Assembly: GCA_021775735.1 (NCBI GenBank)
Contig: JAJFHG010000012.1
Coordinates: 1 to 64,000, forward strand
From: Hyphomicrobiaceae bacterium
GTDB lineage: Bacteria; Pseudomonadota; Alphaproteobacteria; Rhizobiales; Hyphomicrobiaceae
Reading direction: 5' to 3'
DNA length: 64,000 nucleotides
Under the pieces are notes generated by a model. The model was not told where the DNA came from, made no database searches, and saw only the letters and a list, made by a program, of their open reading frames with translations. Positions 1-64,000 of this stretch are shown here, piece by piece (position 1 is the stretch's first letter; each line of letters begins with the position of its first letter). Both the position numbers and the translations under genes were made by a program.

Positions 1-107
1 GGCTACAGACCACCTGCTCCGGAAAGCATCTTGCCACCAGCATCCGTCCTGGCTTACGCTCCGCTTCAGCCAGCCCAGATGCTGGTAAATCAACGCCAGG
101 TTCTATC

Positions 108-1337
108 TTAGTAACTGGTGTCACTATCTGGGGCAGGCCAATAGAATTCTAGTGTCTCACGTTTTGATTTTGCGTCGCGTTCCAAGCTGCGCAACTCGAC
201 AGAATCGTCGCTGCTACGGGCCACGTTTGACTTCAGGTCATCCAGGCGCGTCCTGACCGCCGCTTCACGCAAAGTTGCCACGTGCACTTCTTTTTGAAGG
301 CTTTCTGATAATTTAGATATCTCTGAGCTAATCTGTTTTTTGATGCTTAGCAAATCAGCATTTAACTTTTGCATCACAGGATGAGCCGGGCGCAGTAATG
401 TTGCGTTTGCGGACACGGACCGTTCAACACGAACCCGTTGCTCGACCAGCCGCTGTACCAATGAAGAGCGCACAACATCTGGCGAGGTTTCCGCATTGTT
501 CGCTAAAACGAGCTGCAGGCGAGCTTCAGCTTCACTTTTTAAAGCCTTTGCTTTGGCAAGTTCAGAATTGATCTCTGCCAGCTCCTGTGAGCTGAGTAAG
601 GTCTGCTGCGTGCCCCCGACAAAAAAGCCTTTGCTCGCCTTATAATCTTCAACAGCCCGTTCCCCATTCTTTACTTCCACACGCAAACGTTCGATTTCGG
701 TGGACAACCAATTGCTCGCAGAGCGATTGGTTGAGATTGATTGTCCGGATAACCACTCAAGATAGAATTCACTTAAGCTATTCGCCATCGCTGCGGCGAG
801 TTGTGGATCGGCTGATGTGAAGCGCACTTCCAGGACACGTGTCTTCTTGGGATGCACGACTTCCAAGGAACGGGAATAGGCCCGAAGAACCTTTTCATCA
901 ATGGCCCGTTCGCTCAGAGGCGTATCGCGCCTAAAGTGGCTGGCAATTTTTCCGAAAAACGACGGCTCGGCACTGGATGGATTGAATTCCTTGCGTTGTT
1001 TCAATTGGAGAGCGTTGATGACCTTAACCGCAAGGTCTTGCGACTTTAGAATTTGTGCTTGGCTCGCAACGCCTTCTTCGCTCATCGTGGCAGAAATCAT
1101 ATTTCGGCTATTTTGGGCGTCCCGTGCGACGCGAAACGGATCTTGTAGACCCTTCCCGCCGATTAACAGCCGCGCTTCAGATGCATAGCGTGGTGTCAGT
1201 GTTGACAGCCCGGCAAATGTGATGGCGCCAACGAGAAGTGCAGCAACAAAAATTTTGTGGGAATTGCGGTACACCGCGCGGCTGAGGGCCGTGAAATCGA
1301 TATCGAAAACGGTTTCTTTATCGCTGCGGGAAGTCAT
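108..1337 (-). CDS. Wzz/GumC-like polysaccharide chain-length protein, C-terminus apparently lost
   Basis: Polysaccharide co-polymerase that would set chain length of an exported polysaccharide at the inner membrane. From the ATG at 1337 the protein has a short cytoplasmic head containing FDIDFTALSRAVYR, one membrane span (about residues 30-50), the Wzz-type periplasmic start (TPRYASEARLLIGG) and a long coiled-coil region of roughly 250 residues. Family members end with a second membrane span. Here the coiled coil stops at RETLEFY and is followed by about a dozen unrelated residues and a stop at 108-110. Another frame stays open from about position 145 to the window edge. No Walker motifs of a fused BY-kinase are seen. 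The open frame extends upstream to a GTG at 1415, but the ATG at 1337 places the domain as usual. It lies downstream of the Wzy-like gene on the same strand. Confidence 0.72.
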   Translation of the reverse strand: MTSRSDKETVFDIDFTALSRAVYRNSHKIFVAALLVGAITFAGLSTLTPRYASEARLLIGGKGLQDPFRVARDAQNSRNMISATMSEEGVASQAQILKSQDLAVKVINALQLKQRKEFNPSSAEPSFFGKIASHFRRDTPLSERAIDEKVLRAYSRSLEVVHPKKTRVLEVRFTSADPQLAAAMANSLSEFYLEWLSGQSISTNRSASNWLSTEIERLRVEVKNGERAVEDYKASKGFFVGGTQQTLLSSQELAEINSELAKAKALKSEAEARLQLVLANNAETSPDVVRSSLVQRLVEQRVRVERSVSANATLLRPAHPVMQKLNADLLSIKKQISSEISKLSESLQKEVHVATLREAAVRTRLDDLKSNVARSSDDSVELRSLERDAKSKRETLEFYWPAPDSDTSY

Positions 1338-1497
1338 GATTAATGGCCTTGTCCTAGGCGGCACGGGGCGCGCGACAAGGACGCGCGGTGCCTCAAACGT
1401 AGAATTCGCTGTCACACAATCAAACAGTGCAACAAATGTGCCGAGCTTTGAAAAGCGGCGTTGAATTTAGGATGTCTCATTGGATTGACGGCTTCAT

Positions 1498-2793
1498 TCA
1501 GGCCAAAACTTTTTGATCCGAGCCTCTGGGCACGGCTTCACCGTCGGGTTCTCCAGAGCACTCTGCGCTCGCTATTAGCCCCCACATTAATCCAAGTAAG
1601 ATATAGAAATGTCGCCAGTGGTCCGTATCGATGATCACCCCTTCAAGTACAACAGCGACGAAACTTACGTAAATATAGATAAACTGACTTTGCCAACCAG
1701 GTCGCGCGAACAACGATCTAAGGGCAAAATTTAGCGTCACCAGAACGAGTAAAATGTAGATCGCACCGCCAAACCATCCAGTATTTAAAAACATGCTCAA
1801 ATACACGTTGTGGACGTCGACGTCGTGGAGCCTTTTTTTGTAGAACACGCGGGCCCCAAGCCCAGCAGGATTTTGTACTGCGAAATCAAGTGCAGCAACC
1901 TGCCCAGCCAATCGGTCAACATCATAGGTCTGGATTAACGATGATCGTTCACGCATCAAGCTGCCGGTCGAGTCAGAATTGGCTGCGATGAGAAGTAACG
2001 CAAATAAAGCAAGTAGCCCTGAACAACCAACGATCAAAAGTCTGGAAATGACAACCTTGCGCTTCAAGCGGATCACCGTGATGAAACCATACAAGATCAA
2101 CGCCGCGATCAGGCATATCCATGCGCCGCGGGAAAAAGCCAAAAAGATTGCCGACCCCAACACCAAAAGGCTGGCGAAGGGACCAAGCGCATGGCGGAGG
2201 GGTCGAGATACGAGCCGATCAAATTGGTGCATGATTGCTGGTATGAGAAACGCAGCGAAGACGTTTGGATCTTTGAAGGTTCCGGTTATGCGTCCAAATT
2301 TGGTGAATAGGTCATATGAGCCCGGAAGGACGTCAAAATATCCAACAAACCCAACCGTTGTAGCTATCAAAGCAGCAATGACATAACCGGACATCAATAG
2401 GCGTATGCGGTGGACGGGATCCCACGCCACAAATGCAGCAATCGCAATCGCTACAAAACCCAGATAGACGCTGACCAGTGTATGGACGGCGGACTTCATT
2501 GGAACCACCGATTGGGTCGTTGCGATGAACCCCGCAATCGACAAAAGAACCCAGATGAAAATTAACGGGAGTAAATGCCGGGAAATCTGCGCCGATCCCA
2601 CAACCGCGAGCAGCCCGATGGCAACGGTCATCACAATGTCAAATGGTGCGGGTTCGAAAAAGACAATTGAGCTGGTAGCCAACGCGAACCACAGGGCACC
2701 GTTAACCAAAGTTTCAGCAGGCAAACGAAGTGGTGCTTTTAACGTGGTGGTTTGGCGATCTCGATTTGACACGGAGGTGAAGTATTTTGACAC
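1498..2793 (-). CDS. O-antigen ligase / Wzy polymerase-like membrane protein
   Basis: Polytopic inner-membrane protein with about ten hydrophobic segments. It matches the Wzy_C/O-antigen ligase pattern: a segment ending in FSRGAWICL near the middle, then a periplasmic loop with HNVYLSMFLNTGWFGG close to the C-terminus. Family members polymerise repeat units or ligate polysaccharide to a carrier. The start is a GTG at 2793 with no strong ribosome-binding site, so it could be a few residues off. The gene is followed on the same strand by the Wzz-like gene, which supports a role in chain polymerisation over lipid A ligation, but the two cannot be separated by sequence alone. Confidence 0.75.
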   Translation of the reverse strand: MSKYFTSVSNRDRQTTTLKAPLRLPAETLVNGALWFALATSSIVFFEPAPFDIVMTVAIGLLAVVGSAQISRHLLPLIFIWVLLSIAGFIATTQSVVPMKSAVHTLVSVYLGFVAIAIAAFVAWDPVHRIRLLMSGYVIAALIATTVGFVGYFDVLPGSYDLFTKFGRITGTFKDPNVFAAFLIPAIMHQFDRLVSRPLRHALGPFASLLVLGSAIFLAFSRGAWICLIAALILYGFITVIRLKRKVVISRLLIVGCSGLLALFALLLIAANSDSTGSLMRERSSLIQTYDVDRLAGQVAALDFAVQNPAGLGARVFYKKRLHDVDVHNVYLSMFLNTGWFGGAIYILLVLVTLNFALRSLFARPGWQSQFIYIYVSFVAVVLEGVIIDTDHWRHFYILLGLMWGLIASAECSGEPDGEAVPRGSDQKVLA

Positions 2794-3115
2794 GACTGCA
2801 ACGGCCTTGTTCGCTCAAAGGACTGCATTAAGGGTGGGACCAACGTGTGATTACCGATCACAGACTCCTGATCGTTAATCCAGAACTGCTGCTCTGACGC
2901 GCATTCGTGGACACAGGGTGTTGAAGCCTCGTCTCCCACTAAACGCATGAGAGTTTTGCAAAAGATGTGCCATGGGGTCGTAATTTACTCATTGCCAGCA
3001 GTGCCGGTTGGCGGAATTAACCCTGAACGAGGGTTTCGCCAGGTCAATCTCTCACCATAACTAAAGTGGCCCGTTGGTTGCGTAGACCACCAGGTGATCT
3101 TTGATATGAACACAT
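2794..3115. other. Intergenic region without a gene
   Basis: About 320 bases between the leftward Wzy-like gene and the rightward tRNA-Gly. It should hold the promoters of both. I see no convincing coding frame, repeat or terminator in it. Confidence 0.5.
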
Positions 3116-3189
3116 GCGGGCGTAGCTCAGTGGCAGAGTGGTGGCTTTCCAGGTCGCAGACATAGGTTCGACTCCTATCGCCCGCTCCA
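3116..3189 (+). tRNA. tRNA-Gly (anticodon TCC)
   Basis: A 74-nt cloverleaf with CCA encoded at 3187-3189. The acceptor stem GCGGGCG pairs with CGCCCGC, the D-arm begins GCTC, and the T-arm is ATAGG-TTCGACT-CCTAT. The anticodon stem GTGGC/GTCGC contains G-U pairs, and the loop TTTCCAG gives anticodon TCC, which reads GGA glycine codons. The D stem ends in GAGT instead of GAGC and the anticodon stem is weaker than usual, so the molecule is slightly divergent but all arms can form. Confidence 0.9.
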
Positions 3190-3424
3190 AACTCACTTAA
3201 CTCTTAGAGACGTTGGTGACTCAAACGTTGGCGGGACGAGCCGTAGACGTTGATCGGGTGTGTGTTACCTCATTCGTCTCAAAGTCTTCTTAACTCTTAA
3301 GTCTTCAGAATTTCTGGCATCAGTTTTGCTTAGTTGAGATCGTAATAACCAAGTGGTGGAGGCCGTGTTGAACTAGCTTTTGCTAACAAACGAGCGCAAC
3401 GATGAATTGCCGGGAGAAAACACC

Positions 3425-4177
3425 ATGCAGCGGGTACGATTTTCTGAAGTAACGCGCGCTACAAGGGTGCAGTGGGCTCAAAATGTCTGGCTCTATGGAC
3501 TAACCTTTGTGCCGCCCTTGATGCTGCTTGCCATCATGGCGATGCAAACTGTAGTTCCTATCGCCTATCTGACCAAGGATCCTCTTGCTGTTGCCGAGTT
3601 GGCAAAGGGCGAGTGCTGCAGTGTTTACTATGGATTGCTGTCAAACTTTGGCGTGCTCCTATGGTGCGCGACCGCCGCCATCTGCCTTTTCACAGCCCTT
3701 CTTTGCCTATCCAAGCGAACCAAGATTTCCGATGCAGTATTTTTCGCCGCAGCAGGGATGTTTACGGGTTGGCTTATGTTGGATGACTTTTTCTTAGTAC
3801 ACGAAGACGTTTTTCCAGCTTTTGGTATTTCACAGCCGTTGACTTATGCCGTCTATGCCGGATTGGCGATAAGTTACTTTGCTCTGTCTTGGAAGAAAAT
3901 CATCACCTACCGCACCAACCTGCTGATAGCCGCGTTGGCGTTCCTTGGTGCGAGCGTGGTTTTGGACGTCATTCTGCATAGTGAGAGCACGACGCATATT
4001 CTTTTAGAAGACGGCGCAAAAATACTCGGCATTTCAGCGTGGGCTGCGTTTCATATTGAGGCCGCCTATCTGGTGTTGTCCAAACAATCACAAAGCATTC
4101 GCGTGAAGCTCGCAGGCTCCGTCAGCAGGGCGGGCGCGGCGAGCACAACACCTGCTGAATTACCAAGGGGCGCCTAA
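3425..4177 (+). CDS. Six-span integral membrane protein, unknown function
   Basis: I do not recognise this family. The 250-residue protein has about six hydrophobic segments. Acidic and His residues sit at membrane edges, notably DDFFLVHEDVFP after the third segment and DVILHSE after the fifth. That arrangement would fit a metal-binding or hydrolase-like membrane enzyme, but no family signature is certain. I prefer the ATG at 3425 because GGGAGAAAAC sits just upstream; the open frame extends to 3380. The stop is only a few bases before the TTG start of the ATP-grasp/GNAT gene, so the two are probably co-transcribed as part of the polysaccharide region. Confidence 0.6.
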   Translation: MQRVRFSEVTRATRVQWAQNVWLYGLTFVPPLMLLAIMAMQTVVPIAYLTKDPLAVAELAKGECCSVYYGLLSNFGVLLWCATAAICLFTALLCLSKRTKISDAVFFAAAGMFTGWLMLDDFFLVHEDVFPAFGISQPLTYAVYAGLAISYFALSWKKIITYRTNLLIAALAFLGASVVLDVILHSESTTHILLEDGAKILGISAWAAFHIEAAYLVLSKQSQSIRVKLAGSVSRAGAASTTPAELPRGA

Positions 4178-4181
4178 AACC

Positions 4182-6662
4182 TTGAACGAAATTCCAAATA
4201 TTGATGGCGTTAAAACCCATCCGATTTGCCCCAATGAAGCTTTGATCGGTGGCGCACATCCAAAAGGTGCGGTCCTTCTCCTTGGGAACTACCGTCCTGC
4301 ATTAACCGTGGCGCGCGCGCTGTCGGATGCTGGCTACGTTGTGATCATGGGCACAGGTGGCGGGGAGGGCTACACAGAATACTCTCGTTCCGTATCTGAA
4401 AAATGGGTGCACCCGTCCCTTGAGGAAAGCCCCGAACTATTCAAAAAATGCTTGGCGGAATTTCTAACTCAACGGCCCGAGATAAACTTTGTCTATCCTG
4501 TTGCTGAGGAGTTTGTTGCATATTTTTCAAATCCAAACAGTAAGCTGCCAAGACCTGTTGTCGTTGTTTCCCCTGGGGCAAACGTCATCGCGAGGTGTCG
4601 TGACAAAGTTGGTCTGCTTGATTTGGCTGAAAAAGTCGGGATTCACTGCCCTGCTTATCGCACCCTCTTGTCGCCTACAGATCTGGAAACAATTGCAGAG
4701 GCTGTCGGCTACCCATTCATCATTCGCCCCTTACCCCCAGCTCGCCGTATAGGACATAAGAAGGCAGTTATTGTCGCGAACGCTTCAGAGCTAGTGGCTT
4801 TGCAGGCGCCTTTGTCTGGGAGAGATGGAACGTGGCTTGTTCAAAGATATATCTCAGGCCCGCGTCATGACGTATTCTTCGCATCACAGAATGGAAATAT
4901 CCTGAGTTCCATGCAGGTCGAATATCTTCGTACCGATCACATGGATGGTACAGGCTTGTGCGTGTCTGGTAAAGTTGTTGCACTCCAAAGCACTGTGCGT
5001 GAGCCCACGGCGGCCCTAGTTCGCGAGTTAAATTACACGGGCATTGGGTGCGCTCAGTATGTGATAGATCCAGAAACTGGAAACGCCTGCCTTCTGGAAA
5101 TTAATCCACGAACCTCTGCGCTTCATAAAGTGCAAGAGCAGGTGGGCCTTCGTTTTTCAGAACTTGCGGTCTCTCTTGCCAACGGAAACCTGAAACAAGA
5201 CGGAATCACCCCAGGACCGCACACGACAGGTCAAAATTTCGTCTGGTCCTATGGCGAGCTGCGCGGGATAAAATCTGCCGTTTTCAAAAGGGAAATCGGC
5301 GTCGGCCATGCAGTCAAAAAACTAACCCAATTGATTTGGTCAGGCTTGCGCGCCGATATGCATTTGACATGGAGTTGGCGCGATCCTTTGCCGACCATCC
5401 TGTTGTACATTGATCAACTTCGCCTTAGGAAAAGAAAAAACGTGCAAGCCCAGGGTGAGATGCAGTCCCTAACTAATTTTGCCCCCAAAACAAGCGAGCA
5501 CAGAGGCACAAACGCACTTTCCTGGAAGCGCCTTGAAACGTTTTCCGAGGCCCAGGAGGTCTGGACCTATCTGGAGACCGTTTCCAACCACTCTCCATTT
5601 CAAAAATTTGAATGGCTTCATGCCTTCTATTCAACGTTTGGCTCGGGAGATAACACCGAGCTCGCAATCATGGTTGGCGAGAGCGACGATGGGGTTCCTG
5701 TTGCTCTGTTTCCATTGTGCATCAGAAAACGCTTGGGTGTGAGAACCCTGGAATGGGTGGGCCAGTCTCTCAATGACTACAACATCCCCATCATTGCACC
5801 ACAGCTGCTTGACGATGGTGGTCCGCTGGAAACCGCGCAAGTTTGGGATGATATTGTCACTTGTATAGGTGGTGTTGATGTCATCTCTTTGTTGCGCCAG
5901 CCGTGTGTTCTTGCTGGCCAACAGAACCCCTTTTCTCATTTCAGCAGTGATGTGGAGGCATCAAGCGCCCACGCGCTCAAATTGGGTGATGACTGGCCGT
6001 CTTTTGCTAAGTCCACATTTTCAAAATCTACGCTGCGTCGACTGAAAGAAAAGTCGCGAAAATTGGCAAAGCAAGGACAGATTTCCTATACAGTCCACAA
6101 CACTCAAGACGACAGGGCGCAAACCATGTCGCTTATTCTTGACTGGAAATGTCGACAACTGGAAGCAACAGGTGCACGGAATGCATTTGAGGATCGGCGC
6201 TCTTTTGAGTTCCTAACGCGCGCCGCCAATAGGTGTCGTGATGGGCTCGAAATCATCACGCTTGATCTCGATGGCAGTCCCATTGCTGGCGTCGTAACGC
6301 TGAGCGCCTGCAACGGTCCACTTATTTACGTTATGTCCTACGACCAGGGCCCATTTACTCGCTCATCACCCGGAATGATTTTGTTGCACCATGTCATTGA
6401 GACGGCGGTTAACAACAACCAAGACATACTCGATTTTTCGGTTGGCGATGAACCCTACAAAGTCGCGCTGTGCAATTCAAAAACGGAAATGCGCCAGACT
6501 ATCAAGGGCTGCAGTACGAAGGGAAAAATTGTTGCAAAATTCCTTCAAGCCCGACTGCGTCTCAAACGTAAGATTAAGCAAAGCGATAGGCTGATGGATA
6601 TTCTTCAGCGTGGCAACAAGTGGCACGGCCAATTCAAAAATATCGCAACGCGACCTGTTTAA
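4182..6662 (+). CDS. ATP-grasp / GNAT (BioF2-like) fusion protein
   Basis: An 826-residue two-domain protein. The N-terminal ~400 residues form an ATP-grasp ligase of the CarB-like type: a Rossmann-like preATP region (VLLLGNYRPALTVARALSDAG), an ATP-binding core (YPFIIRPLPPARRIGHKKAVIV, WLVQRYISGPRHDVFFA) and the metal-binding segment CLLEINPRTSALHK. The C-terminal half, from about residue 440, is an acetyltransferase fold of the BioF2/FemAB type (SYDQGPFTRSSPGMILL, then LDFSVGDEPYK). Together they suggest that an amino-acid-like group is activated and transferred to an envelope glycan or lipid. The start is a TTG at 4182 after AAGGGG. A FemAB-like gene and a flippase follow, so a role in decorating the exported polysaccharide is inferred. 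Confidence 0.78.
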   Translation: MNEIPNIDGVKTHPICPNEALIGGAHPKGAVLLLGNYRPALTVARALSDAGYVVIMGTGGGEGYTEYSRSVSEKWVHPSLEESPELFKKCLAEFLTQRPEINFVYPVAEEFVAYFSNPNSKLPRPVVVVSPGANVIARCRDKVGLLDLAEKVGIHCPAYRTLLSPTDLETIAEAVGYPFIIRPLPPARRIGHKKAVIVANASELVALQAPLSGRDGTWLVQRYISGPRHDVFFASQNGNILSSMQVEYLRTDHMDGTGLCVSGKVVALQSTVREPTAALVRELNYTGIGCAQYVIDPETGNACLLEINPRTSALHKVQEQVGLRFSELAVSLANGNLKQDGITPGPHTTGQNFVWSYGELRGIKSAVFKREIGVGHAVKKLTQLIWSGLRADMHLTWSWRDPLPTILLYIDQLRLRKRKNVQAQGEMQSLTNFAPKTSEHRGTNALSWKRLETFSEAQEVWTYLETVSNHSPFQKFEWLHAFYSTFGSGDNTELAIMVGESDDGVPVALFPLCIRKRLGVRTLEWVGQSLNDYNIPIIAPQLLDDGGPLETAQVWDDIVTCIGGVDVISLLRQPCVLAGQQNPFSHFSSDVEASSAHALKLGDDWPSFAKSTFSKSTLRRLKEKSRKLAKQGQISYTVHNTQDDRAQTMSLILDWKCRQLEATGARNAFEDRRSFEFLTRAANRCRDGLEIITLDLDGSPIAGVVTLSACNGPLIYVMSYDQGPFTRSSPGMILLHHVIETAVNNNQDILDFSVGDEPYKVALCNSKTEMRQTIKGCSTKGKIVAKFLQARLRLKRKIKQSDRLMDILQRGNKWHGQFKNIATRPV

Positions 6663-6713
6663 TTGGCCAGTCTGGGCAGACCCTTAACAAGATAAAACGC
6701 ACAAGAGCTGAAC

Positions 6714-7865
6714 ATGCAAGATACGACAACTCTAGAACGATCAAGTCATACCTACTTTGAGCCAACAACGGTGTTGACTAGGGATGTTCCGGCCAGTTCG
6801 CTTGATGATTGGAAAATCAAAACAATTGAACCAGGCGAATGGGATAAAATTATTGCGCAGTTTGACGATATCAGCTTTGAACAAACGGCTGCATTCGCAA
6901 CAGAACGCTGGGGCGCACATCGACTGGTTTGCGTGACCATCGAACGGGCAGGAAAGGTTGTCGGTGGTGCGTGCGTGATAATTTTTCGATTACCCGGACT
7001 TCGTCGCGGTGTCGCTTATGTGAAACATGGGCCGGTATGGCGCAGTCGTAGTAGCGAGGTTATTTACGAAAACTATCGCTCTGTCATTCAACAGTTGTGT
7101 CACAAATTTTGCCATGAGCAGGGTCATGCGCTCGTTGTCGTGCCAAGACCATTCCCTGAAATACTGTCCCGTGAATTCGAAATTCTCCGTGAGATGGGTT
7201 TCGAATCCGGTCGACAATCGCGTGACCCGATGCGCTACCTTGTGGATCTCTCACTCGATACGGACGATCAACTTAAGAGTCTCGGTCAGAAGTGGCGTTA
7301 CAATTTAAAGCGTGCGATGGCAAATGATCTCGAAATCAAATGGTCAGATGATGATGAGGCGATTTCTGAATTTATTGAACTTCATTCTGAGATGGTCTCG
7401 CGGAAGAACTTCAACAACACGGACCCAATGGGCGCCGTGCGCAGCATGCAGGCAACTTTGCCTTCGTCGCTTAAGCCTCAAACCGTGCTGGCTTATAAGT
7501 CTGGCCGCGCGATTGCAGGTGCGGTTGTCATGAACTGTGGTGATGTCTCGTACTATATTTTTGGCGCCAGCAGAGATGAAGCGCTATCGTTACGAGCTGG
7601 CTATGCCATTCAATGGTCAATCCTTCAGAAATTGAAGCAACAAGGTGCCAAATGGTACGATCTGGGCGGTGAGGCTGGAACGGGAGGGCTGCGCCAGTTT
7701 AAAAATGGATTGGCAGGCAAGCGCGGAGTCATTCTCGATACGCAAAGTGAGGTCCAATACTGTCGTGGGTTTAAGAGCCAAATGGCCCGCACGCTTGTCA
7801 TCGGAGCAAGTGAGGTGGTTCGTATGTTGCGCACGCTACGGCCATCAGATGGCAACGGAAAATGA
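6714..7865 (+). CDS. FemAB-like / GNAT-fold aminoacyl or acyl transferase
   Basis: A 383-residue protein with two tandem GNAT-like halves, as in FemAB peptidyltransferases. The signature KWRYNLKRAM lies near residue 195, and the second half ends in WYDLGGEAGTGGLRQFKNGLAGK, typical of the family in exopolysaccharide clusters. Family members transfer aminoacyl or acyl groups to lipid II or related envelope acceptors. The substrate here is unknown. Its stop overlaps the start of the flippase gene (ATGA), so translation is coupled. The upstream fusion protein has a related C-terminal domain, and the two enzymes may act on the same glycan. Confidence 0.78.
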   Translation: MQDTTTLERSSHTYFEPTTVLTRDVPASSLDDWKIKTIEPGEWDKIIAQFDDISFEQTAAFATERWGAHRLVCVTIERAGKVVGGACVIIFRLPGLRRGVAYVKHGPVWRSRSSEVIYENYRSVIQQLCHKFCHEQGHALVVVPRPFPEILSREFEILREMGFESGRQSRDPMRYLVDLSLDTDDQLKSLGQKWRYNLKRAMANDLEIKWSDDDEAISEFIELHSEMVSRKNFNNTDPMGAVRSMQATLPSSLKPQTVLAYKSGRAIAGAVVMNCGDVSYYIFGASRDEALSLRAGYAIQWSILQKLKQQGAKWYDLGGEAGTGGLRQFKNGLAGKRGVILDTQSEVQYCRGFKSQMARTLVIGASEVVRMLRTLRPSDGNGK

Positions 7866-9190
7866 ACCAACCGCAAGGCCTGCTAAACTTCTTCTCGACA
7901 TCAGCGGTGCTCTTAGCTTCACGACTGGGTGGAGCGGGACTTACAGTTCTTACTCAACTCATTCTTGCCCGCATTGTTCCGGTTGAGACACTTGGCGTAT
8001 TCTTCCTGGCGACCAGTACGGCTAGCGTGCTGGCATTGCTTGCGACATTTGGCTTTCCAAACATCTCGAACCGAATTCTTTCAAGATATCGGGTTTCCCA
8101 TCGTCCGGAATGTGCAGCGTCCTACGTAAAAACCGTTTGTCTGACGGTAACGATTGCGGGGCTTGTGTTTGCGGTAGGCGGTTTGTCGTGGATCCACGTG
8201 ATGGCAGATGCCAATACGTCAGCCGCACTTTCGGTAGGCATATCGATCGTCCCGATTATTGCACTCAGTTTTTTCCTGGGGTCGGCCCTCAACGCAGAGC
8301 GCGAATTCATTTGGGCGTCCATGCCTGAATTGCTATTGCGTCCACTCGGTTTCTTAACTGTATTACTTTTTTTTGTTGCGTGTGGCGTTGTTCCGAGCGC
8401 CGTCATGCTTGTTGTCGTGTTTTGCGGGTTTTGTCTCTTCACCCTAGTTTTGCAAACCGTAAAGGCACGGTCGGTCTTTACGGGTTTTCTAACAGCATCA
8501 CCTGCACCTCGGCGTATTTGGCAACAGTGGTCCAAAATGGCCTCTCCGCTGATTGCGGTTTCTCTATTCACAAATCTTTTTGCAGATGTCGCGATTGTAT
8601 TTTCAGGTGCATTTCTTGAAAAAGAGGTGTTGGCACCACTTGCGATTGCAATAAAATTATCACTCCTCTTTGGTTTTTTTGTGCAGATTATCCACCAACA
8701 AATTTTACCCGACCTGTCTGACGCTGTCCGGCGCCAAGAGTATGACACCTATACAACAAGACTGAGCCATGCAAACCGTTGGGCAGTCGCCGCCACTGCA
8801 TTTGCGACGGTATTGGTTGCCTTGTTTGGCGAACAAATCCTCAGCTTGTTTGGAAGCGCGTATGCGCAAGCGAGCACCGCGTTAACAGTACTTGTTGCTT
8901 GCCAACTCATACGCGCTTTTTGCGGACCAGCAGCCCAGCTTTTGGTGGTCATCAACCGGCAGCGCATCGTTTTGGCTACAACAACGACAACGTTGGTACT
9001 ATTTGGTATGAGTGTTGCGGCGCTCATACCGGTGTATGGAACTAACGGTGCGATCGCCGCAATTTGTATGAGCATAATAATGTGGAATGCACTCAATGCA
9101 GTGGCTCTTAGTAGATTTACGGGTCTATCAAGTCACCTTTGCGCTTGGAATTTTTGGACAAAGTTAGGGTCAACTTCGTTGGTGCGTTGA
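7862..9190 (+). CDS. Wzx-type polysaccharide flippase
   Basis: A 442-residue inner-membrane protein with about 12 to 14 hydrophobic segments spread over its length. The N-terminus (FFSTSAVLLASRLGGAGLTVLTQLILAR, then ETLGVFFLATS) has the pattern of the oligosaccharide flippase/MviN-like superfamily. Such proteins move undecaprenyl-linked repeat units across the inner membrane. It overlaps the FemAB-like gene by 4 bases and closes the rightward cluster. With the Wzy- and Wzz-like genes at the left end of the window, it makes up most of a Wzx/Wzy-dependent pathway. No glycosyltransferases are visible, so these must lie outside the window. Confidence 0.85.
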   Translation: MNQPQGLLNFFSTSAVLLASRLGGAGLTVLTQLILARIVPVETLGVFFLATSTASVLALLATFGFPNISNRILSRYRVSHRPECAASYVKTVCLTVTIAGLVFAVGGLSWIHVMADANTSAALSVGISIVPIIALSFFLGSALNAEREFIWASMPELLLRPLGFLTVLLFFVACGVVPSAVMLVVVFCGFCLFTLVLQTVKARSVFTGFLTASPAPRRIWQQWSKMASPLIAVSLFTNLFADVAIVFSGAFLEKEVLAPLAIAIKLSLLFGFFVQIIHQQILPDLSDAVRRQEYDTYTTRLSHANRWAVAATAFATVLVALFGEQILSLFGSAYAQASTALTVLVACQLIRAFCGPAAQLLVVINRQRIVLATTTTTLVLFGMSVAALIPVYGTNGAIAAICMSIIMWNALNAVALSRFTGLSSHLCAWNFWTKLGSTSLVR

Positions 9191-9226
9191 TTTCAGCGGA
9201 ACAACAAATTCGTTCCAGTGTTTGAA

Positions 9227-10501
9227 TCAATTTCCAGATGTTCGGCTAATGATCGTCTCGTCATTCACGATTTCAAATGTCAGCCCCGCATGATCCCCCA
9301 ACCTCGATAGAAGAAGATCTCCCATCGCTGAGGCTGGCGTCCAGAAGCCTCCACTGACGGCCATTCTATCGCCGTCCTCGGCTAAGCAAAGCGCAGCCTC
9401 AACAAGAATTCTGCTCGTCGACTCGACGCCTGGGTCGCCTTTGCCCCGAAGTCTGACCCTCATCGACGTACTGTCATCAAGTATGCCGAGTTGCACGATC
9501 TCGTAAGTGCTATTCTCGCGAGTTTCTCGCCCCGGTCCTTCCCCGGATTTGGGCAACACGTACCTCTTCAACAGATTGCGTGTCGGAGCCATTGCCATTG
9601 CAGTCAGGAACACGCGCGCACCGAGCACGCCGGTCGTTGCCAAAATCCAACCGAACGGACCGGGCCCGGTAAAGATGGCTTCTTCGTAGCGGAACTCTTT
9701 CCCGTAACGATAGTTGAGCAGCGCATTGCTGCGGCGAACAATTTTGTTGTTAATCGGGCTCATGAAAAACGGCATGGTCCAACCGTTCAGATGTGGATCA
9801 AACTTCACCTCGAACGGCATCATCTTGTCAGGGCGGTCAGGACCGCTCCGTTCACCTTTGGGGTTCAATGCATAGGGCTCTGCGTTAAAACGAGAAATAG
9901 AGGGATCTCGACGCCCCTGCTCTGCTGCGTAGACGCCACTCGCCGCCGTGCCGCCGCTGAAACCGCCTCGCATAGTCGTCACTCGCATCCTGACGTGATG
10001 GCAGACCTTTCCATATTGTGCTTGTGCTCTCGATTGCAGCAAAAAAACACCTAGATCCGACGGTACAGAATCGAAACCGCATGCAGGGACGATACGGGCA
10101 CCAGATCTCTCCGCCTCGGCCTGATGGGTGTCGATCATTCGACGCATCCAGTGCACTTCCCCGGAAATATCGCAGTAATGCGTGCCGCTCGTTGCGCACG
10201 CCGCAACCAATTCCGATCCGAATTTAGCAAATGGACCAACAGTGGAGCAGACAACTCTCGTGCGCGCCACCAACGCATCCAATGAAGCCCTGTCGAAGTT
10301 GTCCCCGATGACGATCGGTATATTTTTGGCACTTTCAGGCAGGCTGGCACCTACGGCCTTGAGCTTTGCCTCGTTTCGACCGCCGATCGCCCATTGCAGT
10401 CCGCACGTCTTGTTGCGAGTCGCAAGATGGTGTGCGACGCGGCGACCAACTGCGCCAGTTGCGCCCCAAAGAACAACATCGAACTCCCGGTGAGATGACA
10501 T
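9227..10501 (-). CDS. Saccharopine dehydrogenase-like NADP-binding reductase (trans-acting enoyl reductase family)
   Basis: A 424-residue protein. The N-terminal Rossmann fold starts FDVVLWGATGAVGRRVAHHL, and later GTHYCDISGEVHWMRRMI and VPACGFDSVPSDLGVFLL are hallmarks of the saccharopine dehydrogenase-like family. Mycobacterial relatives act as trans-acting enoyl reductases on polyketide-type lipids, while most bacterial members have no known substrate. It is transcribed away from the NTF2-like/flavoprotein pair, with two palindromes in the shared 280-base promoter region, so the three genes may be co-regulated. A role in reducing an unsaturated lipid is inference. Confidence 0.8.
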   Translation of the reverse strand: MSSHREFDVVLWGATGAVGRRVAHHLATRNKTCGLQWAIGGRNEAKLKAVGASLPESAKNIPIVIGDNFDRASLDALVARTRVVCSTVGPFAKFGSELVAACATSGTHYCDISGEVHWMRRMIDTHQAEAERSGARIVPACGFDSVPSDLGVFLLQSRAQAQYGKVCHHVRMRVTTMRGGFSGGTAASGVYAAEQGRRDPSISRFNAEPYALNPKGERSGPDRPDKMMPFEVKFDPHLNGWTMPFFMSPINNKIVRRSNALLNYRYGKEFRYEEAIFTGPGPFGWILATTGVLGARVFLTAMAMAPTRNLLKRYVLPKSGEGPGRETRENSTYEIVQLGILDDSTSMRVRLRGKGDPGVESTSRILVEAALCLAEDGDRMAVSGGFWTPASAMGDLLLSRLGDHAGLTFEIVNDETIISRTSGN

Positions 10502-10537
10502 GGGTAAAGAGTTACCGTGGACGTGCGATAATCAGCA

Positions 10538-10551
10538 TTGACGTGAGTCAA
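10538..10551. promoter_or_regulatory. Palindromic operator TTGAC-N4-GTCAA
   Basis: A perfect inverted repeat, TTGACGTGAGTCAA, lies 37 bases upstream of the leftward reductase gene. The spacing and half-sites match the CRP/FNR-superfamily (FixK-like) pattern TTGAC-N4-GTCAA. It differs from the TGAT-N4-ATCA boxes of the fatty acid locus, so it may belong to another regulator of that superfamily. Confidence 0.55.
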
Positions 10552-10668
10552 ATCCGCACCTGTCTAATCCACATGACCTACTTTCGCCGGCAGATCATCG
10601 GCTCCCAACCCTTGAAATCGGTCGCAGCGCTAACGCTCGGACGGATCAAGATAAATTCCTCAGTTTAA

Positions 10669-10693
10669 GTTGACTTTAATCAGTGCGGTCAAC
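10669..10693. promoter_or_regulatory. Inverted repeat GTTGAC-N13-GTCAAC
   Basis: Perfect 6-base arms flank a 13-base spacer about 93 bases before the ATG of the NTF2-like gene. Its half-site repeats the TTGAC of the palindrome at 10538. It could be a second operator or lie in the rightward promoter. Confidence 0.4.
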
Positions 10694-10785
10694 GTGGCGC
10701 TCTGATTGGATTTATCATGAGAGCATTGAAATACGAGTTAGTTGGTGACGCCGTATATCTCTTCAAGAACTTGCAGGAGCATGAA

Positions 10786-11175
10786 ATGATCGAAGAGCAT
10801 CCGAATGTCTCACTGCTAAAGCGCCTCGATCCGAGCAACTTGGCGAATGCAAACAACCTATTCGCTGAAGATGCGATCTTTCATTACTTCAATCCCAATC
10901 TTTCGGAACTGCAGGGCGACTATGTAGGCCGAAACGGTATCCGCACCTTTTTTGAAATAATCGGTGAAAAGACCGGCGGAACTTTCAAAGTAAGTCCCGT
11001 TTCCGTCACGGCAGTTGGAGACGAACTGGTTGTCGTGCAGACACGGAATACGCTCTCCATTGAAGGTCAAGACATCGCTTTGGACGTGGTCGTTGTCTGG
11101 CGCATCTTGAACGGTCAGATTGTCGAAGTCTGGGATATCGTCCCGACGCGTCCGGCGGAGGTTTACAATGGCTGA
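10786..11175 (+). CDS. NTF2/SnoaL-like small protein
   Basis: About 129 residues with the cone-shaped NTF2-like fold pattern: an N-terminal helix (LKRLDPSNLANANNLFAEDAIFHYFNP), then FVGRNG-type turn residues (YVGRNGIRTFFEI) and alternating beta strands ending IVEVWDIVPTRPAE. Members include SnoaL-type cyclases, isomerases and many proteins without known activity. The ATG at 10786, preceded by GCAGGAG, is preferred to the upstream one at 10717. The stop overlaps the ATG of the flavoprotein gene (ATGGCTGA), so the pair is translationally coupled and probably acts in the same pathway. Confidence 0.7.
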   Translation: MIEEHPNVSLLKRLDPSNLANANNLFAEDAIFHYFNPNLSELQGDYVGRNGIRTFFEIIGEKTGGTFKVSPVSVTAVGDELVVVQTRNTLSIEGQDIALDVVVVWRILNGQIVEVWDIVPTRPAEVYNG

Positions 11176-12721
11176 TCCACAAAGAACCGGCTGGGATGCC
11201 ATCGTTATCGGTTCCGGCATGGGTGGCATGACGGCCGCTGCTGCACTTTCGAAGACCGGTCACAAGGTGCTGCTGCTGGAGCAGTACAAAACGCTGGGTG
11301 GTCTGACCCATAGTTTTTCACGCGATGGCTTCTCCTGGGATGTTGGCATCCACTACCTCAACTATATCGCACCGGGCGATCGTGAACGAGACCTCCTTGA
11401 CTGGATTTCGGACACGCCGATTGAGTTCGTCTCGATGGGGGCAATTTATGACAATCTGCATATTGGCAATGCCCCACCACTGGCATTGTCTCGACCCTTT
11501 GAGGCTCAGGAAAGGGATCTGAAGGATCGTTTCCCAAATGATTTTATGGCAATAGAGGCCTGGACTGAAGCGCTTAAAGCGGGGCGCGAAACTATGCTGA
11601 AGATCATTCCCACGCGGGCAATGCCCGAGTTTGTGGGAAATGCGATTCAATGGTGGAACGGACGCGCCATTGAAGAGTGGTGCGCACGGACGACGCAAGA
11701 CGTCATTGATGGCATCACGCAGAACCCTGAGCTTGCTGCAGTCTTTGCGGCGCAGTGGGTCGACCACGGTGGTAGACCCAGTAAATCAAGCTTTGGCATG
11801 CATGCCATGATATCTGGAGGTTATCTTCAAAGCGGCGCCTGGTATCCCGTCGGCGGCGGAGCAGCTTTCGCTGATCATATTTTGCCAACAATCATCTCTG
11901 CAGGCGGGGAGGCCCGTGCAAACACTAGGGTAGATGCCCTTCTCTACGAAGATGAGAAAGTCGTTGGCGTCCGCACCGCAGATGGTGAGGAAATCCACGC
12001 AGATGTCGTCATCTCGAACATTGGTGCCCGTGAAACGCTGAGCTATCTGGTTCCCGAAAACTGCGGGCAAGACGATTGGATTGCAGAGATCAATTCGCTT
12101 CCACCGTCGATTGCCCATTTCAGCCTATTTCTAGGATTCGAGGGTGACGTCGAAGATGCCGGGGCAACCAGGTCAAATCATTGGGTCTATCCAAACGGTG
12201 AAGTCGATGCGATTTGGAAGAACGTGCCAGAGAGCAATGCTCCTGGCTTCTTCGTTTCATTTGCTTCGCTTAAGGACCCCAAGCACGACCCGGGCCCCCA
12301 GCAGAAACATGCGGGCGACCTCATGGGCTGGACCGACTGGTCCACCGTAGAAGAATGGGCTGATATTCCTTCATGCGCGCGCGGCCAGGACTACAAAGCG
12401 TTCAAGCAACAGGTCGAGGACAAGCTGTTTGCACAGTTTGCCGAATATTTTCCGGATCTGGCTGATCTTGTCGTGTTTCGCGAACTTTCAACGCCACTGG
12501 CAACGACCGCAATCACCGGCCACCATCAAGGCGCCTTTTATGGGCTGGATGTCACCCCCGAACGAACACTGAGCGGTGCACTCCAAGCTAAGACACCAAT
12601 TGATGGTCTCTATCTGTCAGGCCAGGACGTGGTCAGCCCGGGCATTCCCGGCGCACTTTGGGGCGGCCTTCTTGCTGCGGCCAGCGTTGACCCACAAATA
12701 TTTAAACACCTCAGAGGATGA
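11168..12721 (+). CDS. FAD-dependent oxidoreductase, phytoene desaturase / retinol saturase-like
   Basis: A 517-residue flavoprotein. The dinucleotide-binding motif is DAIVIGSGMGGMTAAAALSKTGHKVLLLEQ, followed by the desaturase/isomerase motif TLGGLTHSF. The C-terminal FAD-contact segment is DGLYLSGQDVVSPGIPGALWGGLLAA. The overall layout is that of CrtI/CRTISO/RetSat-type enzymes, which desaturate, isomerise or saturate polyene or isoprenoid substrates. No other carotenoid genes (CrtB, CrtE) are in the window, so a carotenoid role is doubtful; a lipid substrate shared with the divergent reductase is possible. The start at 11168 follows GGCGGAGG and overlaps the NTF2-like gene. Confidence 0.82.
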   Translation: MADPQRTGWDAIVIGSGMGGMTAAAALSKTGHKVLLLEQYKTLGGLTHSFSRDGFSWDVGIHYLNYIAPGDRERDLLDWISDTPIEFVSMGAIYDNLHIGNAPPLALSRPFEAQERDLKDRFPNDFMAIEAWTEALKAGRETMLKIIPTRAMPEFVGNAIQWWNGRAIEEWCARTTQDVIDGITQNPELAAVFAAQWVDHGGRPSKSSFGMHAMISGGYLQSGAWYPVGGGAAFADHILPTIISAGGEARANTRVDALLYEDEKVVGVRTADGEEIHADVVISNIGARETLSYLVPENCGQDDWIAEINSLPPSIAHFSLFLGFEGDVEDAGATRSNHWVYPNGEVDAIWKNVPESNAPGFFVSFASLKDPKHDPGPQQKHAGDLMGWTDWSTVEEWADIPSCARGQDYKAFKQQVEDKLFAQFAEYFPDLADLVVFRELSTPLATTAITGHHQGAFYGLDVTPERTLSGALQAKTPIDGLYLSGQDVVSPGIPGALWGGLLAAASVDPQIFKHLRG

Positions 12722-12943
12722 TCGCCAAAAGCGTGAACGATCCACCGCACGAAACTTGCGATGTAATTGTTTGTAGACGAGCCCCAAGAGCCAATTGATG
12801 ATGTGCGACTGACAACTGGTTCGATGTCGAAACTGCACCGACTTTATTCGAGCTACAAACTATGTTGTGTGGGGTCACATGTTGACACTACTTTCGCGCA
12901 TTCCAGATGTGCGCAGTAGTTTCAATGCATTAAGATTTCTTAA

Positions 12944-13033
12944 TGGCGGAGGGAGTGGGATTCGAACCCACGAGACGGTTCCCCGCCTACACACTTTCCA
13001 GGCGTGCGCCTTCGACCACTCGGCCACCCCTCC
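12944..13033 (-). tRNA. tRNA-Ser (anticodon GGA)
   Basis: A 90-nt class II tRNA read leftward. The acceptor GGAGGGG pairs with TCCCTCC, the CCA is encoded, and the anticodon stem CACGC/GTGTG holds loop CTGGAAA (anticodon GGA, reads UCC/UCU). A long variable arm (GGCGGGGAACCGTC region) and T-arm GTGGG-TTCGAAT-CCCAC follow. The variable arm identifies it as a serine tRNA. Confidence 0.95.
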
Positions 13034-13404
13034 GCAAGATCAAACCGCCAGGATCATATCGAGGCGGTTGAGTTGAGCCGCTTCGATCCGTTAGAGCAAA
13101 TTTCCTGCAATAGATTGAACGCAGGCCGCTCTATGACTCATCGAAGCGCGCCGCACTATAGCCGGATGCGCGCGTCCCGCAAGCGCCCTATTGGCCGCAA
13201 CGTCCAACACCGGCTTGGCGCACATTTTTGGCCAGTGTCCAACATCAATCTGCGCTCTATTGCTAGGTTTTTTTGCCCAATGCAACTGGAAGGGACCACG
13301 GCCTTGCCGTTGGCATGGTTTGTGGGCTAGATCAAATTATCGGCGGCTTAACGATGCCCAGATTGCTCTAGGTGCGTGCCATCGAGACGGTGAGCGAGTG
13401 AAAA
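13034..13404. other. Intergenic region without a gene
   Basis: About 370 bases between tRNA-Ser and a small membrane protein gene. No coding frame here looks real. The only structure I can point to is the CAAATTATC element near its right end, listed separately. Confidence 0.5.
13333..13355 (+). promoter_or_regulatory. CAAATTATC-type upstream element, copy 1
   Basis: CAAATTATCGGCGGCTTAACGAT lies 72 bases before the small membrane protein gene. Close copies precede msrA (14688) and the receiver-domain gene (15455). It is probably a shared promoter or activator element, inferred from repetition and position only. Confidence 0.35.
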
Positions 13405-13719
13405 ATGAGTGTCCTTAGATTTGTGTCCACGATCTGTCTTCTAGTTGCCGCCATCGCGCTGATCGCCGATTTGACGCCAGCGCTCGCTGGCGCGCAAGAT
13501 TGGTCGTTTTCCTCGATTGAAGAGCACTGGAAACAAGTAGCTCCTGCAACGTTTCAATCTATGGAGCAGTCACTGTCCGCGGGGCGCAGTGGGTGGGAAT
13601 GGACCTTTATCTTTGGTCCGATATTGGCAACGCCGACATCTATATTTTTCGCAGTGCTCGCAGTGCTGACCGGATATGCAGGGCGCAGGCGTACGCGGGT
13701 TAAAATCTACGCCAATTAA
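13405..13719 (+). CDS. Small two-span membrane protein, conserved-looking hypothetical
   Basis: A 104-residue protein with an N-terminal hydrophobic segment (TICLLVAAIALIADLTPAL), a soluble acidic and Trp-rich middle, and a C-terminal span (ILATPTSIFFAVLAVLTGYAG) followed by a basic RRRTR tail. The topology predicts the middle segment outside the cytoplasm with the tail inside. I do not know a function. The start ATG at 13405 is preceded by a purine-rich GAGTGAAAA. Confidence 0.55.
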   Translation: MSVLRFVSTICLLVAAIALIADLTPALAGAQDWSFSSIEEHWKQVAPATFQSMEQSLSAGRSGWEWTFIFGPILATPTSIFFAVLAVLTGYAGRRRTRVKIYAN

Positions 13720-13765
13720 TTGCGCGATTTTCCCGTGGCGTTCTGGTGTTTCGTTTGTCCTAAAC

Positions 13766-14602
13766 TCAGTTTGAGCGTGTCAAGCTCAGGGCGACGGGGT
13801 CCTGGCTCGCAAAGTCAAGTGCAATACCAAGCAGCAATAAGGCCGCGAGGACTCCGAGCACACCGAGCATAACACTGCGGTGGCGATGATTGAGTTCTGT
13901 AATTTGGGCCTCATCAATCGTATCGTCTTGGGGTGCGGTGTCGCTATCGGTGGTCCGGGCTTGGGAGCGTGCACGCAATCCGAGAAATTTTGCCCGCGCA
14001 GAGCGGCGTACATTACCCCGATCAATCAACGGCAGCCGTGCGCGATCAGCAATGTGTTTGGCAATGACAGGATAGGGAAATGTCGGGTCAACATTGGCTT
14101 CATTCACGTAACCAAGCTTAACGGTTTCTCCGTCTTTTTTGGTGACCTGCGCACCCTTCATCAATACAGGCGCTAAACTTCCCCCATAAACCTCGCGCCG
14201 AGTTTCCACGCTTTGGATTTCATCGTAATCCATCTTGTGGCTGCGATAGCGCAACATCGGAGTTGGACCCCGTCCCGATGGCAACGTCATTTTCACGCCC
14301 TTCGAGCCAATTACAACACGCGATCTCAGCGACAGCATGAGCTCAACCAACAACAAGAACATCACAGCGGTGAAACACAGGGCAAAGATGGCGAGGCCGA
14401 CGCTATCAAGCCAAAGCCCATGGGTGATGCGGGCATAGATCATGGCAGGTAGGCTGGTGAAAAACGGCAAAAGAACGAGGAACGCGAAGGAAAAAAATGT
14501 CTTGCGTCCGCCGGATGCTTTGTAAACCAGTTTCGGGGCGGGTTTTCCCTCGGCCAAAGCCTGAGCGGAGGCGGTATCATCAATCGTCGTGGAGCTGGCC
14601 AT
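13766..14602 (-). CDS. Membrane protein with a PH-like cytoplasmic region, unknown function
   Basis: A 278-residue protein. Two N-terminal spans (FAFLVLLPFFTSLPAMIYA and LAIFALCFTAVMFLLLVELML) are followed by a beta-rich stretch with SRVVIGSKGVKMTLPSG and IQSVETRREVYGG, a pattern seen in bacterial PH-domain membrane proteins. A third span lies near the C-terminus (VMLGVLGVLAALLLLGIALDFA). The region between (about residues 200-240) is acidic and polar, likely disordered. It is convergent with the small membrane protein gene and divergent from msrA. The function is unknown. Confidence 0.55.
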   Translation of the reverse strand: MASSTTIDDTASAQALAEGKPAPKLVYKASGGRKTFFSFAFLVLLPFFTSLPAMIYARITHGLWLDSVGLAIFALCFTAVMFLLLVELMLSLRSRVVIGSKGVKMTLPSGRGPTPMLRYRSHKMDYDEIQSVETRREVYGGSLAPVLMKGAQVTKKDGETVKLGYVNEANVDPTFPYPVIAKHIADRARLPLIDRGNVRRSARAKFLGLRARSQARTTDSDTAPQDDTIDEAQITELNHRHRSVMLGVLGVLAALLLLGIALDFASQDPVALSLTRSN

Positions 14603-14687
14603 GGTCGCTCTTTCCTTAGTCCCTTGCGCGGTGCGTTGTGCTTGTTTTGATTGAATTCCGGCAGCACGATTACTTCGAAGATTCGAT

Positions 14688-14700
14688 CAAATTATCCGCC
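14688..14700 (+). promoter_or_regulatory. CAAATTATC-type upstream element, copy 2
   Basis: CAAATTATCCGCC, preceded by GAT as in copy 1, lies 88 bases upstream of msrA. It is the least complete of the three copies, since the TTAACGAT part is not conserved. Confidence 0.25.
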
Positions 14701-14775
14701 TAAAACTGTTTCCGATTTATGGCAGTTTGAACTAGTGTTGGCGGATTATAGCAAATCTTATCGCGTCAAACCAAG

Positions 14776-15423
14776 GTGTTCCAAACATTGTTTTCACGAC
14801 ACAAAACAGAAATGCCTGATGTGCACTCAGCCCTTGAGGGGCGGCCAGAGGCGATTGCAACGGCAGAAATGCACCACATTTTTTCGCGCCCGCTTAAAGG
14901 GCCATATCCTGAAGGGTCAGAAAGAGCGCTCTTTGGTATGGGGTGCTTTTGGGGTGCAGAGCGCAAATTCTGGCAAATGGGAGACGGCATCTGGATCACG
15001 GCTGTGGGTTATGCCGGTGGGCTCACGCCGAATGCGACTTACAAAGAGGTTTGCACCGGTAAGACAGGGCACAACGAAGTTGTCTTGGTGGTTTTTGAAC
15101 CTAAGAAGATGTCCTATGACAACTTGCTGCAAACGTTTTGGGAAAGTCATGACCCAACTCAGGGGATGCGCCAAGGCAACGACATGGGAACACAATATCG
15201 TTCTGGAATTTATTGGTTTAACGATGCACAACGCACAGCAGCCGAGGCATCGCGCAATACCTATGCAGCAAAGCTGCAAGCGGCAGGTCATGGCGCGATT
15301 ACAACCGAGATTGTTTCCGCACCAGAATTTTATTTTGCAGAAGCTGATCACCAGCAGTATCTGTCAAAAGTCCCGGATGGGTATTGCGGACTTGGGGGAA
15401 CCGGGGTGAGCTGTTCGCTTTAG
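14776..15423 (+). CDS. msrA: Peptide-methionine (S)-S-oxide reductase MsrA
   Basis: A 215-residue enzyme that reduces methionine S-sulfoxide in proteins and free form as oxidative damage repair. The catalytic motif is [14 protein letters not shown] with the active Cys about residue 57. The conserved [33 protein letters not shown] and the resolving Cys region [12 protein letters not shown] near the end are all present. It has the longer form typical of MsrA enzymes with recycling Cys at the C-terminus. The annotated GTG at 14776 has a weak ribosome-binding site; an ATG at 14812 is a good alternative and would lose nothing of the domain. Confidence 0.96.
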
Positions 15424-15454
15424 CACGGGGATGTGTCTTCTAGTTTGAGATAAA

Positions 15455-15476
15455 CAAATTATCGCCGCTTTACGAT
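15455..15476 (+). promoter_or_regulatory. CAAATTATC-type upstream element, copy 3
   Basis: CAAATTATCGCCGCTTTACGAT lies 70 bases before the next gene. It matches copy 1 over 22 bases with one gap and a few changes, at nearly the same distance from the start codon. Confidence 0.35.
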
Positions 15477-15524
15477 AGGCGTGTTGCCAACACCAACAAT
15501 TAAGATGATTGAGGTCAAAGACTC

Positions 15525-16190
15525 ATGCAGGCAGCTTTAGAATTTGTAGAAAGCTATCGCTCCTATTTTGAGGCTGTTCAGGCGGTGAGTGCTGTCATCA
15601 GCATTGTTGGCTGGTGTCTGGGCGCGATCCTGTTGTGGATCGCTTGGCGTCGCAATGCTGTGAAATCCGTTACCGTTGGGCCAATTGGGTTTGAGATCCA
15701 GGACGCGGTGACAGCGACGGCAACAGCGGCGCGTGACTGGCAGTCCAAGTCGCCGTTTCAAAAAATCAACATTGGCAAAATCCGAGAGACCGTGCAGCGT
15801 GCCTTCAAGCCCGAAATCAGCGACCGCATGGTCGGCAAGGCCGTGTTGTGGGTTGATGACAATCCCAACAACAACATGCTTGCCATGCGTGCCCTAGAAA
15901 AACTTCATCTTGATGTTCACCAAGAGACCAGTACCGAGGCAGGTCTTCAAGCGCTATCACGACGACGGTTTGATCTGGTTATTTCCGATATGGGTCGGGG
16001 TTCCAACATGCAGGCGGGTTACGAGCTTTTAAAAGCCATTCGTGATGCGGGAAATCCGGTTCCGTTCTTTATTTTTGCAGGGTCTGATACGCCTGAGTTT
16101 CGCAAGGAAGCTGTGGCGCGTGGGGCGGACCTCTCGACCAATGACATGCTCGAGTTGATTGATAACGTTATTCAAAAGTTGAGTGTTTAA
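15525..16190 (+). CDS. Membrane-anchored response-regulator receiver protein
   Basis: A 221-residue protein. An N-terminal span (residues about 17-40) is followed by a short linker and a receiver domain from about residue 105: the acidic pair in VLWVDDNPNN, the phospho-acceptor Asp in LVISDMGRG, and a FAGSD segment replacing the usual TA-S/T turn. The conserved Lys of receivers is not evident: the segment AVARGADLSTND lacks a clear K-P. No output domain follows, so it may signal by protein contact at the membrane. Membrane-tethered single receiver domains are uncommon. No kinase gene is adjacent. Confidence 0.7.
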   Translation: MQAALEFVESYRSYFEAVQAVSAVISIVGWCLGAILLWIAWRRNAVKSVTVGPIGFEIQDAVTATATAARDWQSKSPFQKINIGKIRETVQRAFKPEISDRMVGKAVLWVDDNPNNNMLAMRALEKLHLDVHQETSTEAGLQALSRRRFDLVISDMGRGSNMQAGYELLKAIRDAGNPVPFFIFAGSDTPEFRKEAVARGADLSTNDMLELIDNVIQKLSV

Positions 16191-16250
16191 GGCAGGCTTT
16201 TGCCGGGTTTGGACCGATCACATCTGCCCAAACGTCAATGGCATCGTTTG

Positions 16251-16559
16251 TTACATCGACATCATTTCGGCCACTTCAATGGTGCCATGCTCGACGTGTG
16301 GGCACGACTTTGCCATTTTAAGTGCGCTGTCAATGTCATCGGCTTGAACCACTGAAAAACCCGATAAAGGATCTGGTCCGCCATTATCGGCGACGCCCTC
16401 AGCGCTCACGGTTTTTGACTTCCCAACTGGATTTCCGGGGCTGACAACTGCATCACCAAGCCCGTTCAGCCACGCAGTCCATTTGGCCATCAAAGCGGCG
16501 CCCGCTTCAGGGGTCTCAGGTTTTTTGCCGCCATGGTAGGCGAAAATAAACTTGGGCAT
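16251..16559 (-). CDS. YCII-related domain protein
   Basis: About 102 residues with the ferredoxin-like fold of the YCII/DGPF family: start MPKFIFAYHGG, then WTAWLNGLGDAVVSPGNPVG, GFSVVQADDIDSALKMAKSCP and a closing HGTIEVAEMM. Family members are small enzymes or binding proteins of mostly unknown role, sometimes next to ECF sigma factors, but none is present here. I use the ATG at 16559, preceded by AGGAGCTC; the open frame upstream to 16694 runs into mepA and is not credible. It lies just downstream of mepA on the same strand. Confidence 0.8.
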   Translation of the reverse strand: MPKFIFAYHGGKKPETPEAGAALMAKWTAWLNGLGDAVVSPGNPVGKSKTVSAEGVADNGGPDPLSGFSVVQADDIDSALKMAKSCPHVEHGTIEVAEMMSM

Positions 16560-16624
16560 AAGAGGAGCTCCTTTACTGATGGCGACCTGATGCAAGACGT
16601 TGCAAAGTGCAACGCTTGTTCGTC

Positions 16625-17782
16625 TTAATAGGTCTTTCCACGTTGCAAAGACGTTTCGAGACTGGAGGGGCGGGCAGCCAGCACACTGCGGCATTCCAAT
16701 GGCAGATCGTCCATTGTTTTAGGTCGCCGCTTCTTCACCTTCTTCTTTTTCTTTTTCTTCTTTGGTTTCACCTTTGACGGTGGTCGTGGCTTCACGCGCT
16801 TCAACCACCAGGTCAGCTCTTTGCCACAGCCATCGTCAGGTCTGGTTGCTTTTTGGGGCCTGCAATTGGGTGAGTCTGGGGGACACTTCATGCGGACGTG
16901 GAAGTGATAGTGATGTCCCCAATACGGTCGAACTTTTCTGAGCCATGCGCGATCACTGCCGGCATGTTTACAGAGCGCGCCCTTGATCGCGGGATGAACA
17001 AGAATGCGTTCGACGGATTTATAATGTGCTGCACGCTTTAAAATTTTGACGTGACCTGGCTTGAAGTGTCGGTTGACGTTGACTTTATCGGGCGCGAGCA
17101 TGGAGCGTGCGGATATGTTTTCCCGTTCTTTGCGCGAAAGCTTGCGCTTTGGCATCGGGCTCATCCAAATATCAGCATCAAGCCCAATCTGGTGACTGGC
17201 ATGACCTGTCAGCATGGGCCCGCCGCGGGGTTGGGCAATGTCGCCCATCAGCAGTCCTGGCCATTCGTCTTTTTCTTGCACTTCAGTTGCAAAGCGCTGC
17301 AACAGGGCAATCAGTTTTGGGTGTCCCCAATGGCGGTTGCGCGACAAGCGCATCGCTTGCCAGGCTTTACCGTTATCAGGAAGCCGGGCAGCACCTGCCA
17401 AGCAGCCTTTGGAGTAAAATCCAATTGCCCGCGGTTTTAACTCAGCGGCCTTCCTTTTAGCGCCGAACAGTTTTTTGGCAGGCACCGGTCTCTTTTTGGA
17501 TCTAGCTGCAACTTTTTTGGGTGCGCTCTTTTTTTGATTGCCTGCAAGCGGCGTTTTTTTGGTCGACGTCGGCGTGGTTGGTTTTGGAGTGACCGTTGCT
17601 GTTGTTGCTGGTGCATTTTTAGCTTTGGGGCGTACAGCCGGTTTGGGCTTTTCCGTCAGCCACGGCAGCTCATTCAGCGCTTGGGCGGACGGAGGCGGCA
17701 GTTTCATTTGCCCAACTGCAGGCAGCGCTAAAAACGCGCTAACGGCACAACTCAAAAGAACAGGGATTACAGCTCTACGCAT
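16625..17782 (-). CDS. mepA: Penicillin-insensitive murein endopeptidase MepA
   Basis: A LAS-family metallopeptidase that cuts D-Ala-meso-Dap cross-links in periplasmic peptidoglycan. The signal peptide (AVIPVLLSCAVSAFLALPAVG) is followed by about 100 residues of Lys/Pro/Thr/Ala-rich linker. The catalytic domain has ASHQIGLDADIWMSP (zinc ligands His and Asp) and YWGHHYHFHVRMKCP (HxH motif). The C-terminus carries a poly-Lys tract of about eight Lys. MepA from enterobacteria is near 270 residues, so the N-terminal basic linker and the Lys tract are additions that may bind anionic wall polymers. The start at 17782 has GGGAGG upstream. Confidence 0.93.
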   Translation of the reverse strand: MRRAVIPVLLSCAVSAFLALPAVGQMKLPPPSAQALNELPWLTEKPKPAVRPKAKNAPATTATVTPKPTTPTSTKKTPLAGNQKKSAPKKVAARSKKRPVPAKKLFGAKRKAAELKPRAIGFYSKGCLAGAARLPDNGKAWQAMRLSRNRHWGHPKLIALLQRFATEVQEKDEWPGLLMGDIAQPRGGPMLTGHASHQIGLDADIWMSPMPKRKLSRKERENISARSMLAPDKVNVNRHFKPGHVKILKRAAHYKSVERILVHPAIKGALCKHAGSDRAWLRKVRPYWGHHYHFHVRMKCPPDSPNCRPQKATRPDDGCGKELTWWLKRVKPRPPSKVKPKKKKKKKKVKKRRPKTMDDLPLECRSVLAARPSSLETSLQRGKTY

Positions 17783-17849
17783 AGTGCCTCCCAGTCGGCA
17801 AATCGACAAAACATTAACGCGAGGGAAAGGGCGGAAATGGGGCCCATCA

Positions 17850-18674
17850 TCAATCACGTTTTAAAGGCTTGAATGGAACTAATAAACTCCAGCCAAGGCG
17901 AGTTGGGGCTTCAGATTGATAAGGCTTCAGCCCGATCACCATTTTCTGGTGCCCTCCCTCTGGCTGTTCACGATAGGTCTGAAACAGTCTATCCCAGATT
18001 GATAGATTAAATCCATAGTTGCTGTCATGTTCTCGCTGAATAACGGAGTGGTGGACCCTATGCATATCAGGCGTCACGATCACGGTCCGCAAGATGCGGT
18101 CCAGCCAGCCTGGAAGCGCGAGATTAGCGTGGTTGAACATGGCACAGCCGTTGAGGATCACCTCGAAAAGTATGACTGCGAGAGCTGATGCGCCAAGGGC
18201 GAACACCCAAATAATTTTCCACAGCATCGACAATGCAATCTCGAGTGGGTGAAAACGGATCGCTGTTGTCACATCGATATCAACATCAGCGTGATGCATT
18301 TGGTGCAGGCGCCATAGCGGTTGCCATTTATGGGAGATTAAATGCTGCAGCCACACCGCAAAATCGAGAACTACAATTGCAACGAGTGCTTCAAACCATG
18401 TCGGCAAGGCGACGAGATTGAATAAACCGATCGTTTGTGTGCTTGCATAAACGGCAGCCGCAACAGCAGCAATTGGCACCGTCAGGTGGGCCATGGCGCG
18501 CACAAGAATACTGCCAATGGCTGTTATGGAAATATTGGTCAACCAACGTTTAGCAATAGCCGCTCTCAGTTCGCGTTTTGGCAACAGACGTTCAAGGATT
18601 GCCATCGTGAGAAAAATGGATAGGAACGCGGTCAGTCTAAGCGTTGTTTCATCTATGGTTTCAAATAGATCCAT
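17850..18674 (-). CDS. Sterol desaturase / fatty acid hydroxylase superfamily membrane protein
   Basis: A 274-residue integral membrane di-iron protein. Its His clusters follow the family pattern: WLQHLISHKWQPLWRLHQMHHAD, then MFNHANLALP, and MHRVHHSVIQREHDSNYGF. About four membrane segments precede and separate the clusters. Family members hydroxylate or desaturate lipids (fatty acid, sterol, carotenoid). The substrate is not known. I use the ATG at 18674. The open frame runs further upstream through a 15-base tandem repeat and is not used. A hydroxylase could in principle act on the very-long-chain products of the 34-45 kb locus, but there is no linkage evidence. Confidence 0.85.
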   Translation of the reverse strand: MDLFETIDETTLRLTAFLSIFLTMAILERLLPKRELRAAIAKRWLTNISITAIGSILVRAMAHLTVPIAAVAAAVYASTQTIGLFNLVALPTWFEALVAIVVLDFAVWLQHLISHKWQPLWRLHQMHHADVDIDVTTAIRFHPLEIALSMLWKIIWVFALGASALAVILFEVILNGCAMFNHANLALPGWLDRILRTVIVTPDMHRVHHSVIQREHDSNYGFNLSIWDRLFQTYREQPEGGHQKMVIGLKPYQSEAPTRLGWSLLVPFKPLKRD

Positions 18675-18699
18675 CCAAGGTGTCCTAAGGTAAGATACT

Positions 18700-18744
18700 G
18701 TGTGTTCGCACGCTGTGTGTTCACACGCCGTGTGTTCATACATA
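18700..18744. repeat. Tandem 15-bp repeat, three copies
   Basis: Three adjacent copies of GTGTGTTCRCACGCY (the third, GTGTGTTCATACATA, is degraded) lie between the divergent sterol-desaturase-like and hydrolase genes. Each copy has an internal TGTG/CACA symmetry, so the array could act as a stack of operator sites. Confidence 0.75.
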
Positions 18745-18828
18745 GCTGGTATCGCAATGTGCAAACACCGCTTAATATGGGAGGCGGTGAGGAAATCAGG
18801 TGCTGACTGCCCTGACAGGATACGCACT

Positions 18829-19533
18829 TTGGTCGATGACGGGTTTCAATTTTGTTTGATGGCGGGGCATCCAGTGCAGACACAAACAACCGGACCGAGC
18901 AATGCCTTGGCGCATCTCATATTGGCCCACGGTGCTGGGGCTCCTATGTCGTCCCCTTTTTTGGAGACTTTTGCGACGATGCTGGCGGCGCGCTCAGTAC
19001 GCGTGACGCGCTTTAATTTTCCTTACATGGCGGCATTTCAAGACGATGGTAAACGGCGTCCACCGCCTCGCGTTGAGGGGCTTGGTGATGTCTATCGTGC
19101 ATTCGTCGGCACCCTTTCCGAGACGAAGGGTTCAGGCACACCCCTTTTTATCGGCGGAAAATCAATGGGTGGACGTATTGCAACACTGATCGCAGATGAT
19201 GTTGCGCGTGCTTTGAAGATCTCAGGTGTTGTCTGTCTGGGCTATCCATTTCACCCGAAAGGAAAGCCGGAAAAATTACGCACGGCACATCTTGAGACCT
19301 TAAGAACACCAACGCTCATTGTGCAGGGTGAGCGTGATGGACTTGGCACAAAACAAGAGGTGGCAAGGTATGGGTTGTCGGATACGATTCAGTTGGCCTG
19401 GGCTAAAGACGGTGATCATGATCTCAAACCGCGCAAACAAAGCGGCGTGACACTCACCGACAACCTAACTTTTGCAGCAGATGAAACAGCGCGTTGGATC
19501 GCTGCTCAGACCAAATCTGAAAAAGATGTATGA
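18829..19533 (+). CDS. Alpha/beta-hydrolase of the KAN/TEX30-like family
   Basis: A roughly 235-residue serine hydrolase-like protein. It shows HLILAHGAGAPMSSPFL (oxyanion region), the nucleophile elbow GGKSMGGRIATL with Ser, LIVQGERDGLG (acid) and a late GDHDLKP (His). This is the dienelactone-hydrolase-like group of unknown substrate. The frame is open back to 18700, but those residues come from the 15-bp repeat. The TTG at 18829 (AGGA eight bases upstream) or the ATG at 18859 are the plausible starts. It is divergent from the sterol desaturase-like gene and convergent with the SDR gene. Confidence 0.78.
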   Translation: MVDDGFQFCLMAGHPVQTQTTGPSNALAHLILAHGAGAPMSSPFLETFATMLAARSVRVTRFNFPYMAAFQDDGKRRPPPRVEGLGDVYRAFVGTLSETKGSGTPLFIGGKSMGGRIATLIADDVARALKISGVVCLGYPFHPKGKPEKLRTAHLETLRTPTLIVQGERDGLGTKQEVARYGLSDTIQLAWAKDGDHDLKPRKQSGVTLTDNLTFAADETARWIAAQTKSEKDV

Positions 19534-19537
19534 CTTT

Positions 19538-20281
19538 CTAAGCTTTCACAGCCTCAGCATCAAAGACATGACCGCTGAGCTGGCGCCCATATTTGCTTGC
19601 GAGATAAAGGGCCAGAGACGCAATTTCTGGATCACCTGAAAGGCATGCACCATCCGTTGCTGTTTTGATCAATGCGCGTGGTCCAACCGCATTCACGCGG
19701 ATTGCATCGTCGGCCCATTTCTTCGCTTCAGCCTGCGTGATTGAGGTTAAGGCTGCCCGCAACACACCTGCGATTGCCGCTTCTTCTGCGGTTTCTGGTG
19801 CGGGCATGCTGACAACATTGAGGATCAGACCCTCCGACCAGGTCACTCTCATGCGATTGCCGACAACCTGTGTGATCAGGGTTGGGGCCAATAATTTTTC
19901 AGAGGCGAGGTCTTCAATATCTTCCAGACTTTCACGGCCAAATAGGTCTTCGCGGGTTATGGAAACAAGATTGATCACCACATCAAGGCCGCCGAGCACC
20001 TGGGCTGCAGTTTGTGCCAAGCGAACGGCGGCATCGCTTGAAGCAACGGTTTCGTTGTAAAGCTGCATTTCCTGGGCGTCGTCAGCCAGCACTGGGACGA
20101 GTGCTGTAAATTGGGGTGCGTTATCTGCGGATTGGATCACCAGGCGTGTCTTGTGTTCAGCAAAGGCACGCGCGACATCGACGCCATTGGTATGGCTCAG
20201 ACCGGTGATAAGGACACGGGCACCAAGGACATCAGGATGGATCTCTGTCTGATCCTGACGTTTTACTACGCTCACAAACAT
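19538..20281 (-). CDS. SDR-family protein with a degenerate active site
   Basis: A Rossmann-fold protein of the short-chain dehydrogenase type: N-terminal ARVLITGLSHTNGVDVARAF in place of TGxxxGIG, a middle DVVINLVSITRED corresponding to NNAG, and IRVNAVGPRAL near the C-terminus. The catalytic YxxxK is absent. By alignment of the conserved KAAL stretch with IAGVLRAAL, Tyr is replaced by Ala and Lys by Arg. The glycine-rich loop is also altered. The Ser in LNVVSM remains. It may therefore bind a nucleotide or act as a scaffold without catalysing the usual reduction. The start at 20281 is chosen over a frame extension of three residues. Confidence 0.68.
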   Translation of the reverse strand: MFVSVVKRQDQTEIHPDVLGARVLITGLSHTNGVDVARAFAEHKTRLVIQSADNAPQFTALVPVLADDAQEMQLYNETVASSDAAVRLAQTAAQVLGGLDVVINLVSITREDLFGRESLEDIEDLASEKLLAPTLITQVVGNRMRVTWSEGLILNVVSMPAPETAEEAAIAGVLRAALTSITQAEAKKWADDAIRVNAVGPRALIKTATDGACLSGDPEIASLALYLASKYGRQLSGHVFDAEAVKA

Positions 20282-20858
20282 GGCCCACATCTCCCTCTTG
20301 AGTTACGCCGGACAATTAAGAGGCTGCCGACCCAGTCATACCACGCCGATTCGCCTAACGATGCGTAAATGACCGGGGATTCGGGAACGCGCATGACACC
20401 TCAGTGGCAGCATTGCGGCGGGCCAGCGGCAGGATAATGCCGAATGACCTAAGCAACTGTAAGTTCGTTAAAATTGCCGTTTAACCTACGTAAGCGTTAA
20501 CGCTTAAAACAGGCAAAAACCGGTGGATAGATTTCATCAGCGGTCAAAACAGAGTCTGAAATTGGGAACGCAATTAAAGAATTGAGGCCCAGTCGACGAT
20601 TGGGGACGCGATAGTGTGTGCTCAGACCATATGAAATTGAGATTGCACATGGCTCTAAACGCCGGTGGCGGTCCCAATAGGTGCCGCTGGGCCACGGTGT
20701 AGATCCAACCTAGGGGTGCGCGTTGTTGATAAGTGGTGAAACCCTGGTCTGCAGAATTGCCTTTGTGCCCATGCCCCGAAAAGCTTGATGAAAAGTCGAA
20801 TCACCTGGGTTCGGCTCAGTCATGGCATCACATTCTAGGTATTTCTGGGCACTGCGTT
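20282..20858. other. Long intergenic region with a 14-bp palindrome
   Basis: About 580 bases between the leftward SDR gene and the rightward EAL gene. I see no convincing gene. A perfect palindrome AAGCGTTAACGCTT lies at 20492-20505 and several TTAA motifs cluster around it (20468-20507); their spacing does not match the TTAA-N7-TTAA CtrA box. Confidence 0.5.
20492..20505. promoter_or_regulatory. Perfect 14-bp palindrome AAGCGTTAACGCTT
   Basis: A self-complementary sequence in the long region upstream of the EAL gene. It is a candidate operator for a dimeric regulator. No regulator is adjacent and nothing else supports it. Confidence 0.35.
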
Positions 20859-22781
20859 ATGGACCAAACACTATCTTCTAGAGCGGCGCGATCCAAATCG
20901 CAGCAAACGTTGACGGACGTCGCCGTTGTCATCGCTATGGGTTTGGTTGCGGTCGCTATCTCGGTCGCCCTGGCCATGCATTTTGGTCTTCCGACATCGC
21001 GTGCCGGTATAGCTGGGGTGCTGATCTTTGCCCTTCTGGTTGGCGCTCACTTCTTTTTGGTGCCGCGTGCAAACACCACACAAGATGTCATCGCGCTTGA
21101 AGATGAAGAACTGTGGCGTGCGTTGAAAGAACAGCGCGGTAACGCGCCGGACGCCAAACGGATGGCAATGGCAACGCGCGGTGAAGTGGTTGAGACAACG
21201 CCTGAAGTTGACCCAACACAGCAAACGGCATCGCCGCCTCAAGCAGATCCATCCCAAGTTACTCACAAACCAACCGTAGCGCATGTTCCGCGCCGCAAAC
21301 CGCGTATCCTTTCGCCAGCGCCAACTGCGGACCAGACGTTGCAGGCCCATCCTGGTGCACCAGAAGAACCGGCGCCATTCGAGGCGCAGTCCGACGTGTC
21401 CGACCCAAAGTCGTTCTGGTCTTATCGTCCACGCAATGATGCGCTTGTGACTGAGACAGACGCAGAAGAGAATGCACCGCAAGAGCCTGTCCTCAATACG
21501 CCACCGCCCGTAACAGAACCTGACGCGGGGCAGGAGCGCAGTGGCGCTGAGATGGCATCCAAGCAGCCAAACGAGAGCGATGTTGAGTTGGTTCAAAGCA
21601 TGATTAAGAAACTCGCGCAGGAGGTGAATGCCCGCGAAGTGCTGGACCAAACCAAGCCGCCGTCTGTTGAGTCGCATAATGCCACTGGAGCTGCCGATCT
21701 AGCTGCAACAACGACAGAGGCTGTAGACCACGTGCTCGCATCAACGCCTCCGGCGGTTCAGCCTCCCAAGTTGCCAAGCCAGGGTGCGCACGAGACCAAT
21801 GAGCCAGATGTGGCCGAGGCACCCCAACTTAGTGCACAAAATCCACCCTCTCTGCCGCAGCCACCCTCGACACCTGCCGCTGTTGATCTGGTGACGGCGT
21901 CTGTCGGTGCGTTGCGAACAACTGCTGATGCGATGCGTGAAGCCGATGACGCTGCACCTGATAATGCACCACAAGTGGAACAATCCGTGCATCCTGCTAT
22001 GGGCGCTGACGCGGGACAAGTTGCAGAAGCGATTTCTGGAGCACTCGCTGGCGGACAAGTTGGTGTTCTGCTGGAACCGATCGTGGCTTTAAACGGCATG
22101 CGCCCTGACCACTACGAAGTGCGTTTGCAAATCTCATCCCCGCTCGTTGTTGATCTTGAAGGTGCTGGCATTGAACGGGATCTGCAAGCGACGGACGTTC
22201 TTGCCGATTTGGATCGCGCGCGCTTCATAAAGACACTCAGTGTCGGTGAGTTGCTCCGCGACCGTGGCAAAGCGGGAAGCTTGTTGACCCGGATATACCG
22301 CGAGTCCCTTTTGGATCGTGACTTCTGTTTTGCGGTCGCCACCAGCGGTGTCGCCAATGAAGAGCTGGCCCGACACATGGTTTTGACCATGTCGCAAGAT
22401 GCGGTGCGCGCACTCACCGCCTCAGAGTGGCAGACGATCAGCGAGTTTCATGAGCTTGGTTATCGCTTCGCGGTGAGCCATGTCTCAGATTTGGATATGG
22501 ATTTTGCGCAGTTGACTGCGGCTGGCTTTAGCTTCGTCAAGTTGAGTGCAGATGCCTTCCTCGGTGGCTTCTTGGATGGCGAGGGTGCTATCACACCGCA
22601 GGAACTTTCGCGTTATCTGGAACGTGCGGGTCTTTCCGTCATTGTTGAAGGCCTTGAGAGCAGCGTACAGGGCGCCGAAGCACTGGCGATGGGCGTCGAG
22701 CTTGGTCAAGGTCCTGTAACCGGTGGTCCACGCTTGTTGAAAGCAGACGCTGTGACACGTGAAGATCACGCTGTTGCATGA
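20859..22781 (+). CDS. Membrane protein with a degenerate EAL domain
   Basis: A 640-residue protein. Two N-terminal spans (VVIAMGLVAVAISVALAMHF, GVLIFALLVGAHFFLV) are followed by about 300 residues of Pro/Ala/Gln/Glu-rich disordered linker and a C-terminal EAL-fold region (from about residue 390, VLLEPIVALNGMRPDHYEVRL). The substrate and metal signature is altered: EVRL replaces EALLR and the DDFGTG loop is replaced by AVSHVSDLDMDFAQL. The KLSADAF segment stands where KID is expected. It is probably a c-di-GMP-independent or c-di-GMP-binding-only protein. The start at 20859 is preferred, because the upstream open frame to 20733 adds residues unlike the protein. Confidence 0.75.
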   Translation: MDQTLSSRAARSKSQQTLTDVAVVIAMGLVAVAISVALAMHFGLPTSRAGIAGVLIFALLVGAHFFLVPRANTTQDVIALEDEELWRALKEQRGNAPDAKRMAMATRGEVVETTPEVDPTQQTASPPQADPSQVTHKPTVAHVPRRKPRILSPAPTADQTLQAHPGAPEEPAPFEAQSDVSDPKSFWSYRPRNDALVTETDAEENAPQEPVLNTPPPVTEPDAGQERSGAEMASKQPNESDVELVQSMIKKLAQEVNAREVLDQTKPPSVESHNATGAADLAATTTEAVDHVLASTPPAVQPPKLPSQGAHETNEPDVAEAPQLSAQNPPSLPQPPSTPAAVDLVTASVGALRTTADAMREADDAAPDNAPQVEQSVHPAMGADAGQVAEAISGALAGGQVGVLLEPIVALNGMRPDHYEVRLQISSPLVVDLEGAGIERDLQATDVLADLDRARFIKTLSVGELLRDRGKAGSLLTRIYRESLLDRDFCFAVATSGVANEELARHMVLTMSQDAVRALTASEWQTISEFHELGYRFAVSHVSDLDMDFAQLTAAGFSFVKLSADAFLGGFLDGEGAITPQELSRYLERAGLSVIVEGLESSVQGAEALAMGVELGQGPVTGGPRLLKADAVTREDHAVA

Positions 22782-22827
22782 CTCATCCCTTCACGTTGCG
22801 TTAGGTCCGGCGCGCATGCTGTTCTGA

Positions 22828-22871
22828 TCTAGAGCGTTTTGCTATTCACCTTAAAGCACCCGTGCTCTAGA
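22828..22871. repeat. Inverted repeat TCTAGAGC-N28-GCTCTAGA
   Basis: Perfect 8-base arms (TCTAGAGC and GCTCTAGA) flank 28 bases just before the HAD gene. Small dispersed palindromic elements with CTAGAGC ends are common in Hyphomicrobiales intergenic DNA, and this one resembles them. Only one copy is seen in the window. Confidence 0.5.
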
Positions 22872-22879
22872 AAGTGCCG

Positions 22880-23746
22880 ATGTCTCATTCCAATGCGTCC
22901 ATCCAAATCATCGATCATATAGCGCCGCTTGCCGCTGGGCGGGCGGCTTGGTTTGTGGATATCTGGGGCGTGATGCACAACGGTGTTACGCCTTTTGAAG
23001 GCGCGATCGCGGCGTGTGAGATGTTTCGTAAGCAGGGTGGTGTTGTGATCCTGGTTTCGAATTCACCGCGCCCAAACCGTGGTGTGGCGGAACAATTGGA
23101 TGCGATTGGCGTGTCGCGTGACGCCTATGACCTGATTGTTTCATCAGGCGATGCCTCTAAAAAATTGATCCACGATCTGGGACCCCGCCCCGTTTTCCAT
23201 CTCGGACCGGCGCGCGATCTGTCGATCTATGAGGGCTTTCAAGGTGAACGGACATCGGAGAGCGCAGCAGAAGCGATTGTCTGCACGGGACTGTTTGATG
23301 ATGAAACAGAAACACCAGAAGACTACAGTCAACTTTTGACCCATTTCGCAGGACGTGGATTAGCCATGATTTGCGTCAATCCAGATTTGCGCGTGGAACG
23401 GGGTGGCAAGCTTGTCTATTGCGCTGGTGCGCTGGCCAAAGCCTATGAGCGTATGGGTGGCACGGTGCAGTATGCCGGAAAACCCTATCCGCCGATTTAT
23501 CAGATGGCGTGCGCGACACTTTCCGAAAAATTAGGCCGCTCTGTCGGGACCCAAGACATTTTAGCGATTGGCGATGGCGTGCACACTGACATTGAAGGCG
23601 CCAGCCGCGCAGGGATTGATGCAGTGTTTGTTGCCAGCCGCGTGCATGTCACGGCCGCCACGTTGGATGGCGCGGCATTGGCCGAGTTGTTCGAGGGGGA
23701 GGACTTCCCCGCCCCCATCGCGGCAATGACGGAATTGGTTTGGTAG
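22880..23746 (+). CDS. HAD-superfamily class IIA phosphatase
   Basis: About 288 residues in the class IIA HAD (NagD-like) pattern: N-terminal AWFVDIWGVMHNG, in which the catalytic DxDG is DIWG, then VILVSNSPRPN (motif II), YAGKPYPPIYQ (motif III Lys) and ILAIGDGVHTDIEGA (motif IV). The second Asp of DxD is replaced by Trp, which is the normal form of the TIGR01459 subfamily. The substrate is unknown; sugar or nucleotide phosphates are likely. The start could be the GTG at 22874 or the ATG at 22880. It sits directly after the CTAGAGC inverted repeat. Confidence 0.82.
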   Translation: MSHSNASIQIIDHIAPLAAGRAAWFVDIWGVMHNGVTPFEGAIAACEMFRKQGGVVILVSNSPRPNRGVAEQLDAIGVSRDAYDLIVSSGDASKKLIHDLGPRPVFHLGPARDLSIYEGFQGERTSESAAEAIVCTGLFDDETETPEDYSQLLTHFAGRGLAMICVNPDLRVERGGKLVYCAGALAKAYERMGGTVQYAGKPYPPIYQMACATLSEKLGRSVGTQDILAIGDGVHTDIEGASRAGIDAVFVASRVHVTAATLDGAALAELFEGEDFPAPIAAMTELVW

Positions 23747-23878
23747 GGGTTTGCTTCGGAAAACCATGGCCGGTGTGCGCACATAATCAGACATGGATGG
23801 AGTGTTTTCTTGTCACGTCCGCTCGGGGCCAATAGCGGACATCAGGGTTTGTTGTGTGAATGTAAAAGATATCAATTT

Positions 23879-26770
23879 CTAACACCCAGGCGCCAGTGGA
23901 TTGGAACAACCACCGCCGCCGCCACCGCGACGATGGCGTTTGGCACGTTTGTGTTGCTGATAGGCTTGTACGCCCTGCAAAATAACCGTTGCTGCTGCGG
24001 CGGCAGCCCGCGCATCATAATTGGGTTGGCGCCGCACCGTGCGTCGGCGTGTTGTGCGCGGCCGTCGGCGCTGGCTGGCTGACGATCTTGCACGCCGCGA
24101 TCGTGTTGCCTTGCGGGCCTTCCGCGACGATTTTCTGTAGCAGTTATAGCTGCCTTTGGCGTTGATCTTGCCAGCGTACCAGCCCGACCCCTTGTTATTA
24201 GAATTGCACCATCGGCGCGCGATTTTTTTTGTAGGCAAGCAATAGTAACTGCCTTTTGTATCTGGGGTGCCAGGATAGTAACCTGCGCCAAACTTGGTTC
24301 GACAGTTGTCTTTGCGCGCTTTTTCAGCTAGCTGGCCAGCCTCAGAGTCCGTGATGCATTGATGCGTTTTTCCGCTTTTATTGGAATGCCACTGAAAACC
24401 TTTCGTGCAGCCACAGGTCGTCGAACCATCTTCCTTTAAACTGGCAACGGTGTTTGTACCAAAGCTCCTTCGGCATGCCTCGTTTCCCTTTTGCTGGCGA
24501 CAATCACTTGGCACACTTTCTAGATTTGAATAGATCTTATCGAGAAACGGGTTTGCCGTTCCCCTGATATGAGACATAAGACCGGCGATCCGTGTTAGGT
24601 TACAGTCATTGATCGCGGCCGAGGTTGCATTGTCGAAATCTCTGAGCTTGCCGATGCGCCGGAGGTTCTTGCCAATGCGCGACTTGATGTCGACACAGGT
24701 TTCTCTGGATGTATTCCCCGCGATGGTCAATGCACCACGAAATAGTGTTTCGGACCGTTCAATGTTGCCGTTCCAATAGGCTTTTTTTGCCGCCCCATAC
24801 TTGTTGGCAACAGGCTGGGCCCTGGAAATGCGATTGTACATAGCGCGCAGTTTTTTGTTCCTGGATGTTTGCAGGAGCTCGCTGTGGTGCGCTAGTTTTG
24901 CTGGTTCGCAAGCCGTCAGACTGGACTTAATATCGGATAACAGACCTTTGACGCGCTCAACTTTTTTGATGTTCTTGTCAACTCGGTCGCGAAGGGAGGC
25001 GCATTCCTCTTTGTGGTCGGGCTTTGCAAGTGAGCCGCGCATATTTTCGAGCGTGCGGCTCGCAACCTTGATGTGACCATCGCTATATTGTTTGTGCGCC
25101 TTGTCGAGCTCGGCACTTAGGCCATCGCACCAATTGGAGTCGGTTTTCTTTTTCGTCGGTGAGGCCTTGCCGGGCGGCGGTATATAGACGTAGCTCAACT
25201 CTCGTTTGGCAGGACCAATAACCTTGCACCCGTCTTTGTTGGTATCGGTGGGGCCGTCTATGCCACGCGTTGCGTAGTTCTCGACCGGAACGAAGCCGTC
25301 GTTGTCCGCAGCACTCTTCTTATTCTTGCTCTTTGGGACGCGTTCACAGCCTTCTTTGCTCGTGTTTTTTGCAGTCTTTTCTTCCTTCTCCAGCTGTTCA
25401 ATGGCTTGTCCGCGGGTAAAGTCGGTGACTTCCCGCTCCGGTAGATAATCCTCAGTAGGCAACACGCCGACGAGCTCATCGCGCCGCTTGATCCCCAACG
25501 CTTTTTCAATCGCCGCCTCTATCATCTCACGGAAAGAGTCCGCTAGCGGATCAAGACTGTTGCCAATGGTCTTGTCTTTTGCGGCTTGCGCTGCAGCAAC
25601 GCCTTTGCCGATGAGGATATCAGCAAGCCATGACACGCTCGATCCCAGACGGGTTGTAATTTTTGATATGCGGTTTTTAAATTCCTCGTATGGTGTGCGT
25701 GCTTGGCGCGTGCCGGAGGGCCGTCTTTTTCTAAGACGATCTTGCAGCCAAGGACTGAAACCGCTAACCGCGTTACCGCGCGGAATGTTGCCTCGCTCCA
25801 GTTCTTTTTCATAAATTGGTATGAGCCTGGCGATCTCGTCCAGGTCAACGCCCATTTCGGCAAGGCGTGACGTTTCTCTGGCGCGTCGGAACATACCTTC
25901 GCCCGTTTTTCGTATGGCTTTGCCAGGAAGTAGCAACAGATCATCAAGCGCGTTTGTACCAGACCCGTCGTCGCTGGAGCTTGCAATAGGAGGTGTATCA
26001 GCCCGTTGATCTTCAACGCAGTCGAAACCGGCAACACCGAACTCTTCCAGCGCATGCGCTGGACCATAGGACCTAGCACGCGCTCTATAGTCACGATAAA
26101 GGCAGTCGAAGACTTGCGTGCGAACGGCATTATCAACGCGTTTAGCGGTTTTAGCTGTTTGCTCAACCGCACCAAGAAGTACATCGGCTTGCGTCGTCCC
26201 GAACTTTTTTGCGATGCGCCCGCCGGGCATCACGCTATTAAAAATGCCTTTGTAAAAATCTTTTCCGGACTGGATCGCGGTATCAACGTCGTTTTCGAGC
26301 TTATCCTTGAGGGCTTTTGTGACGGCGGCTTTCACAGCATCCGGATTGGCATCCAACACGCCCTTGACTGATTTCTTATACAGATCAGGGTTGTCTTGGA
26401 CCGACGACAACATCTTACGAACATAGGAATCTGGGTCGGGATACCGCTTTTCAAGTTGATTGACGAGTTCGTCTCTCGTTGCCTCTGCGCCAGCGCGCGC
26501 CACTTCGTTATACTTTTCTTCGGCAATATTTTGGGCGTGGGTTTTAGCCGTTTTGGCACCAGCAATAGCCTCATCAATGAACGGTTGATGTTGCTCGCCA
26601 ACAGCTTCGCGTACGGCGCGTTCGGCAAGCTCCTGCGTAATGCTGTCCGTCTCCGCAGCGTCGATCTTCTGCACCAGGTCGGAAAACGGGATGCCGGTCT
26701 GCGCCGCTGCCGTACTGCTGCAAACACTTATCAGTAGGCCGACGAATATGAGAGATCTTAGGAGGCTCAT
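23879..26770 (-). CDS. Large exported protein with Cys-rich and highly basic C-terminus, unknown function
   Basis: A 963-residue protein with a clear signal peptide (LLRSLIFVGLLISVCSSTAAAQ). I do not recognise a family. The first ~250 residues are helical and charged, the middle is polar, and residues about 520-740 have repeated helical segments like TPR-type units with Cys pairs. A Cys-rich stretch follows (TTCGCTKGFQWHSNK, NCRTKFGAGYY, YCLPTK, WCNSNNKGSGW, YNCYRK), in which two segments share a G-Y/W-Y-x-G-x-x-x-x-K-G-S-Y pattern. The tail is Arg-rich, then Gly-rich, ending CSNPLAPGC. It is the last gene of a three-gene operon with the S41 and TPR genes; the gap is about 55 bases. A secreted surface or nucleic-acid-binding role is only a guess. 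Confidence 0.5.
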   Translation of the reverse strand: MSLLRSLIFVGLLISVCSSTAAAQTGIPFSDLVQKIDAAETDSITQELAERAVREAVGEQHQPFIDEAIAGAKTAKTHAQNIAEEKYNEVARAGAEATRDELVNQLEKRYPDPDSYVRKMLSSVQDNPDLYKKSVKGVLDANPDAVKAAVTKALKDKLENDVDTAIQSGKDFYKGIFNSVMPGGRIAKKFGTTQADVLLGAVEQTAKTAKRVDNAVRTQVFDCLYRDYRARARSYGPAHALEEFGVAGFDCVEDQRADTPPIASSSDDGSGTNALDDLLLLPGKAIRKTGEGMFRRARETSRLAEMGVDLDEIARLIPIYEKELERGNIPRGNAVSGFSPWLQDRLRKRRPSGTRQARTPYEEFKNRISKITTRLGSSVSWLADILIGKGVAAAQAAKDKTIGNSLDPLADSFREMIEAAIEKALGIKRRDELVGVLPTEDYLPEREVTDFTRGQAIEQLEKEEKTAKNTSKEGCERVPKSKNKKSAADNDGFVPVENYATRGIDGPTDTNKDGCKVIGPAKRELSYVYIPPPGKASPTKKKTDSNWCDGLSAELDKAHKQYSDGHIKVASRTLENMRGSLAKPDHKEECASLRDRVDKNIKKVERVKGLLSDIKSSLTACEPAKLAHHSELLQTSRNKKLRAMYNRISRAQPVANKYGAAKKAYWNGNIERSETLFRGALTIAGNTSRETCVDIKSRIGKNLRRIGKLRDFDNATSAAINDCNLTRIAGLMSHIRGTANPFLDKIYSNLESVPSDCRQQKGNEACRRSFGTNTVASLKEDGSTTCGCTKGFQWHSNKSGKTHQCITDSEAGQLAEKARKDNCRTKFGAGYYPGTPDTKGSYYCLPTKKIARRWCNSNNKGSGWYAGKINAKGSYNCYRKSSRKARKATRSRRARSSASQRRRPRTTRRRTVRRQPNYDARAAAAAATVILQGVQAYQQHKRAKRHRRGGGGGGCSNPLAPGC

Positions 26771-26825
26771 CAGATCATCCCCAGCCGGTCGCTTTTAAGG
26801 CCAACCAACTGTTGCCTTGCACTCT

Positions 26826-28562
26826 TCAATCTAACCGCTCAAGATCTTCAACATTATAGTCCATCTGCGAGGGAACGGGTACGGTTTCTTTGCGATTTGC
26901 GCCATCTCCCCGCAAATGTGATAGCGCAAACTGCAGCTGCTTATCATCTTTCGGGTTTTTCGGGACATAGCTGGACTTAGCGGTTGCTACTTTGCCTTCC
27001 TCGTTCTTGAAGTGCCCTTTTAACGTCGATTCTCCGAATTCCTGCGGCGTCTTTGCTTGAAGAGTCTCCGGTAATGGTTGGTTGACGACGATATCGGGAG
27101 TGATACCCACGGCCTGAATGGACCGATTTGCCGGGGTATAATAGTTGGCGGTTGTCAACCTTAACGCGCCACCGGATGCCCCAAGTGGGATAATTGTTTG
27201 AACGGTTCCCTTACCAAAAGTGCGTGTACCGATCACAGTTGCGCGCTTGTGATCCTGCAATGCTCCGGCGAGAATTTCCGCGCCGGCAGCCGTGCCGCCA
27301 TTGACGAGAACGACGATTGGTTTGCCCTTAATAAGCGCGTCAGATTGAGCCTGATATCGCTGACTCGAACCCTTGTCTCGTCCGCGTGTGGATACAATCG
27401 CACCCCGTTCTAAGAATGCGTCGGTAACGTCGATAACTTTGCTAAGAAGACCGCCTGGCGTGTTTCTGAGGTCAATAATGAGTCCGCTAAGTTTTTTGTT
27501 GGAGGCAAGATCCTTTACGGCCGAGTTCGTTGCATCGGACGCCTGTTCATTAAATGTGGTAATACGAACATAACCAACATCGCCTTCGCGCCGCCAGCGG
27601 ACAGGTTTTATCTTAATCTGGTCGCGGACAACGCGAACATCAAACGGGTTCTCCCTACCCTCGCGGACAACCGTCAGTTTAAGGGGCGAGCCCACTTTGC
27701 CTCGCATTTTTCCAACGGCCTCGGCAAGCGTCTTGCCCTGAATTGGCTCGTCATCCAAATGCGTAATCAAATCTCCGCTTTGGATCTCTGCAATTGACGC
27801 CGGAGATCCGTCAATTGGCGCAACAACTTTGACGACACCTTCATGCATTGTGACTTCAATACCAACACCGCCAAACGCACCGCGATTTTGGACGCGCATG
27901 TCTGCAAGTTTTACGGCACTAAGATATGCTGAATGTGGGTCCAGAGATGCGATCATACTGTCGATGGACGCGTTGACGAGTTTATCAAAATCGCCGGAAT
28001 ATGAATTCTGGTGGACCTCTAGAACATCACCGAAGACATCAAGGCATTCATAAGTATTGTCGGTTGTGCTTTCCTCTTTACACTTTCTTTCAAATAGTTT
28101 GTCTGCAAGTGCTTCCGCTTCCGCTGACGGGTGCTTGTTGAGCGTGCCTTTAACTGCGGCGCGGATAAGTTTGCCATTATCCGGCTTTACTACATAGTCA
28201 GTCCGCACCCTTTCAAATATGTCACCAAACCGTTCAAGCGCCTGGTATTTAGTTTTACTACTTTTACCGGACTTCTTATTTGCAGGCTGCTTTGCTTTTT
28301 TTGTTTTGTTTTGTTTGACGGTGTTTTTGCGGGGTTTTTCTAACTTCTTTATTCGCAGCTTCGCGAGAGGGACAAACTTGCCTTTAGGGTATGCCGCCAG
28401 GTAAGCCTTGATTTCGTCTGCGTCCTTGCTGTCCTTGACGCTTTCCCAAAATGTAATTTCGGCCTCATCGGTTTGGGCAATTGTTATCCGGCCTCCAGCA
28501 TCAACCAAGCGAGGCGATAGAGTGAGAACGCCACAAAAGACGACTATGATTAAGAAGCGCAT
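26826..28562 (-). CDS. S41/PDZ C-terminal-processing protease homologue lacking catalytic Ser
   Basis: A 578-residue exported protein: signal peptide (RFLIIVVFCGVLTLSPRLVDA), a ~40-residue module with FWESVKDSKDADEIKAYL and PLAKLRIKKL, a charged linker, a PDZ domain (GGVGIEVTMHEGVVKVVAPIDGSPA) and the S41 core. The catalytic Lys is present in FGKGTVQTI. Where CtpA/Prc have SxS with the nucleophile 25 residues before that Lys, this protein has NGGTAAGAEI, so the position is Ala426 (codon GCC, 27285-27287). It should be inactive as a classical Ser/Lys protease. The start at 28562 is chosen because it gives the signal peptide; the upstream open frame overlaps the TPR gene. Confidence 0.85.
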   Translation of the reverse strand: MRFLIIVVFCGVLTLSPRLVDAGGRITIAQTDEAEITFWESVKDSKDADEIKAYLAAYPKGKFVPLAKLRIKKLEKPRKNTVKQNKTKKAKQPANKKSGKSSKTKYQALERFGDIFERVRTDYVVKPDNGKLIRAAVKGTLNKHPSAEAEALADKLFERKCKEESTTDNTYECLDVFGDVLEVHQNSYSGDFDKLVNASIDSMIASLDPHSAYLSAVKLADMRVQNRGAFGGVGIEVTMHEGVVKVVAPIDGSPASIAEIQSGDLITHLDDEPIQGKTLAEAVGKMRGKVGSPLKLTVVREGRENPFDVRVVRDQIKIKPVRWRREGDVGYVRITTFNEQASDATNSAVKDLASNKKLSGLIIDLRNTPGGLLSKVIDVTDAFLERGAIVSTRGRDKGSSQRYQAQSDALIKGKPIVVLVNGGTAAGAEILAGALQDHKRATVIGTRTFGKGTVQTIIPLGASGGALRLTTANYYTPANRSIQAVGITPDIVVNQPLPETLQAKTPQEFGESTLKGHFKNEEGKVATAKSSYVPKNPKDDKQLQFALSHLRGDGANRKETVPVPSQMDYNVEDLERLD

Positions 28563-28626
28563 CGGGGTCCGTCCTAGTTTATTCGTTGAGCTAAACGATA
28601 TCCCTTTTTGAAATACAGGAGCCGAA

Positions 28627-30507
28627 TTACTGACTTTCGTCGCTGCGTTGCCCCAACCCCTGCTCAATTTTTTGTTGCAAGTTTGCGCGCTGTTCTTTTT
28701 CTTTTGCAACACGAAGTGCCTTCGTCCAACTTTGCTTCGCATCAGACTTGCGCCCGATCTGCCATTGTGCGTTTCCAAAATGCTCCAAAATAACTGGATC
28801 GGATGGTTGTATACTAACAGCAGTTTCGAAATAGCCGAGGGCGCGGCGATGATCACCTAGCTTATAAAACGCCCATCCCAGACTATCGACAATGTAACCG
28901 TCTTCGGGCTTAAGATCATGCGCCTTCTTGATCAGGGCCAATCCGCGCCGGAGATCTTTGTCGCGATCAACCAGAGAAAAGCCAAGGTAATTTAGCACCA
29001 GAGGTTGCTTAGGGTCGCGCTTGAGCGCGGCTTTAAGGTCTTGTTCGGCGCTGTCCCAGTTACCGAGACGCTCAAAACTAGCGCCACGTTTGTAGTAGAG
29101 TGACCAATCACTCTTGGAGGAACGAGATAGCTTGTCGATAATTTGGCTGTAGATCTTTATAGCATCAGCATATTTTTTTTGTGCTCGAAGCGTGTCGGCC
29201 AAGCCTTCTAGCGCAAGACGATCTTCCGGGTCCTCATCAAGCAATGCGGCCAATATTTTGACGGCTGAGTCCTTGTCTCCGAGTGCGCGATAGCTCGTGC
29301 TTTTCAGAATTTGAACTCTGTGCCACAGAGGGGACGTGTTCGGTATCCGGTCCCACACCCTGATGGCCTCTTGATGCTGACCACTACGGTCCATCGCATC
29401 ACCAATTTCCGTCCAGGCCAAGTCAAAATCGGGCCTGAGCTTTGTGGCAAGCTGCAAATATACAACCCCAAGCGTCGTTCCCCCCTCATCGCGTAACGCT
29501 GACCCTATCTCGTAAAAAACCTCTGCAAGCCCTTCTGTGGCGTTGGAGATAAGCAGGGGAACCGATTGCTCAGCCTCTATGCTTTTGCGCATGGCAACCA
29601 CGGACGGGTGACGTGGCCGCTTTTTAAGTGATGAACCGTCCAATAAGCTCAGCGCCTTATCTGCTTCCCCCTTGGTATAAAAAAACTGCGCTGCGACAAG
29701 ACTGGATCGCATGGCGCTCTGGCCAGCTTTGGTAAGTGCCAGAAATTCTTTTCGCGCCGTTTTTGTTTGTTTTTTTACAAGCGCAATCAAAGCGCGATGA
29801 TAGGTGTAATAGTAAACCGCCCACTTTGGCGGGTCTTTAATCATGAGTGTTGCGCGGGCCCGTTTCTGTTTTCTTTGTGCGGCATAGGTCCAAGCCGTAG
29901 AAAGGTTGTAAACAAGTTGGCCTATGGGGCTTTTGTTGGTTCGTTTGCATAGCGTTCGAGTTCGCGGATAATCACCGTTTAAAAACGCCTCCGTTGCAAG
30001 AACGTGCGCTGCAATACGGTTTGTGGGGCGTTTTGACAGCACGGACTGAGCTAATGGGATTGCCCGTTCCCAATCCCCAAGAATAGCATGCGCAGTTAAC
30101 GCCCGATCGAAAACCTTATCCGTCGGCGTATGCTGTTCTAGAATCTTATCGTAAAGCTTGGCGGCGTCTGCGTATCGATATTCGTTCCACGCGCGCTTGG
30201 CTTGAAGATATAGACTGTTTCCAGAGTCTGAAAACACAGGACTCGGACGAGTGTCCCGCTCTGAATCTGCCTCTTTACTCTTGTTGTGTTTCTGCAACCG
30301 GATGCGCGCTAGGGGCGCAAACGTTCCGTTTGGGAACTCTGCCAAATAAGCATCAAGTTGTTCCGCGTCGTTGCTATCTCGCGCTTTTGTCCATGCTTCA
30401 ATTTCTTGATCACCAGCAATTGCGTGTGTGAGGCTACAAAAGCAACCGATGCTGGCACAAAGCCAGGTCAGCAGAACTGTCCGTGACAGAGAGGATCGCA
30501 TCATCAC
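28627..30507 (-). CDS. Exported TPR-repeat protein
   Basis: A 626-residue protein with a signal peptide (TVLLTWLCASIGCFCSLTHAIA; the Cys could make a lipoprotein, but no clean lipobox is seen). A 40-residue module follows, beginning IEAWTKARDSNDAEQ and ending PLARIRLQKH. A long array of tetratricopeptide repeats comes next, for example DWSLYYKRGASFERLGNWDSAE, LVLNYLGFSLVDRDKD and YIVDSLGWAFYKLGDHRRAL. TPR proteins serve as protein-interaction scaffolds. The N-terminal module is closely similar to that of the next gene product (S41 homologue), so both were probably built by shared-module duplication. It is first in the TPR-S41-unknown operon. Confidence 0.85.
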   Translation of the reverse strand: MMMRSSLSRTVLLTWLCASIGCFCSLTHAIAGDQEIEAWTKARDSNDAEQLDAYLAEFPNGTFAPLARIRLQKHNKSKEADSERDTRPSPVFSDSGNSLYLQAKRAWNEYRYADAAKLYDKILEQHTPTDKVFDRALTAHAILGDWERAIPLAQSVLSKRPTNRIAAHVLATEAFLNGDYPRTRTLCKRTNKSPIGQLVYNLSTAWTYAAQRKQKRARATLMIKDPPKWAVYYYTYHRALIALVKKQTKTARKEFLALTKAGQSAMRSSLVAAQFFYTKGEADKALSLLDGSSLKKRPRHPSVVAMRKSIEAEQSVPLLISNATEGLAEVFYEIGSALRDEGGTTLGVVYLQLATKLRPDFDLAWTEIGDAMDRSGQHQEAIRVWDRIPNTSPLWHRVQILKSTSYRALGDKDSAVKILAALLDEDPEDRLALEGLADTLRAQKKYADAIKIYSQIIDKLSRSSKSDWSLYYKRGASFERLGNWDSAEQDLKAALKRDPKQPLVLNYLGFSLVDRDKDLRRGLALIKKAHDLKPEDGYIVDSLGWAFYKLGDHRRALGYFETAVSIQPSDPVILEHFGNAQWQIGRKSDAKQSWTKALRVAKEKEQRANLQQKIEQGLGQRSDESQ

Positions 30508-30850
30508 TTTTCGCCTAGTCCAATTTTTCGAGTTCCTTTAAATCATCAGAGTCCACGATTTCGTTGCCGAAATTTAGCGCTCCAAAATTCGGCAAGTCTT
30601 TGCACCACGCTATAATAGTAACAAGCCTTTAGAGCTCATGATAGCAGTTTCAATGTAGGTCGCTAAAGCGCAAATTTAGCCACAGAAATTTGTCTCACGC
30701 ATAAAATGGGTGTATTTTGTACAGAACACTACGATCGCCGGCTTCATCCGTCAGTCGCGCGAAGGGTCTTCTGCGACCCGGTCCACTTGTCAGCCATCTT
30801 AACTTCAGTGGGGATGGGATCATCAAGACCGATACCGTCAATTCAATTTG
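30508..30850. other. Intergenic region upstream of the TPR operon
   Basis: About 340 bases between the end of the FkbH-like gene and the start of the TPR gene, both leftward. It should hold the TPR operon promoter, but I cannot assign it with confidence. No coding frame in it looks real. Confidence 0.4.
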
Positions 30851-32602
30851 TTATTGCTGCTTTCCGACAGGTTCTCCAGCTGTGAGACGTGGTGTGCTGT
30901 CGATGCTTGAAGCGACAAACTCCGTGGTAACAAAGTCCGATCCGCTTCCAAGATCCAAGTCTTTGCGCCAAAGCCATGTGGTTCTTGTTCCATCTTCACC
31001 ACCATTTGCCGTTTGGCAGGAAAAGCCCGCGTCCTTAAATAAGTCACGAGAGGGTGCGTTTCTTTCTGTGGGAATGACCGTGGCCTCGACTTCATCAATC
31101 CCGCACTCCGTAAAATGTTGTACGAGTGCTGCAAGAAATGCGCGTTCGATTTCTCGGCCGATTACGCGGCAACTCATCAAAAACGTGATGAGGTCTGCAC
31201 CGTTGCTGTCTAAACGTGCAGTGGCACAGGCCACGATTCCGTGACTACCAAAGTTATCGTTGAGCCGACCTAAGAAAACGCGATACTTGCGATTGTCAGC
31301 CAACATGGCAGCCAGTTCGGCCTCGCTTATGCGTCGCGCGGTGGGGTTAAACTGATTGGTGCGCGCGTGCATTTGAGCGATGCGTGGCAGTGTCGCTGTG
31401 GTCATTTCCTCGACGTAGAGCCGCTGACCAAGCTGTGTTAGATAATCCTCAAAACTAGCCGTCTTGCTTTTTAAGGCGCGCCCTCTGCTTTGAACGGCGT
31501 AGAGATCTGACCGTTGTCTGTCCTCCTCCGTCAATCGGAGCGGCCATGTCGGTGTGTAGTTGCGCAAAAAATCTGACCGAACCGCAGGATCAGCCGGCAA
31601 TTCTGGAACGCGCACTTCTGGAGCCAAGTGGCGCATCGCTTCGCGTTCATGGGGGCTATCGTCAAGAAATACAAAACTGTCGAGTCCAAGATTAAGCTCC
31701 TGAGCAAGAGATCTGATGTTGTCGGACTTGAGGTTCCAGTTAATTCGGTGGCCGACAAAATCATCGCGCCTCAGAACCATACCTGGATGTTCGTCGAAAA
31801 CATTCAGAACGTCTTCATCGTTCTTGCTCAAAATCACCAGCAACAGTCCCTGTCCCTTCAAGCGCAAGCACTGTTCTTGAAAGGTCTTGAATGCGTTGCC
31901 GGGAAAGTCGTCGTTACAGTCAAGCCCTGACATGCCGTCTTCACCGTAGGTGCCGCGCCATAAAGTATTGTCGAGGTCGAGTGCGAGTACTTTGACAGGT
32001 TTTGAATTCTGCAAAGCAAACGCGTTGGAAAACCCTTGTGCGAGTGCCTTTGTTGCCTCCATCGAATAGGGGATGCGGCCGTAAAGCCAGAGTTTTGCAT
32101 CCGACCTCTCGCAGGGAGCGATGGTTGTCATGGCAAGATTCGTATCGATCAACGTAATACGATTATGTCTTTGTGCTATCTCGCCTAGTTGTTGGTTGAA
32201 ATAGCTTGCAAGATAACCTGCGCCATCGGTGTGAAATGGATCGAGAAAGCCAGCCGACGGCGAAGTGGGTGATGGCAGGCTATTAATGAAGAGTGGACAG
32301 TTGTGCGAGTCCATAAATTTTTCGATTGCAGCCATGAACGTACTTGTTTTGGTTTCAAGTAAGTGCCGGGCGTGTTCGGGAGCATGGCGCCAATCGCGGT
32401 CGAAAAACCCTTGTGAGTCCATTTGAATGATAACCGCATCCAAACCTTCAACGTTGGACTCAAGCAACTCAGGAATTACGTTGCCAAAACCACCGCAACT
32501 TATTTGCGCGTCGTAGTGAGGTACGGCAAAGGCCGGTGCCAGCTCCTGCTTCAACAGATCACTGGTGGCAAAACTCAACAGACGCAGTTGAACAGGCGCC
32601 AA
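30851..32602 (-). CDS. FkbH-like HAD protein (glyceryl-ACP type)
   Basis: A 583-residue FkbH-family protein: an SGNH-like N-terminal region (about 1-190), a HAD phosphatase core with VLALDLDNTLWRG and FVFLDDSPHEREA, and a C-terminal GNAT-like region (MHARTNQFNPTARRI, then SCRVIGREIERAF). Known FkbH proteins move a glyceryl unit from 1,3-bisphosphoglycerate to an acyl carrier protein, with dephosphorylation, giving glyceryl-ACP. That would supply a three-carbon starter or extender for the adjacent acyl-chain genes. The start is a TTG at 32602 with a poor ribosome-binding site. It follows the MaoC-SDR gene on the same strand with a gap of about 90 bases, so the two are likely co-transcribed. 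Confidence 0.82.
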   Translation of the reverse strand: MAPVQLRLLSFATSDLLKQELAPAFAVPHYDAQISCGGFGNVIPELLESNVEGLDAVIIQMDSQGFFDRDWRHAPEHARHLLETKTSTFMAAIEKFMDSHNCPLFINSLPSPTSPSAGFLDPFHTDGAGYLASYFNQQLGEIAQRHNRITLIDTNLAMTTIAPCERSDAKLWLYGRIPYSMEATKALAQGFSNAFALQNSKPVKVLALDLDNTLWRGTYGEDGMSGLDCNDDFPGNAFKTFQEQCLRLKGQGLLLVILSKNDEDVLNVFDEHPGMVLRRDDFVGHRINWNLKSDNIRSLAQELNLGLDSFVFLDDSPHEREAMRHLAPEVRVPELPADPAVRSDFLRNYTPTWPLRLTEEDRQRSDLYAVQSRGRALKSKTASFEDYLTQLGQRLYVEEMTTATLPRIAQMHARTNQFNPTARRISEAELAAMLADNRKYRVFLGRLNDNFGSHGIVACATARLDSNGADLITFLMSCRVIGREIERAFLAALVQHFTECGIDEVEATVIPTERNAPSRDLFKDAGFSCQTANGGEDGTRTTWLWRKDLDLGSGSDFVTTEFVASSIDSTPRLTAGEPVGKQQ

Positions 32603-32694
32603 TGTATTTTCATTTGTTGAAGCGCTTATGGCGATGACTTTATCTCCGAGGCATTGCGGGGGCAGATCTTTGCGAAATCAATAGGGCAAAGCTG

Positions 32695-33966
32695 CTAGAC
32701 CATGACCTCGCCTCCGGCAACGAGCAGGTTCTCGCCAGTAATAAAATTGGCATAGGGTGAAACGAGTAAGAGAACGGCACCTGCTACATCTTCCGGTGTT
32801 GCTAGGCGCCGCAATGGTGTCCGCGACACCATCATTTGGCGTATTCTATCAGGAATCTCTGTCGTGAGATCTGTCTCCGCCATTGAGGGCGACACCATGT
32901 TTACGCGCACACCCTTTGGACCAAGTTCTTGTGCGAGATTCTTGCTCAGCGCCAGGAGTGCTGCCTTAGCGGAAACATAGGGCGCCCAGCTGTATGCCGT
33001 GCGCCCGAGCGCTGCTGTGCTGAGCACGTTAACAATTTGTCCCTTGCATGCCTTGAGAGCGGGAAGCGCGGCTTGCGTCACATGGAATACGGATCCAACA
33101 ATCTGCTCGTGAGCACAAGACATGTCGTCCCAGTTGAACGATTCAAATGATCCAGATCGAATCTTTGGACCAGCATTGTTGATCAAGATATCAATGCTAT
33201 CTTCAGAACCAATATCCTCAATCATCCGTGAGACCTCAGCAGCTTGTGTAACATCGGCCTTTATTTTGACTGCGGAGCCTCCACGCTGTTCAAGCTCGCG
33301 GACTAAACTCGCAGCAGCATGTTCGCTTTTGTGATAGTTGACATAGACTTTTGCTCCGTGTTGGCAAAGAACGGTAGCAGTAGCCCGGCCAATACCACGC
33401 GAGGCTCCGGTGATCAGTGCGGTACGATTTTTTAGAAGGTCTCCTGAAAATTGCGCATTCAGTCTGTCCGACATGACCGCATCCTCTGCTTTAATGCGCA
33501 ACACTTTGACTTTTGCAGTTCCCTTGAGAACGCGGTCGCCATGTTGGTTGATGATCTCTGTTTCTACAGTGAGTGTTCGTGTCGCACGGTCGACCTTCTC
33601 GACAACGCCACGGGCTTCCACGGTGTCCCCAATAAAAACCGGTTTAGTAAAGTCAAAACTCTGCGAGAGATAGAGTGCACCATGTCCGGGAATTTTCATG
33701 CCAACGAGTGTGGACAGTAGGCTTGCATGCAGAAAGCCATGGACAACTCTCTGCTCAAATTCAGTGCGTGCGGCAAACTCATCGTCGACATGCAAGGCAT
33801 TATAATCACCACTGAGACGCGCAAACGCGGCCACGTCCTCGGCGGTGATCGTTCGACTGACACTATCGCTATAACCTGGGTGAAGCTCCTCAAGCCTATC
33901 CCTTTGTCGACCGGTTTTCAGCACTGATTGAGTGTTCGGCCGCTGATCTTGGTTCATAAAGGGCAA
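32695..33966 (-). CDS. MaoC hydratase - SDR ketoreductase fusion
   Basis: A 423-residue fusion. Residues about 30-155 form a hotdog (R)-specific enoyl hydratase (FARLSGDYNALHVDDEFAA, with Asp and His of the hydratase 2 motif; HGFLHASLLSTLVG). Residues about 178-423 are a FabG-like SDR with TGASRGIGRAT, NNAG, and the catalytic Ser and YxxxK (LSTAALGRTAYSWAPYVSAK). One protein could therefore carry out the keto-reduction and dehydration steps of chain elongation, on acyl-ACP or acyl-CoA. It faces acpXL head-to-head; the ~260-base region between them holds an FNR-type box. Upstream starts (MPF and MNQ) differ by three codons. Confidence 0.88.
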   Translation of the reverse strand: MPFMNQDQRPNTQSVLKTGRQRDRLEELHPGYSDSVSRTITAEDVAAFARLSGDYNALHVDDEFAARTEFEQRVVHGFLHASLLSTLVGMKIPGHGALYLSQSFDFTKPVFIGDTVEARGVVEKVDRATRTLTVETEIINQHGDRVLKGTAKVKVLRIKAEDAVMSDRLNAQFSGDLLKNRTALITGASRGIGRATATVLCQHGAKVYVNYHKSEHAAASLVRELEQRGGSAVKIKADVTQAAEVSRMIEDIGSEDSIDILINNAGPKIRSGSFESFNWDDMSCAHEQIVGSVFHVTQAALPALKACKGQIVNVLSTAALGRTAYSWAPYVSAKAALLALSKNLAQELGPKGVRVNMVSPSMAETDLTTEIPDRIRQMMVSRTPLRRLATPEDVAGAVLLLVSPYANFITGENLLVAGGEVMV

Positions 33967-34040
33967 GATCCTTCCCTGTTGGGTTAATCGTCATGGGTTG
34001 AATTCGTCGCAACCATAATTTGGTGGACACAGCATGAATG

Positions 34041-34052
34041 TGATCCAGATCA
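34041..34052. promoter_or_regulatory. FNR-type box TGATCCAGATCA, upstream of acpXL
   Basis: Perfect TGAT-N4-ATCA palindrome about 190 bases before the acpXL start and about 75 bases before the divergent MaoC-SDR start. It is embedded in AATGTGATCCAGATCAGTTTGT, which matches the box at 41134 in flanks as well. It is a likely binding site of the FNR-like protein encoded at 39536. Confidence 0.75.
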
Positions 34053-34227
34053 GTTTGTCTCTGTGATGGTCAGACTAACGTTCGAAGTGAGGCGTTTGGA
34101 GAAGCACACGCAGTGTGTTTTAGGCGTTGCCTCAAGATGTACTGCGTTGGTCGTCAGGTGTTCTTGAGTTTGCAAAGTCAACTTGCCGCACTTGGCGCCT
34201 CAGGATCAATAAATGATGGGGGTTCTC

Positions 34228-34521
34228 GTGTCTTCGACATTTGAAACGGTTGCCGAATATATTTCGGAAATTTGCGACATACCTCGAGATAAGATCACGT
34301 TAGAAAGTCATGTAACGGAGGATCTAGGTGTTGATAGTCTCGATTTTCTAGATGCGGTCTTTAACATCGAGCAGGCCTATAACATCAGTGTCCCGCTTGA
34401 AGACTGGACTCAAGAAGTTAACGACGGAAAGGTCAAAGGCTCACGTTATTTCGTACTGAAGAATTTTTGTGCTGAAATCGACAAACTGATCGCGTCGAGC
34501 GGTACCCAAGTCGCGGTATAA
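34228..34521 (+). CDS. acpXL: Acyl carrier protein AcpXL
   Basis: A 97-residue carrier protein dedicated in rhizobia to the very-long-chain (27-hydroxyoctacosanoate type) chain of lipid A. The phosphopantetheine Ser lies in TEDLGVDSLDFLD, and the AcpXL-specific signature follows (VPLEDWTQEVNDGKVKGSRYFVLKNFCAEIDKL), which ordinary AcpP lacks. Start: the GTG at 34228 after GGGGGT yields the usual AcpXL beginning (MSSTFETVAEYI); an ATG at 34213 would add five residues. It is first in the operon acpXL-fabZXL-fabF2XL-fabF1XL-fabG-adh2XL; the stop overlaps the next start (TAATG). Confidence 0.93.
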   Translation: MSSTFETVAEYISEICDIPRDKITLESHVTEDLGVDSLDFLDAVFNIEQAYNISVPLEDWTQEVNDGKVKGSRYFVLKNFCAEIDKLIASSGTQVAV

Positions 34522-35045
34522 TGCTCTTGCAAGTTCCCGATCCACCGGTCCAGGATATGCAGATTGACCACTTTCAGTTGGTCAGTGATGTCGAGCATCT
34601 TGATAAGCAGGCTGTGAAAATTACGACGCGCGCGCGCGTACCAGAGGATCACACGATCTTTTCCGGACATTTCCCCGGTCGTCCTCTTATGCCCGGGGTT
34701 TTGCTGTCAGAGTTGATGGCGCAATCGTCCGGCTTCCTGCTGCTCTCGCTCGCCGATTTCAAGAAGATGCCGTTTCTTGCCGCGTTAAAGGAAGTAAAAC
34801 TGCGAGAATTTGTATTACCAGGAACAGACCTCACGTGCCAGGCGGAACGAATACATGATGGTTCTGGTTATGCAGTGATGAAAAGCCGGATTTTGCGATC
34901 CGTGGACAAAAAACGCGTTTGCGATGGAACGCTGACATTTCGAATTGTGCCTTTTGCAAATGAAGAATTGCACCAGCACATGCTCGCGCGTGCGCGCGAG
35001 GTGGGGCTTGCAAGCAACACGTCCGGCATGGAGGGGGCAGATTGA
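34521..35045 (+). CDS. fabZXL: 3-hydroxyacyl-ACP dehydratase of the VLCFA operon (FabZXL)
   Basis: A 174-residue hotdog-fold dehydratase of the FabZ type. The catalytic His is in FSGHFPGRPLMPG and the Glu in LLSELMAQSSG, with the usual spacing. It dehydrates 3-hydroxyacyl-AcpXL intermediates during elongation. The N-terminal 30 residues are longer than in FabZ and a short extension follows the domain. Its ATG overlaps the acpXL stop and its stop overlaps the TTG start of the next gene, so the operon is tightly coupled. Confidence 0.9.
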   Translation: MLLQVPDPPVQDMQIDHFQLVSDVEHLDKQAVKITTRARVPEDHTIFSGHFPGRPLMPGVLLSELMAQSSGFLLLSLADFKKMPFLAALKEVKLREFVLPGTDLTCQAERIHDGSGYAVMKSRILRSVDKKRVCDGTLTFRIVPFANEELHQHMLARAREVGLASNTSGMEGAD

Positions 35046-36253
35046 GCACCAGTGTCATCATTAGCGGGATTGGTCTTCTTAGCGCACTGGGTGAGGGCCC
35101 GGTGGCTCATTGGGACAAGCTTCAACACCGGGGTGCACAACCTGTTATCGAGACCAAGAGATTTGCGCCCTATCCTGTACATCCCCTGGGACCAGTCGAC
35201 TTTTCATCACAAATTTCAAAAAAGGGCGACCTGCGGCAGATGGAGCCGTGGCAGCGGATTGGAACGTTCGCGGCCGGCCTTGCGCTGAACGATGCTGGGA
35301 TTGCTGGAAAGTCAGACTATCTCGACAAAACCGATATGATCGTTGCAGCGGGCAGCGGTGAACGTGACACGGCGACTGATATGAAAGTGTTGGCAAACAT
35401 CGCCGATCGTGATGATGGGGACATTCGTGCGAACGAGATTTTGCCAAGTAACTTGCGGCCCACGCTGTTCCTAGCGCAACTATCAAATCTCTTGGCTGGA
35501 AATATATCTATTGTCCACAAAGTGACGGGATCGTCGCGCACATTCATGGGCGAGGAGATGGCCGGAGTAAGCGCCGTTGAAACAGCGGTGCGCCGTATCA
35601 AGATGGGGCAAGGTGAGTTATTTCTCGTCGGTGGTGCGTTTAACTCAGAGCGTGAGGACATCCTGCTGAACTTCGAGCTTGGTGGCATGTTGTTGCAGGG
35701 TGAGTTCAAGTCAATCTGCGAACGCGCACGCAATGGGGCGTCTGGCTTTGTTCCCGCCAGCGTTGGTGCTTTTCTCGTGTTGGAGGAGAAATCTCATGCT
35801 GAGGCACGTGGCGCAAAAATCTACGCAGAAATTGAGGACGTTCAGTCGACACGGTGCAATCGACAAGAGGGAACCGCAACCGACAACGTACGTGCGCTGT
35901 TCACGCGCATTGAACCAGAACTATCTAAGGGTCCGCTGCCTGTCTTAAGTGGTGCGAGTGGTGTTCAACCCATTCTAAATGAGGAATTGGCATTCCTTAA
36001 TGACCTCACCGAGAGAGGCTACGACCCCGCCATCCGGTTCTATGGTTCTGTGCTTGGTCACGGTGTCGAGGCTCAATTGCCCGTTGGCATCGCCCTGGCC
36101 GCGATAACAATACAACAGCGTAGATTTTTTCCGCCGTTTGATGCGGGTAGTGAGGAACACGATTTCCCAGGTTCTCCTGAGCAAGTTCTCGTTACAGGCT
36201 TGGGTCATTGGCGCGGTGAAGCGATCGCCCTCGTTACAAGAGCGGGGCATTGA
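35042..36253 (+). CDS. fabF2XL: Ketosynthase-like chain-length factor (FabF2XL), no active-site Cys
   Basis: A 403-residue thiolase-fold protein. At the place of the KS active-site motif (TACxSG) it has ISIVHKVTGSSRTFMGEE, with no Cys and an insertion of about 11 residues compared with FabF. The partner gene has a full active site. In the Rhizobium VLCFA cluster the equivalent FabF2XL pairs with FabF1XL, much as KS-alpha and chain-length factor pair in type II polyketide synthases; that it sets chain length here is inferred. The start is a TTG at 35042, preceded by GGAGGGG. The stop overlaps the fabF1XL start. It is about 60 percent similar by eye to the protein at 41209. Confidence 0.88.
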   Translation: MSTSVIISGIGLLSALGEGPVAHWDKLQHRGAQPVIETKRFAPYPVHPLGPVDFSSQISKKGDLRQMEPWQRIGTFAAGLALNDAGIAGKSDYLDKTDMIVAAGSGERDTATDMKVLANIADRDDGDIRANEILPSNLRPTLFLAQLSNLLAGNISIVHKVTGSSRTFMGEEMAGVSAVETAVRRIKMGQGELFLVGGAFNSEREDILLNFELGGMLLQGEFKSICERARNGASGFVPASVGAFLVLEEKSHAEARGAKIYAEIEDVQSTRCNRQEGTATDNVRALFTRIEPELSKGPLPVLSGASGVQPILNEELAFLNDLTERGYDPAIRFYGSVLGHGVEAQLPVGIALAAITIQQRRFFPPFDAGSEEHDFPGSPEQVLVTGLGHWRGEAIALVTRAGH

Positions 36254-37554
36254 TGGCAGGACAGCGACAGCTGGACAAAAGAGGGCGCCCGGTCGTGGCC
36301 ATCACAGGGATGGGCGTTATCACGTCTGCCGGACGTGGCGTCGAAGCAAACTGGAAAGCGCTTACCGCCGGCACCTCTGGATTACGACAAATCAGCCGTT
36401 TTTCAACGCAGGGATTGCGGTCTGACGTTGCGGGATGTGTGGATTTCATGGACGTTGAACCTTATTCGGCGTTCGATCTCTCTCACGCAATGGCGTCAGC
36501 GGTTGCTCATGAGGCACTTTCGCAAGCGGCCATCGCCAGCAAAAACTCTTTCCCAGGCCCGTTGTTTATTGCAACCCCTCCGTCGGAACTCGAATGGCCA
36601 CAATTGAAAGCGCTATACGAAAGAAAACCAGCCGGGAAATCTGACAATGTTTATCGGCATATGGCGGCCGTTGCGCGCAATGGTGGGCAAAACAATCAAT
36701 TTAATTCTTTTGCTGATCATGTCCGGTTTGCAAGCCTTGGTGCACACATTGCCGACAGGTTCGGCACACGCGGACAGCCAATTTCGGTGTGCACGGCGTG
36801 TGCTTCTGGCGTCAGCGCTGTTCAACTCGGCCTCGAAACAATCCGGCGCGGAGAAACAGATGCCGCATTGTGTATGGGGGTCGACGCTACCGTTCACCCA
36901 GAAGGTCTAATTCGTTTCTCATTATTGTCTGCACTATCAACTCATACCAACCCAGCAGCAAAGGCATCGCGCCCGTTCGACAAAACCCGCAACGGTTTTG
37001 TTATTGCCGAAGGTGCGGCTGCGTTGGTTCTGGAGTCTTATGATGGTGCTAAAGCGCGCGGCGCACAGATTTTAGGAATAGTCCGCGGTTGTGGTGAGCG
37101 CGCCGATCATTTTCACCGCACGCGCTCAAAACCCGATGGATCAGCTATCATCGGAGCAATCGTCAACACTCTAGCTGATGCGTGCACAGAACCTGATGAC
37201 ATCGACTACATCAATGCACATGGCACAGGCACACCTGAAAACGACAAGATGGAATATCACGCCCTTAGATCAGTGTTCGGCAACTCGATCACGACCCTGC
37301 CTGTCAGTTCAAACAAGTCGATGATTGGACATACCCTGATCGCAGCCGGTGCCGTTGAGGCCGTTTTCTCCCTCAAAACGATACTGGCCGGCACGCTGCT
37401 GCCAACAATAAATTACGATATGCCCGACCCAGATATTCCACTTGATGTGGTGGCAAATGAAAGCCGATCGGCACGCGTTGATACGGTTCTGTCCAACTCC
37501 TTCGGATTTGGCGGACAGAATGTATGTGCCGTGTTTGCCGCCGAACCTGCGTAA
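36253..37554 (+). CDS. fabF1XL: Beta-ketoacyl-ACP synthase of the VLCFA operon (FabF1XL)
   Basis: A roughly 433-residue condensing enzyme with the full C-H-H triad: ISVCTACASG (Cys about residue 183), NAHGTGTPENDKMEY (first His) and SSNKSMIGHTLIAAGAVEA (Lys and second His). It ends with the family motif SNSFGFGGQN. It extends acyl-AcpXL in 2-carbon steps together with FabF2XL. I prefer the ATG at 36253 to the TTG at 36250. Residues about 115-165 carry an insertion (ELEWPQLKALYERK) that is shared with the paralogue at 42489 and is absent from housekeeping FabF. Confidence 0.92.
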   Translation: MAGQRQLDKRGRPVVAITGMGVITSAGRGVEANWKALTAGTSGLRQISRFSTQGLRSDVAGCVDFMDVEPYSAFDLSHAMASAVAHEALSQAAIASKNSFPGPLFIATPPSELEWPQLKALYERKPAGKSDNVYRHMAAVARNGGQNNQFNSFADHVRFASLGAHIADRFGTRGQPISVCTACASGVSAVQLGLETIRRGETDAALCMGVDATVHPEGLIRFSLLSALSTHTNPAAKASRPFDKTRNGFVIAEGAAALVLESYDGAKARGAQILGIVRGCGERADHFHRTRSKPDGSAIIGAIVNTLADACTEPDDIDYINAHGTGTPENDKMEYHALRSVFGNSITTLPVSSNKSMIGHTLIAAGAVEAVFSLKTILAGTLLPTINYDMPDPDIPLDVVANESRSARVDTVLSNSFGFGGQNVCAVFAAEPA

Positions 37555-37581
37555 AAAACCGAATGAGATCTGGAGAGCGGC

Positions 37582-38349
37582 TTGTCAACTACATTGAATA
37601 ACAAACAAGTGTTTGTAACCGGCGGTGGTCGCGGGATTGGCGCCGGTGTCGTTCGTATGCTCGCCAAAGAAGGATATGATGTAACGTTCAGCTACCGAAG
37701 CGCTGAAACGAAAGCAGACACGCTGCTCTCTACTCTGATCGAACAGTATCCAGATCAAAATTTTGCGGCCCTCCGTGCTGATTTTGCCATGCGTGAAGAC
37801 GTTGAAAAAATCGCAGCGCACCTTTCGAAATCAAATCAGCTTTATGGTTTCGTTCACAATGCCGGCATGACCTATGATGCGCTTGCACCAATGGTTGACC
37901 AATCACGCGGTGAAGACCTTATGCAGGTCAATTTCTGGTCGATGACGCAACTGATAAAGGCAGCGGTGCGACCAATGATGCGAGAAAAATCCGGCCGCAT
38001 TATTGCGATTGGTTCGATCACGGCGCGCATGGGTGCGCAAGGTAACGCAACTTATGCCGCGACCAAAGGCGCGACGGCCAGCTTTATGAAGTCACTGTCG
38101 GTGGAAGTTGCCCGAAAAGGGGTGACTGCAAATGTCGTGTCTCCGGGTTATGTCGACACCGAAATGCTTGCCACCTACGCCGACAAGCGTGAAGCGGTGG
38201 AAAAACGAATTCCAATTGGCAGATATGCAAAGTCAAACGAAATTGGATCTCTGGTCGCCTTTTTGGTCGGCCCCCAAGCGGCCTGCATCACCGGCGCGGA
38301 AATCCCCATTGACGGCGGACTTTCTGCATCGATCGGGTTTAAGAACTAA
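37582..38349 (+). CDS. 3-ketoacyl-ACP reductase FabG-like (VLCFA operon)
   Basis: A 255-residue SDR with FVTGGGRGIGAGVV, FVHNAGMTYD, a catalytic Ser-YxxxK set (IGSITARMGAQGNATYAATK) and C-terminal EIPIDGGLS. It reduces 3-ketoacyl chains on the carrier protein with NADPH. The start is a TTG at 37582 with TGGAGAG upstream; the gap after fabF1XL is 27 bases. The published rhizobial VLCFA cluster goes fabF1XL-adh2XL without a reductase in between, so this is an added gene and makes the operon more self-contained. Confidence 0.88.
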   Translation: MSTTLNNKQVFVTGGGRGIGAGVVRMLAKEGYDVTFSYRSAETKADTLLSTLIEQYPDQNFAALRADFAMREDVEKIAAHLSKSNQLYGFVHNAGMTYDALAPMVDQSRGEDLMQVNFWSMTQLIKAAVRPMMREKSGRIIAIGSITARMGAQGNATYAATKGATASFMKSLSVEVARKGVTANVVSPGYVDTEMLATYADKREAVEKRIPIGRYAKSNEIGSLVAFLVGPQAACITGAEIPIDGGLSASIGFKN

Positions 38350-38363
38350 AGTGGGATTATATT

Positions 38364-39398
38364 ATGCAGGCACTGCGGATTGAAGGGGAACGTGATCTCA
38401 AGGTCGTCGATGTTGATCCACCATCTGCTCCCGTTGAGGGTGAAGTTCAGGTGCGGATCAAAAATGTTGCGCTTAATCATATAGATGTTTGGGGCTGGCG
38501 AGGTATGGCGTTTGCCAAACGCAAGTTGCCAGTGATCGCTGGTGCTGAAGCGGCTGGCAACATCGTGGCGGTTGGCCCAAATGTAACTGGACTTGATATT
38601 GGACAAACGGTGGCGCTTTATGGCGCACTGACCTGTGGCAATTGCAGTGCCTGCAAACAGGGACGGGACAATTTCTGCGAGTCTGGCGGTTCGATCGGCA
38701 ACATTTATGGATTTCATATCGACGGATTTTGTCGTGAACTCATGAATATTCCGGCGCGTCTTGTGGTTCCTGCTCCGGACGGAGTCGACTGTGTTGGCGC
38801 AGCACTTTCTTCAATTACGTTTGGCACTCCTGAACACATGCTGTTTGACAATGCCAAACTGATGTCGGGTGAAACGGTGCTGATTCATGCAGGCGGGTCT
38901 GGCATTGGTTCGGCGGCCATTCAGCTGGCCAAAGCCGTCGGAGCCATTGTCATAACGACAGTGGGCAGCGATGAAAAAGGCGATAAGGCCAGTGCACTCG
39001 GTGCTGATCATGTCATAAATTACCGAACTCAATCCTTCGAGAGTCGGGCACGACGATTGACCGACAAACGCGGTGTCGATGTGGTGTTTGAGCATGTCGG
39101 CCCCGAAACCTGGTCAGGTTCAATCTTTTCTCTCAAGCGTGGCGGACGCCTTGTAACCTGCGGTTCTACCACTGGCATCCAGGCCAAAATGAACCTATTC
39201 ACGCTGTTTCAACAGCAGTTGAGAATCTTTGGAAGTTTTGGTTGTAGTTTGGCCAATATGCGCGAGGTGATGGACAAAATGGCACGCGGTGAGGTCAGCC
39301 CGGTTGTCGACACGACGCTTTCGCTTAAAGATATTGAATTGGGACTTGAACGCCTCGAAAAACGTGATGTGTTTGGTAAAATTATTTTGACGCTGTGA
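38364..39398 (+). CDS. adh2XL: Zinc-binding alcohol dehydrogenase/enoyl reductase (Adh2XL-like)
   Basis: A 344-residue medium-chain dehydrogenase. It has the catalytic-domain segment VIAGAEAAGNIVAVGPNV, a structural-zinc-like Cys set (YGALTCGNCSACKQGRDNFCES) and the NAD(P)H-binding motif HAGGSGIGSAAIQLAKAVGA. In the rhizobial VLCFA cluster the gene in this position (adh2XL) probably makes the enoyl reduction. It starts 14 bases after fabG. The acyltransferase LpxXL, which usually closes the cluster, is missing; an FNR-like regulator follows instead. Confidence 0.85.
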   Translation: MQALRIEGERDLKVVDVDPPSAPVEGEVQVRIKNVALNHIDVWGWRGMAFAKRKLPVIAGAEAAGNIVAVGPNVTGLDIGQTVALYGALTCGNCSACKQGRDNFCESGGSIGNIYGFHIDGFCRELMNIPARLVVPAPDGVDCVGAALSSITFGTPEHMLFDNAKLMSGETVLIHAGGSGIGSAAIQLAKAVGAIVITTVGSDEKGDKASALGADHVINYRTQSFESRARRLTDKRGVDVVFEHVGPETWSGSIFSLKRGGRLVTCGSTTGIQAKMNLFTLFQQQLRIFGSFGCSLANMREVMDKMARGEVSPVVDTTLSLKDIELGLERLEKRDVFGKIILTL

Positions 39399-39535
39399 AC
39401 GGTCAATTTTGCTATTATGACTAATTACCCGCGTCACTTCCACGCGCGTGTGAACGATTATCGATAGGCCTGTAACATGATAGATTTTGAATTTGGCATC
39501 AGGCCAGATTTGGTCGATCAGAGTGTTCGTCAGTC

Positions 39536-40285
39536 ATGCAGAAAAAAGACAAGATGGAACCAACGAGTGACGACCAGCAGGTGCCTGAGAGGTGCGGCAC
39601 ATGTGCGATTCGTCAAAGCGGCATTTGCAGTGTCCTGACTGGCGAAGACGTAGATCGCCTTAGTGATATTGCCTATCATCGTCAATATCGTCCAGGCGAA
39701 ACAATTCTTTTGTACGATGACAGTCCCGACTTTCTTGCTGCCATGCGCTCAGGCGTAGTTAAACTGTCCAAAGTTCTTCTCGATGGCCGTCAGCAGATTG
39801 TTAGCTTATTGTTCCCCCCAGATTTTCTTGGCGGAATTTTTTCGAGGCCTACACCCTACTTTGCGCATGCCGTGACAGATGTCGAGTTGTGTTGTTTCAG
39901 GCGGGCTAACTTTGAGTCTATGCTCAAAGACCAACCGGAGATGAGCCGGCACATGGTGGAGCATAGTCTTGACAAGCTCAATACGGCGCACGACTGGATG
40001 GTATTATTGGGGCGCAAGACAGCTGAAGAGCGCGTGGCAAGCTTGCTTTATCTGCTTGTTACCCGCTCGAAACTCATGAGAGTTGGCGACACTCAAGTAG
40101 AGACAGCCAATACAGGGTTTGAAGTGCATCTTAAGCGCGAAGAAATGGCAGACTTCTTGGGTTTGACCTACGAAACGGTCATTCGACAAATTAAAGCGCT
40201 CAATAACGAGAACATAATCCGCTTAAATGGGCGGCGAGAATTTTCTGTTCCAGACGTTGCAGCGTTAGCGAAAGCTGCCGGATAG
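39536..40285 (+). CDS. FNR/FnrL-type Fe-S oxygen-responsive regulator
   Basis: A 249-residue CRP/FNR-family regulator. The N-terminal Cys set C20-x2-C23-x7-C31 (CGTCAIRQSGIC) plus C119/C120 (ELCCF) matches the ligands of the FnrL [4Fe-4S] cluster, so it should sense oxygen. The effector beta-barrel follows (GETILLYDDSPDFLAAMRSGVVKL), then the dimer helix and the helix-turn-helix LKREEMADFLGLTYETVIRQIKAL. In the recognition helix, FNR has E-xx-S-R; here it is E213, I216, R217, so the residue that reads the first T of TTGAT is altered. The three candidate boxes nearby (TGAT-N4-ATCA) likewise lack a fixed first T. It is probably the local regulator of both ketosynthase operons. Confidence 0.88.
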   Translation: MQKKDKMEPTSDDQQVPERCGTCAIRQSGICSVLTGEDVDRLSDIAYHRQYRPGETILLYDDSPDFLAAMRSGVVKLSKVLLDGRQQIVSLLFPPDFLGGIFSRPTPYFAHAVTDVELCCFRRANFESMLKDQPEMSRHMVEHSLDKLNTAHDWMVLLGRKTAEERVASLLYLLVTRSKLMRVGDTQVETANTGFEVHLKREEMADFLGLTYETVIRQIKALNNENIIRLNGRREFSVPDVAALAKAAG

Positions 40286-40353
40286 CAAGTGGCATGCTCG
40301 TTGTCTGAGTTATGGCAAGAACCATATCCAAACTGAAATTCTCACCGTATCTA

Positions 40354-40365
40354 TGATCTGCATCA
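40354..40365. promoter_or_regulatory. FNR-type box TGATCTGCATCA upstream of the 2OG-like gene
   Basis: Perfect TGAT-N4-ATCA palindrome in the 170-base gap between the FNR-like gene and the 2OG-oxygenase-like gene, 94 bases before the latter. Same core and spacer type as the boxes at 34041 and 41134. Confidence 0.7.
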
Positions 40366-40458
40366 GAACAGCGGCGCCGTTTCAAGCGCAAATTCTCCAC
40401 AATAAGACAATTGGGTTGTCCGTATGCCCAACAGTCTGTTTTTTTGGTGGAGGTAAAA

Positions 40459-41061
40459 TTGCTGAATTTTGATGCTATTGCACGTGCACCGGTAACGACC
40501 GAACCCATCAGTTGTTTCATCGTTCCAGGTGTTCTGAGCGCAGTGGATCTTGCGGCAGTTCGGGCGGATTTCCCCCCTATCTGCGGACCCCGGGAATATA
40601 GCTTATCCGAGCTCATCTATGGACCTGCGTTTGCACACCTAGTTGATGAGATCATCGCTTCCAAATTTATGAGCACTGTTGAGAAGAAGTACGGTGTCAA
40701 TCATTCCGGGCGTGAGATGGTTATTTCAGTTTGCAACCAGTACGGTGAACAAAATCAAGAGCACCGGATGAATTCGGCTGGGGAAACCATTACATGCTTA
40801 TTTTATCTCAATAGCATCTGGAACAGTGATGATGACGCGTCTCGCGGCGGCGACGAATACAATAATTTCTTTGCAAAGCGCCAACTGAGTGGCGGTACAC
40901 TGGCTTCATTCATCACAGGCGATAACTCGGGTCACATGCATCAACCGCACAAAGGGGAGCTTTGCTGTGTCACAATGACCTGGAGCATAACGCGGCACCG
41001 TAACGACGACCTTTTAGCTGCGGTCGGAACGCGTAACCGTGGTCACCACAATACAGCATAG
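40459..41061 (+). CDS. 2OG-Fe(II) oxygenase-like protein with altered metal site
   Basis: A 200-residue protein matching the jelly-roll pattern of 2OG-Fe(II) oxygenases related to prolyl hydroxylases: ITCLFYLNSIW, SRGGDEY (GG loop), GGTLASFI and a final VTMTW strand. The usual HxD is not seen: the equivalent segment reads QEHRMNSAGE, with Met or Asn for the Asp. The distal His (HMHQP) remains. The conserved Arg that holds 2OG is not visible (GELCCVTMTW). It may be an inactive relative or use a changed metal set. The start is a TTG at 40459 with GGAGGT five bases upstream, more credible than the ATG at 40411. It has its own FNR-type box. Confidence 0.6.
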   Translation: MLNFDAIARAPVTTEPISCFIVPGVLSAVDLAAVRADFPPICGPREYSLSELIYGPAFAHLVDEIIASKFMSTVEKKYGVNHSGREMVISVCNQYGEQNQEHRMNSAGETITCLFYLNSIWNSDDDASRGGDEYNNFFAKRQLSGGTLASFITGDNSGHMHQPHKGELCCVTMTWSITRHRNDDLLAAVGTRNRGHHNTA

Positions 41062-41133
41062 TGCGTCACTGGTCGTTCAATGCGCGTAATTTGGAAAAAC
41101 CGCTGCGTCGCTTGCGACGTTTTCTTCCCAATG

Positions 41134-41145
41134 TGATCTGGATCA
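41134..41145. promoter_or_regulatory. FNR-type box TGATCTGGATCA upstream of the second ketosynthase operon
   Basis: Perfect TGAT-N4-ATCA palindrome 64 bases before the start of the second ketosynthase pair. Its context AATGTGATCTGGATCAGCTTGT matches the box upstream of acpXL at 18 of 22 positions, so the two operons appear to share a regulator. Confidence 0.75.
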
Positions 41146-41208
41146 GCTTGTGTTGCTTGTCACTCGGGCATTTTCCCGTCCGTGTGATGAATGAGATTTT
41201 GGGGACTC

Positions 41209-42477
41209 ATGACCCAACGACAAGAGACGCGACAAGCGCGGGATGGACCCGAGGCCTGGATTACAGGCATTGGGCTTATCAGCTCACGTGGCGACAGTGG
41301 AGAAGCACACTGCGCTCTGCTTTCAACGGGTGCAGGGCGTCCGGTGGTGGATGAAGAGAGTTTTGCACCCTATTCGGTGCACCCGCTGGGCGATATCGAC
41401 TTCCCATTGCAGATCCCGCGCAAAGGAGACCTGCGTCAGATGGGTCGGTGGCAGCGCATTGGTGTCTACGCAGCTGGCCTGGCACTTGCGGATGCAGGTC
41501 TGGTCGACAACCAAGATTTACTGGACAAAACAAACATCGTTGTAGCGGCCGGCAATGGCGAGCGCGACGAGGATGCAGACGGGGCTGTGCTTCGCGCAAT
41601 TATTGAAGCTGCAGAGTCTCATGATGCGCTGGAAGATGTGTTGAACGAGACACTGCAGACATCGTTGCGGCCGACATTGTACCTATCGGAATTATCCAAC
41701 CTTCTAGCAGGCAATATCTCTATCGTTCATGGCGCAACGGGGTCATCGCGTACGTATAAGGGCGAAGAAATGGCTGGCGTTAGCGCCGTTGAAGATGCCG
41801 CTCGGCGGATCGCGTCCTCACAAGGCGAGCTTTTTCTTGTAGGGGGTGCCTTCAACAGTGAACGCGCGGATCTCACCCTGACGTTTGAGCTCTGCGATGC
41901 ACTTTGGCGCAAGCCCTTTAAATCTGTGTGGGAGCGCGCGCGTAACGGTGGTGGCTTTGTCATGGGGAGTGTCGGCGCCTTTCTTTTACTCGAGGCAGAC
42001 ACACATGCGATTGCACGGGGGCAAAAGCCCTATGCGAAAATCACCAGCATTACATCAGGGGATGGGAGCCGGTCACCAGACGCAGACCGTAACCTGAGTC
42101 GTATGGAATCGCTGGTGGACGAACTCGTTGCAGGCGACACGACCGGATCACTTGGCATCTTAAGCGGAGCAAGCGGTGTAGAACCGGCCACCAGTGATGA
42201 ACTGAAATGGCTCAATGGACTTGGTCTAGACGCAAGGGGCATTACAACAGCGATCCGGGCTTATGGAACGATGGTTGGACATTCGGTCGAAGCTCATTTT
42301 CCTGCCGGGATTGCCCTTGCTGCTTTGGCGATCTCAAAAGGTCAGTTCTTTCCGCCTTTCGATAAATCCGGACACGAATGCTCAATTGAGGAGACGCCGG
42401 ATCGTATTCTTGTTTCTGGTTGGGGGCATTGGCGTGGCAATGGCCTAGCGCTCGTTGAAAGCGCTGTTGCGCAGTGA
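41209..42477 (+). CDS. FabF2XL paralogue: ketosynthase-like chain-length factor, no active Cys
   Basis: A 422-residue thiolase-fold protein closely resembling the FabF2XL at 35042: same YSVHPLGDIDFPLQIP region, same ISIVHGATGSSRTYKGEE segment (no Cys, same insertion) and same C-terminal LVSGWGHWRGNGLALVE. It likely forms a heterodimer with the next gene product. The start at 41209 after TTTTGGGGA is preferred to an ATG at 41191. Together with the next gene it is a second KS/chain-length-factor pair; the internal sequence divergence from the first pair (about 40 percent by eye) suggests a different chain length or substrate. Confidence 0.85.
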   Translation: MTQRQETRQARDGPEAWITGIGLISSRGDSGEAHCALLSTGAGRPVVDEESFAPYSVHPLGDIDFPLQIPRKGDLRQMGRWQRIGVYAAGLALADAGLVDNQDLLDKTNIVVAAGNGERDEDADGAVLRAIIEAAESHDALEDVLNETLQTSLRPTLYLSELSNLLAGNISIVHGATGSSRTYKGEEMAGVSAVEDAARRIASSQGELFLVGGAFNSERADLTLTFELCDALWRKPFKSVWERARNGGGFVMGSVGAFLLLEADTHAIARGQKPYAKITSITSGDGSRSPDADRNLSRMESLVDELVAGDTTGSLGILSGASGVEPATSDELKWLNGLGLDARGITTAIRAYGTMVGHSVEAHFPAGIALAALAISKGQFFPPFDKSGHECSIEETPDRILVSGWGHWRGNGLALVESAVAQ

Positions 42478-42488
42478 AGGGGGACAGG

Positions 42489-43775
42489 ATGGTAACGCAT
42501 CCACGAGATCACAGAGGCCGTCCAATTGTGGCAGTAACCGGATTTGGCGTACTGACCTCTCTTGGAACGGGAAAAAAGCAAAATTGGCAAGCAATTACAG
42601 AGGGCAAGTCAGGCCTCCACACCATCACGCGCTTTGCAACCGATGGACTAAAAACGACTGTTGCGGGAACAGTCGATTTTATGGATCTGGAGTCATATTC
42701 GGCCCCTCTGCTTTCTACGGCGATGGCTGCCGAAACCATACGAGAGGCTGTCGATGAGGCAGGACTTGGCACGAAAGGTCAATTCCCCGGACCGCTCTTT
42801 CTTGCAACACCGCCCACAGAGCTTGAATGGCCGCAACGGAAGGCTTTGTTTGCCGAGTCGAATGGTGCCAAGCCCGATCCGGACTATCAGGATTTGCTGA
42901 GGGCGGCGAGAACGGGTCGCTTCAAAAATCTCTATCCATATTTTCAATTTGCCAGTGTTGGTGAAGCACTCGCCGAAGAATTTGGAACTAAGGGATTGCC
43001 GATTTCACTCTCAACGGCATGCGCCTCTGGCGCCACAGCAATCATGCTTGGTGTTGAGGCTATCCGTCGAGGTGACACAGAGGCGGCATTGTGTGTGGCG
43101 ACTGATGGTTCTGTTCACGCAGAAGCGCTCATCCGATTCTCATTGCTGTCTGCGTTGTCGACCTACAACGAGCCACCGCATAAGGCATCGCGTCCATTTG
43201 CCAAGGATCGGGCGGGCTTCGTAATGGCTGAAGGTGCTGGCGCATTTGTTCTGGAATCATATTCAGCAGCAAAAGCTCGTGGCGCAAAAATCCTTGGTGT
43301 TATCAGAGGCTGTGGAGAACGAGCCGATGAATTTCACCGCACGCGTACCCACCCTGAGGGCAAACCCATTATCAACACCATTCGTGGCGCGCTCAACGAT
43401 GCCGCGATTGCTCCCGACGAAATTGATTACGTGAACGCCCACGGTACTGGCACCCAAGAAAACGACAAGATGGAGTACCTCGCCCTCAAGGCTGTACTCG
43501 GAGATGCGATCGAGACAACACCGGTTAGTTCTAATAAATCAATGATCGGACATACGCTGACAGCAGCCGGTGCCATTGAAGCGGCCTTTTCTCTGATGGC
43601 TATACATAACAGCACCTTACCTCCGACCATGAACTATGACATTCCCGACCCCGATATTCCGCTTGATGTCGTTGCCAACAAGAGTAGGGCGGCCACAGTC
43701 GACACGATACTTTCCAATTCATTTGGCTTTGGCGGACAGAACGCAAGCCTCATACTGTCGGGAGAACCGGCATGA
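42489..43775 (+). CDS. FabF1XL paralogue: beta-ketoacyl synthase with full triad
   Basis: A 428-residue condensing enzyme with ISLSTACASG (active Cys), NAHGTGTQENDKMEY and SSNKSMIGHTLTAAGAIEA. It is very close to FabF1XL at 36253, including the ELEWPQRKALF insertion and the closing SNSFGFGGQNASL. The ATG at 42489 follows AAGGGGG; the GTG at 42474 overlapping the upstream stop is a less likely alternative. It starts 12 bases after the chain-length-factor stop and its stop overlaps the double-hotdog gene (ATGA). Confidence 0.88.
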   Translation: MVTHPRDHRGRPIVAVTGFGVLTSLGTGKKQNWQAITEGKSGLHTITRFATDGLKTTVAGTVDFMDLESYSAPLLSTAMAAETIREAVDEAGLGTKGQFPGPLFLATPPTELEWPQRKALFAESNGAKPDPDYQDLLRAARTGRFKNLYPYFQFASVGEALAEEFGTKGLPISLSTACASGATAIMLGVEAIRRGDTEAALCVATDGSVHAEALIRFSLLSALSTYNEPPHKASRPFAKDRAGFVMAEGAGAFVLESYSAAKARGAKILGVIRGCGERADEFHRTRTHPEGKPIINTIRGALNDAAIAPDEIDYVNAHGTGTQENDKMEYLALKAVLGDAIETTPVSSNKSMIGHTLTAAGAIEAAFSLMAIHNSTLPPTMNYDIPDPDIPLDVVANKSRAATVDTILSNSFGFGGQNASLILSGEPA

Positions 43776-44797
43776 TACAGTTTGGGACGCTGCAGAAAGG
43801 CGATCAGGCTCACGATAAATTATGTTGGGAAGACTTCTCGGTCGGGCAGACGTTTCACTTTGGACACAACGAGATTAGCCGAGATGAGATTGTAAGATTT
43901 GCACGTCTCTATGATCCCCAGCCGTTTCATATCGATGAACAAGCCGCAAAGCTGACGATGCTCGACGGTTTGGCCGCCTCTGGTTGGCATGTCTGCACAA
44001 TTTTTATGCGCATGCTTGATGAGGGTTTGCTGTCACGGTGCCAGTCTGCGGGAATTGACATGATAGACGAAGTCCAGTGGCGGGTTCCAGTCCGGCCCAA
44101 CGATCAGTTGCGTTGCCGTGTCACCTGTTTGGATATGCACCCTAATTCAGGCAAGTTGGGTTATGGCCTTTGTGCATTCTATTGCGAGGTCATAAATTCT
44201 CACGCGCATACCGTGATGACTTGGCGTTTGCAGCTCAAGCTCGTAAGTCGCGACGGGATTAACGCCCAATGCGCCGCAATCCCTACGAGCATAACGCGGG
44301 CTTCAAGCGTTACCCGACGGCCGAAAGAGCACGCAATCAACTATTTCGAAGATGTACACCCCGGAGACGATATCGCACTCGGAAGCTACACGCTGTCGCT
44401 GGAAAGAATTCAGGCATTCAAAAACAACTATGGTCACCAACCAATTCATCCTGACGCCAAGTTGGGACATGTCAGTGCGAGTGGTTGGCATCTAACTTCG
44501 ATTTGGATGCAGCGTTTGGTTCAGTATTATTCTCGCGAAGCACACTGGCTGAAGAGTAGCGGGTGTGAAGTTCCCCAACTTGGTCCATCCCCGGGGGTCA
44601 AAAATCTGCGTTGGCACCGACCTGTGTATGAGGGTGATACCTTGAACTTCTCGTGTTGGGCTGAACGAAAAATTGGAATGACTTCAAAACCTGGTTGGGG
44701 GTTGTTGTACGTTGGAAGTGATGTGTACAACCAGAACCGCCAGCGCGTTCTGTCTTTTCATGCCTTCTTATTCTTAGAATGCCGCAAGAAAAAATGA
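43772..44797 (+). CDS. Double-hotdog MaoC-like dehydratase
   Basis: A 341-residue protein of two hotdog domains. The first half carries a hydratase-type motif (FARLYDPQPFHIDEQ, Asp and His present) and the SGWHVCTIFMRML helix. The second half repeats the pattern as FKNNYGHQPIHPDAKLG with SGWHLTSIWMQRLV, but the catalytic Asp is replaced by Gly. This matches two-domain MaoC hydratases in which one half is structural. It is probably the dehydratase of the second ketosynthase set, in place of a FabZ. The start overlaps the ketosynthase stop. Confidence 0.82.
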   Translation: MIQFGTLQKGDQAHDKLCWEDFSVGQTFHFGHNEISRDEIVRFARLYDPQPFHIDEQAAKLTMLDGLAASGWHVCTIFMRMLDEGLLSRCQSAGIDMIDEVQWRVPVRPNDQLRCRVTCLDMHPNSGKLGYGLCAFYCEVINSHAHTVMTWRLQLKLVSRDGINAQCAAIPTSITRASSVTRRPKEHAINYFEDVHPGDDIALGSYTLSLERIQAFKNNYGHQPIHPDAKLGHVSASGWHLTSIWMQRLVQYYSREAHWLKSSGCEVPQLGPSPGVKNLRWHRPVYEGDTLNFSCWAERKIGMTSKPGWGLLYVGSDVYNQNRQRVLSFHAFLFLECRKKK

Positions 44798-44838
44798 TGG
44801 TGGTTTAGTGAACCATTTGCCAGTTGTTGAAGGATAAC

Positions 44839-45114
44839 ATGCTCGATCCAATGACAAAAAATGAGAATCTTAAACTCAGCGAGGATGCAACCATGCGACC
44901 TGAAATTAGGAAAATATTTTCCGATGTCTTTCAGTTCCATAACGTCCATTTTAACACGTCACGCGAAGAAGTTGAAAAATGGGATTCGCTTCAGCACGTT
45001 GCTCTGATCGCTTCGGTTGAGAGCACGTTTAGTATATCTCTGTCGATGGATGAGATGATGGAGATGGTTAGTGTTCCCGATATTCACGCAATTTTAGATC
45101 GTCACGGCGTCTGA
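44839..45114 (+). CDS. Acyl carrier protein of the second ketosynthase set
   Basis: A small carrier protein of about 91 residues, or 73 if the second start at 44893 (ATG after GAGGATG) is used. The phosphopantetheine site is EKWDSLQHVALIASVE with Ser, and the following helix (FSISLSMDEMMEM) has the acidic character of ACPs. It has no AcpXL-type tail, so it is not a simple duplicate of acpXL and would define a different carrier for the second ketosynthase pair. The gap after the double-hotdog gene is about 40 bases. Confidence 0.85.
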   Translation: MLDPMTKNENLKLSEDATMRPEIRKIFSDVFQFHNVHFNTSREEVEKWDSLQHVALIASVESTFSISLSMDEMMEMVSVPDIHAILDRHGV

Positions 45115-45324
45115 GGGAAATTTCGTTGAGGCCTCGTGATCGCTGGCCAGACACAACAATGACGTCGGCATCGGTTAAAGGATCTCGTTGTCAGGACGGA
45201 GATTCGAGGGGACATGGGTGGCTTCATTTTATGATCTAGGTGATTAATGTTTGTGGGCCAAGCCCTGCAAAAGTCACTTAGATAGAACACCCCTAAACAG
45301 CAGGCCTGTATACAGGAAGCAAAC

Positions 45325-47040
45325 ATGCCAAATTCATCACATCAATTCGACCAATCGAATGGATGTCAGTCGAACAGGCCCCACCTCGCTCGTCCCTGGA
45401 GCCAGCGTGCTAAACACTACGACGTTATTGTTGTTGGGTCGGGTTACGGGGGCGGTGTCGCCGCCGCGCGCTTGGCGCGCGCAGGCAAACGTGTTGCTGT
45501 TCTTGAACGCGGTCGCGAATACGTGCCAGGTGAATTTCCCAACCGTTTTTCCGATCTAAAAAGTCAAATACGGATTTCAAGCGCGGGCAAAAGCGTTGGT
45601 CCATCCGCAGCGCTTTATGATATTCGAGTTGGCGCGGATATGCATGTTATGGTTGGGTGCGGACTTGGTGGTGGCTCTTTGGTCAATGCTGGCGTTGCAC
45701 TGCGCCCGGACACCCGGGTCTTCGACGATACGATCTGGCCCGAAGCTCTTCGTCGCGACGGCCTTCTGGATCAGGGTTTTGAGCGCGCGGTGCATTGGAT
45801 TCGGCCAGCCCGTCACCCGGGCGCATCAAGTATGAGCAAATACCGAGCGCTGAAGGCGGCTGGTGACAACCTTGGACACGTTATCAATGATAGTCCACTT
45901 ACCATTGGTTTTGATGAGACAGTCAATCCCGCTGGCGTTGCACAGCCTGCGTGCACCTTGTGTGGAGATTGCTGTGGTGGATGCAACGTTGGTGCAAAAA
46001 ATACCGTTGCACAGACGTACCTTGCAGAGGCCGCGCGCCACGACGCTGACATGTTCACAGATGTTTCAGTCCATCATATCGAGAAACAATCTTGCGGTAC
46101 GTGGTCCGTCATCACACAACAAGACGGTCAATATGGTGCAACAGAACGCTTAGAGGCTGACGTTGTCATGCTTTGCGCTGGCACGCTGGGTTCGACGGAG
46201 ATTCTGCTACGGTCCGCAGCTCAAGGATTGGCTTGTTCCAGTCAGATTGGGCAGCGCTTTTCAGCCAACGGCGACGTCATCGCTTTCGGCTACGGTGCCA
46301 AAACAACGATCAATGCGATCGGCGTTGGTTATCCGTCAAAGCTTGATGACCACCAAGTTGGCGGGGTGGTCTCCGGTCACATTGAGTTCAACGACCCGGA
46401 CAAGCTCGAAAATAGTGTCTGCGTTCTGGAGGGTGTTATCCCATCCGCGCTTGCTCCAATCTTACCGGTCTTGTTCCTGCCGGATGGGCGTCTCGTCGGT
46501 GCACTCAAAAGTTTAATCAAGGGTGTCTACAAAGGTCCGTTTGCGCATCTGCAAACATTTTTTGCGGTGTCGCACGATTCTGCCAAGGGTTGGTTCACGC
46601 TTGAGAATGATCGCATCTGCCTCAACTGGCCAGGCGCAAAAGACGAGCCGGTCTATGCGAAAGTCGATGCTGTGCTCTCCGACATTGTTGCCCATTCAGG
46701 TGGTGACTATGTTAAACATCCGCTTTCAGAAACGATTGCCGGCAACAAACCATCGACAGCGCACCCACTTGGAGGGTGTGCAATGAGCGAAGATGCTGCG
46801 CACGGGGTCGTCAATCACAAAAGTCAAGTTTTTGACACAACGCATGGAGCGACGACACGCAATGTTCACAAAGGACTATATGTCGTTGATGGCTCAATCA
46901 TCCCACGCTCGCTTGGCGTCAATCCGCTTTTAACAATCACCGCTCTGAGTGAACGTGCGCTGTTGCATTTTGCCAGGGATCACAATTTGCCCGATGATGA
47001 TGAGCAAGCCGCCGACATGCCGTCCCATCTTGTGTGTTAA
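45325..47040 (+). CDS. GMC-type FAD oxidoreductase (cholesterol oxidase-like)
   Basis: A 571-residue flavoprotein: the FAD motif YDVIVVGSGYGGGVAAARLARAGKRVAVLERG near residue 34, VGCGLGGGSLVN, a Cys-rich stretch (CTLCGDCCGGCNVGAKNT, five Cys), and C-terminal HPLGGCAMSED and VDGSIIPRSLGVNPLLTI. The Cys arrangement resembles that of cholesterol oxidase-like bacterial GMC enzymes and could bind a metal or Fe-S group. It probably oxidises an alcohol group on a lipid. AGGAAG precedes the ATG. It follows the ACP gene after a 210-base gap and may have its own promoter. Confidence 0.85.
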   Translation: MPNSSHQFDQSNGCQSNRPHLARPWSQRAKHYDVIVVGSGYGGGVAAARLARAGKRVAVLERGREYVPGEFPNRFSDLKSQIRISSAGKSVGPSAALYDIRVGADMHVMVGCGLGGGSLVNAGVALRPDTRVFDDTIWPEALRRDGLLDQGFERAVHWIRPARHPGASSMSKYRALKAAGDNLGHVINDSPLTIGFDETVNPAGVAQPACTLCGDCCGGCNVGAKNTVAQTYLAEAARHDADMFTDVSVHHIEKQSCGTWSVITQQDGQYGATERLEADVVMLCAGTLGSTEILLRSAAQGLACSSQIGQRFSANGDVIAFGYGAKTTINAIGVGYPSKLDDHQVGGVVSGHIEFNDPDKLENSVCVLEGVIPSALAPILPVLFLPDGRLVGALKSLIKGVYKGPFAHLQTFFAVSHDSAKGWFTLENDRICLNWPGAKDEPVYAKVDAVLSDIVAHSGGDYVKHPLSETIAGNKPSTAHPLGGCAMSEDAAHGVVNHKSQVFDTTHGATTRNVHKGLYVVDGSIIPRSLGVNPLLTITALSERALLHFARDHNLPDDDEQAADMPSHLVC

Positions 47041-47050
47041 GATCGTTTGT

Positions 47051-47623
47051 ATGAAAACCAACCGTAGCTGTGGTGTCGTGATGACAGATATGAAAAAAAA
47101 GCCCGACTCTTCGATGCAGATTGCCGCCGTTGTAAGAAATGGATCGTGCGATGTTGATCAACTTCTCAAGGATGCCGCACGCGATCTTCAAGAAAAGGGA
47201 TATCGCGTCGGAGGTGTTGTGCGGGTCAATGAACGCCAAGCAGACACCCACCCATGCGATGTTGTTTTAGAAGAACTTACGACAGGGAATACAATTCCGC
47301 TGTCTCAAGATTGCGGACCAACAGCAACCGGGTGTCAGCTAGATACAGCAGCTCTTGCTCGGGTTGCTGGATTGGTTGATGCATCAATTGAACAAGCGCT
47401 CGACCTCTTGATCATTAATAAATTTGGAAAACGCGAAGCGGAGGGGTCAGGATTCCTCGAAACGATAGCCCGCGCTGTTGAAATTGGCATACCAGTTATT
47501 GTGTCTGTGTCTGAAGATCATGGTGAGGCATGGAATACGTTTTGTGGTAAAAACAGTCAGCTGCTCGCGCCAGAGCGCGATGTCGTCAAACATTGGCTCG
47601 ACCAGACACTTCGTGACATTTGA
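47051..47623 (+). CDS. DUF2478-like protein
   Basis: About 190 residues in the DUF2478 pattern: QIAAVVRNGSCDVDQLLKDAARDLQEKGYRVGGVVRVNE, then CQLDTAALARVAGLVD and DLLIINKFGKREAEGSGFLETIARAVEIGIPVIVSV. This is a P-loop-like fold without a visible Walker A. Such genes often occur near molybdenum or anaerobic metabolism loci, which would fit control by an FNR-type regulator, but no such genes lie here. The start is uncertain (47051, 47081 or 47090). It begins 10 bases after the GMC gene, so it may be in the same operon. Confidence 0.65.
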   Translation: MKTNRSCGVVMTDMKKKPDSSMQIAAVVRNGSCDVDQLLKDAARDLQEKGYRVGGVVRVNERQADTHPCDVVLEELTTGNTIPLSQDCGPTATGCQLDTAALARVAGLVDASIEQALDLLIINKFGKREAEGSGFLETIARAVEIGIPVIVSVSEDHGEAWNTFCGKNSQLLAPERDVVKHWLDQTLRDI

Positions 47624-47707
47624 CCCAAGCGGACCAATCGATGGGGGCAGGTCAACGTTGTGAGAAATATCCTAAGATTTGAAGATCAATCGTTAAATTT
47701 TGGGCGA

Positions 47708-48106
47708 TCACTTTTTAGCAACAGGCTCCAGAGGTCCTCCGTTCTTTGACCACGCTGTAAAACCACCTTCAATGTGCGCCACGTTTGTCATACCCATGTC
47801 AACAAGGGCTTTTGTCGCCAAAGCGGATCGCCAACCACTGGCGCAAAACAAGAGGAATTTATTGTCGCTGGCAAAGACAGGCTTATGATAGGGGCTTTCG
47901 GGATCGACCCAGAACTCAATCATCCCGCGCGGAACGTGCAGCGCGCCTGGGATTGTGCCTTCACGCCACAATTCACGAATGTCGCGCAAATCGACGAACT
48001 GTGTATTTTCGTCCTTCAAGCTACCGCGTGCATTATCAAAACTTACAGTTTCGATATGTTCGTTTGCCTCACGAACGAGTTCGCGAATACCTTTAGTGAT
48101 CGCCAT
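47708..48106 (-). CDS. Single-domain rhodanese-like protein
   Basis: A 132-residue rhodanese-domain protein. The active loop is LLFCASGWRSALA with the catalytic Cys, and the fold ends with VAHIEGGFTAWSKNGGP. These enzymes transfer sulfane sulfur. No signal peptide is seen, so it should be cytoplasmic. It converges with the DUF2478 gene and is divergent from the sensor kinase gene. Confidence 0.9.
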   Translation of the reverse strand: MAITKGIRELVREANEHIETVSFDNARGSLKDENTQFVDLRDIRELWREGTIPGALHVPRGMIEFWVDPESPYHKPVFASDNKFLLFCASGWRSALATKALVDMGMTNVAHIEGGFTAWSKNGGPLEPVAKK

Positions 48107-48381
48107 TTATTTACCTCTCATTGCCAACGCTCAATAACGCCATTGAACTGCCCTTGGATAGCTCTCTTTTAGAGCTTAGCAGACGAATCTGGTGCAGTCG
48201 TGATTGAGCGGCAAAGCTAAAAATAGAGATAACGGGTTTGTTTCCACGCTTCTGTTGTGGGTACGATGCAGACACTAGATTATAAATTGCGGCATACGGT
48301 TTCAATTCTGTGAAGCACAGTTGAGCTGTCTGTGAAAGTTGCTTAGGTATAGCAATCTGCAAGAACCACCCAAAGGCCCCT

Positions 48382-49881
48382 ATGTCGGCAAAGCAGCTCC
48401 CAGTGATCGCACTCATATTGATCGTCCCGGTCGCGGTTCTCACGTTTTTGGCTGTGCGCTCGCTATCCCTTGAGAATGATGCGTTGATCGTGCGACGTGA
48501 TCGCCTCGCCAAACAGCGCATGGACGCAGCTGCTGCCCTGATTCTTTCGCGCGTGCAAAATCTAGGCACAGACGTACTGGCACAAACTCGGGTCGCCTAT
48601 GCCACAGGTGGCACTGATGCGCTCTCCAAACTGATGCGAAAACGAGTGTTCACTTATGCGTACGTCTCAAAACTAGGGACACAGCTTTATGCGGCAACCG
48701 CTCTAGAACATCAATATGACAGCGCCCGGCTTATGCAGGATAGAGCTCAAGCACTCGTTACAACGTTGAACAGTTCAAAGTCCTCTGCAGCGACCTTGGT
48801 GCCTTACAGTGGTGGGTTCACTATTTTGCGCTGTTCAAGAGATGCAACGGACACAAATATTTGTGTTGCTGTTGATAAGAACAAGCTAATGCATGCGCTT
48901 CAGGCGGGGCTTGGACCTGTCGCACGCAGTGCCGGGCTCAAGCGGGTCGGGCTTGTCGATCCAAATGGCACTGCGATTGGCTTGCTAGATTCAGGGGCGC
49001 TCAAAGTTATTTCACAACCACTCGACAGGCTCCTAGATGGCTGGAAGTTGCGGGTTGAAGAACCGAATTACGACGATACCGTCCTGCATAATATCCATTT
49101 TCTTTACATAATTGCAGGCGCTCTAATTGCTGGATGGTTAGCCATGACTTGGATGTTGCACCGGTCCAGGATTCTAAAAGAAGAGGCGGCATCTGCACGC
49201 GCCAATGTCATTGCACAACTGGCGCACGAATTGCGAACTCCACTCACGAACTTGAAGCTTCACACAGACTTGCTCAATCGCAACTCCTCGGATGGGCCGT
49301 CCGTGAAGCGTTATGGTGCCATCCTTGATCGTGAAATTGACCGGCTTTCTCTTCTTGCGGAGAACGCGATTGCAGTTGCACGTGGCGCTATTGTTCAGCC
49401 CAAACTTGAGACGGCCGTTCCTGATGATTGTCTGCGCGCGATTATTGAGCGCTTTGAGCCGACGCTCGCGGATGCGTGTTGTGTGGTGGAGCTCAGGTTT
49501 GGTGCCGCTAAGCCAAGTCGCTTTGACAAGACATCATGGGAGCGCTGCATCGTCAATCTCATTGATAACGCCAGAAAATATGCATCAGGAACGCCTATAA
49601 AGATCACAACTGCGCAAACTTCCTGCATGTTGCGACTAGATGTAAGTGATTGCGGTCCGGGCATTGTTGCCAACCAGCGAGATCGGATATTCGAGCCACT
49701 GGAACGCGGAACCACAACAAAATCTTCGGGCTTCGGCCTTGGACTGGCTGCTGTACGTACGCTTGCGCGCCAGAATGGAGGCAACTGTTGGGTTGAGGAT
49801 TTGAGCCCGGGATCTAACTTTGTTCTCACCATGCAAGCCTATCCCGTGGAAGACCGGCGACAGGAGCACGTCTCGTCATGA
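48382..49881 (+). CDS. Membrane sensor histidine kinase
   Basis: A 499-residue kinase. TM1 is near residues 4-24 and TM2 near 238-260, with a ~210-residue periplasmic sensor between them that has no motif I recognise (two Cys in ILRCSRDATDTNICVAV may form a disulfide). There is no clear HAMP domain. The HisKA box is LAHELRTPLTNLKLHTDLL and the ATPase has VNLIDNARKYASG (N), DCGPGI (G1) and GFGLGLA (G2). It pairs with the response regulator whose ATG overlaps its stop. Confidence 0.88.
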   Translation: MSAKQLPVIALILIVPVAVLTFLAVRSLSLENDALIVRRDRLAKQRMDAAAALILSRVQNLGTDVLAQTRVAYATGGTDALSKLMRKRVFTYAYVSKLGTQLYAATALEHQYDSARLMQDRAQALVTTLNSSKSSAATLVPYSGGFTILRCSRDATDTNICVAVDKNKLMHALQAGLGPVARSAGLKRVGLVDPNGTAIGLLDSGALKVISQPLDRLLDGWKLRVEEPNYDDTVLHNIHFLYIIAGALIAGWLAMTWMLHRSRILKEEAASARANVIAQLAHELRTPLTNLKLHTDLLNRNSSDGPSVKRYGAILDREIDRLSLLAENAIAVARGAIVQPKLETAVPDDCLRAIIERFEPTLADACCVVELRFGAAKPSRFDKTSWERCIVNLIDNARKYASGTPIKITTAQTSCMLRLDVSDCGPGIVANQRDRIFEPLERGTTTKSSGFGLGLAAVRTLARQNGGNCWVEDLSPGSNFVLTMQAYPVEDRRQEHVSS

Positions 49882-50555
49882 TGGTTCTAATAGCGGAAGA
49901 CGATGCAAACCTGCGGCGTGGTCTGGCTGAGTTGTTGCAGCTTGAAGGCTTTGAAACAATCACGGCAGAGTGCGGTTTAAGCGCTGTCAGCACTTTTCAA
50001 AAGACGCAGCCAGACTTCTGCATTCTTGATGTTACCATGCCCGGAGTTGACGGTTTCGAAGCATGCAGACAAATTCGAAAATGCAGTCCGCAGGTTCCTA
50101 TCCTGTTTTTGACTGCGCGAAATGAGGAGATCGACAGGGTTTTAGGATTTGGACTTGGTGCGGATGACTACATGGGCAAACCCTTCAGCGCCCAGGAACT
50201 CATCGCGCGTATTAAAGCAATCAGTCGGCGTTCCAGCGCACTCGGCGCGATCAATGACGTCTTCGAGATGGGTGATTTGAAGATTGATCCAGGTGCGCTC
50301 CGCGCATGTCGGGCCGGGATTGCCATTGAACTCTCGCCGCGCGATGTTGCTGTTCTAAAATTTTTGTACCAGCGCGCAGGGCGAGTTGTCAGTCGCGACG
50401 AGCTGTACGACCATTGTTGGGGTCAGGAACATTTTTCCAATAGCCGCGCACTTGATCAGTTTATTTCGACGTTACGGCGCAAAATCGAAACCGATCCTGC
50501 TGCTCCCTGCATCATTGCGACCGTACACGGGGCGGGCTACCGGTTCGACCCCTAA
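49878..50555 (+). CDS. OmpR-family response regulator
   Basis: A 225-residue regulator: receiver domain (VLIAEDDANLRRGLAEL, phospho-Asp in FCILDVTMPGVDG, Lys in DYMGKPFSAQEL), then a winged helix (ELSPRDVAVLKFLYQRAGRVVSRDELYDHCWG, and IETDPAAPCIIATVHGAGYRFDP). It overlaps the kinase gene by 4 bases. The target may include the downstream SRPBCC protein gene, which has its own 155-base upstream region; this is not proven. Confidence 0.92.
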   Translation: MMVLIAEDDANLRRGLAELLQLEGFETITAECGLSAVSTFQKTQPDFCILDVTMPGVDGFEACRQIRKCSPQVPILFLTARNEEIDRVLGFGLGADDYMGKPFSAQELIARIKAISRRSSALGAINDVFEMGDLKIDPGALRACRAGIAIELSPRDVAVLKFLYQRAGRVVSRDELYDHCWGQEHFSNSRALDQFISTLRRKIETDPAAPCIIATVHGAGYRFDP

Positions 50556-50711
50556 AACTGTCTAGGCCCACAACAGTTCTCCTGACAAATTCCTTACAAT
50601 AATCTTCCGGACACCTGACCAAATGCGACGTTTGTTTGGGCAGGGTGTGTTCCTCACAGAGGTGCCGACCTTGTTAGACCGGCAGCCTCATAGATTTGGG
50701 AGATACATCCA

Positions 50712-51185
50712 ATGAAGAAACTTATCATGGTCGCGATCATGACCGCATTTTCAACAACGACTGCAGCAGCCATAGATGCCCACTACAGCAAAGACACACC
50801 TGCGAGTCCCGCCAAGGCGTGGGCAGCGATTGGGGATTTCTGTGGTATTTTGACCTGGCATCCTGCGCTTGAGAAGTGTGAACTCTCGAACAAAGATGGT
50901 GCCACACTGCGCACTCTCCATCTCAAAGGTGGCGGCACGATTCTGGAAAAACTCATCGAGCAAAACGATAAGACGATGACCCAGACTTACGTCATCCTGG
51001 AAGGGGTTCTTCCTGTCGCCAATTACAAATCCACACTGAAAGTTGTGCCCAAAGGCGATGCGGCAACCTATGACTGGTCAGGTCGTTTCGATGCCAAAGG
51101 CGCTGATGATGTCGAAGCCAAAAAAGTGATTACTGGCGTTTACACCGCAGGCGTCGACGCATTGGTTAGCAAGACATCTAATTGA
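50712..51185 (+). CDS. Exported SRPBCC (START-like) protein
   Basis: A 157-residue protein with a signal peptide (LIMVAIMTAFSTTTAAA) and a polyketide cyclase/START-like fold: ASPAKAWAAIGDFCGILTWHPALEKCELS, TLRTLHLKGGG and a C-terminal helix. SRPBCC domains bind hydrophobic ligands in a deep cavity. A periplasmic location suggests lipid or small-molecule binding. GGGAGA is upstream of the ATG. The two Cys (in DFCG and EKCE) may form a disulfide. Confidence 0.82.
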   Translation: MKKLIMVAIMTAFSTTTAAAIDAHYSKDTPASPAKAWAAIGDFCGILTWHPALEKCELSNKDGATLRTLHLKGGGTILEKLIEQNDKTMTQTYVILEGVLPVANYKSTLKVVPKGDAATYDWSGRFDAKGADDVEAKKVITGVYTAGVDALVSKTSN

Positions 51186-51291
51186 TTGCATGTTGTTTTG
51201 GCTGTGGCAGCAGAAGCAACTTGCACCGCGACAGCTATCTCAATGCGACGGTGCATCGTCACAAGACGGTCAGCACGGGTCGAGAAAGAAA

Positions 51292-51316
51292 AAGGCTGCC
51301 CGGATCGGGCGGCCTT
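51292..51316 (-). terminator. Rho-independent terminator of the porin gene
   Basis: A hairpin with an 11-bp stem (AAGGCTGCCCG / CGGGCGGCCTT, one G-U on the plus strand) and a 3-base loop. Read leftward, it is followed by a T-rich run (TTTCTTTCTC). It sits about 30 bases beyond the porin stop and could also act on the converging SRPBCC transcript. Confidence 0.8.
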
Positions 51317-51346
51317 CTCAGTTGGGAGATATATCAGGTAATCAGA

Positions 51347-52684
51347 TTAGAACTTGATGCGTGAACCCATGATGACGGTTTGCCAAGGCTCACTGTTCAC
51401 GCTGCCCAAGTTAGAGTCTGTGATTTCTGCATCGTAGTGTTTGTAGTGAACATAAATGTCCATTACCGCGGCAGAAATATGCTGGTTGAAACCAACTTCC
51501 CACATATCGAATTCAAAGTTCGTGATGGTTCCATTGAAGTTGTTCAAGTTGCCGTTGTTGTCGCGTACGGCAAATCCAGCTTCGCGATTATGATAGCCAC
51601 CAAAAATAGTGGTCGGACCCAAGGACACCCACTTTTGCTCAATACCAGCCTGAATGTGATACATCTTGAGTTCTTCAGTGTCGCCTGCGCCGGCTGATGC
51701 AACAAGTGCGGCTTGACCAGCGCGGAGGGCTGCATCACGACCTTCATCCCAGCGAATGCCATAAGCACCTGTCAGGAAGAGACCGGTTGGTTTGTGCAGG
51801 ACACTTGCAGACATGCCAAGTTCGCGACAGCGGGCACCATGAGGAACCACTCCTCCACCAAGGGCTTGAATGCCAGCTTCAGATAAGCACTCTTCGTCAC
51901 GTTCTGAGATTTGGCCGTAGCCAATACCGGCTCTGATTTTGAAATTGCCGACTTTGTCTTTGTATTTCAGAGCGATGCCCCAAATGTCGTCCTCACCCCA
52001 GTGGGCGTGAGCAGTAAAACCGGCAAGTTTTGGTGAGTCATAGCGGACCAGGCTGCCGCGAGAGCCTTCGCCCGGCTCAAGCACCATCGCAAGGTTGTCC
52101 CACTGGCCAATATTAGCACCGGTTCCAGATTGGCGAATCGCGAATGAGTCGTTGGCGTCGAGCACGTCTGGGTTCGCGAAGTGACCAATTTTCGCAGTTT
52201 GGTTCTGCGTGATCCCATCATGTGCCATTGATGTTTCGCCGACATTGATCTTGCCGTATTTCTTGTTTCCGATGTACCAGAACGTGTGGCGAATATCGAG
52301 ACCGGTTCCTCCGTCATCGTTATCTGCGCCCAAAGCACCTTGGTCTTCTGCGCGAACGCCGATTTCAATACGATAACCCGCTTCCCAGCCACTGCCGAAT
52401 TTGGCTTTTCCTTTAAAGCCAAAGCGCGTGCGAGATGTATCGTTAGTGTAGTTATAGGTGTTTGTTTCAACACCGTCGTCCCAATACCCGATGGCTTGGT
52501 TGACTTGACCATAGATCGTAAGGCTGACCTTGCGGTTGCCTTTGCGTGCCGTTGTCGCTTCAAGTTCAGCGATACGTTCTTCAAGATCGGCACAGCAATT
52601 GCCGCCAAAATCAGCAGCCTGTGCAGATGTGAGTGCAAAACACGTCGATAACGCGATGCCAGCACCGAGAATTTGTCGTTTCAT
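51347..52684 (-). CDS. Outer-membrane porin
   Basis: A 445-residue trimeric-porin-like protein. It has a signal peptide (ILGAGIALSTCFALTSAQAA), a short coiled-coil start (LEERIAELEATTARKG), alternating beta strands typical of a 16-strand barrel (e.g. GSGWEAGYRIEIGVRAE, SRGSLVRYDSPKLAGFTAHAHWGED) and a closing aromatic Phe (MGSRIKF) as the outer-membrane insertion signal. A Pho box-like repeat lies about 110 bases upstream, so it may be a phosphate-starvation porin. The ATG at 52684 has GAGGGA before it; the TTG at 52696 is a worse choice. Confidence 0.9.
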   Translation of the reverse strand: MKRQILGAGIALSTCFALTSAQAADFGGNCCADLEERIAELEATTARKGNRKVSLTIYGQVNQAIGYWDDGVETNTYNYTNDTSRTRFGFKGKAKFGSGWEAGYRIEIGVRAEDQGALGADNDDGGTGLDIRHTFWYIGNKKYGKINVGETSMAHDGITQNQTAKIGHFANPDVLDANDSFAIRQSGTGANIGQWDNLAMVLEPGEGSRGSLVRYDSPKLAGFTAHAHWGEDDIWGIALKYKDKVGNFKIRAGIGYGQISERDEECLSEAGIQALGGGVVPHGARCRELGMSASVLHKPTGLFLTGAYGIRWDEGRDAALRAGQAALVASAGAGDTEELKMYHIQAGIEQKWVSLGPTTIFGGYHNREAGFAVRDNNGNLNNFNGTITNFEFDMWEVGFNQHISAAVMDIYVHYKHYDAEITDSNLGSVNSEPWQTVIMGSRIKF

Positions 52685-52793
52685 CTTTTCCCTCAACGGT
52701 TACTCTGTTTAAAGCCCCAAATCGTTCCGCGGCGGGCTTTTGCCCGCCAAATTGTGTTGTGGAACAATCTCAAGCCTGCGATAGCCAGCCTTC

Positions 52794-52811
52794 ATTACAG
52801 TTCAGTGACAA
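52794..52811 (-). promoter_or_regulatory. Pho box-like direct repeat upstream of the porin
   Basis: Read leftward: TTGTCAC-TGAA-CTGTAAT. These are two 7-base units at 11-base period, as in PhoB boxes. They lie 110 bases before the porin ATG. One unit is imperfect, so the evidence is moderate. Confidence 0.5.
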
Positions 52812-53000
52812 TTCGGTATTTGCTTTGGGATTGAAGGAGGGATATCGACGAACAACGGAAGGGTGTTGCCAATCAGCACTGTCACAATTGGTCTGAGTTT
52901 GAAAAATTGTGCAGCGGACAGGCGTAGACGGGGCAGGGTCTCGATGGCACCCACCAAGTTATCTTAAGGCGCTTGCTAACATGACTGTGACAATCAGCGT

Positions 53001-54044
53001 ATGACACATCAAACCGTACGATCGATTCTGAATACGCTGTCCCACCCAGTAATCTTGGTGGATGCCGGTCGGCGTATCAGATTGCTCAACGCTGCTGCCA
53101 TTGAACAATTTGGCGATGAACTGGAGGGGCAGGATTTTGTCCATGCGCTACGCGACCCGGAAGCGCTTGATTGTGTCGAACGTGTTCTTTCAGGCAGCCA
53201 GTCAGCCGAAGCTATTATTCAGTCAATGCTGCCAGTCCGAACAACACTGAAGATTTCTGCGGTACGCCCTGAAGGGGCTGAAGAACTTGATTGTCGGGCA
53301 GTTGTAACCGTCACCGACATTTCGCATATTTTCGAGGCTGAACAGATGCGCAGCGACTTTGTTGCAAATGTCAGCCATGAATTGCGTTCTCCGCTGACAT
53401 CGCTCACCGGCATTATTGAAACCCTGAAAGGTGCGGCAAAGGATGATGAGTCCGCACGACAGAAATTTCTCGAAATCATGGGCCGAGAAGCCGGCCGGAT
53501 GAACCGTTTGATTGGCGATTTGTTGTCTTTGTCGAAGGTTGAAGTGAATGCGCATGTACGCCCCGCTGGTCTGGTCGATCTGCCGAAATTGATGGAGCAA
53601 ACCGTTGCAACCTTCACGTCACGCAGTAAATCCAATCCACCTGACATTCGCTTCGAGACGTTAGGGTCACTTGATCTTGTTCCAGGGGATGCAGATGAGT
53701 TGACGCAGGTGTTTCACAATTTGATTGAGAATGCGGTTAAGTACGGAGTAGATGGCGCTCCGGTAAGGATTCGTCTTAGCGTTCTAGAGCAAGCTCCAGG
53801 GTTTCGTGGGAAAGCTGTTTCGATCTCTGTACGTGATCAAGGTGGTGGCATTGCGCCGCATCATATTCCGCGACTCACAGAGCGATTTTATCGGATTGAC
53901 GAGGGCCGCTCACGCAAACAAGGCGGCACGGGCCTCGGACTTGCGATCGTAAAACATATCGTCAATCGCCATTTGGGGCGCCTCCACATCGAAAGCGAAG
54001 TCGGTGTCGGCACGACGTTCACCGTGCACCTACCTGCTGCTTAA
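53001..54044 (+). CDS. phoR: Phosphate regulon sensor kinase PhoR, apparently without membrane anchor
   Basis: A 347-residue kinase: N-terminal PAS domain (ILNTLSHPVILVDAGRRIRLLNAAA), HisKA (FVANVSHELRSPLTSLTGIIETL) and the ATPase (FHNLIENAVKYG, DQGGGI, GTGLGLAIVKHIVNRH). It sits in front of pstS and shares the PhoB/PhoU context. Bacterial PhoR proteins usually begin with one or two membrane spans; here the PAS domain begins within 10 residues of the start, and an in-frame stop (TAA) lies about 24 bases before the ATG. It is therefore likely cytoplasmic or docks through partners such as PhoU. The ribosome-binding site is weak. Confidence 0.9.
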   Translation: MTHQTVRSILNTLSHPVILVDAGRRIRLLNAAAIEQFGDELEGQDFVHALRDPEALDCVERVLSGSQSAEAIIQSMLPVRTTLKISAVRPEGAEELDCRAVVTVTDISHIFEAEQMRSDFVANVSHELRSPLTSLTGIIETLKGAAKDDESARQKFLEIMGREAGRMNRLIGDLLSLSKVEVNAHVRPAGLVDLPKLMEQTVATFTSRSKSNPPDIRFETLGSLDLVPGDADELTQVFHNLIENAVKYGVDGAPVRIRLSVLEQAPGFRGKAVSISVRDQGGGIAPHHIPRLTERFYRIDEGRSRKQGGTGLGLAIVKHIVNRHLGRLHIESEVGVGTTFTVHLPAA

Positions 54045-54093
54045 GCGTATATTTTGGTGTCCTCGTCTTCACCCGTACGTGTGCCATCCACAG

Positions 54094-54122
54094 CTGTCAT
54101 CTAACTGTTACAAAACTGTCAT
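54094..54122 (+). promoter_or_regulatory. Pho box with three repeats upstream of pstS
   Basis: CTGTCAT-CTAA-CTGTTAC-AAAA-CTGTCAT: three 7-base repeats at 11-base period. This matches the PhoB consensus closely and lies 87 bases before the pstS ATG. It should activate the pst operon under phosphate starvation. Confidence 0.92.
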
Positions 54123-54208
54123 ATCTCCTATGCATCCAGCGCTTAGGGGAAGCGCATCGGCTGACAAGTGTGATCGGTCGAAGCGCGCCAAAGGAGGGCG
54201 TTTACACA

Positions 54209-55255
54209 ATGTTGAGATCGAAATCTCTGTTTACAGTAGCGATTCTCAGTGCAGGGGCACTGACAGCCGTATCCAATGCAGCAGTCGCTCGCGATCAGAT
54301 CAAGATCGTTGGGTCTTCAACGGTTTTTCCATTTGCAACAACGGTTGCTGAACGCTTTGGAAAATCAACTGACTTCAAAGCTCCGGTTGTTGAGAGCACA
54401 GGCTCAGGCGGTGGCTTGAAACTTTTCTGTGCTGGTGTTGGTGATGCGCATCCCGATATTACGAACGCATCACGTCGAATCAAAAAATCTGAAGTTGAGA
54501 AATGCGCTAAAAACGGCATCAAAGACATTGTTGAGGTCAAAATTGGCTACGACGGTATTGTTCTTGCAAATTCGCGCAAGTCTAAGCGCATGGAATTGAC
54601 ACTCAGGGACATTTTCTTGGCTTTGGCCAAGGATGTTCCAGACGGAGACGGCAAAACAAAACCAAATCCATACAAGACCTGGAAACAAGTCAACGCAGAT
54701 TTGCCTGACGTGAAGATCGAAGTTATGGGCCCACCACCAACGTCTGGTACGCGCGACGCCTTCGTTGAGCTCGCGATGGAAGGTGGTTGCAAGTCTTTTG
54801 ACTGGATCAAAGCGCTCAAAAAATCTGACAAGAAATCCTACAAAGCACTGTGTCATCGCATTCGTGAAGACGGCGCCTTTGTCGAAGCCGGAGAAAATGA
54901 CAACCTGATTGTGCAAAAACTGAACGCAAATCCATCTGCCTTCGGTGTGTTTGGCTTCAGCTTCCTGGATCAAAACTCAGATACGGTTCAAGGAAGCAAG
55001 ATCAGCGGTGTTGCACCGGAGTTTGAACTGATTGCAGATGGCAGCTATCCGGTTTCACGCTCCTTGTTTTTCTACGTTAAAAAAGAAAACATCGGCTCAA
55101 CCCCTGGCATTAAAGAATTTCTCGCAGAGTTTGCCAGCAATAAAGCATGGGGCCCGGAAGGATACCTTGCTGACAAGGGATTGATCCCAATGTCTGACCA
55201 AGAACGCAAGGAATGGTCGATGAAGGTAGAGAACCTTCAGAATCTTTCTATGTGA
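54209..55255 (+). CDS. pstS: Phosphate-binding protein PstS
   Basis: A periplasmic phosphate-binding protein of 348 residues. A signal peptide (FTVAILSAGALTAVSNAAVA) is followed by IKIVGSSTVFPFATTVAERFG and STGSGGGLKLFCAGVG (phosphate-binding loops), then PPTSGTRDAFVELAMEGG. The ATG at 54209 follows AAGGAGGG. It is the first gene of the Pst transporter, and a strong hairpin separates it from pstC, as often seen for highly expressed binding proteins. Confidence 0.95.
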   Translation: MLRSKSLFTVAILSAGALTAVSNAAVARDQIKIVGSSTVFPFATTVAERFGKSTDFKAPVVESTGSGGGLKLFCAGVGDAHPDITNASRRIKKSEVEKCAKNGIKDIVEVKIGYDGIVLANSRKSKRMELTLRDIFLALAKDVPDGDGKTKPNPYKTWKQVNADLPDVKIEVMGPPPTSGTRDAFVELAMEGGCKSFDWIKALKKSDKKSYKALCHRIREDGAFVEAGENDNLIVQKLNANPSAFGVFGFSFLDQNSDTVQGSKISGVAPEFELIADGSYPVSRSLFFYVKKENIGSTPGIKEFLAEFASNKAWGPEGYLADKGLIPMSDQERKEWSMKVENLQNLSM

Positions 55256-55264
55256 CTCGCTTTT

Positions 55265-55289
55265 GTAGGCAGGCGTTTTGCCTGCCTAC
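55265..55289 (+). terminator. Hairpin after pstS (attenuator or mRNA-stabilising)
   Basis: A perfect 10-bp stem (GTAGGCAGGC / GCCTGCCTAC) with a 5-base loop begins 10 bases after the pstS stop. No T-run follows, so it is more likely a 3-prime protecting hairpin or partial terminator that keeps pstS mRNA more abundant than pstCAB. Confidence 0.75.
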
Positions 55290-55334
55290 ATCGACTTTGA
55301 TGTTTTGTAGAATAATCTTCGAAGGGTCCAATTT

Positions 55335-56294
55335 ATGGCTGACGTACGCAGCGGCATAACAGATCTGACAAACAGTAAACGCTCTAGAACGCCAGAGCGA
55401 TTGATCATGCTTGTTCTGATTGCGTGCTCGCTGGTTGCTGTATTGGTGACCCTTGGTATTGTTTTTTCACTTGTTTTTGAATCTATTCGATTTTTCAACG
55501 CTGTGCCCGTTTCAGATTTTTTGTTTGGGCTTGATTGGAGTCCACAAACAGCAATCCGTGAGGATCAGGTTGGTTCTGGGGGAAGTTTTGGTGCGGTTCC
55601 ATTGATTACAGGAACGTTGCTTATCAGTGCGATTGCGATGGCCGTCGCAGCGCCACTGGGTTTGGCATCGGCAGTTTACCTTGCTGAATATGCAGAAAAA
55701 CGCACACGCGATATTGTTAAACCCATCTTGGAAATACTCGCTGGTATCCCAACGGTGGTTTACGGGTTTTTTGCAGCGTTGATGATTGCGCCCTACATAC
55801 GCATGACCGGGACGAGCCTCGGCTTAGAAGTCGCCTCAGAAAGTGCGTTGGCAGCAGGATTTGCAATGGGCATCATGATAGTCCCGCTTGTGTCCTCTCT
55901 ATCTGATGATGCCATAAACGCAGTACCTCAATCCCTACGTCATGCTTCTCTTGGACTTGGTGCGACACGTGCAGAAACGATCCGTCAGGTTATTCTTCCC
56001 GCTGCAACACCCGGCATTGCAGGCAGTCTTCTGCTGGCAGCGTCAACCGCTATTGGCGAAACCATGATCGTCGTGATGGCGGCAGGACTAGCCGCCAACT
56101 TGACAGTCAATCCTTTGGAAGCAGTGACGACTATTACAGCTCAAATTGTTGCGCTTCTGACAGGTGATCAGGAGTTTGATAGTGCGAAGACGTTGTCTGC
56201 ATTTGCACTTGGATTGCTGCTCTTCGTAATAACGTTGCTGCTGAACGTTGCTGCCTTGAAAATCGTGAAACATTATAGAGAGCAATATGACTAA
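55335..56294 (+). CDS. pstC: Phosphate ABC transporter permease PstC
   Basis: A 319-residue inner-membrane permease with six hydrophobic segments. The EAA loop is recognisable (SLSDDAINAVPQSLRHASLGLGATRAETIRQVILPAATPGIAGS). It forms the channel with PstA. It is compact, lacking the large N-terminal part of some alphaproteobacterial PstC. Its end overlaps the pstA start by 8 bases. Confidence 0.94.
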   Translation: MADVRSGITDLTNSKRSRTPERLIMLVLIACSLVAVLVTLGIVFSLVFESIRFFNAVPVSDFLFGLDWSPQTAIREDQVGSGGSFGAVPLITGTLLISAIAMAVAAPLGLASAVYLAEYAEKRTRDIVKPILEILAGIPTVVYGFFAALMIAPYIRMTGTSLGLEVASESALAAGFAMGIMIVPLVSSLSDDAINAVPQSLRHASLGLGATRAETIRQVILPAATPGIAGSLLLAASTAIGETMIVVMAAGLAANLTVNPLEAVTTITAQIVALLTGDQEFDSAKTLSAFALGLLLFVITLLLNVAALKIVKHYREQYD

Positions 56295-57546
56295 AAGTTT
56301 CACAGAAATGACCCCGGCGCTGAAGCGCAGGCACGCTGCTGAAACACGATTTCAATGGCTCGGTCGTCTGGCAATCTTGTTGGCAATTGGATTTCTGGTC
56401 ATCATGGTTGCGTCTATTGCATTTATTGGTGTTGGTGCACTTCGCCAGACTCATGTTGCTTTGGACGTGTTTCTGGACCCGGCCGAAATCGATTCTTCAA
56501 AGTTGAAAAACGCTGATTATGATGGCTTGGTCAAAGCGAGCCTCAGGAAAAAATTTCCGGAGATCACAAAACGCCGCGAGAAGCGCAAGCTCTACGGACT
56601 TGTTAGTTCTGATGCAGGTTACACACTGCGCGAACGGGTTCGCAATACTCCTGATCTCATAGGTCAAACTCAAAAGTTTTGGTTCCTGATGTCTGATGAC
56701 GTTGATCTTTTTATAAAGAGTGCCGCACCACCTGATGCAAATGAACAGGGACGTCGTATCTCCAACAAGGAATTGGCTTGGATCGACGCGTTCAGGAGTA
56801 CCGGTGATATCGAGACTCGGTTCAATTCACGCTTTTTTACATCAGGGGATTCGCGTGAGCCTGAGCTTGCAGGTATTTTGAGCGCTCTGGTCGGGTCGGC
56901 CTTTAGTCTGGTGGTTTGTTTTGCCTTGTCGTTCCCGGTTGGAATTTTGGCAGCTATTTATTTAGAAGAATTTTCACCTAGGAACCGATGGAGTGACCTC
57001 ATTGAGGTCAATATCAATAATCTGGCTGCGGTACCCTCGATTGTGTTTGGTCTTCTTGGGTTGGCTGTCTTGTTGAACACGTTTGGATTGCCCCGGTCTT
57101 CACCACTGGTTGGCGGCATCGTGCTCGCTCTGATGACACTTCCAACAATTATCATTGCATCTCGTGCTGCATTGCGAGCTGTCCCGCCATCTATTCGTGA
57201 AGCAGCGCTTGGGCTTGGTGCAAGTAGAATCCAGGCAACCTTTCATCATGTCGCGCCGTTGGCACTACCGGGTATGTTGACTGGAGCAATTGTTGGTATG
57301 GCGCGTGCGTTAGGAGAAACGGCACCACTCCTAATGATTGGAATGGTGGCCTTTATCGTTGATGTTCCTAAATCCGTGGTTGAACCTGCGACAGCACTTC
57401 CCGTTCAGATCTTTTTGTGGGCCGACAGCCCTGAACGGGCCTTTCTGGAAAAAACATGCGCGGCCATCATTGTTCTCTTGGCTTTCTTAGTCTTGATGAA
57501 TCTGGCTGCAATTCTTATGCGTAGAAAATTTGAACGGCGGTTTTAA
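56287..57546 (+). CDS. pstA: Phosphate ABC transporter permease PstA
   Basis: A 419-residue permease. After the first span ([23 protein letters not shown]) there is a soluble insertion of about 130 residues, which is probably periplasmic and is characteristic of the long alphaproteobacterial PstA. Five further spans and an EAA loop follow ([36 protein letters not shown]). Its stop lies 2 bases before the pstB ATG. Confidence 0.93.
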
Positions 57547-57547
57547 A

Positions 57548-58378
57548 ATGTTGAGCATAAATACGATGCAAGAACCTGTATACGTTGAGACCCTGAGCGT
57601 TAAATCTGTGCACGACGAGGTCAAGCCGGTCATATCGGCCAAAGATGTCACTGTATCTTATGCCGACAAAGTTGCCCTCAATAGCGTTACATTGAATGTG
57701 CCAGCTAACCAGGTCACGTCTCTCATTGGTCCTTCAGGTTGCGGCAAGACAACATTCTTGCGCTGCTTGAACCGAATGAACGATCTCATCGACATTTGCC
57801 GTGTGCGCGGTGAAATTATTGTCGCTGGCCAGAATATCTATGATCCAGCCGTTGATGTCGTGACATTGCGTGCACACGTCGGCATGGTGTTTCAAAAGGC
57901 GAACCCGTTCCCGAAGTCGATATTCGAGAACGTTGCTTACGGTCTTCGTATTCACAATATGGCAGCATCAAAATCAGAGCTTGAAGACCGTGTCGAGCTG
58001 AGTTTGAAGCGGGCCGGACTTTGGGATGAGGTGTCTGATCGTCTCAACGATACAGGAACCGGTTTGTCAGGCGGTCAGCAACAAAGATTGTGTATTGCAC
58101 GCACAATTGCCGTTGAGCCGCAGGTCGTATTGATGGATGAGCCGTGTTCTGCCCTTGATCCGGTTGCGACAGCGCGTATCGAAGAGTTGATTGATGATCT
58201 GCGTGAAAAGTTCACGATCATTATCGTTACACACTCCATGCATCAGGCGGCTCGAATCTCGCAATCAACGGCGTTTTTCCACATGGGTGAATTGGTCGAG
58301 CATGGCCCGACCGAGAAAATTTTTACAACGCCGAAAGATACACGCACCGAAAGTTACATCACTGGTCGGATTGGCTAA
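57548..58378 (+). CDS. pstB: Phosphate ABC transporter ATPase PstB
   Basis: A 276-residue ABC ATPase: Walker [14 protein letters not shown]-loop [13 protein letters not shown], signature [13 protein letters not shown], Walker [14 protein letters not shown] and switch His THSMHQA. The CNRMNDL-type segment of PstB appears as [18 protein letters not shown]. It drives phosphate uptake. I use the ATG at 57548; another ATG at 57566 would also be compatible. Confidence 0.96.
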
Positions 58379-58392
58379 ACAGGAACAGCGCG

Positions 58393-59136
58393 ATGAATAC
58401 TGAACATATCGTCAAATCATTTGATGACGACCTCAAGAAAATCGAGAGCCTGATAGTTGAAATGGGCGGTCTCGTGGAAACACAAATTATTGACGCGATT
58501 ACAGCGCTCATACGCCATGATCATGAACTTGGAAAAAGAGTTCTCGCAAAAGATGTACGGATTGATGATCTTGAACTGGCTGTTGACGCAGCTGTTGTGC
58601 GCACCCTCGTTTTGCGCCAACCCAAGGCGCAAGATCTTCGTGCTGTTATTGCGGTCTTAAAGGTGGCTGGAAATCTTGAGCGCATTGGAGATTATGCCAA
58701 GAACATCGCAAAGCGGTCTGCAGTACTTGGCGATATCCGTTCAGTTGGCTCTTCTGACACTGTCCTGCGTGGTATGAGCCGGATTGTACAGGAAATGCTG
58801 AAAGATGTTCTGGATGCCTATGTGGCACGCGACATAACAACTGCTGATCAAGTGCGACTGCGGGATGAGGATGTGGATCAAATGCATAATACGCTGTTCC
58901 GCGAACTCCTCACCTACATGATGGAAGATCCACGCAGCATTACTCCGTGTATGCACCTGTTGTTTATCGCTAAAAACATTGAGCGCATGGGGGATCATAC
59001 AACAGGCATAGCTGAGCAGGTTCACTACATTATTGCTGGTTCTGTTCCTGACGACGAGCGTCCTAAGCATGATGTTACCAGCCTAGCCCTTCTTGAAGGC
59101 GACGGCACTAATGGTTCGAGTTCGAGCACGCTATGA
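58393..59136 (+). CDS. phoU: Phosphate transport regulator PhoU
   Basis: A 247-residue all-helical protein of two three-helix bundles. Each half has the metal-binding motif (LERIGDYAKNIAK and IERMGDHTTGIAEQV). It damps PhoR signalling when phosphate is plentiful. The C-terminal tail is short and Ser-rich. It starts 14 bases after pstB, and its stop overlaps the phoB ATG (ATGA). Confidence 0.96.
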   Translation: MNTEHIVKSFDDDLKKIESLIVEMGGLVETQIIDAITALIRHDHELGKRVLAKDVRIDDLELAVDAAVVRTLVLRQPKAQDLRAVIAVLKVAGNLERIGDYAKNIAKRSAVLGDIRSVGSSDTVLRGMSRIVQEMLKDVLDAYVARDITTADQVRLRDEDVDQMHNTLFRELLTYMMEDPRSITPCMHLLFIAKNIERMGDHTTGIAEQVHYIIAGSVPDDERPKHDVTSLALLEGDGTNGSSSSTL

Positions 59137-59837
59137 GTAAAGCTACCCAACCTCTCGTTCTCATCGTTGAAGATGAGCCTGACCAGCTGGAAGTATTGTC
59201 ATACAATATCAGTTCGGAGGGTTTTCGCTTGGTGACAGCCAAGGATGGCGATGAAGCATTGTTGATCGTTGAAGAGCAACGACCAGATGTGATCATACTC
59301 GACTGGATGCTGCCCAATGTTTCAGGAATCGAAGTTTGTCGTCAGTTGAAATCACGCAGCACTACGAGATCAACGCCAATTCTTATGCTGACCGCACGTG
59401 GAGATGAAACGGACCGCGTTCGTGGTTTGGAAACCGGTGCCGATGATTATGTTGTGAAGCCATACTCGGTTAACGAGCTCGTCGCACGTGTGCGCGGTCT
59501 TTTGCGTCGCTCACGTCCCGCCAGCGTTGATCAAACACTTTCTTACGGCGAGCTGCACATGGATCTTGTTCAGCACAAGGTTGTGCTAGCCGGAACAAGA
59601 GTAAAGTTAGGCCCAACTGAATTTCGTCTCCTCACGACCTTCTTGGAAAATCCAGGGCGTGTGTGGGAAAGAGAGCAGTTGCTCGATCGCGTTTGGGGCC
59701 ACGATGCCGATGTTGACCTTAGGACCGTTGATGTCCATGTGGGTCGTTTGCGCAAAGCTCTGCAAGTTCCAGAGCAACGGAGCTCGCTCATTCGAACCGT
59801 ACGCGGTGTTGGTTATTCACTCGATAGCGAAGGCTAA
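59133..59837 (+). CDS. phoB: Phosphate regulon response regulator PhoB
   Basis: A 234-residue OmpR-family regulator: acidic pocket (VLIVEDEPDQLEV), phospho-Asp (VIILDWMLPNVSG), Lys in VVKPYSVNELVARV, and the winged helix with LGPTEFRLLTTFLENPGRVWEREQLLDRVWG. With the PhoR, PhoU and Pst genes in one operon its identity is firm. Its binding sites are the Pho boxes at 54094 and probably 52794. Confidence 0.96.
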   Translation: MSKATQPLVLIVEDEPDQLEVLSYNISSEGFRLVTAKDGDEALLIVEEQRPDVIILDWMLPNVSGIEVCRQLKSRSTTRSTPILMLTARGDETDRVRGLETGADDYVVKPYSVNELVARVRGLLRRSRPASVDQTLSYGELHMDLVQHKVVLAGTRVKLGPTEFRLLTTFLENPGRVWEREQLLDRVWGHDADVDLRTVDVHVGRLRKALQVPEQRSSLIRTVRGVGYSLDSEG

Positions 59838-59851
59838 AGCGGACGAACGCC

Positions 59852-61132
59852 TTAGTTCGAAAGATAGAGTGCTGAAATTGAGAGTGCGATATTGCGAAAC
59901 GCCTGCTTGAGATCATCGCCGTCGGCAGCATCAAAGTACTTATTCGGGTCTGTTGCGCAGCTTGTCAAAACCTCTTCCGCTGTAGAACCCTCGCCAAGTT
60001 CAAAGCCGACCGTATATACCGTAATTCCGCTCGCCTTCATGTTCGTGCAAATTGATTTTGCTTGCGCGGAGGCGTCGCCATCACCATTGCCATTGTAGTG
60101 CGTGTTATACTCACCATCAGTCATCAAAATCGCGATCTTCCTGGTCGTCTCTGTGTTGTAGGCCGCCGGGACGCTCTCAGCCGGCCAAACATTGGCCCAT
60201 TTGGGAGACAATGCGTACCAAGCAAAAGCGGTTCCGATATGTCCGGCGGTGTAGCCATTGGCCACAAAGCTATCAACAAGACTATTGAGAACGGCTTTGT
60301 TGTTGGTCAGCGGTTGAATAGAGGCCGTGCTTGGGTTGCAGGGCAGCATCGCTGTCCACGAGTTTATATTTTTCTTTTGTTCGTAGACATGGACCTGCTT
60401 TCCAGGACCAGGGGCATCATCGGTTAGCTTTGCTGAGTCCGTTCGGTCGACTGCGCAAGGATGGTTGAAGTCAGCTGGATCTTTTCCGGTGATGGCACTG
60501 AACAATGGTGCACCAACGTTGACGGCATGCGCGAATGGGATGACGGCGACTTTTGATGTATAGCTAGACTGATTGTCCCAAACGACAATGTCGATTAGAT
60601 CCTTAGCGGCAATTTTCATATCTGAAATTTTAGTTCCAGCCATGGACCCGGTTACATCTAGCATCAATGAGATTTCAAAATTCACGCCAGCATTTCCGTT
60701 TACGGCCAGCTTGGCTTTGGAGTAGTCCGATCCGGATTCATCCAGAAGGGCTAGCTTGTCAATTTGAACGAGCTTGAGAAGGTACATCTCAATATCTGCA
60801 TTGCCTGTCGCAGTCACTGCGGTCTGATCGTCTGTGACGATAAACGAGATGGTGTCATTCATTGTAGCGATGCGGTTTTCGACGTTTTTATCGTAAACGC
60901 TTTGTGCTGCTGCAATAGCGCCATCGATATCAGATGAATCAATTTGTAGAGCACGACCAGCTGCGAGAACGGCGGCATCTAAAGCCGAAATGGTTTGCTG
61001 GCGCGCGTTATTCCAACGACCGATGTCAACCGCGCCACCGGCAGTGGCAAATAGCACGATTGCGAGAAGTCCAAAAAGTGGAGCCACTGCTCCGGAACGG
61101 GACTGGGCGAGGGATTTGATGTGAGCGCGCAT
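59852..61132 (-). CDS. TadG-like protein with von Willebrand factor A domain
   Basis: A 426-residue protein. The N-terminal TadE/TadG-type segment (SGAVAPLFGLLAIVLFATAGGAVDIGRWNNARQQ) is a membrane-spanning pilin-like helix, and a vWA domain follows with the metal-site motif LMLDVTGSMAGTKI and later LMTDGEYNTHYNGNGDGDA. Similar proteins belong to Flp/Tad pilus or adhesion systems. No other tad genes are present in the window, so it is a stand-alone copy. The ATG at 61132 (GGAAATAAG upstream) is preferred to 61144. Confidence 0.87.
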   Translation of the reverse strand: MRAHIKSLAQSRSGAVAPLFGLLAIVLFATAGGAVDIGRWNNARQQTISALDAAVLAAGRALQIDSSDIDGAIAAAQSVYDKNVENRIATMNDTISFIVTDDQTAVTATGNADIEMYLLKLVQIDKLALLDESGSDYSKAKLAVNGNAGVNFEISLMLDVTGSMAGTKISDMKIAAKDLIDIVVWDNQSSYTSKVAVIPFAHAVNVGAPLFSAITGKDPADFNHPCAVDRTDSAKLTDDAPGPGKQVHVYEQKKNINSWTAMLPCNPSTASIQPLTNNKAVLNSLVDSFVANGYTAGHIGTAFAWYALSPKWANVWPAESVPAAYNTETTRKIAILMTDGEYNTHYNGNGDGDASAQAKSICTNMKASGITVYTVGFELGEGSTAEEVLTSCATDPNKYFDAADGDDLKQAFRNIALSISALYLSN

Positions 61133-61458
61133 TCTTATTTCCATTAAACTCAGCGGATGTCCGGCATTGGTTTTTTTGTCGAGGCAAGCAGAGACTTTAC
61201 CCGGATAGTTGGAAATATATTCGGCTCTAAATATTTACAATTTTATACAGATTTGATCGACCCGCAGGGGTTGTGCAAGAACTCTGTTGGCAGACTAAAT
61301 AAATTATAAATGAAGGCTCCATATCTGCACATGCTCTTGACACGGTAGTAACCAATAACGTCACTGACCGGTTTCGTTTTTTTGTTCGCTTGTCTTTGTG
61401 CGTTGGTGAAATTTATCTTCGTGAAACACTAAAAACAGTGCAATCTAGCCTGGTTGCA
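61133..61458. other. Intergenic region without a gene
   Basis: About 325 bases between the TadG-like start and the end of the M50 gene. An AT-rich stretch (61215-61260) is probably the TadG promoter region. No real coding frame is seen. Confidence 0.4.
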
Positions 61459-63570
61459 CTATACACCGCTCTCTCTGACAAGGACTTGCAGTACGCGCCG
61501 CCAAACAGCAGTGGCAAAACTCTCTGGCTTTCCTGTAAGATGTATCGTACCGCGGACAGCACGTTGCCAAGGGACTTCGTCGAGGGTGAGGCGCACAAGA
61601 TATTGGCCTGAACGAGGGACAATTTCATGATCTGCGTTGCGTTCAGAGGCGACTTCGCCGCCATAGATTGACGACAGATAACGCACATCAAGTCGATGTG
61701 CAGCAGCTTTGGAAATCTCGACGAGTTTTGCAGATTGCCGATCCATTAATGGATCTTCTGGAATGAATGTCGCATTGTTGTCTGTTCCAAGGCGCCATGC
61801 GTGGTTTTCATCAACATAACCGCGTGCTTCCAGGCTGCCAGGGGCAACGACACGGGCGATCGGCGTAATATGGTCGATCCACTGGCCAGCAGAAATGTCA
61901 TCATCGACTTCTTTGACCGTGCCTGAAAAAGGCGCGCGGATGGTTAGGAGATCTTGCTCGCGGTGAAGGCCTGACAGCTTCTGGCGTTGTGCGTCAAGTT
62001 CGCTCAATATCACATCTAAATAGAGGCGGTCTTCACTGTCTCCAGCAATACGTGCCCGTCGCGCCTCTAGAAGTGCGATTTGGCGCTGCGTCTGGGTCAT
62101 TTCAAAATCTAAGTCTGGCGAGTTTAATTCAATCATGACGTCACCCTTGGTGACTTTCTTGTCATCAATGACATGCACCATGCGGACATAGGCCGGACGC
62201 GGTGAGAAGATTTGTGTTTCATGATCTGAGGCAACAATGGCTTGAAACGAAACACTACCGCTCCATGGTATAAATGCCAGCAGTGCAAGTGTAGCTGTAA
62301 CACCTGCTGTGATAAGTGATCTTTTTTGCTTTCGGATGTCTTGGCGCATATCCCACCACTCCATAAGTTCCCGCCAAATTGGCAGGACGATAAACCATAG
62401 AATTTCGACGGCGAACAGAAAGATGCCCAGAGCCTTGAAGAAGAAGTGATAGACGAGCAGGGCGATACCGATGAACAGAACTAACCGGTAGATCCAGGTG
62501 CCAACGGCATAAGAGATCAAGGCGTGTCTCTTGAACTTGTCAAATTGTTCAGGCGCGCGTTGACCGAGTGAAAATAGTTTTTCCCTTATCCACCAACGGG
62601 CCATGGCGAATGCGCGCGTTTGCAGATTTGGGATGCCCCAGGCATCGGCAAGAATGTAATAGCCATCAAAGCGCATGAAGGGATTGAGGTTGACCAGCAG
62701 GCTCAAGACCCAACTCGTTGTCGCTAAAACAAATGCGATAGAGCGTAGATGGCCGTCAGGCAAAAACGCCCAAAGGAATGTAGCAAGTCCGGCGATGATA
62801 AGTTCCACGGCCATGCCGGAAAAGTCGATGGCTAGCTTTTTGCGGCGTGATTTCAAACGCCAGGCGTCGGTGACATCTGTAAACAAAAGTGGCATCATGA
62901 CCATGAACGCAATGCCCATGGAGTTGACTCTGACGCCATGGCGCGTCGCCGTGTACGCATGCCCCAACTCGTGCAGTGTCTTTATAAAGGCAAGGCTGAC
63001 GGCGTAGTAGAACGCGCCTTCCCAAGACAGGAAGTCGAGGAATGTTGTTTTGAACTGATCCCACTGTCGCGAGGCAAGATAAATTCCGACGAGTGAAAAG
63101 GCAGCAAAGATCCATAGAGTAAGACGCGCATAAAGCAGGTCTACAAATGGCATGGTGGCGCGCAAAAAGCGATCAGGGTGTAAAAGAGGAATTCGGAAAA
63201 ACAGGTAGCTGTGAACTGCTTGTTTCCAAAATGTCTTCTTCGTTGCCGAGATCTGATCGGCATAGTCCTTGCTGTTCCCGCTGGCGGAGGTTTCGGTCAG
63301 ATTGTTGGTATGCAGAAATTTAACAAGATCGTTGATCTCATCATTTTCAATGCGACTCTTTAGACGACCCTGAGCTGCCGCTTTAAGGTCTTCAGCGGTG
63401 ATATTGTCCCACAGGCTGAGAAGTTCAAAGACATGCTGGGTAATGCGAAAATAGCGATGCCGGATGGGATCATAGATTAGCCAGCAGGGCTCACCCTTAT
63501 TGGTCACAGGACCTTCAAAGAGGCGCAACTCTTGGCGGAGATTAGGTAGCAGTGGGGTGTTTGAGGACAT
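61459..63570 (-). CDS. PqqD-like / M50 metallopeptidase / HlyD-like fusion membrane protein
   Basis: A 703-residue protein. The first ~100 residues look PqqD-like (winged helix, PIRHRYFRITQHVFELLSLW). Several membrane spans then carry the M50 signature FIKTLHELGHAYTA (HExxH) and the second zinc site region NLNPFMRFDGYYILAD. The C-terminal third is a periplasmic HlyD-like adaptor (beta-barrel and coiled coil, FEMTQTQRQIALLEARRARI, RAPFSGTVKEVDDDISAGQWI). This PqqD-M50-HlyD layout is called a putative peptide zinc metalloprotease and often pairs with an HlyD-like subunit, as here. Substrates are unknown, possibly a peptide export system. Confidence 0.88.
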   Translation of the reverse strand: MSSNTPLLPNLRQELRLFEGPVTNKGEPCWLIYDPIRHRYFRITQHVFELLSLWDNITAEDLKAAAQGRLKSRIENDEINDLVKFLHTNNLTETSASGNSKDYADQISATKKTFWKQAVHSYLFFRIPLLHPDRFLRATMPFVDLLYARLTLWIFAAFSLVGIYLASRQWDQFKTTFLDFLSWEGAFYYAVSLAFIKTLHELGHAYTATRHGVRVNSMGIAFMVMMPLLFTDVTDAWRLKSRRKKLAIDFSGMAVELIIAGLATFLWAFLPDGHLRSIAFVLATTSWVLSLLVNLNPFMRFDGYYILADAWGIPNLQTRAFAMARWWIREKLFSLGQRAPEQFDKFKRHALISYAVGTWIYRLVLFIGIALLVYHFFFKALGIFLFAVEILWFIVLPIWRELMEWWDMRQDIRKQKRSLITAGVTATLALLAFIPWSGSVSFQAIVASDHETQIFSPRPAYVRMVHVIDDKKVTKGDVMIELNSPDLDFEMTQTQRQIALLEARRARIAGDSEDRLYLDVILSELDAQRQKLSGLHREQDLLTIRAPFSGTVKEVDDDISAGQWIDHITPIARVVAPGSLEARGYVDENHAWRLGTDNNATFIPEDPLMDRQSAKLVEISKAAAHRLDVRYLSSIYGGEVASERNADHEIVPRSGQYLVRLTLDEVPWQRAVRGTIHLTGKPESFATAVWRRVLQVLVRESGV

Positions 63571-63576
63571 TACTGG

Positions 63577-64000
63577 CTAGAGCCCAAAATACTGCCGGAA
63601 CGCGGAAATTGGCTTGCGGAGCAGGAAGAAAAATAGAGGTACATTCTGGCCATATATTTGCGCAGTGCCGCGTGCGCCGATGCGCGGGTAGAATTTTTCT
63701 TCGTCAAGACGTGCTTTGATTTTATAGACCAGCTGTTGAGATGCGTTTGGTTCAGCGTGATAGGATTCACTCATTATAGAAGCAAGCCTTGGTTGGAACG
63801 GAGCTGCATCCAAAAACAAGCGTACCTTGGTGTCCTTCGCTAGAACGATTGCGTCCGCGACCGGAAGGTCAATGCGTGCCTGAATTTCATTAGGCGCACC
63901 AATCTTCATAAGCCGCTCACCCGTTTTTACCGGTCGTCCGATCAATTTATTCTTGTCCGAGTAGATTAGAATACCTTCCCTTGAGGCTGTAACTTCTGCT
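63577..64000 (-). CDS. HlyD-family adaptor, N-terminus outside the window
   Basis: The frame is open to the right edge of the window, so the gene is partial (about 141 residues of its C-terminus). It has the lipoyl/beta-barrel pattern of membrane fusion proteins: EGILIYSDKNKLIGRPVKTGERLMKIG, then IDLPVADAIVLAKDTKVRLFLDA and YKIKARLDEEKFYPRIGARGTAQIYG. The last residues are hydrophobic (VPLFFFLLRKP). It ends 6 bases before the M50 fusion start, so the two are co-transcribed and probably form one trans-envelope complex. Confidence 0.85.
   Translation of the reverse strand, partial: AEVTASREGILIYSDKNKLIGRPVKTGERLMKIGAPNEIQARIDLPVADAIVLAKDTKVRLFLDAAPFQPRLASIMSESYHAEPNASQQLVYKIKARLDEEKFYPRIGARGTAQIYGQNVPLFFFLLRKPISAFRQYFGL

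Follow-up and report, generated by a model that had tools for sequence, protein, structure and literature searches.

In the loading module of bryostatin BryA, FkbH acts with a dehydratase (DH) and a ketoreductase (KR) to give a D-lactyl starter. The locus analysed here holds, by family, the same three activities, FkbH, dehydratase and ketoreductase, on separate proteins that would serve a type II fatty acid synthase system in trans, whereas BryA is a modular polyketide synthase (PKS). The composition and the linkage of a putative FkbH/DH/KR lactyl loading module are present here, and its three activities would act on one ACP. In the first module of oocydin OocJ (DH-MT-FkbH-ACP), too, FkbH has a dehydratase domain and an ACP as neighbours; its DH and MT are reported to be inactive and a malonyl starter is predicted (PMC4552970), whereas our locus has separate proteins with intact MaoC and SDR residues. 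The glyceryl-ACP chemistry of FkbH has been described (PMC7489565), and a standalone ACP as neighbour and kept catalytic residues are common to the tetronate and methoxymalonyl pathways treated there and to our locus. By contrast with these pathways, FkbH is here paired with a MaoC-SDR fusion and a VLCFA synthase, and no FabH-like tetronate enzyme is seen among the genes scanned; as for the methoxymalonyl-ACP fkbGHIJK set, neither acyl dehydrogenase, hydroxyacyl dehydrogenase nor O-methyltransferase was found among the genes scanned from 28627 to 47623, the Crp-type gene excluded. The canonical acpXL-lpxXL locus of rhizobia, Agrobacterium and Bradyrhizobium shares AcpXL, FabZ, the FabF2/FabF1 pair, the zinc dehydrogenase and, in part, FabG, in the same gene order (PMC11901934, PMC5613085). 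The FkbH-type locus adds a second KS/partner pair, fkbH, the MaoC-SDR fusion and ACP2, and lpxXL was not found in it. Since canonical loci, which do without FkbH, are reported to make omega-1-hydroxy VLCFA (PMC5613085), such a hydroxyl does not generally require FkbH.

The window, which is the whole stretch of 64,000 nucleotides analysed, comes from a Hyphomicrobiaceae bacterium; the locus is laid out in Table 1. An earlier note had placed the FkbH-like protein and the MaoC-SDR fusion head-to-head with acpXL, and the reading frames and the start of acpXL bear this out. The note's VLCFA-type operon stands as well: an acpXL-type VLCFA locus is identified by matches above cut-off to the AcpXL equivalog (NF005079) and to the FabF2-type (NF005084) and KS (NF005076) profiles, and by FabZ via Pfam. 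The second ACP that it named is also there, 12 kb off; in the window it scores 18.2 bits against a Pfam cut-off of 20.8, while two orthologs lie above it (27.9 and 25.7 bits). Since genes that in other settings load a glycerate-derived three-carbon unit onto a carrier protein sit inside a VLCFA locus, the very long chains made there may be given an unusual, oxygen-bearing starting unit.

Table 1. Features of the FkbH-type locus, in window coordinates.
Feature	Position	Strand	Details
FkbH-like protein	30851..32602	-	583 aa; TIGR01686 match
MaoC-SDR fusion	32695..33966	-	423 aa; Pfam MaoC and SDR domains
Divergent intergenic region MaoC-SDR/acpXL	33967..34212		246 bp; both promoters presumed here
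AcpXL, VLCFA acyl carrier protein	34213..34521	+	102 aa; NF005079 136 bits (cut-off 83)
FabZ-type 3-hydroxyacyl-ACP dehydratase	34521..35045	+	PF07977 (FabA-like domain)
FabF2-type KS partner 1 (PRK06519)	35042..36253	+	NF005084 530 bits; CLF-like, without active-site Cys
KS1, extra acpXL-proximal ketosynthase	36250..37554	+	NF005076 653 bits
FabG-type ketoreductase	37582..38349	+	PF13561
Zinc-binding dehydrogenase, presumed enoyl reductase (Adh2XL-like)	38364..39398	+	PF00107/PF08240
Crp/FNR-type regulator	39536..40285	+	named by sequence reading, no family search
Protein of unknown family	40411..41061	+	no Pfam/NCBIfam match
FabF2-type KS partner 2	41191..42477	+	NF005084 484 bits
KS2, canonical-type VLCFA ketosynthase	42474..43775	+	groups with canonical KSs in tree
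MaoC-type protein, apparently tandem hotdog	43772..44797	+	PF01575 residues 24-123; partial RipB/Ich match 276-338
ACP2, second acyl carrier protein	44824..45114	+	WDSL motif; Pfam score below cut-off

The arrangement of fkbH, MaoC-SDR and acpXL is conserved, far from chance. An FkbH ortholog, the MaoC-SDR and the FabF2-type gene (PRK06519) are held by the same 23 of the 103 genomes of the family, which ties FkbH functionally to the VLCFA-type operon; five further genomes of the order bring those having the set to 28. Two PRK06519 copies are present in 22 of the 23, and in the last (G077) the locus is cut by the end of its 9-kb contig. Across the order sample, 79 of 297 genomes carry PRK06519, eight of them in two copies, G318 being counted as single-copy for its two non-overlapping fragments on two contigs. 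FkbH orthologs occur in seven of the eight; the eighth, G226, has a fragmented assembly of 88% completeness, and both its copies are fragments at contig ends. Among the 71 single-copy genomes an FkbH-family gene occurs in five, at a distance of 1.4 Mb in G362 and on a different contig in the other four. The MaoC-SDR is divergent to AcpXL in all 28 genomes, a count made of 27 genomes, with 135-352 bp between the matches, and of G147, whose AcpXL is cut at a contig end, fell below the score filter of the neighbourhood survey and was assigned from separate inspection. In G147, fkbH and MaoC-SDR are on different contigs, neither showing the partner in the flanks covered; MaoC-SDR adjoins fkbH in the same orientation in 25 of 26 determinable genomes.

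The Crp/FNR-type gene has same-place orthologs in G038 and G089 and partial ones in G022 and G021, and the tandem-hotdog MaoC-type gene is present in the regions of seven of 20 genomes compared. The gene of unknown family, seen only in the window's subclade, has orthologs in G038, G022 and G021. It was considered as an omega-1 hydroxylase and rejected: it has no family match, occurs in four genomes including the window's and lacks a conserved His-x-Asp.

The FkbH-like protein, the sole match in the window's own genome, reaches 263.5 bits against TIGR01686 (cut-off 146.65) over residues 203-529. Its outline is an SGNH/GDSL-like N-terminal part, a HAD-IIIC phosphatase and a GNAT-like acyltransferase. 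The HAD residues D209, D211, T213, K292, D314 and D315 and the acyltransferase residue C478 are invariant in 43/43 sequences, and S259 and K260 are each kept in 42 (L063, L070 and L110 left out); this conserved Cys would carry the acyl group. A structure model built from five sequences (pLDDT 64, poor in the HAD part) served for the domain outline only; Foldseek matched it best to 3slr (BF1531), then to GNATs and, lower down, to a GDSL esterase. A second ACP between MaoC-SDR and fkbH was also considered and rejected: in most relatives the 510-596 bp between the two matches code for an N-terminal extension of FkbH and for no ACP, and in the window's subclade only 60-96 bp separate them.

FkbH genes lying away from ACP clusters would have counted against the link proposed in the earlier note; instead, in 22 of 28 genomes ACP2 neighbours fkbH, in the same orientation and no more than 390 bp off. 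In four, including the window, it sits at the opposite end of the locus (about 12 kb from fkbH in the window's subclade), so that ACP2 is found in 26; in the remaining two the contig ends at the locus. Distant FkbH loci follow suit, with a same-strand ACP-like gene within 750 bp in 14 of the 19 examined (at least L057, L059 and L061 lie outside this survey) and none at the sensitivity used in the other five. The natural carrier of the FkbH-loaded unit would then be ACP2 rather than AcpXL, and we propose FkbH as the putative loader of a glycerate-derived unit onto it.

The fusion protein combines a MaoC domain (PF01575, residues 35-137, 86 bits) and an SDR domain (PF13561, residues 187-419, 188 bits), with active-site residues D54/H59 and Y330/K334, respectively, invariant in 28/28 rows. 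It suggests that the glyceryl unit is processed before use, the putative product being lactyl. In the ketosynthase tree, KS1 falls into a separate clade (support 100/99, 24 rows) that was met in FkbH-type loci only and includes none of the 20 canonical VLCFA KSs sampled; its catalytic residues Cys184, His324, Lys356 and His361 are intact. KS2 groups with all 20 (support 100/99). The FabF2-type partner has Glu at the position of the KS Cys in 70/70 aligned sequences (pieces below 330 aa were dropped from KS and partner trees).

We propose, and give an even chance to, the reading that fkbH, MaoC-SDR, ACP2 and KS1 make up a starter-unit module with which an acpXL-type VLCFA locus has been extended. 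The observations concern which genes are present, how well they are conserved and how strictly they occur together, the intact residues of the active sites, the KS1 clade and the lack of LpxXL matches. Speaking against the reading are the 12 kb between ACP2 and fkbH in the window's subclade, the separate contigs of G147 and the five distant FkbH loci without an ACP-like match. The substrate, the carrier, the sequence of reactions, the product and where it goes we infer as follows. FkbH would take a three-carbon acid from 1,3-bisphosphoglycerate, remove the phosphate and load ACP2, giving glyceryl-S-ACP2. MaoC would dehydrate the glyceryl unit to a pyruvyl-type unit, which the SDR would reduce to lactyl-S-ACP2, unless the glyceryl unit is kept unprocessed; the literature searched yielded no paper on an FkbH-lactyl route. 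KS1 and its FabF2-type partner would condense the starter unit with malonyl-ACP and pass the chain to AcpXL, after which FabG, FabZ, the zinc reductase and KS2 would elongate it to a very long chain. The product would have an odd carbon number and be oxygenated at omega-1 if the starter is lactyl, or at both omega and omega-1 if it is glyceryl.

FkbH and MaoC-SDR could instead make a small hydroxyacyl group for attachment to the completed chain, where it would be a tertiary acyl group on an omega-1 hydroxyl. Tertiary acyl groups on lipid A are known, 3-hydroxybutyrate in rhizobia and, reportedly, malic acid in Oligotropha. FkbH units in polysaccharide-like clusters are probably decorative too. 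One such cluster, L108 (in G271, on another contig than the acpXL locus L135 of the same genome), resembles the window in having FkbH, a MaoC-SDR fusion (43-44% alike) and an ACP neighbourhood; it differs in that its FkbH is 29% identical, KAS III replaces the KS/partner pairs and an AMP-ligase is present, and it reads as an independent reuse of the FkbH/MaoC-SDR/ACP set, which counts in favour of the starter-unit reading. Decoration leaves the extra KS1/partner pair that accompanies FkbH unexplained, however, and reading the genes common to the loci revealed no acyltransferase, the GNAT-like domain of FkbH aside; we consider it unlikely.

Nor is it probable that the MaoC-SDR and MaoC-MaoC proteins are ordinary VLCFA elongation enzymes, with FkbH and ACP2 supplying something other than a starter, namely an extender-like or regulatory unit. 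MaoC proteins are commonly enoyl hydratases or dehydratases, and because 18 of the 28 FkbH-type loci have no fabG of their own, the SDR could replace FabG and the fusion could equally serve chain elongation. Yet the MaoC-SDR is also present where the cluster does hold FabG (the window, G038, G089, G112, G147, G159 and G195), its co-oriented place next to fkbH is the rule, and it is absent from all 20 canonical loci fetched, about half of which are also without fabG. Besides, no FkbG/I/J/K-type methoxymalonyl genes were seen among the genes scanned from 30851 to 47623. The MaoC-SDR was found in the window's own genome only in a class-wide search of 385 genomes, weak evidence of absence since only four candidates per genome were scored.

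Lipid A, the destination in the earlier note, finds no support, because LpxXL was not found here. The LpxL/LpxXL profiles matched nothing in 54 stretches of FkbH-type loci, window included; the same search found lpxXL in 17 of 20 canonical single-KS-pair loci, and of the other three, L124 and L129 stop at contig ends and L130 (G189) has none in the 3.4 kb remaining. In the window's own genome, which is 96.7% complete, a single Lip_A_acyltrans gene lies on another contig and codes for an ordinary LpxL. The LpxLs sampled from FkbH-type and locus-negative relatives are 61-78% identical to it, apart from one divergent second copy (41%), and interleave in a tree of 11 loci from ten FkbH-type genomes plus the window's own, nine locus-negative loci and 17 canonical loci, the canonical LpxXLs forming a separate clade (support 100/100). 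At least two Lip_A_acyltrans copies occur in 5/23 FkbH-type genomes against 8/80 others, which is not significant (Fisher p 0.16). That this is a rhizobia-like lipid A VLCFA locus in which FkbH gives lipid A an oxygenated terminus is therefore very unlikely: the canonical operon has counterparts of AcpXL, FabZ, the FabF pair and the dehydrogenase (PMC11901934), and the LpxL still present might in principle take the chain, but the missing profile matches, the interleaved LpxLs and the copy numbers all speak against it. A limited literature search found nothing useful on Hyphomicrobium lipid A and no published lipid analysis of these genomes. Tentatively, and with somewhat less than even confidence, the joint reading of a starter-unit module with an odd-chain lipid points to an acceptor other than LpxXL-acylated lipid A.

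If the starter-unit reading is true, glycolytic 1,3-bisphosphoglycerate would be linked directly to the synthesis of very-long-chain lipids, and the range of FkbH, with its polyketide and sugar-decoration clusters, would come to include a primary-lipid-like pathway. It would show how a terminal hydroxyl can enter the chain with its starter unit, making the source of terminal oxygens in bacterial VLCFAs testable in a simple system. Odd-chain, terminally oxygenated lipids would be predicted in these lineages, for which they may be markers.

Across the 103 genomes of the family, the FkbH ortholog (accepted at E <= 1e-146), the MaoC-SDR fusion and the NCBIfam family PRK06519, the FabF2-type partner of the ketosynthases (KSs), each occur in 23, and these are the identical 23 genomes; distant FkbHs (28-39% identical) are found alone in six further members. 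PRK06519 is present in 79 of the 297 genomes sampled from the order, eight of which carry two copies; seven of these eight have the FkbH ortholog, the one without it (G226) being incomplete and fragmented. An FkbH-family gene is found in five of the 71 single-copy genomes; in G362 it is 1.4 Mb away, and in the other four it is on a different contig. When G112, G147, G159, G195 and G253 are added, FkbH-type genomes, in which the acpXL-type VLCFA locus comes with fkbH and MaoC-SDR, number 28. MaoC-SDR faces acpXL in all of them, and fkbH comes next, co-oriented with it, in 25 of the 26 where order can be determined, the exception being G147 (in G064 and G253, outside this count, the contig breaks there). 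These 28 genomes are related, hence do not represent 28 independent events, and sharing of the set may reflect few gains and many losses. The arrangement is more than chance: the module is real and strongly conserved. A full-text literature search over 5.39 million papers, with most subscription journals outside its reach and thus no proof of novelty, returned no paper with both FkbH and acpXL, and we found the module undescribed in the literature searched.

The window belongs to a 3.17-Mb draft genome, 96.7% complete, and holds both genes claimed by the earlier note, FkbH and a MaoC-SDR fusion divergent to acpXL, as described there. The FkbH is 52-67% identical to those of named relatives, labelled Hyphomicrobium, Filomicrobium and Methyloligella. 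On the plus strand the order is acpXL, fabZ, a first FabF2-type partner, KS1, fabG, a zinc dehydrogenase, a Crp-type gene, an unknown gene, a second FabF2-type partner, KS2, MaoC-MaoC and a second acyl carrier protein (ACP2).

Coordinates of features in the window and, where genome and contig are named, elsewhere
Feature	Position	Strand	Remarks
963-aa protein	23879-26770		probably secreted (by reading); C-terminus Cys-, Gly-, Arg-rich, low-complexity
FkbH-family protein	30851-32602	-	
MaoC-SDR fusion	32695-33966	-	divergent from acpXL
acpXL	start 34213	+	
FabF2XL-type protein	35042-36253	+	annotated beta-ketoacyl synthase despite Glu for catalytic Cys
Protein of unknown family	40411-41061		mid-locus; orthologs only in G038, G022, G021; C-terminal half recalls 2-oxoglutarate oxygenases (by reading), metal ligands not conserved
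FabF2XL-type protein	41191-42477	+	annotation and Glu as for 35042-36253
MaoC-type protein	43772-44797		near locus in 7/20 genomes, positions differ
ACP2	44824-45114	+	
GMC oxidoreductase	45325-47040		directly after ACP2; partial cholesterol-oxidase-like match; no tblastn match in relatives' stretches searched
Polysaccharide-type cluster (L108)	G271:C16, 9252-14888		AMP-ligase, ACP, FkbH, MaoC-SDR fusion, KAS III
Second, distant FkbH of G024 (L067)	G024:C5, 7484-10931		MaoC-SDR-like match (26%) ~0.9 kb from FkbH, same strand, ACP-like gene between

ACP2, a small gene product with a WDSL motif, is encoded on the same strand as fkbH and no more than 390 bp from it in 22 of 28 genomes. In the window and in G038, G021 and G089 it is found beyond KS2 at the locus's far end, and beyond MaoC-MaoC as well wherever that gene is seen; the contigs of G066 and G022 end before it could show. 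Of the 19 distant FkbH loci examined, 14 have a co-oriented ACP-like gene no more than 750 bp away, and none was found near FkbH in the other five. Because of these positions, the carrier served by FkbH is most likely ACP2 rather than AcpXL.

A maximum-likelihood tree of 67 KSs places the 24 acpXL-proximal enzymes from FkbH-type loci in a single group (100/99) and joins the 23 distal KS2s with the canonical VLCFA KSs, all 20 of them from single-pair loci of the rhizobial kind (100/99); rooting is at midpoint, which gives no direction of change. KS1 is therefore the trait that accompanies fkbH, and KS2 the ordinary VLCFA enzyme. In the partner tree the FkbH-type sequences form one group, the two copies separating incompletely in some genomes. 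Cys184, His324, Lys356 and His361, catalytic residues of KSs, are kept in 67/67, and the FabF2-type partners have Glu at the cysteine position in all 70 aligned. Judged by sequence, the partners would not be condensing enzymes, and since Glu replaces Cys throughout, VLCFA KSs look like pairs of the KS/chain-length-factor type.

Nothing in the active sites suggests general decay of FkbH or MaoC-SDR. The HAD residues D209, D211, T213, K292, D314 and D315 and Cys478, which we take to carry the acyl group, are invariant in 43 FkbHs, S259 and K260 each being kept in 42. All 28 MaoC-SDR sequences keep D54/H59, the dyad of MaoC, and Y330/K334 of SDR, and 25 of the 28 have Ser or Thr where the SDR serine is presumed to be. 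A weak AlphaFold model of FkbH (pLDDT 64) has BF1531 (3slr) and GNAT acyltransferases among its PDB matches. FkbH reading frames reach ~720-770 aa in loci L077 and L090-L105: in most orthologs the N-terminus is longer by ~160 residues than in the window's subclade, and the single protein searched for it (L099) shows no Pfam family over this extension.

The lipid A setting proposed in the earlier note is not supported. The lipid A acyltransferase gene lpxXL is present in 17 of 20 canonical loci (two of the others stop at contig ends, and L130 has none in its remaining 3.4 kb), and within the DNA covered none of the 20 has fkbH or MaoC-SDR. In Bradyrhizobium, according to PMC5613085, LpxXL puts C26:25OH onto lipid A. 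Eighteen LpxL/LpxXL queries gave no match in 54 stretches of FkbH-type loci, the window included. Exactly one Lip_A_acyltrans gene is found in 18 of 23 FkbH-type family genomes, and two or more in 5/23 vs 8/80 other family genomes. Save for one divergent second copy, sampled LpxLs are 61-78% identical to that of the window's genome; in the tree they are intermixed with the copies of relatives that lack the locus, and a 100/100 branch splits off 17 canonical LpxXLs. Ordinary LpxL, encoded elsewhere, could still act on the chain. Among genes common to at least four of 20 genomes around the locus, reading recognised no acyltransferase save the GNAT-like part of FkbH, and the literature search yielded no lipid structure for this group; any destination named for the product is hypothetical.

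The FkbH/MaoC-SDR pair has a second context in L108, where the fusion is 43-44% alike to the window's and the gene set fits a system that makes small acyl-ACPs. On a different contig (L135), the G271 genome that holds L108 also carries a canonical acpXL locus, from which the FkbH/MaoC-SDR/ACP set is missing.

A glyceryl group is formally a 3-hydroxyacyl unit, so that the MaoC dehydratase could yield a pyruvyl-type unit, which the SDR could then reduce to lactyl. This is the glyceryl to pyruvyl-type to lactyl logic of the bryostatin loading module, on which our literature search found no paper. A lactyl starter extended by KS1 and KS2 would give odd chains with an omega-1 hydroxyl; a glyceryl starter left unprocessed would give omega, omega-1 diols. 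PMC5613085 reports omega-1-hydroxy chains from canonical loci, made without FkbH, so FkbH is not the general origin of that hydroxyl. The case for a starter derived from glycerate is a good one, and a lactyl product is a hypothesis.
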